A stretch of DNA of 32,460 nt from Gemmatimonadota bacterium (GTDB taxonomy: Bacteria; Gemmatimonadota; Gemmatimonadetes; Gemmatimonadales; GWC2-71-9): NCBI GenBank assembly GCA_016794825.1, contig JAEUJH010000695.1:1-32460 (forward strand), written 5' to 3'. Of the stretch, positions 1 through 32,460 are shown one piece after another. Each line of letters begins with the position of its first letter. The stretch's first letter is position 1. The position numbers were made by a program, and so were the translations under genes. The notes beneath the pieces were generated by a model. The model was given only the letters and a program-made list of their open reading frames with translations. It was not told the origin of the DNA and made no database searches.

Positions 1-3000
1 CAGGTCGATGGTCGCCTGGAGAAGCCGACCCGCCGAGCGATCGAGTTCCTGGAGCGGATAGCGGAGCCGCTCGAGCGCGGCAAGGATCCGCCGCGCCGAG
101 GCAACCCGGCCCGCCCGGACCGCCACCGAACCGGTGAAGAAATAGAAGATCGGCTCTCGCTGCGAGGCCAACGCCCGGCGCACGGCGCTGTCGACCATCG
201 CCCGTGCCCCGACCGTGTCACCGACCAATAGCAGGACGTCCGCCAGAATGGCCTGATTCCGGAGCAGTCCGAGGTCGTCCGTCGCCACGTCCCGGCCGAC
301 GTTGATCGCAAGCCGGAGGTGTTCGATCGCCTCCGCTGACCGGCCCCGGTGGAGAGCCAGGTACGCCAACGACCGGGCGGCGCTGGCCCGCTCCAACGGC
401 GCCTCCTGGGCCAGGCGGCGCCGAAATACCGAGTCCGCCGCGTCCAGCCGACCGAGCCGGACCAGCGCCCGGCCCACCTCCGCGTTGATGTTGGTGGTCA
501 GCAGAGCGCTCGAGTCGACCCGCTCCGCCTGCCGGTAGGCCGCCAACGCCTCCCCCGGCCGATCGAGGAACTGGGCGCAGGTCGCCAGGTTGAGGAGGGC
601 GGTCAGGTGAGTCGAGTCGACCGCGAGCACCCGCCGAAACGCGGGGATCGCCTCGTCGCAACGGTTGTTGGCCATCAACGTGGCGCCGATGGCGCTCCAC
701 AACCCCGGCTCCGGATACGCGGCGGCCAGTTGGCGGAGGATCTCGACCGAGCGTCGCCATTCCCCCCGGAAGCGGGCGACGTCCGCGTCCAAGACCCGCC
801 GCTCCCGGGTCGTGAGCCGGTCCTGGTGAGCCAAGGCGAGCGCGACGTACCGCTCGGCCGTGGCCCGGTCGTGGTTCCAGTAGTACCACCGGGCGGTCGA
901 GACCGCGGCCATCGCGAATGCCGAATCCAGGGCCAGGGCCTCTTTCCATCGCTCCACCGCGGCGCCGTGATCCCGCCGCATCGCCGCCGCCTGACCCGCC
1001 GCGTACGCTTGCAGCGCCGCCAAGGACGAGGTCGTCACCCGCGGAAGCGGCTGGCGGTGGGCCGCCACGCTGTCCGCCGATTCCCCGATGACGCGGCGGA
1101 GGTGGCCGAGCAACCGATCGACCGCGGGAATGAGCTGTTCCGGATGCGCCGCGGTCTCCCGAGCGCCACCCAGCACCCGGCCGGTCCGGGGCTCGACCAC
1201 CCGGCCGGTCAGCAGGAACACGGAATCCACCGCCCCGAGCGACACCTCGAGCACGGCGCCGAGGTTCTCGCGCTCGGCGATCTCCCGGCCAACCGATTCG
1301 TCGATCGCGAGGCGCGAACCGGTGCGCCGCATCCGCCCGAGCACTTCGATCGCCCGCGACCGGGGGAACAGCGAGAAGTAGCGCGACTGTTGGAGCCCGA
1401 TGGTCACCGCCGCCTGAATCGCCTGGCCCAGGGTCGAATCACCGCTGGTGTTGCCGAGATCGGTCAGCAGCACTTGCGATCCCGCCACGAGCGCCCGCCG
1501 CCGTCCGAACGGCGAGCCGGGCAGCAGGTTGGCGGCGACGATCGCGAGTACCGCGACGATCGGGACGGTCAGGCGGGCCGCCCGCGAGTAGCCACCACCC
1601 TCCCGCCGATGAAACGCGATCCGCTCCCGCAGCGCCGCCCGACCGGGCCGGCGGCTCAGCGCTCGCGCCAGGCGGCGGTGTGACGTCCGGCGACGGCTCG
1701 GCGCCTGGACGTCGTGGATCGTCCGCCGGGCCGCCTCGTCACTGAACTCGAACTGGCCCGGGGAACCGATGGCATCGCGAAGGAACCGCTCCGCGAGCGC
1801 GTCCGCCATCGCGGCCTCGAACCGGCTCCCGGGCAACCCGGTCGCCTGTTCCAGGACCGCCGGATCGAGCGGAGCGCCCAGCACGGCCGCGGTTTCGAGA
1901 AGGAGTCTGGTATCCGCCTCGAGCCGCGCCAATCGCGCCAGCGTCCGTTCCCGGAGTGGCGGGACGACCGGAAGCGGCTCCTGACCAAGGGGCGCGTGGA
2001 GCACCCAGCGCCCCCCCGGGCTGACGCCGAGGCGACCGGTCTCCGCCAGGAGCTGCACCTGATCGAGGATCGCGCCGGGGTTCCCCTGGCCCTCGTCCCG
2101 GAACCGGGTCGCCAGTTCCGCCAAGGTCTCCGGCGCGAAGGGTCCGAGCGAACTCAGCAGCCGGTTGACCGCACCGGGTTCGAGCGGCCCCAGGCGGAGT
2201 CGGTCGATCGCCAGTCGCGGGACGTCCGGCCCCGGCGGCACGGTCAGGAGCACGAGCGTTCGGGGGGGCGGTTCAGCGGCCAGTTCCACCAACTGCTCGC
2301 GACTCGATGGATCCACGGCCGCGAGATCATCGACGATCACCAGGACCGGTCGCTCGGCGGCGATGCTGGCGAGCGCCGCGACCAGGTCCCCGGCCAAGGG
2401 AGGACCGGCTGACGGCAAGCGAGGATACCGCGCCCGCACCGCCGGGGAGGCCGCCGCGAGCCGGGCCAGCCGATCCGGGGCGGTTCCCGACAGCCCCGGC
2501 GCGTTGGCCACCTGGGCCAGCACTCGCCGAAGGGCGGTACCGACCAAGCCTTCGACCTCCGGGCTCGGCGCCACTTCGACGACGATGGCCTCCGGCATCG
2601 CCGCGCGGACGACCGCCGCCAGCTCTCGCCCGAATCGGGTCTTGCCGATCCGATCGGGACCCTCGATCCCAACTGCGTGCCCGGCCCCCGCCACGACCTC
2701 GTTCCAGCGCGCCCGCAATTGGCCGAGTTGCTCTTCTCGGCCGACAAATTCGGGCGTCAGCAGGCTCCGGGGGTCCAGGTGATCCGGCCGCTTGGCCAAC
2801 CGCGCCTCGAGCCCCGCCAAGTCCGGGTTGGCGACCGATCGCGCATCTCCCAAGACCTCCCGAGCCGCCGCGAACAGATCGGCGGCATCTTCGCGCCAGC
2901 CCGCGTCGAGACGGATTTCGATGCCCCGCGTCCAGGCCCGGGGGTCGTGCGGGTCGACTTCGCGCCAGCGATCAGCATGGTGGCGGGCGTCCTGCCAACG

Positions 3001-3480
3001 ACCCCCGGCGGCCGCCGCGGCCGACCCCTGGTCGAGCGCCAGGACCAACCGCCGCTGGAGGCGCCCGCGCTCCCCGTCGAGCCACTCGCGCCACGCTTCC
3101 CCGCCGATGTCATCCAGACCGGCCAGGAACTCACCCGCCCAGCGACGCAGGGCGGCTTCTGGCTCACCGCGCTCGAGATCGCGGGCAAACTCCTCGACAT
3201 CGGTGGTCACGACGCCCGGTCTTAGCTCCACCGCTTCGGCCGCCACGAGGCCGTCGGCCAGTGCCCCTCGCAGTTCCGACAGCGCCTGCCGGAGCGACTG
3301 ACGGCCGCGGACCTCGTCCAGATCGGCCCACAGGAGGTCAGCGAGCACCCTCCGCGGTGCCGGACCGGCCGTGCGAAAGGCGAGGTAGGCCAGGAGCGCG
3401 AGCGGCTTCCGCCGCCCGCGGAGGACCCGGGCGCCGTCCTTCCGGAGTTCGACCGGACCGAGGCACCGGAGGTGGATCAT
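1..3480 (-). CDS. SARP/BTAD-type regulator with ATPase, membrane segment and TPR region (3' end beyond window)
   Basis: Reading from the ATG at 3480, 1160 codons stay open to the left edge, so the C-terminus is missing. Residues 1-90 resemble the winged-helix DNA-binding domain of SARP regulators (start MIHLRCLGPVELR, then LLWADLDEVRGRQSLRQALS). Residues of about 95-235 fit the bacterial transcriptional activator (BTAD) helical domain. A P-loop is at 274-281 (GPDRIGKT, Lys280) and a Walker B-like VIVDD at 381-385, as in AfsR/STAND ATPases. A hydrophobic stretch at about 636-653 looks like one membrane-spanning helix. The rest (about 700-1160) is Ala/Leu-rich helical repeats of TPR type. The inference is a membrane-anchored one-component regulator with cytoplasmic DNA-binding and ATPase parts and an outer TPR sensor. 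It faces a divergent operon across an 11-bp-period repeat (3508-3536), its probable target. The ligand is unknown. Confidence 0.85.
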   Translation of the reverse strand, partial: MIHLRCLGPVELRKDGARVLRGRRKPLALLAYLAFRTAGPAPRRVLADLLWADLDEVRGRQSLRQALSELRGALADGLVAAEAVELRPGVVTTDVEEFARDLERGEPEAALRRWAGEFLAGLDDIGGEAWREWLDGERGRLQRRLVLALDQGSAAAAAGGRWQDARHHADRWREVDPHDPRAWTRGIEIRLDAGWREDAADLFAAAREVLGDARSVANPDLAGLEARLAKRPDHLDPRSLLTPEFVGREEQLGQLRARWNEVVAGAGHAVGIEGPDRIGKTRFGRELAAVVRAAMPEAIVVEVAPSPEVEGLVGTALRRVLAQVANAPGLSGTAPDRLARLAAASPAVRARYPRLPSAGPPLAGDLVAALASIAAERPVLVIVDDLAAVDPSSREQLVELAAEPPPRTLVLLTVPPGPDVPRLAIDRLRLGPLEPGAVNRLLSSLGPFAPETLAELATRFRDEGQGNPGAILDQVQLLAETGRLGVSPGGRWVLHAPLGQEPLPVVPPLRERTLARLARLEADTRLLLETAAVLGAPLDPAVLEQATGLPGSRFEAAMADALAERFLRDAIGSPGQFEFSDEAARRTIHDVQAPSRRRTSHRRLARALSRRPGRAALRERIAFHRREGGGYSRAARLTVPIVAVLAIVAANLLPGSPFGRRRALVAGSQVLLTDLGNTSGDSTLGQAIQAAVTIGLQQSRYFSLFPRSRAIEVLGRMRRTGSRLAIDESVGREIAERENLGAVLEVSLGAVDSVFLLTGRVVEPRTGRVLGGARETAAHPEQLIPAVDRLLGHLRRVIGESADSVAAHRQPLPRVTTSSLAALQAYAAGQAAAMRRDHGAAVERWKEALALDSAFAMAAVSTARWYYWNHDRATAERYVALALAHQDRLTTRERRVLDADVARFRGEWRRSVEILRQLAAAYPEPGLWSAIGATLMANNRCDEAIPAFRRVLAVDSTHLTALLNLATCAQFLDRPGEALAAYRQAERVDSSALLTTNINAEVGRALVRLGRLDAADSVFRRRLAQEAPLERASAARSLAYLALHRGRSAEAIEHLRLAINVGRDVATDDLGLLRNQAILADVLLLVGDTVGARAMVDSAVRRALASQREPIFYFFTGSVAVRAGRVASARRILAALERLRYPLQELDRSAGRLLQATIDL

Positions 3481-3494
3481 CTCTGCAACCCGAT

Positions 3495-3559
3495 GTCGGG
3501 CACGCGTTTGACGACCTGTTGACGAGTTGTTGCCACGCCCTCGCAAATTCGTGCCCGAC
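3495..3559. repeat. 10-bp inverted repeat flanking the divergent promoter region
   Basis: GTCGGGCACG at 3495-3504 is the exact reverse complement of CGTGCCCGAC at 3550-3559. The 45 bp between them hold the three heptamers and the -10-like hexamer. It could be a second operator or chance in GC-rich DNA. Confidence 0.35.
3508..3536 (+). promoter_or_regulatory. Probable SARP operator: three heptamers at 11-bp period
   Basis: TTGACGA at 3508-3514, TTGACGA at 3519-3525 and TTGCCAC at 3530-3536 are each separated by 4 bp, giving an exact 11-bp (one helical turn) period. A -10-like CAAATT lies at 3544-3549, 7 bp after the last heptamer. SARP proteins such as ActII-ORF4 and AfsR are known to bind tandem heptamers with 11-bp period just upstream of the -10 box. 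The divergent neighbour (1-3480) encodes a SARP-type protein. The promoter would serve the operon that begins at 3601. Regulation is inferred. Confidence 0.6.
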
Positions 3560-3600
3560 CCGCCGCCCCGCAAGCGGGATCGTCAGGAAGGAGGCAACCG

Positions 3601-3801
3601 GTGGCTCCCAGCACCGAAACCGGGTGGTTCGGTTCGTTCGTGGTCCAAGCCAGGTCCGAGCGGACCGGGGGTGGTCTCCAAGTCACGGGGGTGGTCGAGA
3701 ACCTCGCCACCGGCGAACGAACCCGCTTCACGACCCCCCAGGACCTTTCCCGGCTCATCGAGCGATGGGCCCAATCGCGGTTGGACGGAGGGACACCATG
3801 A
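3601..3801 (+). CDS. Small conserved-type protein, function unknown (66 aa)
   Basis: It begins with GTG at 3601, 6 nt after a strong ribosome-binding site (AAGGAGG at 3588-3594). The protein looks like a single small beta-rich domain with no signal peptide and no membrane segment. The core pattern (aromatic-G-x-F near residues 9-13, then VENLATGER and a helix with DLSRLIERW at the end) resembles short proteins often found beside large regulators or secreted proteins in Chloroflexi and Gemmatimonadota. That is memory of a pattern, not a named family. Its stop codon overlaps the start of the lipoprotein gene (ATGA at 3798-3801), so the two are translationally coupled and probably share the SARP-type promoter. 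Confidence 0.75.
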   Translation: MAPSTETGWFGSFVVQARSERTGGGLQVTGVVENLATGERTRFTTPQDLSRLIERWAQSRLDGGTP

Positions 3802-6683
3802 CTCGACGTTGGACGGCCACGTTCGCCCTGCTGCTCGCGGCCTGTGGCGGGACCGAAACCGAACCGACTCCCCCGCCGCCGGCCCCGGTGGTCGCGACGG
3901 TTGCGATCGATCCGGCCACGGCCGCGCTGGCGGTCGGACAGACCATCCAAATGGCGGCCACGGCACGGACCGCCGCGGGGGCCACGGTGGCGGGCCGAAC
4001 CGTGATTTGGAGTTCGAGCGCCGATGCCGTCGCGTCGGTTTCGACGGGAGGACTGATCACGGCGATCGCGCCCGGAGCCGCCTCGATCTCCGCCACGGTT
4101 GACGGCGTCCAGGCCACCGCGACGGTCACCGTGGCCCCGGCGGCGGCCGCCGCCTGTCGAGACTGTCTCGAGGTGGTACCGTCGACCGTGCTGGCCGTGC
4201 CCGGGGGGCCCGGGGTCCAGCTGACCGCCTTTCAGGTCGACGCTTCCGGGGCCCGCGTCCTGGCGGCGGCCACGTTCGAGAGTTCGAACCCGCAAACGGT
4301 GGGGGTCTCCGCCACCGGCCTGGTGACCGCCGCCGCCCTCGGGTCCGGCCGGATCGTGGCCCGGGCATCGGGGCGAACCTCGGCGCCCGTGGTCGTCCTG
4401 GCCGCCCAACCGGCCCCCGGCGCGGTCCTGGTCGGCGACGAGCGCCTGATGGGCCCGCCCGAACCCGTCGACTCCTCGGCGCCGTATGGGCTGGGCTATC
4501 GCTACCGAGTCCGGATCCGAGGCGCGGCCCCCGCCGTGAGCCAGGTGCTGCTGGGAACCGGCGCATCGCCGTTAGGCGGCCGAGTCGAGGCCGTCGCGGC
4601 GGCCGCTGGCGGCGGGTGGGACGTGACCCTCTCCCTCCGGCCCCTCGGCGAACTCTTCGCCAACGTGGCCCTGGCCGAACGATTCCCGTTGGCCGTTCAG
4701 GGCGGGGCCGCACCGGCCGCGGCGTCGTGGGCGATCGACGAGACGGCGGATGGAGGCATCCGAATCCGCTCGAAGCCCGGCGCGAGCCCGGCGCGGGTGG
4801 CCAACCTCCGGCGTTCCTCGTCCCCTGGAGAGTACGAGTTCTCCCTGGGTCCCTTCGAGTGCAAGGCCACCGTCGCGGCGGGTCTCTCGTTCCCGGTCGT
4901 TCTCAACACCTTCGAGTTCAATCTCCACCCCACGCTCGGCCTTGACCTCGTCATGGCCAGTGGGCGCTTGCAGCGGTTGGTCGTCAACGGCGGCGTGGCA
5001 CCCCGAGTCTCGGTGGACGCGGTGGTCAACGGATCGATCGAGGGCGAGGTGGAGTGCGAGGTTCAATTGGCCACCCTGATCTTGCCGATCGGCGGGCCGC
5101 TCTCGCTCTTCGTCGGTGGCCAGGTGCCGCTCGGGGTCGGGTTCAGCCTCGGGGCCGAGGTCGAAATCCCGGGCCTGGGCGTCGATGCGTTCTTCGAGTC
5201 GACGGTCACGGCGGCGTTCGGACTCGATTGCAGCTCCGGATGCGAGGCCGTCAGCGACCTCACCGCCAGCTCCGGTGGATTCTTCAAACCCCGGATACCG
5301 CCCCTCAGCGACCTTCGCTCCGAACTCGCGGCCGCCCTGTATGGATACGCCGAGCTGCAGCTGGGCAATCCGTTCCTCCGTGCCCTCCAGTTCAAGGTCC
5401 TGAAGGCCCGGGCCGGACTCGAACAGAAGGCCGAACTCGCCACCGAAAAGGGCCAGGCCGACGATCCGGCCTCGGCGTCGAGTTTTGCCCTCGCCCCGCT
5501 GATCGAGGCGGAGACGTCTTCCGAACTGAGCGCCCTGGGCGGCCTGCTCGGGCTCGAGTTCGCGTCGCTCACGCTGGAGCCCACGCTCCCGGACCTGGCC
5601 ACGTCGCCCGCCGGCACGTTCACGATCACGCCCGCCTCCGTCAAGGCCGGGACCGAAGGCGCCCTCGGCGAGACGGCGACTTTCACCGTCACCCTCGATC
5701 CAGTGACCTACCTCGGCGGCTACGCCGTCGACCGAGTCGAGATCCGCTGGCTCAAGGACGATGGGACCGGCACCCTGACCCTGCAACCAGGCCGCCCCGG
5801 CTGCACCACGCTGACCCCCGCCACGAGCGGCCAGGCGGTCTTCTCCTGTCAGACCGACTTCACCACGGCGGATCTGGGGACGCACAAATTCTTCGCCTTC
5901 GTCAAGCCCAAGCTCTTCGGCGTCGCGCTCCCGGTTGGGTTGGAAGTGGCCGACGACGGGTCCGCGTCCCTGCAAGTCATCGAGGACGCGCCCCCGCCCC
6001 CGCCACCGCCGCCCCCACCACCCCCCCTCACCATCAGCTGCCCCGACGTGGCCCGGTGGCTCCGGAACGACACCGACGTCGAGGAGGCGGCTGACCTGAG
6101 TTGCATCGACGCCTTGCGGATCGGGGGTCATTTCACCAAGCCGATCCGGCTGCCGGTCCTGAGGGAAGTCGGCGCCCTCTTGGTCGAGGGCCAGATTCCG
6201 GGCTTCGAGGCGCCCGGACTGCGAACCGTGATCGTGGGAACGTTCCGCGCCACCAGCGGGCTGACCCGCCTGGATCTCCAGTCGGTCGCGCAGATCGAGG
6301 ATCTCGAGTTTACGATGAACAACCGGGATCTGCAGCAGCTGTTGCTGGGAACCATTACCGGCCACGGCGCCAGGTCCAACCTGGTCGTCTCGGGCAACGA
6401 ACGACTTACCCAACTCCGGCTCGGTGTGTCCAACATCTATTCCATCTTCATCGTGAACAACGCCACGCTCCCGACCCTCGCCGACATCGCGTGTGGCACG
6501 ACGGCCACGTCCGTGACCTTCACCAACCCCCTGATCAGCCAGGCTGAGCGGGACGCCAAGACCGCCTGCATGCGGCTGCCGCCCGATGAGGACCCGGAGG
6601 ACCATCCGGAGGGCGACGGGCTTCGGGATCAGCCGGGAAGTCGACGTCCGATGGCGGCGCGGCGGGGCTCGCCACCCAGATGA
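3798..6683 (+). CDS. Large lipoprotein with Ig-like (Big_2-type) domains, proline hinge and L-domain-like C-terminus (961 aa)
   Basis: The ATG at 3798 overlaps the previous stop and gives a lipoprotein signal peptide with lipobox LAAC (Cys16), so the mature protein should be lipid-anchored at the cell envelope. A Pro-rich spacer follows. Two Ig-like repeats come next (about 30-112 and 120-210) with the Big_2 pattern of a WSSS/ESSN strand followed by VSTxGLITA-like turns. The middle 500 residues are beta-rich with no recognised family. Twelve consecutive prolines (residues 732-743, DNA 5991-6026) form a hinge. A C-terminal part (about 745-915) has repeated short beta units resembling receptor L-domains or leucine-rich folds, with Cys pairs. 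The last 40 residues are charged and low in complexity. A surface adhesion or structural role is a guess. Longer in-frame upstream extensions would lose the signal peptide. Confidence 0.82.
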   Translation: MTRRWTATFALLLAACGGTETEPTPPPPAPVVATVAIDPATAALAVGQTIQMAATARTAAGATVAGRTVIWSSSADAVASVSTGGLITAIAPGAASISATVDGVQATATVTVAPAAAAACRDCLEVVPSTVLAVPGGPGVQLTAFQVDASGARVLAAATFESSNPQTVGVSATGLVTAAALGSGRIVARASGRTSAPVVVLAAQPAPGAVLVGDERLMGPPEPVDSSAPYGLGYRYRVRIRGAAPAVSQVLLGTGASPLGGRVEAVAAAAGGGWDVTLSLRPLGELFANVALAERFPLAVQGGAAPAAASWAIDETADGGIRIRSKPGASPARVANLRRSSSPGEYEFSLGPFECKATVAAGLSFPVVLNTFEFNLHPTLGLDLVMASGRLQRLVVNGGVAPRVSVDAVVNGSIEGEVECEVQLATLILPIGGPLSLFVGGQVPLGVGFSLGAEVEIPGLGVDAFFESTVTAAFGLDCSSGCEAVSDLTASSGGFFKPRIPPLSDLRSELAAALYGYAELQLGNPFLRALQFKVLKARAGLEQKAELATEKGQADDPASASSFALAPLIEAETSSELSALGGLLGLEFASLTLEPTLPDLATSPAGTFTITPASVKAGTEGALGETATFTVTLDPVTYLGGYAVDRVEIRWLKDDGTGTLTLQPGRPGCTTLTPATSGQAVFSCQTDFTTADLGTHKFFAFVKPKLFGVALPVGLEVADDGSASLQVIEDAPPPPPPPPPPPPLTISCPDVARWLRNDTDVEEAADLSCIDALRIGGHFTKPIRLPVLREVGALLVEGQIPGFEAPGLRTVIVGTFRATSGLTRLDLQSVAQIEDLEFTMNNRDLQQLLLGTITGHGARSNLVVSGNERLTQLRLGVSNIYSIFIVNNATLPTLADIACGTTATSVTFTNPLISQAERDAKTACMRLPPDEDPEDHPEGDGLRDQPGSRRPMAARRGSPPR

Positions 6684-6835
6684 GTGGCACCCGCCCGACT
6701 GACTGGCCGACCCGGCGCTGGTCCGGCTCGGCCAGCATTCGGAGCCGTTCACGGGCCTTTCACGAGGCCACCGCTATCCTCCGAGTTCGGCCGAACCTGG
6801 TGGCCGGGGGTCTCCAAACCGAGGAGGGTAGCCCG

Positions 6836-7261
6836 ATGGGCGAAGGCAAGCGGAACGTCGTGGCTGGACTGATCGTGCTCGCCGGGTTCATGGCGTTCGG
6901 ATTCCTGCTGATCTACTTGCGAGACTTCGCTCCCGACAAGGCCGAGTGGGTCGCGTCGTACGGCGTGGGCAAGCATTTCGAATCCCGCCTCGCGCACGCG
7001 CACGGCAACCTGTTCGCCCTCCTCAACATCGTGTACGGGGTACTCCTGACCCGACTCGAGTTGCCGGAGCGGAGGGCGCGGGCGATCTCCTGGCTGGCCG
7101 TCGCCGGTCTGCTGATGCCGATCGGAATTCTGGCCGAGGTGACCTTCGGCGCCCCCCCGGTCTTCGTCTTGCTCGGCGGGGTGGCGATGTTGGCGGCGAC
7201 GCTCTGGCTCGGCGTGGCCGCTCTCGGTGTCACGACCACCCCGCGGGCGCCGCGCGCCTAG
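6836..7261 (+). CDS. Four-helix membrane protein, unknown function (141 aa)
   Basis: The ATG at 6836 is chosen because GAGGAGG (6821-6827) lies at a suitable distance; the frame is open back to 6680 but that part is not hydrophobic. Four hydrophobic segments are visible at about 9-28, 56-72, 84-101 and 108-130. A HAHGN motif (54-58) opens the second helix. The four-helix size and the His-rich motif at the start of helix 2 recall small membrane proteins of the styrene-oxide isomerase / hydroxylaminobenzene mutase type, but the similarity is weak and no function is claimed. It is convergent with the DUF2214-like gene, with 23 bp between the stops. Confidence 0.7.
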   Translation: MGEGKRNVVAGLIVLAGFMAFGFLLIYLRDFAPDKAEWVASYGVGKHFESRLAHAHGNLFALLNIVYGVLLTRLELPERRARAISWLAVAGLLMPIGILAEVTFGAPPVFVLLGGVAMLAATLWLGVAALGVTTTPRAPRA

Positions 7262-7284
7262 CAGCCACCGGGAACGGCGATTCG

Positions 7285-7719
7285 TCAACGCGCCAGCGCC
7301 GTGGCGAGGAACATGACGACGAGCATCAAACCCGCCTCCACCCGGCTCACGGTCGACCACCTGCGGGCGACTTCCGTCTCGGCGGTCGCCGCCGACGCGC
7401 CCTCCCGTCGCCAGCGGGCCAGTCCCCTGGCCGGCCCGATCTCGAGGATCAGGATCGCCGCCACGCACGCCATCTTGACCCAGAACAGGCGGCTGGCCCA
7501 ATAGAACTCGGCGGGCCGTTCGGCACCCCCGATCGCCCGGGCCAGGCCGGTTCCAACCACGAGCAGGCCGGCCCCGCGCCACCAGGCGTCGGCCAGCATG
7601 GTTCTGCGGAGGTACGTCGGCCCGGGCAATCCGCGCAGCGCCCGCGCCCGGGCCCAGATCGCGCCATGGCCGAGGGCAAATCCCAGTAGGTGTACTGAGG
7701 CCAAGAGCCATCGGCTCAC
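7285..7719 (-). CDS. DUF2214-like membrane protein (144 aa)
   Basis: This small integral membrane protein has an HLLGFALGHGAIWARARALR-type first helix, an LRRTMLADAWWRGAGL segment, FYWASRLFWVKM and a third helix leading into LEIGP. The order and spacing match what is remembered of the DUF2214 family of predicted membrane proteins. About four hydrophobic segments are present. The start is uncertain. GTG at 7719 places the first membrane helix at the N-terminus, as usual for the family; an in-frame ATG at 7797 would add 26 hydrophilic residues. Neither has a clear Shine-Dalgarno site. The family's biochemical role is unknown. It is transcribed away from the respiratory pair at 8149. Confidence 0.7.
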   Translation of the reverse strand: MSRWLLASVHLLGFALGHGAIWARARALRGLPGPTYLRRTMLADAWWRGAGLLVVGTGLARAIGGAERPAEFYWASRLFWVKMACVAAILILEIGPARGLARWRREGASAATAETEVARRWSTVSRVEAGLMLVVMFLATALAR

Positions 7720-8148
7720 GACCGCGTGACCGGGCTCTGACGCTCCAGTCGCCGGCGGCGGAGTTCGTCGCCGATCAAAGTCGGCATCGCGGGCCACGGG
7801 ACGGGCGTTGGGAGCTCAGCATTGACCCCGATCTCGCGGCCCAGCGTGCAAATGCCCCTCGTTCGTCGGAATCGTGGAAGGGATCGGTAGCGCCGGGATG
7901 AGCGGTAGGGGCACCCGTCATGGCAACCTCCGGACCAACTGGGCGGCTTGGATCGGAGGAGCCAACATCCACGGCCCAGATTGAAGATGCCCTGAATTCT
8001 TCGTGAAGCCCGCCCTCGGCTCCCGGTGGGCGCGCCCCAATCGCGTTGACGCTCGTCGGTTCCGCCGATAGTTTGGGCCCGCAGCTTGGGAACCGCGGAC
8101 CGCTGGATCGAGAGGGGCGGGCCGGGTGGCCCGCTGTGACCCATCACG
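7720..8148. other. Divergent intergenic region, no gene supported
   Basis: The 429 bp between the DUF2214-like gene (minus) and the cytochrome gene (plus) contain only ORFs with unnatural composition (Arg/Ser/Pro-rich in both strands). The one signal worth noting is a promoter-like pair at 8046-8074. No FNR-type TTGAT-N4-ATCAA box was seen, although the downstream genes are respiratory. Confidence 0.5.
8046..8074 (+). promoter_or_regulatory. Candidate sigma-70-like promoter for the cytochrome c / NorB-like pair
   Basis: TTGACG at 8046-8051 and TAGTTT at 8069-8074 are separated by exactly 17 bp. Transcription would begin near 8081, leaving a leader of about 68 nt before the GTG at 8149. The -35 is a 5/6 match and the -10 only 3/6, so this is tentative. 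Confidence 0.35.
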
Positions 8149-8916
8149 GTGACGCCAAGAAGAAAACAGGCGCTGCTCCTGGCGCTCGTCGGCGCCTTCG
8201 CCGCCCAGACGTACCTCGTGTATCGGGACGAGGGCGGCGGGACGCTCGACCCGGTCGCGGCGCGAGGTCGGGCCATCTGGCACCGCGAGAACTGTCAGGT
8301 CTGCCACCAACTTTGGGGACTCGGTGGTTTCCTTGGCCCCGACCTCACCAACGCGGCGAGTCGAGTCGACAGCCTGCGCCTAACGACTCTGCTGACCACC
8401 GGCCGTGGGCAGATGCCCGCCCTCCAACTCCCAGCCGACGAAATCGCCGCGGTCCGCGCCTACTTGGTGGCGCTCGACCGGCCGGACCGCGGGCGCGGCC
8501 AGTTGCGTCTCGGTCGCGAGGGCGGCGGGAGTTGGGAGGCGTTTCATCGGGTGGCCGCGCCCCTGCTCCACCAATCGGCCGACTCGGCGGCGCGACGGGG
8601 GCGAGAACTCTTTGCCGCCCGCCCGTGCGGTGGGTGCCACCTCCCGCTCACGTCCAGCCCCGGCGGGCCTCCCGATGTGTCGACGTCGATCGCGCGCCTC
8701 GGTCCCGACTCGGTCGCGGCGATCCTGACGACCGGACGGCCCGACCGGGGAATGCCGGCACCGGCACCCGCCCTTCGGGCCGAGGAACGAACCGATCTCG
8801 TGGCCTTCCTGACCTGGCTCGGCGCCCGGCGCGATACCTTGAACGACCGGTTGGCCGCGACGGTCCCGGAACTCCAGTGGCGATGGCGCGACCTGAGGTG
8901 GTGGGAGTACCGATGA
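8149..8916 (+). CDS. Membrane-anchored diheme cytochrome c (NorC-like first domain)
   Basis: This should donate electrons to the NorB-like partner encoded next. An uncleaved N-terminal membrane anchor (about 6-25) is followed by two class-I cytochrome c domains. The first heme motif is CQVCH (49-53) with a likely Met ligand at 89 (GQMPAL). The second is CGGCH (160-164) with a likely Met ligand at 202 (RGMPAP). The first domain (RAIWHRENCQVCHQLWGLGG, then GPDLTN) closely resembles NorC, but canonical NorC has one heme and about 150 residues, while this protein has 255 residues and two hemes. The start is GTG at 8149; no strong ribosome-binding site is seen. The stop overlaps the next start (ATGA, 8913-8916), so the two are coupled. 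A cbb3-type CcoP-like donor is the alternative view. Confidence 0.88.
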   Translation: MTPRRKQALLLALVGAFAAQTYLVYRDEGGGTLDPVAARGRAIWHRENCQVCHQLWGLGGFLGPDLTNAASRVDSLRLTTLLTTGRGQMPALQLPADEIAAVRAYLVALDRPDRGRGQLRLGREGGGSWEAFHRVAAPLLHQSADSAARRGRELFAARPCGGCHLPLTSSPGGPPDVSTSIARLGPDSVAAILTTGRPDRGMPAPAPALRAEERTDLVAFLTWLGARRDTLNDRLAATVPELQWRWRDLRWWEYR

Positions 8917-10292
8917 GCGCCGACTCCCCGCTCGATCCCGGCCGACGTTACGCGACGCTGACGTTGCTCCGCGGCGCCCTGACGGCCCTGGCGTTGACGC
9001 TGGTCTTTGGCCTCCTGGCGGCCCTCTACACCATCCCCGCGTTGGCACCCGTCTTCCAGCGTTTCGGCCTCGATCTCCGCCAACTCCGCCCGCTCCACGA
9101 CACCTTCGCCAGCTGCTGGATCTTCCTCGGCGGCGCCACCGTGGTCCATCACTTCCTCGGGCGTCGAGCTGGGCCAATGACGGGCGCCGACCGCTGGCGG
9201 CTGCAAATTCAGCTGGTGGCGTGGGCGGCGGCGGGTCTCGGCATCCTGGTGACGCTGCTCTTTCGGATCGGGACCGGCCGCGAGTACCTCGGCTTCCATC
9301 CGGCCCTTTCGGCGCTCATCGTGGTCGGGTGGCTCTGCTACGTCGTCAATTTCTTTCGGGTCGTCGCGCCCACCTTCTGGTCCGAACCCGTATACGTCAC
9401 CATGTGGGGGGTCGGATTCCTCTTCTTCCTCGTCACCTTCGCGGAGCAGCACGCGTACCTGATCCCCGGCATCTTCGCCGACCCGATCCGCGACCTCCAG
9501 ATTCAGTGGAAGGCGACCGGAACCCTGGTCGGGAGCTATAACCTGTTCGTCTACGGATCGCTGAGCTACGCCACCGTGACCCTGTCCGGCGACGACCGCT
9601 ACGCCCGGTCCGGCACCGCGTACGCTCTCCTTGGCGTCGGGCTGCTCAACTCGTTCACCAACTTCGGACATCACACCTACCACCTGCCCCAGCGCCCGTT
9701 GGTCCACTGGATCTCGTTCGTGGTCAGCATGACCGAAATCATCGTGCTGGCCAGAGCGGTGCTCGACCTCTGGCGGGTGACGCGCGATCACCGAGGAGGG
9801 CTGAGCCCGGTGACGACCGCCTTTGCCGCGGCCAAGTGGTGGACGACCGTGATCCTGGCGACCGCTATCCTGATCTCGATCCCGCCCGTCAACGCGCTCG
9901 TTCATGGCACCTATCTGGTGACCGGGCACGCGATGGGGGCGACCATCGGGATCGACACCATGATCCTGCTCGGCGCGATCGTCTGGATCCTCGCCGAGAC
10001 GACCGGACGGGAAACCGGCCGAGCCGGGCCCGATCCAGCCATGCTTCGCCACGCGATTCTCGGCCTCAACGTCGGGGTGGCGGTGCTGGTGGGGTGGCTT
10101 CATGTGGCGGGCCTGGCCACGGCCCTGACTCGCGCCGGACTTGGCCCCGACGCGACCTACGTCCTGCCGCCGTGGTTGGCGACGTCACAGGGAATCCTCC
10201 TGCTGGCCGGCGGTTGTCTGACGGTGTGGTTCGGCGCCGCCCTGCTGATCCGAGTCGCGCCAACGGCCTTTCGCCCGACCCGCCAGGGCTAG
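8913..10292 (+). CDS. NorB-like heme-copper superfamily subunit with altered Fe-B and heme b ligands (459 aa)
   Basis: It has about 12 membrane helices and the length of NorB. Conserved landmarks are H62 (heme b ligand), HH at 253-254 (metal-B ligands), E275 (equivalent of Glu280 in Pseudomonas NorB, same 21-residue spacing from HH) and H339 (proximal ligand of heme b3, 8 residues after an HGT motif at 331). The canonical HLWVEG motif reads NLFVYG (210-215), so the third Fe-B histidine is Asn and the nearby Glu is Tyr. The canonical HGHM reads HAMG (339-342), so by spacing the second heme b histidine is Met341. His-to-Asn at this Fe-B position is, as recalled, a feature of NO dismutase-type proteins; several divergent NOR families also differ here. 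Function is therefore open: NO reduction, NO dismutation or another electron sink. A canonical NO reductase call is not justified. Confidence 0.85.
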   Translation: MSADSPLDPGRRYATLTLLRGALTALALTLVFGLLAALYTIPALAPVFQRFGLDLRQLRPLHDTFASCWIFLGGATVVHHFLGRRAGPMTGADRWRLQIQLVAWAAAGLGILVTLLFRIGTGREYLGFHPALSALIVVGWLCYVVNFFRVVAPTFWSEPVYVTMWGVGFLFFLVTFAEQHAYLIPGIFADPIRDLQIQWKATGTLVGSYNLFVYGSLSYATVTLSGDDRYARSGTAYALLGVGLLNSFTNFGHHTYHLPQRPLVHWISFVVSMTEIIVLARAVLDLWRVTRDHRGGLSPVTTAFAAAKWWTTVILATAILISIPPVNALVHGTYLVTGHAMGATIGIDTMILLGAIVWILAETTGRETGRAGPDPAMLRHAILGLNVGVAVLVGWLHVAGLATALTRAGLGPDATYVLPPWLATSQGILLLAGGCLTVWFGAALLIRVAPTAFRPTRQG

Positions 10293-10298
10293 CCTCCG

Positions 10299-11291
10299 CT
10301 ATCGTCCGATCGGGACTCGAAGCGAGTGGAGCGCCCGTCGGGTCTCCACCGCCGTCACCTCCTTGCGCCAGTCGGATGAGCCATGGATCGACTCCTGCGG
10401 ATGCGCCTGTTCGGCCGCCACCGCCGCGACCCGGTCGATCACCGTGTCATCCAGCCCGCGACCGAGCGCGAAATCGAGTTGCTTGACCAGCCGCGGCTCC
10501 GGCATCAGGGCACCCAGCACCACGACGAGGCTGGCCGTGCGGCCGACCTCGTCCTGCTCCAGCGCGACGGCCACGCCCAGCTGGGGAAAGTCGATGGCGG
10601 CGCGGCGGCGGACCTTGCGGTAGGTCGCCCGTCGGAGGCCACGCGGCGCGGGAACCCGGATCCCGGTCAGCAGCGCGGACGGCGGCGTGTGGCAATGGCC
10701 CGGGAAGCGCCCGTCGATCGCGTAGAGCCGGCGGATGGGAACGACCAGGGGTCCCGCGGCCGTCAGGAAGTCGAGTTGGGCGTCGAGCGCCATCAACAGC
10801 GGGGCCGAGTCGTTGGCGCGCGCCGCGACGCACCGCTTGCCGGATCCGATCACGTGGCAGAAGTCGCCATCCTTCTTCAGGCAATGGCCCAACGCCGCTC
10901 GCCACGCCGGCGTCTGATTGTAGTAGAGACAGCGGGTGTCGAGCATGACGTTCCCGCCCAGGGTGGCCCGATTGCGGTGCAACGGGCCCGCCACCAGGGC
11001 CAGGGCCTCGGCCAGGGCCGGCAGGTGAGTCCGGAGCGCGGGATCCTCGATCAGATCGACGAGCAGCGATCCCGCCCCCAGCGACACCTCGCCGTCGGCC
11101 ACCGCCACGCCGACGGGCAGGATCCGCGACAGGCTGATCAGGTCGCTCGTGTCGTAGAGGCGGTGCTTCAGGTTCGGGATCAAATCGGTGCCGCCCGCCA
11201 GGTAGAGGGCCCCGGGATGACGGGAGTGCAACGCCACCGCCTCGGCCAGACTGGCCGGGACATGGACCCTCACCTCGGGCAGTCGCATCAT
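10299..11291 (-). CDS. hcrB: 4-hydroxybenzoyl-CoA reductase, FAD/4Fe-4S (beta) subunit
   Basis: This is the flavin subunit of the molybdenum enzyme that removes the para-hydroxyl group of 4-hydroxybenzoyl-CoA to give benzoyl-CoA. The FAD-binding motif AGGTDLIPNLK is at about 32-42 and the second at LGGNVMLDTR (111-120). What separates it from ordinary xanthine-oxidase FAD subunits is an inserted loop with four cysteines at 121, 137, 145 and 154 (spacing 16-8-9). This is the arrangement recalled for the extra [4Fe-4S] cluster of Thauera HcrB. At 330 aa the length fits. The ATG at 11291 overlaps the preceding stop by 4 nt. It is the last gene of the operon and ends 6 bp from the convergent NorB-like gene, with no clear terminator between. 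Confidence 0.9.
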   Translation of the reverse strand: MMRLPEVRVHVPASLAEAVALHSRHPGALYLAGGTDLIPNLKHRLYDTSDLISLSRILPVGVAVADGEVSLGAGSLLVDLIEDPALRTHLPALAEALALVAGPLHRNRATLGGNVMLDTRCLYYNQTPAWRAALGHCLKKDGDFCHVIGSGKRCVAARANDSAPLLMALDAQLDFLTAAGPLVVPIRRLYAIDGRFPGHCHTPPSALLTGIRVPAPRGLRRATYRKVRRRAAIDFPQLGVAVALEQDEVGRTASLVVVLGALMPEPRLVKQLDFALGRGLDDTVIDRVAAVAAEQAHPQESIHGSSDWRKEVTAVETRRALHSLRVPIGR

Positions 11292-14095
11292 CGCCGCTGA
11301 TCCGCGTTGGCGGCCGCGGCGCGGATCGCCGCGAGGACCCGTTCCGGCGTGAACGGCAGGTGCCGGAGCCGCGCCCCGCAGGCATGGCGAATCGCGTTGG
11401 CGATGGCGGGGATGGCGGGATGGAGCGGTCCTTCGCCCGCCTCCTTGGCCCCGTAGGGACCGTTCGGATCGGGCTCCTCGACGATCATCGCCTCGATGAC
11501 CGGGGTATCGAGAATCGTGGCGATCCGGTAGTCGAGCAGATTGGGCCCGACGGGAAGGCCGTTGTCGCGAAACTCCCACCCCTCCAGCATCGCCTCGGAA
11601 AAGCCCATGTACACCGAGCCCTCGATCTGACCCTCGACGGCGATCGGACTGATCGCGCGGCCGCAATCGTGGGCGGCCCAGATCTTGGCGACGACGACGA
11701 CGCCCGTGTCGGGATCGACCTCGACTTCGGCCACGTGCGCGGTGGCGGAATACGCCGGCGAGGCCCCGATCGTGCCCCCCCGGTAGTCGCCGCCGACCCT
11801 GATGGTTCGGAATCCTCCGGTGGTCGCCAGGGTGCCGAACTTGGTCTCCGCCAGCACCAGGACGTCGGCGGTCGGGTACGGCCGTCCGCCGGCGTGCCAG
11901 GTTCCCAATGCCCTGGTGACCTGATCGAGCCCGACCCCGGCGTGTTCCGCCAGTGCTTCGGTCATGGCGCGACCGAGCGCCGCGCCCGCCTGTCGGGCAG
12001 CTTCGCCCGCCATCAGCGTCACCCGGGAGCTGTAGGACCCGAGGTCGACCGGGGTCAGCTCGGTGTCGCCCGCGACGACCGTGATCCGCTCGACCGGCAC
12101 GCCCGTCTCTTCGGCCACGACGGCGGCGAGCATGGCGCTGCTCCCCTGCCCGATCTCGTTGGTGCCGGAAAACACCGTGAGGCGGCCGGAACGGTCGGCT
12201 CGAACCACCACGCCGGACTGCGGCATCTCGTTCGGGTAGATCGGATAGGCCGTCCCGCTGATGTACATGCTGGTCGCGACGCCGAGGCCCCGATTCGGGG
12301 GCATGGCGTGATAGCGGCGCTTCCATTCGGACGCGGCCTCGACCCGATCGAGGCACTCGCGAATGCCGCAGCTGCCCAACCGGAAGCCGTTGATCGTGGT
12401 GGCGCCGTTGCCGAGGGCGTTGCGGCGCCGGACCTCGATCGGATCGAGGCCCAGCGCCAGGGCGGCTTCGTCCAACGCGGTCTCGAGCGGAAACCGGGGC
12501 TGGACCGAGCCATGGCCGCGTTTCGGCCCGCAGGCCGGCTTGTTGGTGTAGATCCGCCGGGACCGGAATCGGTAGGTCCCGAACCCGATCGGCCCGGTCA
12601 GCAGCTGGCCCGCGTAGTACGTGGTGACCAGGCCGAAGCTGTGATAGGCACCCCCGTCCACGATCACGTCGGAATCGACCGCCGCGACCCGGCCGTCGGC
12701 ATCCAGCCCGAGGGAAAACTTGAAGTCCATGGGATGGCGGCCCCGATGAGCGGCGAACACCTCCTCCCGACTGTAGAGAATCTTGACTGGCCGGCCGGCC
12801 CGTCGGGCCAGGAACGCGGCGCAGAACTCCAGGTCGAACGGCTCCGACTTGCCCCCGAACGCGCCGCCGACGGTCGGGGCAATGACCCGGACCCGGGCCG
12901 GGTCGAGTTCGAGGACCTTGGCCAGTTCCCGATGGAGGTAGTGGGAGACCTGAGTCGACGAATGGACGGTCAGGTCGCCATCGGGCCCCCAGCTCGCCAC
13001 GGCGCAGTGCGGCTCGATGGCGGCGTGGGTCGAACCGCCGTAATGCCACTCGCCCTCGACCACCACCGCGGCCCGCGCCAGGGCCTGGTCGACATCGCCG
13101 AACTCGAGCGACACATCCTTGCAGACGTTGTCCTCCCGCGGGCGCCCCTTCCAGTCGTGGGTATGAACGAGCGGCGCGCCGTCGGCCATGGCGTGCGCCG
13201 GCGACAGCACGGCCGGCAGGGGCTCATACTCCACCCGGATCGCGGCCGCCGCGACCCGCGCCGTGGCTTCGTCGCGCGCGGCGACCGCCGCGACGCCCTC
13301 GCCAACGTAGCGGACGACTCCCCGAGCCAGCACCGTCTCATCCGGGGTCCAGGGAATGATCCCGAACGTGATGGCGAGATCCTCGCCGGTCATCGCCGCG
13401 TAGACGCCTTCGAGAGCCAGCGCCGGCCCCACGTCGATCGAGACGATCCGGGCATGGGCGTGAGGCGAGCGCAGAATGACGCCGTGGGCCATCCGCGGCA
13501 ACGTGATGTCGTCGGCGTACCGGGCCGCGCCGGTGGCCTTGGCGATCGCGTCGGGCTTCCGCGCCGGGGCGCCGACCATGATCCGACCGTCCGCCGCGGG
13601 CCCGAGTTGCACCGAGGTGGCGAGGGGCGGGTCCGAGGCCGCCAGCTCGACGGCCGCCACGATCTTGGTGTAACCGGTGCATCGACAGAGGTTGCCCGCC
13701 AACGCCGCCTTGATCTGATCCGTCGTCGGGCGCGGGTGGCGGGACAGGAGCGCCGAGGCGGACAGCATCATCCCCGGTTGACAGAAGCCGCACTGGAGCG
13801 CGCCCGCCTGGTCGAAGGCCCGTTGCAGCCGGGACGGGCCGTCGGAGCCGGCCAGACCCTCGATGGTGGTGACGGCGCGGTCGGCGACCTCGCGCGCCAG
13901 GGTGCAACAGGCCAGAATCGGCCGGCCGTCGACCAGAACCGTGCAGGCCCCGCAGTCCCCCTTGTCGCACCCCTGCTTCGTCCCGGTCAGGCCGAGGTGA
14001 TAGCGGAGCACTTCCAGGAGGGTGTCGGCCGAAGCCACCGGCACCTCGACCCGCTCGCCATTCACGACGAAGGACAGCGATTCCCGCGGGGTCAT
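11288..14095 (-). CDS. hcrCA: 4-hydroxybenzoyl-CoA reductase, fused 2Fe-2S (gamma) and molybdopterin (alpha) subunits
   Basis: One 935-residue chain combines what are usually two proteins (HcrC about 160 aa, HcrA about 770 aa). Residues 1-155 carry two [2Fe-2S] sites: C43, C48, C51, C63 (plant-type) and C102, C105, C137, C139. From about 172 the molybdenum subunit begins (IMVGAPARKPDAIAKATGAARYADDI) and runs to the end, with the VGGAFGGKSEP and GTNEIGQGSS cofactor motifs and the EAGEGPLHPA motif holding the catalytic-type Glu. The FAD subunit follows with an ATGA overlap. Together they should form the cytoplasmic reductase that feeds benzoyl-CoA to the downstream reductase in this operon. Specificity is inferred mainly from the HcrB partner and the context; other xanthine-oxidase-family CoA-ester reductases are possible. 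Confidence 0.88.
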   Translation of the reverse strand: MTPRESLSFVVNGERVEVPVASADTLLEVLRYHLGLTGTKQGCDKGDCGACTVLVDGRPILACCTLAREVADRAVTTIEGLAGSDGPSRLQRAFDQAGALQCGFCQPGMMLSASALLSRHPRPTTDQIKAALAGNLCRCTGYTKIVAAVELAASDPPLATSVQLGPAADGRIMVGAPARKPDAIAKATGAARYADDITLPRMAHGVILRSPHAHARIVSIDVGPALALEGVYAAMTGEDLAITFGIIPWTPDETVLARGVVRYVGEGVAAVAARDEATARVAAAAIRVEYEPLPAVLSPAHAMADGAPLVHTHDWKGRPREDNVCKDVSLEFGDVDQALARAAVVVEGEWHYGGSTHAAIEPHCAVASWGPDGDLTVHSSTQVSHYLHRELAKVLELDPARVRVIAPTVGGAFGGKSEPFDLEFCAAFLARRAGRPVKILYSREEVFAAHRGRHPMDFKFSLGLDADGRVAAVDSDVIVDGGAYHSFGLVTTYYAGQLLTGPIGFGTYRFRSRRIYTNKPACGPKRGHGSVQPRFPLETALDEAALALGLDPIEVRRRNALGNGATTINGFRLGSCGIRECLDRVEAASEWKRRYHAMPPNRGLGVATSMYISGTAYPIYPNEMPQSGVVVRADRSGRLTVFSGTNEIGQGSSAMLAAVVAEETGVPVERITVVAGDTELTPVDLGSYSSRVTLMAGEAARQAGAALGRAMTEALAEHAGVGLDQVTRALGTWHAGGRPYPTADVLVLAETKFGTLATTGGFRTIRVGGDYRGGTIGASPAYSATAHVAEVEVDPDTGVVVVAKIWAAHDCGRAISPIAVEGQIEGSVYMGFSEAMLEGWEFRDNGLPVGPNLLDYRIATILDTPVIEAMIVEEPDPNGPYGAKEAGEGPLHPAIPAIANAIRHACGARLRHLPFTPERVLAAIRAAAANADQRR

Positions 14096-14110
14096 GGCGG
14101 CGTCTCCCGG

Positions 14111-14671
14111 TCAGCCGAGCGCGGCGGCCTCTCGAGCAAGATCATCGGCGAGCACCGCGAAGCGATCGCGGAGTTCCGCCACCGCCTCGTCCGCCTGCGC
14201 CCGGGAGAAGTCGGCCGCGAGCGTCGTGGCGGCGGCGCCCGTGACCATCCGGGCGGCCATCGGAAAGAGGACGTGATCTTCCTTCATGATGTGGTCGCGG
14301 AGCAGCTCGACGTAGGCCTGGCTGGCCTCGGACAGCGCCCGGGCCGCGCCGGCGTCGCCGTCGGCCAGCCGGCGGGCGCCATCGGCCATGGCGGCGATCA
14401 AGGCTCGACCGTGGACGTGTTCGTCGAGCATCACGGCCACCGGCCCGGCCTCGCGCGGAAGGCCGGCCTCCACCAGGGCGGGAAACAGTAGTTCCTCCTC
14501 CTTGTGGTGATGGCGCCCGTCCGCGAAGCCCTTCAGGAAGGTGATCGCCTCGGTAAAGAACGCCGGCCGAACCGACCCGCCGCGCACGAGGTAAGCGGCG
14601 GCCCGCTCGACCGCGTCCAACACGCGTTCGATGGTTCGGTGTTCGTTCATCAGGACGGCAACCGGCTCCAT
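14111..14671 (-). CDS. Hemerythrin-like (HHE) di-iron protein
   Basis: This 186-residue four-helix protein has ligand-type residues at H11 (NEHRTIE), H54-H56 with E58-E60 (HHHKEEELLFP), H85 (DEHVHGR), H127 and E131 (DHIMKEDHVLFP). That pattern is typical of HHE/hemerythrin domains that bind a non-heme di-iron site. Known family roles include O2 or NO binding, iron storage and repair of Fe-S clusters. A ribosome-binding site (GAGAGG) precedes the ATG at 14671. It lies inside the benzoyl-CoA operon between had and hcrCA. An O2-scavenging or Fe-S-protective job for the oxygen-sensitive reductases is plausible but is inference from position only. Confidence 0.85.
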   Translation of the reverse strand: MEPVAVLMNEHRTIERVLDAVERAAAYLVRGGSVRPAFFTEAITFLKGFADGRHHHKEEELLFPALVEAGLPREAGPVAVMLDEHVHGRALIAAMADGARRLADGDAGAARALSEASQAYVELLRDHIMKEDHVLFPMAARMVTGAAATTLAADFSRAQADEAVAELRDRFAVLADDLAREAAALG

Positions 14672-14681
14672 GGTCTACCTC

Positions 14682-15746
14682 TCAAGGGACGAGAACGGCC
14701 CGCCGGGCCAGCCCGCCGTGGTGGGCCCGATCGAAGACCTCGTTGATCTGTTCCAGCGGAAAGCGTTCGACGAAGGGCTTGACCCTGACCCGCCCGGCGC
14801 CGATCCAATCGAGCAACTCGGGATAGACCAACGGATCGGCCCCCCAGTTGCCCCGCGCGACGGCGTCGAACGCCATCAGATTGGAGAGGCAGATCTCCAC
14901 CTTGTCCATGGTGAAGCCCACCACCGCCAGCGACGCGCCGTACCCCAGGAGGGCGTAGGCCGTCTCCTGACCAGGCTTGGTCCCGGACGTCTCGAAGATC
15001 TTCCAGCGGTGGGGCGGGGCACCCAGGGCTTCCGCCGCGGCCCGAACCCTCTGCCGGAGTTCCTTGATCGGAACCCCGCCGACGGCAATCGTCGCCAGCG
15101 CGCCGGCCGTCGCCGCCTGAGCCAGCTTGTCGGGATCGACGTCGAGCGCGATGACCCGGGCGCCGGCCGCCGCCGCGATCTGCACCGCGTGCAGCCCGAT
15201 CCCGCCGGTACCCACCACCACCGCCAGGTCGCCGGGCCGGACGCCGGCGCGGGCCACCGCCTGAAATGGAGTGGCGACCGCGTCGGAGACCACGGCAAGC
15301 TCCCACAGCGCGTGGTCGTCGAGAACCTTGGCGGGCACCGGACAGAGGTAGCGCGCCGGCACGGTCAGGTGCGACGCGAAGCCGCCGTCGCGATCGTTGC
15401 CCGGCATGATCTGCTTCCGGCAAATCGAGCGGAGGTCGGCCCGGCACAGATCGCACTCGCCGCAGGGCAACACGGCCGGGACGATGACCGGCCGGCCAAC
15501 CAACCCGCCGTCGACCCCGGTCCCGACCGCCCGGACCGTGCCGCTCACCTCGTGTCCCAGGACCAGGGGCAACGCCTTGCGGGTCCGCACGCCCTGATGG
15601 AGAAAGGACAGGTCGGTGTGGCAGACCCCGCAGCCGGACACCTCGACCAGGGCCTCGCCCGGCCCGGGTGGCACCAGCTCGCGGACGATGCGTTCCAACG
15701 GACGGCCGGGCGCGGTCATCGCCCAGGCGGTGTAGCGATCGGTCAT
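14682..15746 (-). CDS. had: 6-hydroxycyclohex-1-ene-1-carbonyl-CoA dehydrogenase
   Basis: This is a medium-chain zinc dehydrogenase of 354 aa. Catalytic zinc ligands are seen in CGVCHTD (C42) and GHE (64-66). Structural zinc cysteines are C95, C98, C101 and C109. The nucleotide-binding GTGGIG is at 179-184. Length and sequence style (start with TAWAMTAPGRPLERI, later HRWKIFETSGTKPGQETAY and GADPLVYPELLDW) match Had/BzdX, which oxidises 6-hydroxycyclohex-1-ene-1-carbonyl-CoA to the 6-oxo compound with NAD+. It sits with dch and a ring hydrolase in the same operon, which supports the assignment over a generic alcohol dehydrogenase. The start ATG overlaps the ligase stop (ATGA). Confidence 0.87.
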   Translation of the reverse strand: MTDRYTAWAMTAPGRPLERIVRELVPPGPGEALVEVSGCGVCHTDLSFLHQGVRTRKALPLVLGHEVSGTVRAVGTGVDGGLVGRPVIVPAVLPCGECDLCRADLRSICRKQIMPGNDRDGGFASHLTVPARYLCPVPAKVLDDHALWELAVVSDAVATPFQAVARAGVRPGDLAVVVGTGGIGLHAVQIAAAAGARVIALDVDPDKLAQAATAGALATIAVGGVPIKELRQRVRAAAEALGAPPHRWKIFETSGTKPGQETAYALLGYGASLAVVGFTMDKVEICLSNLMAFDAVARGNWGADPLVYPELLDWIGAGRVRVKPFVERFPLEQINEVFDRAHHGGLARRAVLVP

Positions 15747-17626
15747 CGAAGGTCTCCCGCCGGCGCGGTGTCGGCGTCGTCGAACACGAATCCCGCACAG
15801 TCGTGGCACCGATCGAGGGTCCGATCGAGCCCCATGAAGCAGCGCCGATCGTCGGGCGCGAGCCGCATCACCTTCCGGAGGAAGCGGCAGTCGCAGTCGA
15901 CCGTCGGCTGATAGATGGCCTCGAGGTAGTCGCGCGACGACTCCAGCACGTTGCGGAACCGGAGCTTGAGGCTCGGGGTGAGTTCCTGATTCTCCACCGA
16001 TAACTCCCGGCTCACCACGGCAAAGGCCTGGATCCGTTCGTACTTGATCGGATGCTCCCGATTGAATTCAAGCAGCGTTTCCCGCAGGGAGGCCTTGACG
16101 GTCCGCTCCGCGTGCTCGCGGTCGGCCCCGAATTCCTGCTCGATCCGGAAGAAGTCCGGAAAGATCAGGGCGCTCAGCGTGTCCCGTCCCTCGCCCGCCA
16201 CGATGATGTGGCGGATGTAGGGGTTCCGGCCGGCGAGTTGCTGCTCGAGCGTCGTGGGCACGACCTTCTCCGCGTTGAGCAGCTTGAACACCCGATCCTT
16301 CCGGGTCACCAGCTTCAGGGCCGAGCCGACGAACTCGCCCAGATCCCCCGTGTGGAACCATCCGTCGCCGGGGAGCGCCCTGGCCGTCGCCTCGGGATTC
16401 CGGAAATACCCCGGCATGACGTTGGGCCCTCGCACCAGGATCTCGCCATCGGGCGCCAGCCGGATCGTGACGCCGGGGATCGGATAGCCGACGACCCCGG
16501 CCTGGTCGCGTTCCTCGGTGGGGTCGGTGACGGTGCAGCACGGCGAGGTTTCCGTCAGCCCCCACCCCTCCTGCACCGGGATCCGCCGAGCCGCGAAGAA
16601 CGCCGACAGGTGACCCGGAAGGGGCGCGGCCGCCGTGAAGACGAACCGCAGGCCGCTGCGGAAGATCGGGACCTCGTCGTCCGGGTGGGTCTCCACGTGG
16701 CTGACCAGCTGCTGGAACAGCTTCGGCACGCTGAAGTAGACCGTGGGTCGGACCGCCAGCCAGTTGGCGAGCAGCCGGGGAAAGTCGCGACCGTGGCTGT
16801 CGTCGATCGCCAGCAGCGCGCCGTTGGCCAGGGCCGCGAACTTCTCGAAGTTCCCGCCGAAGCTGTGGTGCCACGGGAGGTACGAGAGGAACCGATCCTC
16901 GGGGGTCACCCGCCAGACGCCCGCCGACAGCGCGCGCTGCTGCGACAACAGGTTGTCGTGGGTGAGCAGGACGCCCTTGTTGAGCCCGGTGGTGCCCGAG
17001 GTGTAGAGCATCAGAGACGGCGTGAACGGATCGACCCCAGCGGCCCGATCCAGCCAGACCGCGGTGGTGCCGCGGGGCGCCGCCACCGCCACCTCCGCGA
17101 ACGCCGACACCGGGACTCCGTCCGCCCTCCCACTCCGCGGCGGATCGAAACTGGCCACCGCGCGGACCGACCCCGGAACCCCGGTCCGCGCGAGCTGACC
17201 CGGCTCGGCCACCAGCAGAACGGTCGGCGCGGCCTGCTCGACCAGCGCACGGGTCTGGTCCGCCGAGTATCCCGCGAAGATCGGAACATGGATCGCGCCC
17301 AACGCCGCGGCCGCGAACTCGGCCACCAACATCTCGCCCCGGTTGCCGGACACCGCCACCACCCGGTCTCCCACCTCGACGCCGACATCCTCCAACCAAC
17401 CGGCGGTGCCCGCCACCCGGGCGGCGAACTCCGACCACGAGGTCCCGCGCCATCCGGACGATCCCATCTCCTGAAACATCGGGCGGCCGCCCAGACGGGC
17501 GACCTGTCGCCGCAGCAACCCTCCCAGGGACTCCGGCGCGCCCGGGCACGCCGTGCCGCAACGAAGGATCCGATCCTCCCGAATCACCGCCGCCGCGTGG
17601 GCGGCCCGCTCAGAGGGCGGCGTCAT
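15743..17626 (-). CDS. AMP-forming acyl/aryl-CoA ligase with Cys-rich C-terminal tail (627 aa)
   Basis: It activates a carboxylic acid to its CoA thioester through an acyl-adenylate. ANL-superfamily motifs are all present: phosphate loop YTSGTTGLNKG (208-218), GWGLTE (354-359), HTGD (425-428), the KDR hinge (443-445) and a C-terminal lysine region (K554). The length is closer to long-chain acyl-CoA synthetases than to the roughly 520-aa benzoate-CoA ligases. The last 50 residues carry C578, C580, C596, C607 and C610, an unusual tail that could bind a metal. The substrate is not readable: benzoate, 4-hydroxybenzoate or a 2-hydroxy acid for the adjacent dehydratase-like module are options. The start is set at 17626 because GGGAG lies 8 nt upstream; ATG 17632 is the alternative. 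It overlaps the BadF-like gene by 17 nt. Confidence 0.85.
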   Translation of the reverse strand: MTPPSERAAHAAAVIREDRILRCGTACPGAPESLGGLLRRQVARLGGRPMFQEMGSSGWRGTSWSEFAARVAGTAGWLEDVGVEVGDRVVAVSGNRGEMLVAEFAAAALGAIHVPIFAGYSADQTRALVEQAAPTVLLVAEPGQLARTGVPGSVRAVASFDPPRSGRADGVPVSAFAEVAVAAPRGTTAVWLDRAAGVDPFTPSLMLYTSGTTGLNKGVLLTHDNLLSQQRALSAGVWRVTPEDRFLSYLPWHHSFGGNFEKFAALANGALLAIDDSHGRDFPRLLANWLAVRPTVYFSVPKLFQQLVSHVETHPDDEVPIFRSGLRFVFTAAAPLPGHLSAFFAARRIPVQEGWGLTETSPCCTVTDPTEERDQAGVVGYPIPGVTIRLAPDGEILVRGPNVMPGYFRNPEATARALPGDGWFHTGDLGEFVGSALKLVTRKDRVFKLLNAEKVVPTTLEQQLAGRNPYIRHIIVAGEGRDTLSALIFPDFFRIEQEFGADREHAERTVKASLRETLLEFNREHPIKYERIQAFAVVSRELSVENQELTPSLKLRFRNVLESSRDYLEAIYQPTVDCDCRFLRKVMRLAPDDRRCFMGLDRTLDRCHDCAGFVFDDADTAPAGDLR

Positions 17627-18434
17627 CGCCATCGCTCCCGGGTCCGGCCACCACCTCGACCGACGCGGCCCCGTCGCGCGCCGCCAGGGCCGCGCCGAAC
17701 GCGCCCATCTCCTGCGGATGCGGCGGCACCACCACGGCCCGGCCCAGCTGCTGCTCGAGCAGCCGAACCATGGTGGGATGGTGGCCAAAGACCCCACCGG
17801 TCGCCACCACGGTGCCCTGAAGCACGTCCATTTCGATGACGCGCTTGATCAGCGAGCGATAGGCCGCCTGGGCCAGGTCGCCGGGTCGCTTGCCCGCTCG
17901 GATCAGACTCAGCATCTCGGTGCCGGCGAAGACCGTGCAGAAACTCCCCAATTCGAGCGCCTCGGTGGCCGTCTGCGCCAACTCGTCGAGCTGCCCGATC
18001 GGGGTATCGAGGCGAAGCGCGATCTCCTCCAGGAAACTCCCGGTGCCCGCGGCGCATTTGCGGTTCATCCGGTGCGCCAGGCGCCGACCGTCGGGACCGA
18101 TCCGAATGACCTTGGCATCCTGGCCACCGAGATCGACCACGGTACTCGGACCCGGCACGTAATGCGCGACGCCCCGGGCATGGCAGTCGAGTTCGGTGCG
18201 GGATCCGCCGGCGAACGGAACCGATCCGCGCCCGAACCCGGTCGACCAGGTGGCCGCGATCCGACTCGAACTCAGGTCAGCGGCCCCCACCGCGAGATCG
18301 AGCGCCGATCGGGCGGCCGCGGCGAGATCGGCGCCGCTTCGGACCACGGCGGTCCCGAGGACCCGGGCCTGCTCGTCGATGACCGCGGCCTTGGTGTTCC
18401 AGGACCCGACGTCCACGCCGGCGAAGTAGCTCAT
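17610..18434 (-). CDS. BadF/BcrA/HgdC-type ATPase, canonical member of the second module
   Basis: This is an ASKHA-fold ATPase that drives low-potential electrons into a 2-hydroxyacyl-CoA dehydratase or aryl-CoA reductase. Motifs are the phosphate-1 loop GVDVGSWNTK (6-15), DLGGQD (101-106), KCAAGTG (126-132) with C127, and C166 in FCTVFAGTE. C127 and C166 are the positions recalled for the subunit-bridging [4Fe-4S] of HgdC. The ATP-binding GG motif near 213 is followed by an ATGGVFGHHP loop. It belongs to a module of two ATPases and two HgdB/BcrB-like subunits that is distinct from the bzdNOPQ set of the same operon. It overlaps its upstream neighbour by ATGA. Confidence 0.85.
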   Translation of the reverse strand: MSYFAGVDVGSWNTKAAVIDEQARVLGTAVVRSGADLAAAARSALDLAVGAADLSSSRIAATWSTGFGRGSVPFAGGSRTELDCHARGVAHYVPGPSTVVDLGGQDAKVIRIGPDGRRLAHRMNRKCAAGTGSFLEEIALRLDTPIGQLDELAQTATEALELGSFCTVFAGTEMLSLIRAGKRPGDLAQAAYRSLIKRVIEMDVLQGTVVATGGVFGHHPTMVRLLEQQLGRAVVVPPHPQEMGAFGAALAARDGAASVEVVAGPGSDGDDAAL

Positions 18435-19669
18435 CGTGACCCTCGCGCGGTCGCTCCCCGGTCGGCCAGCAGTTCCACGAAACCCTCGACATTGGTGCGG
18501 GCCTGCTCGTCCGAAAAACAGCGCAGGTCGTTGACGTCCCCGTCCAGCACCAGGGTCGGCAGGCCCAACCGATCGCCCAGCCGCTGGGGCATCCCGTACC
18601 GCGTGTTGGAGTTGTTGGGGCAGGTTCGGCAGTCGTGGAAGATCAGCCCATCGACCTGATAGAAACGGGCCATCCGTTCGAGATAGCGCTCCTTGGGCTC
18701 CTCGGACCGGACGATGAACAGCTCCAGCGACGCCCGGGCCATCGACCGGAACGGCTCCGCCGGGTCGAGGGCGGCAAAGACCCAGCTGTTGCAGTACGTG
18801 GAGGCCACCACCGCCGTGTGGAACTCCTCGAACAGGCTCCCCAGCGCCCGGAGCCGGCCCCAGATGGGCATCCCGTCCCAGAAGACCCGGAAGGCTTCAC
18901 CGGGAATGGCCGCGTGCCGAGCCCCGGCCCGCGACTCGAGTTCCTCGAGCAGGACCTCGTAATAGTCGCAGGCCTCGGGCGCACCCCGCAGCACCACCGC
19001 TGGCCCCATGTGGACCGTGCCGTCGAAGAAGGTCAGGGGCGCGGGCCGGTGCGTGGCCGTGTCGAGGCAGGCACCCCAGAGGTCGGAGAGCCGGCGGGAC
19101 AACCGCACCGCCTCGGACAGCGCGGTTGGGTCGAGGCGCCGGCCGGCCACCTGCTCGAGCGGCGCCACCAACGCCTCCAGCTGAACCGTCACTCCGTCGA
19201 CGTCGGCCTCGCGGACCTCGTCGACATAACGGGGCGAGCGGACGCCGACCACCGGGACTCCCCACCGCCGGCCGTACCACTCGAACCAGTCGCGCACGTC
19301 GCGACACTGATTGGTGTTGAAGACCAGCACATCGGCCTTCGGCACCTCGGTCAGCCCATAGGTGGCCAGCGGCGTCTCCCCAGCCCGAAAGGCCCCGATG
19401 TCGCTGGTCAGATAGGAACAGATGTCCTGACTGTACCCCAGGGCGTGCGCCCGCGGCATGACGTGGTTGGCCCGGCGGGAGGCACCGAGCATGGCGGCAT
19501 GGTTCTCCGGGAAAAACACCTGAAAGCCCAGGGCGCGGAGCAACTCGGCGGGACCCACGCTGGTGCACCAGGCCACCGGGGCCGACCGGTCCCGGGCGGC
19601 CTGGCCCAGCGCGGAAAAGTAGTTCGCCATCACGGACTTGAGGGCGGCGGCGCTGGCCAATTGGGTCAT
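18431..19669 (-). CDS. 2-hydroxyacyl-CoA dehydratase / aryl-CoA reductase subunit of the second module (412 aa)
   Basis: It belongs to the HgdB/FldB/BcrB family. All three family cysteines that hold a [4Fe-4S] cluster are present: C35 (VAWCTSVGPAELLRALG), C84 (YSQDICSYL) and C347 (HDCRTCP, with an extra C350). The PENHAAM segment (54-60) and TYCNSW (291-296) are also family-like. The length agrees with dehydratase D-component subunits and with BcrB/BzdO. Its partner is the PanE-fused homologue at 20438-22741, which lacks one of the three cysteines. The start is ATG at 19669, overlapping the preceding stop (ATGA). Whether the substrate is aromatic or a 2-hydroxyacyl-CoA cannot be decided from sequence alone. 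Confidence 0.83.
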   Translation of the reverse strand: MTQLASAAALKSVMANYFSALGQAARDRSAPVAWCTSVGPAELLRALGFQVFFPENHAAMLGASRRANHVMPRAHALGYSQDICSYLTSDIGAFRAGETPLATYGLTEVPKADVLVFNTNQCRDVRDWFEWYGRRWGVPVVGVRSPRYVDEVREADVDGVTVQLEALVAPLEQVAGRRLDPTALSEAVRLSRRLSDLWGACLDTATHRPAPLTFFDGTVHMGPAVVLRGAPEACDYYEVLLEELESRAGARHAAIPGEAFRVFWDGMPIWGRLRALGSLFEEFHTAVVASTYCNSWVFAALDPAEPFRSMARASLELFIVRSEEPKERYLERMARFYQVDGLIFHDCRTCPNNSNTRYGMPQRLGDRLGLPTLVLDGDVNDLRCFSDEQARTNVEGFVELLADRGATARGSR

Positions 19670-20451
19670 GAGGGCCTCACCAGGAGCGCCGCGCCATGGG
19701 CGGCGGTGTAGATCGGATCGGGGGCCGCCACCACGGACACCCCGGCCAGGGATTCGATGGCGCGGAGCACGCCCGGGAAATACTCGGCCACGCCGCCGGC
19801 GGCGACGACCGGGGGATCCAGGTCGCCAATTTCGACCACCCGCTCGGCGATCGACCGCATCGACCCCAGCGCCACGTCCTCGAGGCTGGCCCCGTCCCGG
19901 AGCCGCTCGAGGATCCCGGTTCCGGAGAACACCGAGCAGTAGCTGCTGACCGACGCCGCCGCCGTGGCCGCCGAGGCCAGGTCCTGCAATCGGGTCGGAT
20001 GAACGTCGAGGTGCCGGGCGGCGAACATCAGGAAACTGCCGACCCCGACCGCGCACCGCCGAACCCGCTGGATGTTCCGTGGGGTTCCATCCGATCCGAC
20101 CGCGATGACCTGCGGTTCGTGACCCCCGAGGACCACCAGCGTCATGCGCCCGCGGACGTGGTGCCAGGCTCCCGCCGCGTGACAGACCGACTCGGCCAAC
20201 CGCGTCGCGGCGTGAGGTACCCGGTCCGGGGCGAACCCGGTGGCGCCGATCACGGCCAGATCCGCCTCGCCCGCGCGCGCGTCCTCGAGGGCCGCCCTCA
20301 GCGCCTCGTAGGCGCGGTCCTGGAAGTATCCCCGCGTCGGCACCGACGCCCGGCCCAGGATCCGTCGATCCTCCGCGACGACCACCGCCTTCACGTACTC
20401 GGTGCCGACGTCCACCCCGGCCGTGACCAGGCCCAGCTCAGTGGTCGCCAT
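19666..20451 (-). CDS. Divergent BadF/BcrD-type ATPase-like subunit of the second module
   Basis: This 261-residue ASKHA-fold homologue keeps the first phosphate loop (GVDVGTEYVK, 12-21) and the two cluster cysteines (C133 and C172, the same 39-residue spacing as its paralogues). However, the usual GGQD reads GGHEP (109-113) and the usual CAAGTG reads CAVGVG (133-138). ATP hydrolysis may thus be weak or lost. It probably pairs with the canonical ATPase at 17610-18434 as a heterodimer, like BcrA-BcrD, rather than the HgdC homodimer. It overlaps the fusion gene by 14 nt and the following subunit gene by 4 nt. Confidence 0.8.
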   Translation of the reverse strand: MATTELGLVTAGVDVGTEYVKAVVVAEDRRILGRASVPTRGYFQDRAYEALRAALEDARAGEADLAVIGATGFAPDRVPHAATRLAESVCHAAGAWHHVRGRMTLVVLGGHEPQVIAVGSDGTPRNIQRVRRCAVGVGSFLMFAARHLDVHPTRLQDLASAATAAASVSSYCSVFSGTGILERLRDGASLEDVALGSMRSIAERVVEIGDLDPPVVAAGGVAEYFPGVLRAIESLAGVSVVAAPDPIYTAAHGAALLVRPS

Positions 20452-22741
20452 CGGATCCCTCCTGCTGCCCGGCCCCGACGAGGACGTTGGCGGGCGTCGT
20501 GTCCTCCACCATCGCGCGGAATCGATCGAGGGAGAAGAGTCGCTCGTCGTGCGAATCGGCCTCGACCACCGCGGCCGGCACGCCGGTTCGCCGTTGCAGC
20601 CGGCGGGCCAGACCGTACCGGACGTGGCTGGTCTGGGGCGCGGTGCGGCAATCATGGAGAACGGCCAGATCGATCCCGTGCTCATCCAGTTGCGCCGCCA
20701 GGAAGCCAAGCTGGAACTCGTCGGACCGATTGGCGAACACCTCCGCGTACGTCCTGGCGAGGCTGGCGACCGGATCGTCCGCGTCGAGGCCCCGGAGCAC
20801 GAACGACTCGCAGAACGTCGAGGCCACCACCGCGACGCCCCGCTCCTCCAAGTACTTCGAGAGCGGGCGGAGCGCGCACCAGAGCGGCGGCCCGTCCCAG
20901 TACCAACGGCGCCTTTCCGGCGTCACCGCGCCCACCCCCCGGGCCAACCGATCGTCCACCTCGTCCCGCAGCATCCGATAGTAGGCCACCGCCTCCGGCG
21001 TCCCCCGGAGCAGCACCATCGGCGCGACGTGCACCAGCGTGTCGAAGAAGGTCAGCGGAGCCGGCGCCGCCCGAGCCCGGTCGAGCACCTCGTTCCAGAG
21101 GCTGGCGGCTTCGCCGGTGAGGCTCACGATCTCGCTCAGCCGATCGAGGTCGAGCGTCCGACCCGCGATCCGCTCGAGGCGCTCGACCAACCGGAGTACC
21201 TGGTGCACGGCCGCCTGCTCATCGATCCGTTCGAGCAGATCGAGTTCCGCCGGCGGATTGAGGCCGACGACCGGGACCTCGAAATGCCGGCCGTAGAAGC
21301 GGAACCAGTCGATCAGGGCCCGTCCCGTGTTGGTGCTGTAGACGACCACGTCCGGTCGCGGCGGCGCCACGCCGTGCGCCCGTTGCAGCGGGCTGTCTCC
21401 GCTAACCAGGGCCCCGAGGTCGAGGCGCATCGCCGAATTGGAGAGCTGGGAAAACCCGAGCGCGGCCGCCTTGCTGAGGTAGGGACCGCCCTGCCGGCTG
21501 GCCGCGATCAACGCGGCATGGTTCTCCGGCAGATAGGGCACCAGGTCGAGGCCCCGCAGGATCTCGACCGGGCCGAGGCTGGTGCAGCACGCCACCTTGC
21601 GGGCCGGATCGGCCCCCGCGGCGGCCAGATCGCGGTAGTAGTCGCCGACCAGTTCCTTGAGCTTGCGAGTGCTCTCGAGCGGGGGGCCACTCGGGCGCAT
21701 CCCGCCGCCGGACCCGCGGGCAAAGGCCGGCACCCGCGTCCCGCCGGATGCGGGGCTCGGTCGCTCCGCGGGAACGGTCCGTGCCGCCGCCTCCCGCGCG
21801 ATCCGCTGGCTCCGCAGGAACGTGTGCCGCTCCCGGGAGTGGATGAACCGGACCAGCGCCGCGTTATGCGGAGCGCCGAGACCGAGGCGCGCGGCCTCCC
21901 CGACGACCGCGCCGTTGATCGCGTCGACCTCGGTCCGCCGGCCGCGCGCCAGATCCTGCCACATCGACGGCCGGTTGTTGCCGAGCGCGGTGAGCGAGCC
22001 CATCAAGGGTCGAAACGGGTCGGCCTCGTCGACGATCGGGACGCCGCGGGCCCGCATCACCGCCAGAATCTCGTCCGCCAGGTCCCGCATGAACGCCAGC
22101 AGATCCTCGTCGCCGAGGATCTCGCGACACGACAGCCCGGTCAGGGCGGACACCGGGTTGATGACCGCGTTATGGAGCAGCTTCTGCCACACCACATGGT
22201 CGATCCGGGTCACGATGTCGGTTTCCAGGCCGCTCGCGGCGAAGAGCCGGCCAATGGCCTCGATGTCCGCGGTCACGGCGCCGGCGAGCGGCGCGATCTG
22301 GATCGGCTTGACGCCCTTGCGGTACCGCAACCGCCCGGGCCCGGCGTGCTGAACGCTGTGATAGGTGATCCCGCAGAGGACCCGCTCGGGTCCGACCAGC
22401 TCGGCGATTCGCTCGGCGTTCCCGATCCCGTTCTGCATCGAGAGGAAGCGGGTTCCGGGATGGGTCGCCGGCAGCCCCTCCCGCACCGCGGGCTCCGTCT
22501 GGTAGGTCTTGACCGCGATGAACACCAGGTCGAACGGCGCCTCGCCGGCGACGCTCGTGACCACCCGGACCGGCACCCGAACCTCCGGTTCGCCCGCCTG
22601 GGATATCAACAACCCCTGGTCCGTGAGCAATCGGGCCCGGGCCACGTTGGGATCGAGCAGCGCCACGTCCACGCCGGCCCGCGACAGGCAGGCGCCCACG
22701 TAGCCGCCCAGCGCACCCGCACCCAGGATCAGGACTCTCAT
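20438..22741 (-). CDS. Fusion of a ketopantoate-reductase-type domain with a 2-hydroxyacyl-CoA dehydratase / aryl-CoA reductase subunit (767 aa)
   Basis: Residues 1-305 form a complete PanE/ApbA-type NAD(P)-dependent 2-oxoacid reductase: GAGALGG (7-13) nucleotide loop, N104 in SMQNGIGN, K187 and N191/N195 in WQKLLHNAVINPVSAL, E271 in RRTEVDAINGAVV. Residues 306-355 are a Gly/Pro/Ala-rich linker. Residues 356-767 form an HgdB/BcrB-family subunit with C386 (or C385) and C698 (HDCRTAP), but the middle family cysteine is missing (SQLSNSAMR at 431-439 where the sister protein has SQDICSYLT). There is no stop or frame break between the parts. An internal ATG (M348, 21700) has no good ribosome-binding site. 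The fusion suggests coupled chemistry, perhaps 2-oxoacid to 2-hydroxyacid to enoyl-CoA, but this is inference. Confidence 0.85.
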   Translation of the reverse strand: MRVLILGAGALGGYVGACLSRAGVDVALLDPNVARARLLTDQGLLISQAGEPEVRVPVRVVTSVAGEAPFDLVFIAVKTYQTEPAVREGLPATHPGTRFLSMQNGIGNAERIAELVGPERVLCGITYHSVQHAGPGRLRYRKGVKPIQIAPLAGAVTADIEAIGRLFAASGLETDIVTRIDHVVWQKLLHNAVINPVSALTGLSCREILGDEDLLAFMRDLADEILAVMRARGVPIVDEADPFRPLMGSLTALGNNRPSMWQDLARGRRTEVDAINGAVVGEAARLGLGAPHNAALVRFIHSRERHTFLRSQRIAREAAARTVPAERPSPASGGTRVPAFARGSGGGMRPSGPPLESTRKLKELVGDYYRDLAAAGADPARKVACCTSLGPVEILRGLDLVPYLPENHAALIAASRQGGPYLSKAAALGFSQLSNSAMRLDLGALVSGDSPLQRAHGVAPPRPDVVVYSTNTGRALIDWFRFYGRHFEVPVVGLNPPAELDLLERIDEQAAVHQVLRLVERLERIAGRTLDLDRLSEIVSLTGEAASLWNEVLDRARAAPAPLTFFDTLVHVAPMVLLRGTPEAVAYYRMLRDEVDDRLARGVGAVTPERRRWYWDGPPLWCALRPLSKYLEERGVAVVASTFCESFVLRGLDADDPVASLARTYAEVFANRSDEFQLGFLAAQLDEHGIDLAVLHDCRTAPQTSHVRYGLARRLQRRTGVPAAVVEADSHDERLFSLDRFRAMVEDTTPANVLVGAGQQEGSDGDH

Positions 22742-22763
22742 TGCGTGCCTCGCTCCCGCCCGG

Positions 22764-23531
22764 CTAGCGATTGCCCCAGGCCGGCCGTCGTTTGTCGTAG
22801 AACGACGCGATCCCTTCCCTGACATCATCGAGCCGCATCAGCTCGTCCAGAAAGACCCGCTCCGCCTCGCGGTGCGCCTCGGCGAACGGTCGCCCCTGGA
22901 GCCGCCGAAGGCATCCGACGTTGAGCCGCATCACCGCCGGACTGGCCCGCCGGCAATCGTCCAGCACCGCTTCGACCCGGGCCGCCAGCCCGTCGGGCTC
23001 GACGATCGCCGACACCAGACCCATCGCCTCCATCTCGGCCGCCGAACAGGTTCGTCCCGTGCTGGTCAACTCGACCGCGCGCCCCAACCCGACGCGCTGC
23101 GCCAGCCAGGCCACTCCCACGGGCGCGAAGAACCCGAGCCGAATCTCCGGTTGGCCAAACCGGGCCCGCGGCGTGGCGATCAGCACATCGGCCATCAGGG
23201 CCAGCTCGAACCCGGCGCCCAAGGCCGCCCCGTCCACCGCCATGACGATCGGCAGGTCCAGCGATCCCAGCCGGTCGAACAGGGCGCTGAACGCCGCGAT
23301 CATCGCTGGCGCGTTCTCGGGTCGGTGTTCACCGACATCCGCGCCGGCGGAGAACGCGGTCCCGTTCGCGCCGACGGCCACCGCGACCAGGGTGCGGTCG
23401 GCGGCGGCCCGATCCAGGGCCTCGGCGCATTGGGTCATCAGCGCACCGGTCAGGATGTTGTGCGGCGGGGCGTCGAGGGTGAGGTACCCGACCGCGCCCT
23501 GGACCCGATAGTCGACTCGTCCGCCGCTCAT
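22764..23531 (-). CDS. dch: Cyclohexa-1,5-diene-1-carbonyl-CoA hydratase
   Basis: This crotonase-family protein of 255 aa has oxyanion-hole segments FSAGADVGEH (60-69) and DGAALGAGFEL (100-110). The SAGADVGEHRPE stretch and the length fit Dch/BzdW, which adds water to the dienoyl-CoA made by benzoyl-CoA reductase to give 6-hydroxycyclohex-1-ene-1-carbonyl-CoA, the substrate of Had. The ATG at 23531 follows GATGAGGG, 4 nt after the stop of the hydrolase gene. An upstream in-frame ATG at 23603 would overlap the hydrolase gene deeply and is not favoured. A generic enoyl-CoA hydratase is the fallback, but the operon context supports Dch. Confidence 0.83.
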   Translation of the reverse strand: MSGGRVDYRVQGAVGYLTLDAPPHNILTGALMTQCAEALDRAAADRTLVAVAVGANGTAFSAGADVGEHRPENAPAMIAAFSALFDRLGSLDLPIVMAVDGAALGAGFELALMADVLIATPRARFGQPEIRLGFFAPVGVAWLAQRVGLGRAVELTSTGRTCSAAEMEAMGLVSAIVEPDGLAARVEAVLDDCRRASPAVMRLNVGCLRRLQGRPFAEAHREAERVFLDELMRLDDVREGIASFYDKRRPAWGNR

Positions 23532-23535
23532 GCCC

Positions 23536-24507
23536 TCATCCCGCCAGCGGCGCGCCGCACTTGCCGCAGTAGGTGAACTCGGCCGGAATCCCGCTTGCTC
23601 CACACCGCCCGCAAGTGTGCCGATAGGGACCCCAGAGGAACTCGCTGCTGCCGCCCGCCGCGGCCTTCTGGCGAAGCCCCCGATAGTCCGGCTTCCGCTT
23701 CTCGACGAAGGCGCGCATCCCCTCGTACGGCTCCAGGGTCGTGAAATGGGTCGACAGCCAATCGCGGGCGTGACCCACGGTGGCGTACCACGAGGTTTCC
23801 TTCCAGTAGTTGACCTGGGCCTTGGTGTACCGGGTGCACTCGGAAAACTTGTCGAGCAGCTGCTCGACCAGCGAGTCGACTTCCGCGTCGAGCCGCTCCC
23901 GGGGCACCACCCGGTTGACCAGGCCCCACTCCAGGGCCTTGGCCGCAGGAATCCGCGGGTTCAGGAACAGCATCTCGCGAGCCCGCCGGTCGCCGACGTG
24001 GACCGAGAGCCACTGGGTCGCGCCGCCGGCGGCCACGCTCCCCACCCCGGTGCCGACCTGGCCCAGGTAGGTATCGTCGGCCATCACCGCCAGGTCGCAG
24101 GCCAACTGCGACTCGTTGCCACCACCGACCGCCGCCCCGTTGATCCGGGCGATGACCACCTTCCCGGTCCGGAGGATGCTCTCGAGATACTTGCTGAACA
24201 GCCCCATGTACTTGAAGTAGTCGCGCGGCCGCTGGGTGTAGAGCGCCGCGTATTCCTTGACGTCGCCCCCGGTGCAGAATGCCTTGTCGCCCGCGCCGGT
24301 GTACACGATGACCGCCACCTGATCGTCGGCCGAGGCATCGTCGAACGCGGTGATCAGTTCCTCGAGAGTGGCCGTGCGGTAGCAGTTGTAGGCTTCGGGT
24401 CGGTTGATGGTGATCCGCGCGACGGAACCCTCTTTCCGGTAGAGGATGTCCTTGAAATCGAAGCTCGCGGCGGGCTTGGGGGCGAAATGACGATCCATGG
24501 CGATCAC
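23536..24507 (-). CDS. oah: 6-oxocyclohex-1-ene-1-carbonyl-CoA hydrolase-like crotonase with C-terminal zinc ribbon (323 aa)
   Basis: This is the likely ring-opening enzyme of the pathway (Oah/BamA/BzdY). Crotonase motifs are AFCTGGDVKEY (76-86) and INGAAVGGGNESQLACD (122-138), followed by GQVGTGVGS. The later ECT-x4 and W-x3-HARDWLSTHF parts recall BamA. It lacks the roughly 50-residue insertion usual in BamA and in places resembles BadI, the cyclohexane ketoacyl-CoA hydrolase, so the assignment is not absolute. After a normal crotonase end it adds a zinc-ribbon-like tail with C299, C302, C314 and C317, which the known enzymes lack as far as is recalled. GTG at 24507 is chosen because it forms a GTGA overlap with the preceding stop, the style of this operon; ATG 24498 is the alternative. 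Confidence 0.75.
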   Translation of the reverse strand: MIAMDRHFAPKPAASFDFKDILYRKEGSVARITINRPEAYNCYRTATLEELITAFDDASADDQVAVIVYTGAGDKAFCTGGDVKEYAALYTQRPRDYFKYMGLFSKYLESILRTGKVVIARINGAAVGGGNESQLACDLAVMADDTYLGQVGTGVGSVAAGGATQWLSVHVGDRRAREMLFLNPRIPAAKALEWGLVNRVVPRERLDAEVDSLVEQLLDKFSECTRYTKAQVNYWKETSWYATVGHARDWLSTHFTTLEPYEGMRAFVEKRKPDYRGLRQKAAAGGSSEFLWGPYRHTCGRCGASGIPAEFTYCGKCGAPLAG

Positions 24508-24788
24508 GTGGCTCCGGCTGCTGGTGGAGGGCCGGCCGGCCGGATATCCAGCGCCAGGCAGGCCGTGTTGAGGAAACAGTCGCGGCAGTGGTCGGCGACT
24601 CGATCGGCGCTCACGGCGACGATCCGGGTCTCGAATCCGAGTCCCCGATACGCCTCGGCGAGTTCCTGGAGGCGGTAGCGGTCGGCCACGGTACGGCGGA
24701 CCCAGCCCGCCGGGTCGGGCCCGCCGCCCTCGGCGGCGCCGTCGCACGACCCGCTGGCCCGGGGCGAGATCGGGACCGGATCGGTCAC
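24504..24788 (-). CDS. Small Cys-motif protein, function unknown (94 aa)
   Basis: GTG at 24788 overlaps the stop of the bzdQ-like gene (GTGA), and the stop overlaps the next start in the same way, so it is translated as part of the chain. The first 28 residues are Gly/Pro-rich. The rest looks like a compact alpha/beta unit (RYRLQELAEAYRGLGFETR then a strand) ending in CRDCFLNTAC (C68, C71, C77), which could bind a metal or an Fe-S cluster. No known family is recognised. Position right after the ATPase subunit and before the hydrolase suggests a helper of the reductase, for example an assembly or electron-transfer role, but nothing proves this. The coding frame, not its shadows, keeps the typical GC-rich third positions. 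Confidence 0.65.
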   Translation of the reverse strand: MTDPVPISPRASGSCDGAAEGGGPDPAGWVRRTVADRYRLQELAEAYRGLGFETRIVAVSADRVADHCRDCFLNTACLALDIRPAGPPPAAGAT

Positions 24789-25603
24789 GCCAGCACGGCT
24801 CCGGCGGCGGCCGCCGTCTTGGCCAGGCGGCGGTGACCCAGGATCCCGCACCCCAGGGCGGCCACGAACTGGACCACGTCGGGCGGCGGCACGTTGACGT
24901 CCGCCTTGAGGGACCGGGCGATCGAGCGGGCCATCGTCTCGAACCGCATGATCCCGCCGATCAGGGTGTACTCCGGCTCCGGGCCGGCCCGCTTGATCAG
25001 CTGGATCGAGCGGCTGGTGAGCGACTCGACCGCGCCCTGCATGATGTCGGCCGGCGGGGTCCCCAGGGACAAGTGATTGATGACCTCGGACTCGGCAAAG
25101 ACCGCGCAGACGCCCGAGATCGGCACCGGCTCCTTGGACGTGGCCATCAGCGGGCCGATCTCGGCGACGGCGTACCCCATGTACCGGGCCGTCTTCTCGA
25201 GGAAGGCGCCGGTGCCGGCGGCACACTTGTCGTTGAGGCGGAACGACACGACCTGTCCTAGCTCGTTGATCCGGGTGGCCTTCATCGTCTGCCCCCCGAT
25301 GTCGAGGATGGTCCGGGTCCGCGGGAACAGGTGGAGCGCGCCCCGGCTCGACGCCGTCAGATCCGTCACCTGGGTGTCCTTGAAGTCCACCTGATGGCGA
25401 CCGATCCCGGTGGCGATGACGTACCGGATATCCGACCGGGTCAGGCCGGCCTCGGCCAAGGCGCGATCGTAGGTGTCGGACGCGACCTCGCGGAGCCGGA
25501 ACCCGGTCGGTGCCGCGGCCCGCGCCAGGGTGGTGCCGTCGCTCGCCTGAATGACGACCTTGGTGTACGTCGACCCGACGTCGATCCCCGCCGTGACCGT
25601 CAT
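24785..25603 (-). CDS. bzdQ: Benzoyl-CoA reductase ATPase subunit (BzdQ/BcrD/BadG-like)
   Basis: This is an ASKHA-fold ATPase subunit of 272 aa. It has the phosphate loop [10 protein letters not shown] (6-15), DIGGQTMK (101-108, Thr in place of the Asp seen in its partner), KCAAGTG (126-132) with C127, and C166 in [10 protein letters not shown]127 and C166 should ligate the [4Fe-4S] shared with the other ATPase subunit. The short length (no 150-residue extension as in Thauera BcrA) fits the Azoarcus-type BzdP/BzdQ pair. It is coupled to the bzdP-like gene by ATGA and to the small Cys-motif gene by GTGA. The P/Q assignment follows gene order and could be swapped. Confidence 0.83.
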
Positions 25604-26418
25604 CCCGCCACCTCCGGCTCCCGGACCGGGGCGCGCCCGGCCCGCACGTGGTCCATGGCGAACAGCGCCGCGCCGAGCGCGCCCATGAAGTGGCTGTCCT
25701 CGCTGTAGTTGAGCGTCTTGCCAAGCCGCTCCTCGATGGCCCGGACCATCCCGAGGTTCCGCGACACGCCGCCGGTGAAGGTGACCTCGTCCTCGATCCC
25801 GACCCGCCGGAGCAACGCCACCGAGCGGGAGGCGATCGAGACGTGCACCCCCCGGAGGATGTCGTCGATCTTCTTGCCCTTCCCGATCCAGGCGAGCACC
25901 TCGGACTCGGCGAACACCGTGCAGGTCGTGGAGATCTTGACCGGCTTGTCCGACCGAAGCGACATCGGCCCCAGATCGGCCAGCGGGAGTCCCAACGCGG
26001 CCGCCGCGGCGCCCAGGAACCGACCGGTGCCGGCGGCGCATTTGTCGTTCATGCAGAAGTCGAGGATCTGCCCGTCCGCGGCGACCCGGATGGCCTTGGT
26101 GTCCTGCCCGCCCATGTCGACCACGGTGCGGGTGTTCGGGAACATGTGCACCGCGCCCCGACCGTGGCAGCTGATTTCGGTCACCTGGGTGTTGCCGAAG
26201 GTCACTCGGTAGCGGCCGTACCCGGTGCCGACCACGAACTCCACCTCGCGCTCCTCGATCCCGTGCTCCCGGAGCGCGGTCAGGTAGGCGTCCTCGGCGG
26301 CCTTGACGACGTTGGCGCCGGTGTCGAGCAGCGCCCGCCCCACGATCCGGAGATCCTCGTCGATGATGACGGCCTTGGTCTGGGTCGAACCGACGTCCAC
26401 CCCCGCCGCGTATGCCAT
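25600..26418 (-). CDS. bzdP: Benzoyl-CoA reductase ATPase subunit (BzdP/BcrA/BadF-like)
   Basis: This canonical ATPase subunit of 272 aa couples ATP hydrolysis to transfer of low-potential electrons from reduced ferredoxin to the ring-reducing subunits. Motifs are [10 protein letters not shown] (6-15), DMGGQDTK (101-108), [11 protein letters not shown] (124-134) with C127, and [11 protein letters not shown] with C166. The GGV loop for nucleotide binding is near 215. The gene lies 9 nt after the bzdO-like gene and overlaps the bzdQ-like gene by 4 nt. The HgdC-like activator of a dehydratase is the fallback assignment, but the paired ATPase and the bzdN/O partners point to benzoyl-CoA reductase. 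Confidence 0.85.
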
Positions 26419-26427
26419 ATGGCCACC

Positions 26428-27729
26428 TCAGTTGGTGACGCCGGCACCGCCGTGCCGGCGCCGAGACCCGAGCCCCTCGAAGAACGCGTCGATCCGATTC
26501 TTCATCTGGGCTTCCGAGACGACCCGACGGTCCATCATGTCGGATTCGATGAACAAGCTGGGGATCCCGTGCCGCTCCGTGAGATGCCGTCGTCCGTCGG
26601 CCAGACCGGTCGAGACCGTGCGGCAGCTCTTGATCGGATGGTAGATGACGCCGTCGGCCTGGCAGTCGCGGTACATCTCCGCCACCACCAGATCCTGGTG
26701 GAACATGGAGTCCATCGCGTCCCGCACGCTCACCAACAGACCCTCGGCCAGGCTCGCGATCGGGTTGGCCAGGTCGTACTGGAAGCCACGGTTGGCGCCC
26801 CCGGACGCGAACCACAGGTAGGTCGAATTGACGAAGACCCCGCCCCAGTCCGTGAACAGCTCGTTGAACCGGCGGAAGATCGGATAACACGGCACCCCGA
26901 CGAAGATCAGCCGGTACCGCTCCTCGGTGCTGGTCCCGATACCCTGCGCCACCTTGTACTCCATCTCCTCCACCAGGTCCTCGAAGTACCGGGCGCCCTC
27001 GGCCGAGCCGCGGAATCCGTTGGCGACGCCGAGATAGATCGTGCCGTCGGTCAGCGCGTTCATCACGGCGGGCCGGGCCCGGTTGAGTTCCAGCAGCCGG
27101 GCCCAGCACCGGCTCATGGTGTTGGCGTGCGTCAGCACCTCCCGGAACCGATCGATGTCGAACCGCTTCCCGGTCAGCTTTTCGCACAGCGCGATCAGTT
27201 CCAGCACCTGGGTCTCGACGTAGCGCCGGTCCGCCTCGAAGTCGCCGTCGCCCCGGGCGGTCCGATCGCCGCCTTGCCGGGTCCCGGGCACGTCGATGGT
27301 GACCATCGGCGTGTGGTGCATCCGCTCCCAGATCTCCGCCCACTTCACGTAGGTGTTGCAGGCGTTGGTGAGCACCGAGAGCGCCGGCTTCGGAATCCGC
27401 CCCATCGGGTGTTGCCCACCCCGCAGCTGGGTCGCGACGTCGGCCTTGACGTAGCCACAGATGTCGGGTGAGTAGCCATGGTCCTCGGCCACCGCCAGGT
27501 ACTCGTGCGCCACCCGACGGACCGCGGTTTGCAGCGAGTTGATCTCGGGAAAGACCACCGGCAGGTCGAACGTCTTCAACACTTCGTTGAGGCTACCCAT
27601 CACGAACACGTACGCGGCCGGGCCGCCGCGGGCGGCGACCTCGTCGAGTTCGGCGAACCAGCGCCGGAACAGCTCGGCGCCGTCCCGGTTGCCGCGGCCC
27701 GGCAGGCTCGAGGGAACAGTGGCCGTCAT
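26428..27729 (-). CDS. bzdO: Benzoyl-CoA reductase subunit (BzdO/BcrB/BadE-like)
   Basis: This is one of the two subunits that bind benzoyl-CoA and the active-site [4Fe-4S] cluster for ring reduction. At 433 aa (about 49 kDa) it has the size of BzdO. Family landmarks are FPEINSLQTAVRR (60-72), GYSPDICGYVKAD (85-97, C91), NACNTY (122-127, C124) and IKSCRTVSTGL near the C-terminus. As in BcrB-type subunits, the position of the first HgdB cysteine is not Cys here (VMGSLNEVL). The gene lies 10 nt after the bzdN-like gene. Substrates other than benzoyl-CoA, such as ring-substituted analogues, cannot be excluded. Confidence 0.85.
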   Translation of the reverse strand: MTATVPSSLPGRGNRDGAELFRRWFAELDEVAARGGPAAYVFVMGSLNEVLKTFDLPVVFPEINSLQTAVRRVAHEYLAVAEDHGYSPDICGYVKADVATQLRGGQHPMGRIPKPALSVLTNACNTYVKWAEIWERMHHTPMVTIDVPGTRQGGDRTARGDGDFEADRRYVETQVLELIALCEKLTGKRFDIDRFREVLTHANTMSRCWARLLELNRARPAVMNALTDGTIYLGVANGFRGSAEGARYFEDLVEEMEYKVAQGIGTSTEERYRLIFVGVPCYPIFRRFNELFTDWGGVFVNSTYLWFASGGANRGFQYDLANPIASLAEGLLVSVRDAMDSMFHQDLVVAEMYRDCQADGVIYHPIKSCRTVSTGLADGRRHLTERHGIPSLFIESDMMDRRVVSEAQMKNRIDAFFEGLGSRRRHGGAGVTN

Positions 27730-27739
27730 GGTCGTCGCC

Positions 27740-28909
27740 TCAGGTGAAGAGAAGATTCTCGGTGAAAGTCTCGAGCTGGAGCGTCAACTGCTCGAACGAC
27801 GTCATGTTCTCCTCGAACTCGGTCACGAAGTGGGCCACCCCGGCTTCCTCGAGCGCGCGGACGTAGGTCACCTGTTCCTCGAGCCCGGGTTCACACATCT
27901 TGGCCGCGGCCAGGATGACCGCGTCGGCCCGGGCGGCCCGGACCCGGTCGAGGATCATCGCCTCCTTCGGCTTCCGGAGATCGTGCTGGACCGGGCTGTA
28001 GCTCGACTGCTCGCAGTAGGCGAACGCCAGGTTGTGGAGCGGGTCGCCGTCCAGGGCCACGTCGTCGCGGATCCAGCGGAGCCCGATCAGGAGGTCGTCG
28101 TCGACGAGATACACGCTCCGGCCCAGCATCCGGATGAGATCGAAGGGGGGCTGCTCGCAGAAGCCGCCCTCGAACACGACCCGGCTGCGATCCTCCGGTC
28201 GAGTTTGGCGGGCCCGGATCCGGGGCAGCAGCGTGGCGAGCAGGTCGTTGTGCTCCTCGCGGGGCAACATGCCGGCCAGCGCGGTCAACGCGTACGCATC
28301 CTCCGCCGCCAACAGCCACGGGGTGTCGCGCTTGATCTGGTACACCTCCCGGAGGAGCCGGCGATTGGTGTTGAACACCGCCACCGACCGACGGAGATCG
28401 TCGTCGCCGACCGGCCGGCCGGCCACCGCCTCGACCGTCCGTCGGACCCGATCGTACTCGTGACGAAGCCAGGGGATGCTGCCGGAGGAGTTGGGGTTTT
28501 GCGGGAGGTAGAGGATCTGGCAGGGATAGGTGAAGTTCCGACCCCAGATGGCGGCCAGATTGCGGGCGGCGTCGCAGATCGGGTGCGACACGAACAGGTC
28601 GAGTTCGACCTTCCCGCTCAGCGCCAGTTCGAGCGAGGTCTTGAGGATCGAGCAGAGGTACGACCCGAAGTGCGACTCGGCCCGACTCGGCTCGTGCGGC
28701 GCCCCTCGCAGCTTGACCGGCAGCATCCCGGCGGCGTGGATGATTTCCTCGGGGAAGTAGACCTGGAAGTGACCGCCCACTTTGCCGCCCTGCTCGCGCC
28801 ACCGAGCCACCGGCAGATAGTCGGGCGACTCGACCAGTTCCCGGCACTCGAGGAGGGCCTCGTCGAGGCTCTTGTCACGCCATTCGGGAAAGACGGCCCG
28901 CATCGTCAT
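27740..28909 (-). CDS. bzdN: Benzoyl-CoA reductase subunit (BzdN/BcrC/BadD-like)
   Basis: This is the second ring-reducing subunit. At 389 aa (about 43 kDa) it has the size of BzdN. Landmarks are VGGHFQVYFPEEIIHAAGMLP (44-64), a Cys in GSYLCSILK (C86), HPICDAARNL (109-118, C112), GGFCEQP and AAKMCEPGLEEQ near the C-terminus. Together with the three following genes it gives the order N-O-P-Q known from the Azoarcus bzd cluster. Its ATG at 28909 overlaps the stop of the TetR gene (ATGA); ATG 28903 is a close alternative. No ferredoxin gene (bzdM) accompanies the set in this window. Confidence 0.85.
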   Translation of the reverse strand: MTMRAVFPEWRDKSLDEALLECRELVESPDYLPVARWREQGGKVGGHFQVYFPEEIIHAAGMLPVKLRGAPHEPSRAESHFGSYLCSILKTSLELALSGKVELDLFVSHPICDAARNLAAIWGRNFTYPCQILYLPQNPNSSGSIPWLRHEYDRVRRTVEAVAGRPVGDDDLRRSVAVFNTNRRLLREVYQIKRDTPWLLAAEDAYALTALAGMLPREEHNDLLATLLPRIRARQTRPEDRSRVVFEGGFCEQPPFDLIRMLGRSVYLVDDDLLIGLRWIRDDVALDGDPLHNLAFAYCEQSSYSPVQHDLRKPKEAMILDRVRAARADAVILAAAKMCEPGLEEQVTYVRALEEAGVAHFVTEFEENMTSFEQLTLQLETFTENLLFT

Positions 28910-29514
28910 CGAACCCCCGCTGGGGCCGCGGCGGCCCCGTCGAAGAAGAGTCGCAGGACCTGATCGAGCCGGGCGGCCGCGTCGCCGACGTGCCGGACCG
29001 CGTAGTCGCCGATCATGATTTCGACCAGGGCCACGAACGACCAGGAGACGAGGCGCCCATCGGCGGGCGCCAGCTCGCCGGTCGCCACCCCGTCGCGGAT
29101 GATGGCCTCGACCTGCTCGGGCAGGGCGTGTTGGTAGGCACGCACGATCGCCTCGCGGTCATCGCCCCGGAAGAAGTTGATGTCCCGACGCACCAGGCGG
29201 AGGAAGTGGCGCTCCTCCTCCGGCAGAGCCAGGAAGTCCCCGGTCAGCCGAGCCAACCGCTCTCGGCAGGTGCCAGCCATCAGGACCGACCGGCTGAACA
29301 GGGCCCGCTTGTTGGCCAGATCGTCGAGCAACATCGTGACGTAGAGTTGCTCCTTGCTGCGAAAGTGGTGGTAGAGACCGCCCTTGGTGACACCCGCCGC
29401 CCGGGCGATGTCCTCGGTGGTGACCTCGGCGACGCTGCGGGCCAGGAACAGGCTGCGGGCCGCTCGGAGAATTCGGGCGGCGGTGCGGGCTGACTTGGCG
29501 TCAAGACCTGCCAT
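28906..29514 (-). CDS. TetR-family regulator heading the benzoyl-CoA operon
   Basis: This 202-aa protein has a TetR-type helix-turn-helix at about 33-52 (TTEDIARAAGVTKGGLYHHF) followed by SKEQLY, and a helical C-terminal ligand-binding domain with no recognised signature. It is the first gene of the 17-gene minus-strand unit and overlaps the bzdN-like gene (ATGA), so it would repress its own operon if it acts like most TetR proteins. A 26-bp palindrome 37 nt upstream of its start is the likely operator. An aryl-CoA thioester such as benzoyl-CoA as inducer is a reasonable guess but unproven. Known benzoyl-CoA clusters use other regulators (BzdR, BadR), so this control differs. Confidence 0.87.
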   Translation of the reverse strand: MAGLDAKSARTAARILRAARSLFLARSVAEVTTEDIARAAGVTKGGLYHHFRSKEQLYVTMLLDDLANKRALFSRSVLMAGTCRERLARLTGDFLALPEEERHFLRLVRRDINFFRGDDREAIVRAYQHALPEQVEAIIRDGVATGELAPADGRLVSWSFVALVEIMIGDYAVRHVGDAAARLDQVLRLFFDGAAAAPAGVR

Positions 29515-29550
29515 GGCGCGCTCGCAGGCAAACGTTTCGGAGGCGGAAGC

Positions 29551-29576
29551 AAACCGACCGGCTGGCCGGTCGGTTT
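29551..29576. promoter_or_regulatory. 26-bp palindrome, probable TetR operator
   Basis: AAACCGACCGGC (29551-29562) and GCCGGTCGGTTT (29565-29576) are exact reverse complements with a 2-bp centre (TG). Size and symmetry fit a TetR-family operator, and the site lies 37 nt upstream of the TetR start codon. A TTGACG on the minus strand (29603-29608) might be a -35 box, but no matching -10 is clear. A shorter AAACGTTT palindrome is at 29530-29537. Confidence 0.7.
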
Positions 29577-29752
29577 TACACGGTCGCGATCCGGCTTCGC
29601 CTCGTCAAGGCAAGAAACGGAACCTCACGGGAGATTCATGGATTCTTTACCGATTCCGCCGGGGCCGCGTCTGGACCAGAGTTGCTTCAGGGGCCGCCCG
29701 TCACCTTGTCGCAGTTCCGGGGTGCCAAGAAGCGGGGCGCAAACCGTTGCTG

Positions 29753-29998
29753 TCAGACCGGGCGATCGTCACCGCGGTGGCTCAGAATGGCCCGCTCCAG
29801 CACGGCCAGCCGCTCGGCGTCGAGCGGCTCGGTCAGGGTCTCGCGAATCATGGGCCCCAGGGCCGCGATCTCCCGCGCGTACCGCCGACAGTCTCCGCAC
29901 AGCAACAGATGCAGGCGCAACAGGAGCGCACGAACGGTCCAATCGCTGGTCCCAACCCCCGTCGCAAGGAGGCGGACGACCTCCCGACACGTCGGCAT
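29753..29998 (-). CDS. Small zinc-finger anti-sigma-like protein (81 aa)
   Basis: The ATG at 29998 follows a strong purine-rich ribosome-binding site (GGGGAGGGGG, 4 nt away). The HLLLCGDCRRY motif (H30, C34, C37), with a Cys at position 4, matches the zinc-binding core of putative zinc-finger (zf-HC2-type) anti-sigma factors. No membrane helix is present, so it would be a soluble version. No sigma factor gene is adjacent in the window, which is unusual because these are normally paired. An orphan regulator is likely; the partner sigma factor must be elsewhere. Confidence 0.7.
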   Translation of the reverse strand: MPTCREVVRLLATGVGTSDWTVRALLLRLHLLLCGDCRRYAREIAALGPMIRETLTEPLDAERLAVLERAILSHRGDDRPV

Positions 29999-30060
29999 TC
30001 AACCCCCTCCCCGCCAAGGCGGACTCGATCGATGGGTGCGGATAGTGGTTCCGACCGGCA

Positions 30061-30078
30061 CCCGTGTCATTACACGGG
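30061..30078. repeat. 18-bp inverted repeat in the divergent promoter region
   Basis: CCCGTGT (30061-30067) and ACACGGG (30072-30078) are exact reverse complements around CATT. It lies between the anti-sigma-like gene (minus) and the DUF3047-like gene (plus), so it may be an operator. A second weak hairpin (CCGACC, GGTCGG) follows at 30112-30130. Neither is followed by a T-tract. Confidence 0.35.
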
Positions 30079-30197
30079 CACGAAATGAACCCGGGACACC
30101 CGGACGCGGCACCGACCCGCCCTCGGTCGGCGCCGCGTAAGACATCGGCCCGAGCCCGGAACAACGACAGAATCGTAACCAGTGTCCGGGAGGACCT

Positions 30198-30869
30198 GTG
30201 ATCCTCTGGCCCGCCACCATCATCTGCCTCGGCCTTGGCCCGGTCGATCTCCTCGGCTTGAAGGAGACGTCGCCAGGAGCGCGCCTTCCGGCCGGCTGGG
30301 AAATTCAGCCGGTCAAGAACGTCGCCCCGCCCCTCATTTCGGTCCACGCCAGCGACTCAGCCCCCGTCCTCCGAATCGAAGGCGCCGGGACCGCGGCGTG
30401 GCTGCACCGCTCGTTTCGGCTGGAGGCGGGTTCGGGGGGCGGAAGACTGCGCTGGTCGTGGCGAGTCCTCGAAACCCCCGCCAACGCCGACCTCCGTCGC
30501 AAGGACCGCGACGATTCGGCCATTCGGCTGTTCGTCATCTTCGGGAATCCACGGGGCCTGTTCACCAAGAGCGGCCGGATCATCTTCTACTCGACCGGCG
30601 GGCAGGAGCCCCCTGACTTCGCCGGCCGAAGCCATGTCAACGGCCGGATCCAGATCATCCGAACCGTCGGCGCGGATCGGTTGGGAGAGTGGGTCGAGTT
30701 GGAGGTCGATCCGGAGGAGGACTATCGAAGAATCTGGGGTCGGAACGCCCCGAGCATTGCCGCCGTGGGACTGATGCAGGACACCGATCAGACCGGCACC
30801 CGCGCCATCGCGGAGGTGCGCCGAATCGAGTGGGTCAGCGACGGCGCGATGCCGGTTCCCTCCGGTTGA
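30198..30869 (+). CDS. DUF3047-like exported protein (223 aa)
   Basis: GTG at 30198 follows GGGAGG by 4-5 nt. The first 20 residues are hydrophobic (MILWPATIICLGLGPVDLLG), a likely signal peptide or anchor. The body has the pattern remembered for DUF3047: a LRWSWRVLETPANADLRRKDRDD segment split by strands, then FVIFGNPR, an IIFYSTG strand, and a closing DTDQTGTRAIAEV with RRIEW. Family members are thought to be periplasmic beta-sandwich proteins of unknown role. It is a lone gene with divergent and downstream spacing of more than 100 bp on each side. Confidence 0.75.
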   Translation: MILWPATIICLGLGPVDLLGLKETSPGARLPAGWEIQPVKNVAPPLISVHASDSAPVLRIEGAGTAAWLHRSFRLEAGSGGGRLRWSWRVLETPANADLRRKDRDDSAIRLFVIFGNPRGLFTKSGRIIFYSTGGQEPPDFAGRSHVNGRIQIIRTVGADRLGEWVELEVDPEEDYRRIWGRNAPSIAAVGLMQDTDQTGTRAIAEVRRIEWVSDGAMPVPSG

Positions 30870-30985
30870 TGGATTGAAGGGCCGGGCGCGCCTTGGGGGC
30901 GCTGGCAACGGACCAACGGTCCCCGCTTCGGCCTGGCCCCGCGAGCCGGTTAGACTTCGGGCGCCAACTCGACGGGAGCCCGCGC

Positions 30986-32092
30986 GTGGAGGACGAGGCT
31001 CGATCGACACCGCCCGGCGACCTCTGGGTCGTCACCCGATCCACTCGGGGCCGGTTCCCATTTCGGATTCTCATTACCCGTCATGGCCGCCCCACGTTTG
31101 CCGTCCGCGCCCAGTCCGCGTGGCCCGGTCCCGGACAGCAGGTCTTCTGCCTCCGCGACCACGCCCCCGAAGCGCCTGACGACGGCACCGAGGTGGAACG
31201 GGCCCCGATTCTCGGCCTGACGCGGATCGGCCGGAAGCTGGCCGTGGTTCTGGATCGACCGACCCGGAAGCGGGCGGAGTTCCTGCTCGTCACCAAGGAC
31301 CGCGCCGACGGCTCCAGCTTCGAGCAACTGTTCTTCCGAACCGAGTCGGGGATCCGAGCCCATCGGTCGCGAGCCCGAGTCGAACTGCTGACCCGACCGT
31401 CGCTCCAGGGCACGGTCCTGATCGACAGCGGCGAGAAGTACCCGTGGACCTTCCCCGGCGCCACCACCCTTCGGCGCCGGCTGGCCGTGGGAGACTACGC
31501 CTTGCTCCAGGGCATCAGCATCGCCGCCGTGGTCGAGCGAAAGTCGTTCGACAATCTGCTCGCCGACCTCGGCGCCGTTCAGGCCCTTCATCAGGTGTTC
31601 GCCGACCTCGGATCCGTCGGCCGGGCGGCCGTGGTGGTGGAGGCGGAGTACGGCGATTTCGTCGACCCGAAGCGACTCGCGGGCCGATGGCCGGCGGCGC
31701 ACGTCGCCCGAGTGCTGGCGGAACTCGCGGCCGTCCATCCCCGACTCCCGATCGTGTTCGCCGGGAACCGGAAACTCGCCAACGCGTGGACGGTTCAGTT
31801 CTTCGACGCGGCTGACCGGGCCCGCCACGCCGAAGGGACGCCGCAGCTTTCGTTGATCGGCGAGCCGCGCCCCGCGGACTATTCGACCGGGCGCCCGACC
31901 AGCGTGGACGAACAGGTCAGGGCGGCCGCGTTGGCGATGGGGTATGCGTTTTCGCTTCGGGAACTCGGGGAGCGATGCCCGGAATGCTCGGCGCCAAGAC
32001 TGCGGCGAATCATGACCCACCTCGCGGCGGAGGGGGCGATTCGGCGGGTGGGACGGGGCCGCGGGACTCGCTGGGAGGTGGTTCGAGGTTGA
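30986..32092 (+). CDS. ERCC4-domain nuclease-like protein with C-terminal winged helix (368 aa)
   Basis: GTG at 30986 follows GGGAG by 7 nt. The N-terminal 140 residues are beta-rich and unassigned. From about 145 an ERCC4 (XPF/Mus81-type) nuclease fold begins: IDSGEKYPW (D147), VGDYAL (D170) and the signature VERKSFDNL (E184, R185, K186, D189), followed by a VVVEAEYGDF strand. All catalytic residues of the ERK-x3-D motif are present. The C-terminus (about 305-368) contains a CPEC pair and a winged-helix-like end. ERCC4 nucleases cut branched or flap DNA in eukaryotes and archaea; in bacteria they are scattered and little studied. A role in DNA repair is likely but the substrate is unknown. 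Confidence 0.82.
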   Translation: MEDEARSTPPGDLWVVTRSTRGRFPFRILITRHGRPTFAVRAQSAWPGPGQQVFCLRDHAPEAPDDGTEVERAPILGLTRIGRKLAVVLDRPTRKRAEFLLVTKDRADGSSFEQLFFRTESGIRAHRSRARVELLTRPSLQGTVLIDSGEKYPWTFPGATTLRRRLAVGDYALLQGISIAAVVERKSFDNLLADLGAVQALHQVFADLGSVGRAAVVVEAEYGDFVDPKRLAGRWPAAHVARVLAELAAVHPRLPIVFAGNRKLANAWTVQFFDAADRARHAEGTPQLSLIGEPRPADYSTGRPTSVDEQVRAAALAMGYAFSLRELGERCPECSAPRLRRIMTHLAAEGAIRRVGRGRGTRWEVVRG

Positions 32093-32108
32093 CGGGCCGT
32101 CCGCTCCC

Positions 32109-32460
32109 TCAGGGCTTTTCGAGCTTCTTCGCTTCGTTCTGCGCGTCCTTGTGGCCCTGCGCCGCCGCCTTCTTGAACCACGCCAGCGCGTCGGCCTCCG
32201 ACTTCGGCACGCCCTTGCCGTCCTTGTAGAACCGGCCGAGCATGAACTGGGCGTCCCGGTCGCCGCGGTCGCCGGCGACCCGATACCACTTGGCCGCGTC
32301 CGCCTCGCTCTTGGCGACCCCGTTGCCCCGCTCGTACAGCCGGCCGAGTCGACGGGCCGCCTGGGCGTTGCCCTGCTCCGCCGCCTTCTGATACCACTGG
32401 GCCGCCTCGGCGTCGTTCTCCTTGACGCCCTTCCCGTCCTCGAGCGCCACGCCCAATTCC
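32109..32460 (-). CDS. Sel1-repeat protein (5' end beyond window)
   Basis: The frame is open to the right edge, so the N-terminus is missing. The visible 116 residues contain three Sel1-like (TPR-type) repeats of about 36 residues, each with the A-x2-WY/WF-x-K/R-A-A pattern and a GxGVxKSEADA turn. Such repeat solenoids bind partner proteins and are often exported or envelope-linked. It converges with the ERCC4 gene, with 16 bp between stops. Confidence 0.85.
   Translation of the reverse strand, partial: ELGVALEDGKGVKENDAEAAQWYQKAAEQGNAQAARRLGRLYERGNGVAKSEADAAKWYRVAGDRGDRDAQFMLGRFYKDGKGVPKSEADALAWFKKAAAQGHKDAQNEAKKLEKP

Follow-up and report, generated by a model that had tools for sequence, protein, structure and literature searches.

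A ketopantoate-reductase-fold domain fused to a HadB-fold domain without cluster ligands in a predicted benzoyl-CoA degradation cluster of Gemmatimonadota

As one gene in the window (the whole 32,460-nucleotide stretch of Gemmatimonadota DNA that was analysed) appeared to join a PanE-type reductase to an HGD-D domain, the locus raises the question of whether this join is real and what each half could do in its setting. The uninterrupted 767-codon frame described by the sequence-only reading, which gave no strand, was found to lie on the minus strand (20438..22741; ATG at 22741, stop at 20440-20438, 767 codons plus stop), as do all features given below. Pfam matches to the 767-aa protein were ApbA at residues 3-152 (116 bits), ApbA_C at 180-303 (112.5 bits) and HGD-D at 391-738 (144.8 bits), all well over curated cut-offs. 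From NCBIfam, TIGR00745 (2-dehydropantoate 2-reductase) matched over the whole PanE domain with 253 bits (cut-off 141.35), and no equivalog cut-off that would assign ketopantoate reductase as the function was reached by that domain. The PanE (ketopantoate-reductase fold) domain, matched in full by Pfam and NCBIfam over residues 1-305 and also recognised by Foldseek, was placed at residues 1-313 (21803..22741), followed by a linker at residues 314-355 (21677..21802) and the HadB-fold (HGD-D) domain at residues 356-750 (20492..21676). AlphaFold2 modelling (19 sequences) gave two confident domains separated by a stretch predicted to be disordered (residues 314-351, pLDDT < 50), with a mean pLDDT of 82 and a pTM of 0.55, which leaves the relative placement of the two domains undefined; the linker first proposed was thus present, at about 40 residues and not 50. 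Foldseek matched the fused HGD domain to HadB (3o3o/3o3m, TM 0.91-0.92 by target length); its matches for the PanE domain were the ketopantoate reductases 3hwr and 5hws and D-mandelate dehydrogenase 3wfi.

When the same domain architecture was sought elsewhere, as the sequence-only reading had proposed, the full-length fusion was found without internal stops in 14 further genomes of the order (201 searched) at 60-66% identity, and also in named records from Gemmatimonadota, Myxococcota (L058 and L059, the latter titled Deltaproteobacteria and assigned to Myxococcota by the taxonomy of the tree tool) and Candidatus Eisenbacteria (L060), with a further Eisenbacteria genome (G461) carrying it as well. 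The frame was continuous over the junction in independent genomes, and the case that would have spoken against the fusion, relatives always keeping two separate genes, did not arise (0 close relatives split). Between close pairs, dN/dS was 0.03-0.12 in PanE and 0.03-0.21 in the fused HGD domain, showing the parts tested to be under strong purifying selection. That an assembly error or frameshift had fused two genes, for which nothing was found to speak beyond the source being a MAG of 5.45 Mb in 994 contigs, can be practically dismissed, because the identical junction recurs in independent assemblies from three phyla and the parts tested are under purifying selection. The fusion is confirmed as genuine and evolutionarily stable in at least three bacterial phyla. 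A 766-aa open frame in another genome (G118, contig C140), considered as a second fusion, was rejected as a separate PanE-family gene.

The PanE half looks catalytically competent from its residues. Its catalytic Lys and Glu and substrate-binding Asn and Ser positions, which we take from the E. coli enzyme, are all present (N104, K187, N191, N195, S259 and E271), in agreement with the earlier description of an intact reductase, and are invariant in the 19 fusions except for S259, which is replaced by Thr in L056 and in L042, its duplicate. The second strand of this domain ends in an acidic residue (Asp30 in the window copy, Glu in most), which suggests a preference for NAD(H).

A different result was obtained for the HGD half. 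Positions were located by alignment in the HadB (3o3m) numbering, in which we take C84, C117 and C346 to be the cluster ligands and S37 and E55 to be pocket residues. At the three ligand columns the fused HGD domain has Cys in 1/19, 0/19 and 0/19 sequences, with N435, G473 and A701 in the window copy, and so does not carry the three-cysteine [4Fe-4S] ligand set of 2-hydroxyacyl-CoA dehydratase component D; the alpha cluster of HadB-type enzymes is held by three cysteines (PMC11574389). The cysteines of the motifs CCTS (386) and HDCRT (698) were rejected as cluster ligands, as the HadB alignment puts the ligands elsewhere. In a tree, the fused HGD domain and HGDB2, a tandem paralogue encoded two genes further downstream, were sister clades (100/100) that fell next to HadB and separate from BcrC proteins of the beta type, the fused domain sitting on a long stem (0.76), as would be expected after a constraint was lost. 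With the three cluster ligands missing, the fused domain, as read from the alignment, cannot serve as catalytic dehydratase subunit in the way first drawn. The original picture of one protein acting both as 2-oxoacid reductase and as active 2-hydroxyacyl-CoA dehydratase subunit, which has the two folds in one chain and an adjoining ligase in its favour, is highly improbable against the replacement of these cysteines in the window copy and in nearly all of the 19 sequences. Any dehydration would have to happen in a separate neighbour, and of the proposed pairing of reductase with dehydratase, the second partner survives only if it is sought in HGDB2, which is HadB-like and has the three cysteines.

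HGDB2 (18431..19669), a HadB-like alpha subunit, carries its cluster cysteines at C84, C122 and C350, and each of the three positions was Cys in 14/14 sequences; they are also kept in stand-alone HGDB2 relatives and in HadB-like and BcrB-like proteins. Compared with HadB, it scored 166 bits and keeps the equivalents of S37 and E55, and it fell under the HadB equivalog cut-off (188.8 versus 750). HGDB2 is the probable catalytic subunit. HGDB2 and HadB-like proteins have the Ser37 equivalent and BcrB-like ones have it replaced, which favours dehydratase-like over reductase-like chemistry, whereas the presence of two distinct activases, more like benzoyl-CoA reductase, points the opposite way. 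Of these activases, ATP1 (17610..18434; Pfam/NCBIfam and motifs) is a canonical acyl-CoA dehydratase/reductase activase with DIGGQDxK and both bridging cysteines intact, as expected of component A. Its paralogue ATP2 (19666..20451) keeps the bridging-cluster residues Cys133 and Cys172 in 19/19 sequences, and its DIGGQDxK motif is degenerate in all members. One arm of the putative complex (HGDB2/ATP1) therefore looks catalytic and the other (fused HGD domain/ATP2) scaffold-like. A beta (HadC-type) partner for HGDB2 was encoded neither in the quartet of fusion, ATP2, HGDB2 and ATP1 nor near it, and BcrC was the only HGD-D protein of beta type found in this genome.

The quartet lies in what is, by its gene content, a benzoyl-CoA (aromatic ring) degradation cluster. 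On the same strand, a TetR-like regulator is followed by a BcrC-like subunit (27740..28909) and a BcrB-like subunit (26428..27729), both assigned by Pfam/NCBIfam and tree, two BcrA/BcrD-type ATPases of this separate benzoyl-CoA reductase (25600..26418, by Pfam/NCBIfam, and 24785..25603), an Oah/BadI-like ring-opening hydrolase (23536..24498, under equivalog cut-offs) and a Dch-like cyclohexa-1,5-dienecarbonyl-CoA hydratase (22764..23531, best family TIGR03189, under its cut-off). The quartet comes next, its neighbouring genes overlapping by 4-14 nt (14 nt for fusion and ATP2), and is followed by an AMP-forming acyl-CoA ligase (15743..17626) whose start overlaps ATP1, by Had, the 6-hydroxycyclohex-1-ene-1-carbonyl-CoA dehydrogenase (14682..15746, TIGR03201 over cut-off), and by a hemerythrin gene and a molybdenum hydroxylase fusion. 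The acyl-CoA ligase noted earlier is in the same operon; given the ring degradation setting, the proposed 2-oxoacid to enoyl-CoA route is just one chemistry among those possible.

The order Oah-Dch-fusion-ATP2-HGDB2-ATP1-ligase-Had is found again in Gemmatimonadota and Eisenbacteria; in the Gemmatimonadota relatives inspected, a single SDR gene separates Oah from Dch. Two Myxococcota genomes have the fusion and ATP2 beside Dch, and HGDB2-ATP1 on another contig; there the HGDB2 that co-occurs with the fusion belongs to the stand-alone clade, which may mean a looser pairing. The Bcr of the window is MbdO-like, unlike the Bcr type found beside the fusion elsewhere, and genomes of the same family that have this MbdO-like type showed no fusion in the stretches examined. 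It follows that the quartet is an add-on travelling with a particular Dch/Oah/Had set. For the Myxococcota genomes G201 and G202, where no BcrB/C-like genes were found, the idea that the quartet is the sole benzoyl-CoA reductase was weakened by AFOR-family genes in both, which could be the class II reductase BamB.

A housekeeping role, in which the fused PanE simply serves the cell as ketopantoate reductase in CoA synthesis and is attached without meaning for the pathway, would fit the fusion being the sole ApbA_C protein found in the window genome, where PanB is present, and in 12/18 other fusion genomes. This is nonetheless improbable, as the other 6/18 have an additional ApbA_C (PanE-family) gene, many genomes of the order, same-genus ones included, have no match to the query at all, and the conserved location in three phyla is a catabolic cluster; KARI, moreover, can substitute for KPR. 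In some hosts the fused PanE might also serve pantothenate synthesis.

The strongest competing explanation is that the complex works inside the ring pathway, where it would reduce or dehydrate, in an ATP-dependent manner, an alicyclic or hydroxylated derivative of benzoyl-CoA, with PanE reducing or oxidising the ring oxo group of a CoA ester and not a 2-oxo acid. The quartet is embedded among Dch, Oah and Had next to a separate Bcr, has two distinct activases like benzoyl-CoA reductase, and is found alongside two different Bcr types; an Eisenbacteria genome (G452) has an unfused PanE-family gene with HGDB2-ATP1 and with Oah/MenB-like and Had-like genes, and a KPR structure (5ayv) has, by its title, coenzyme A bound. 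We consider this explanation unlikely, though clearly less so than those above, since HGDB2 groups with HadB and not BcrB and keeps the Ser37 equivalent, PanE retains residues tied to 2-oxo-carboxylates, and the canonical ring pathway is fully encoded without the quartet.

The reading that we prefer, at about even odds (roughly 0.5), is a lopsided, HadB-like complex of the 2-hydroxyacyl-CoA dehydratase kind with a tethered dehydrogenase. Tandem duplication of an alpha subunit-activase pair would have given HGDB2-ATP1 and the fused HGD domain with ATP2. HGDB2, with its [4Fe-4S] site and pocket residues of the HadB type, would carry out the radical chemistry; ATP1 would hydrolyse ATP and pass on an electron by way of a cluster to which both ATP1 and ATP2 contribute bridging cysteines. 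As the quartet has no beta subunit, the HadC/BcrC (beta) position would most naturally fall to the alpha-derived domain without a cluster, which would there hold the PanE module beside the active subunit via the flexible linker. PanE would then be an active hydride-transfer dehydrogenase, its kept residues fitting a 2-oxo/(R)-2-hydroxy acid, and, in whichever direction the reaction is presumed to run, could either provide HGDB2 with its hydroxy substrate or withdraw it; a 2-oxoacid route is possible for the complex that we infer. Against such a model, a clusterless partner would require a shorter electron path or an HGDB2 homodimer.

To our knowledge, all described class I benzoyl-CoA reductases pass electrons via two subunits that each carry a [4Fe-4S] cluster. 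Known component D is an alpha-beta heterodimer with a cluster in each subunit, the electron from the activase entering the beta cluster and then the alpha (PMC11574389). Like (R)-2-hydroxyisocaproyl-CoA dehydratase with its activase (HadBC and HadI, PDB 3o3m and 4eht), the quartet has activase partners, an HGDB2 with the HadB C84/C117/C346, S37 and E55 equivalents and a HadB fold in the fused HGD domain; it differs in that the partner is alpha-derived and without cluster ligands, not beta, with PanE fused to it, and in having two activases that are not alike, the ATPase motifs of one being degenerate. With the class I benzoyl-CoA reductases (BcrCBAD, BzdNOPQ 8s02 and MbdONPQ 9gai) it shares two HGD-D subunits, two distinct activases and the pathway neighbourhood, but its two HGD-D proteins group beside HadB and not BcrB/MbdO, so that the BcrB-type plus BcrC-type pairing of that class is not found in it; it has no BcrC-type beta, one of its HGD-D domains is without cluster ligands, and a separate Bcr is present. 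The N-terminal 313 residues of the fusion resemble the PanE family (3hwr, 5hws, 3wfi) in fold and in the catalytic Lys, Asn, Ser and Glu, and the fusion departs from that family in its C-terminal HGD-D extension and aromatic-degradation context.

A more specific form of the complex can be put forward tentatively, as somewhat short of an even chance: a one-cluster archerase-type enzyme in which beta has been replaced by a clusterless duplicated alpha bearing an NAD(P)H dehydrogenase, with one activase a pseudo-ATPase. If this were true, the pseudo-ATPase activase would only give cysteines to the bridging cluster, and hydride transfer and ATP-driven radical chemistry would be coupled on one CoA substrate. 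A conserved complex in which one subunit is clusterless and has gained a dehydrogenase would test the need for the second cluster, and would indicate an additional step of anaerobic aromatic breakdown in Gemmatimonadota, Myxococcota and Eisenbacteria, which are poorly cultured. Both domains of the fusion and the type of complex are already known; their combination appears to be new. The PanE and HGD-D domain pair was not found described in the literature searched, a partial full-text collection, nor did any paper there connect ketopantoate reductase to benzoyl-CoA reductase, an absence that is weak evidence in a partial collection, and two neighbouring term pairs returned unrelated papers only.

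HGDB2-ATP1 pairs also occur without the fusion, as a wider family in Myxococcota-class and Eisenbacteria genomes. In two Eisenbacteria loci (L176 and L177) an unfused PanE-family gene lies in one gene row with HGDB2-ATP1. That of L176 has 25-27% identity to the fused PanE domain and is without the two Asn residues, for which reasons it does not speak for a fission of the fusion. Given this distant relationship to the fused domain, PanE may have joined HGDB2-ATP1 more than once, and such repeated joining would argue for a functional link. An AOR in L176 was closer to archaeal AOR than to BamB. An NDP-forming acyl-CoA synthetase lies downstream of several unfused pairs (two tested, the rest from ORF reading), and one HGDB2-ATP1 pair was seen downstream of indolepyruvate:ferredoxin oxidoreductase genes (L164) and another downstream of a glycyl-radical enzyme and its activase (L163).

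The BcrCB-type benzoyl-CoA reductase genes of the window (24785-28909, minus strand) were of the MbdO-like type, which differed from the Bcr type found beside the PanE~HGD-D fusion gene in other genomes and points to an apparent exchange of this module in the window's lineage. The fusion-bearing Myxococcota genomes G201 and G202 were found to contain no BcrB/C-like genes; AFOR-family genes were present in both and could be candidates for a class II benzoyl-CoA reductase (BamB). Between the Bcr ATPase and Oah genes of the window lay a small Cys-containing ORF of 94 aa (24497-24788, minus strand), which gave no match in a Pfam search. At locus L171, the HadB-like alpha subunit gene HGDB2 was preceded by a small CxxC ORF.

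In Eisenbacteria (L176:8708-17991; also L177), HGDB2 and its activase gene ATP1 stood in a row with genes for an NDP-forming acyl-CoA synthetase, AOR and ferredoxin and a separate PanE-family gene; L182, a continuation of this row, added Oah/MenB-like and Had-like genes. At L164 the pair lay immediately downstream of indolepyruvate ferredoxin oxidoreductase genes (4666-8731, minus strand), encoding the beta subunit and, as a single fusion protein, the alpha subunit and a GltD-like NAD(P)-binding module. Upstream of the pair at L163 were a glycyl-radical enzyme and activase (11229-15156, minus strand), the enzyme carrying an N-terminal extension of approximately 200 residues and scoring under the cut-off for each named glycyl-radical enzyme family.

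The window also encoded a molybdenum hydroxylase with its FAD subunit (10299-14095, minus strand), in which the 2Fe-2S and Mo domains formed a single chain and the FAD subunit carried an additional Cys-rich loop; by this loop the enzyme is tentatively placed as similar to 4-hydroxybenzoyl-CoA reductase. A hemerythrin gene near Had (14111-14671, minus strand) was retained close to the gene cluster in most Gemmatimonadota fusion loci.
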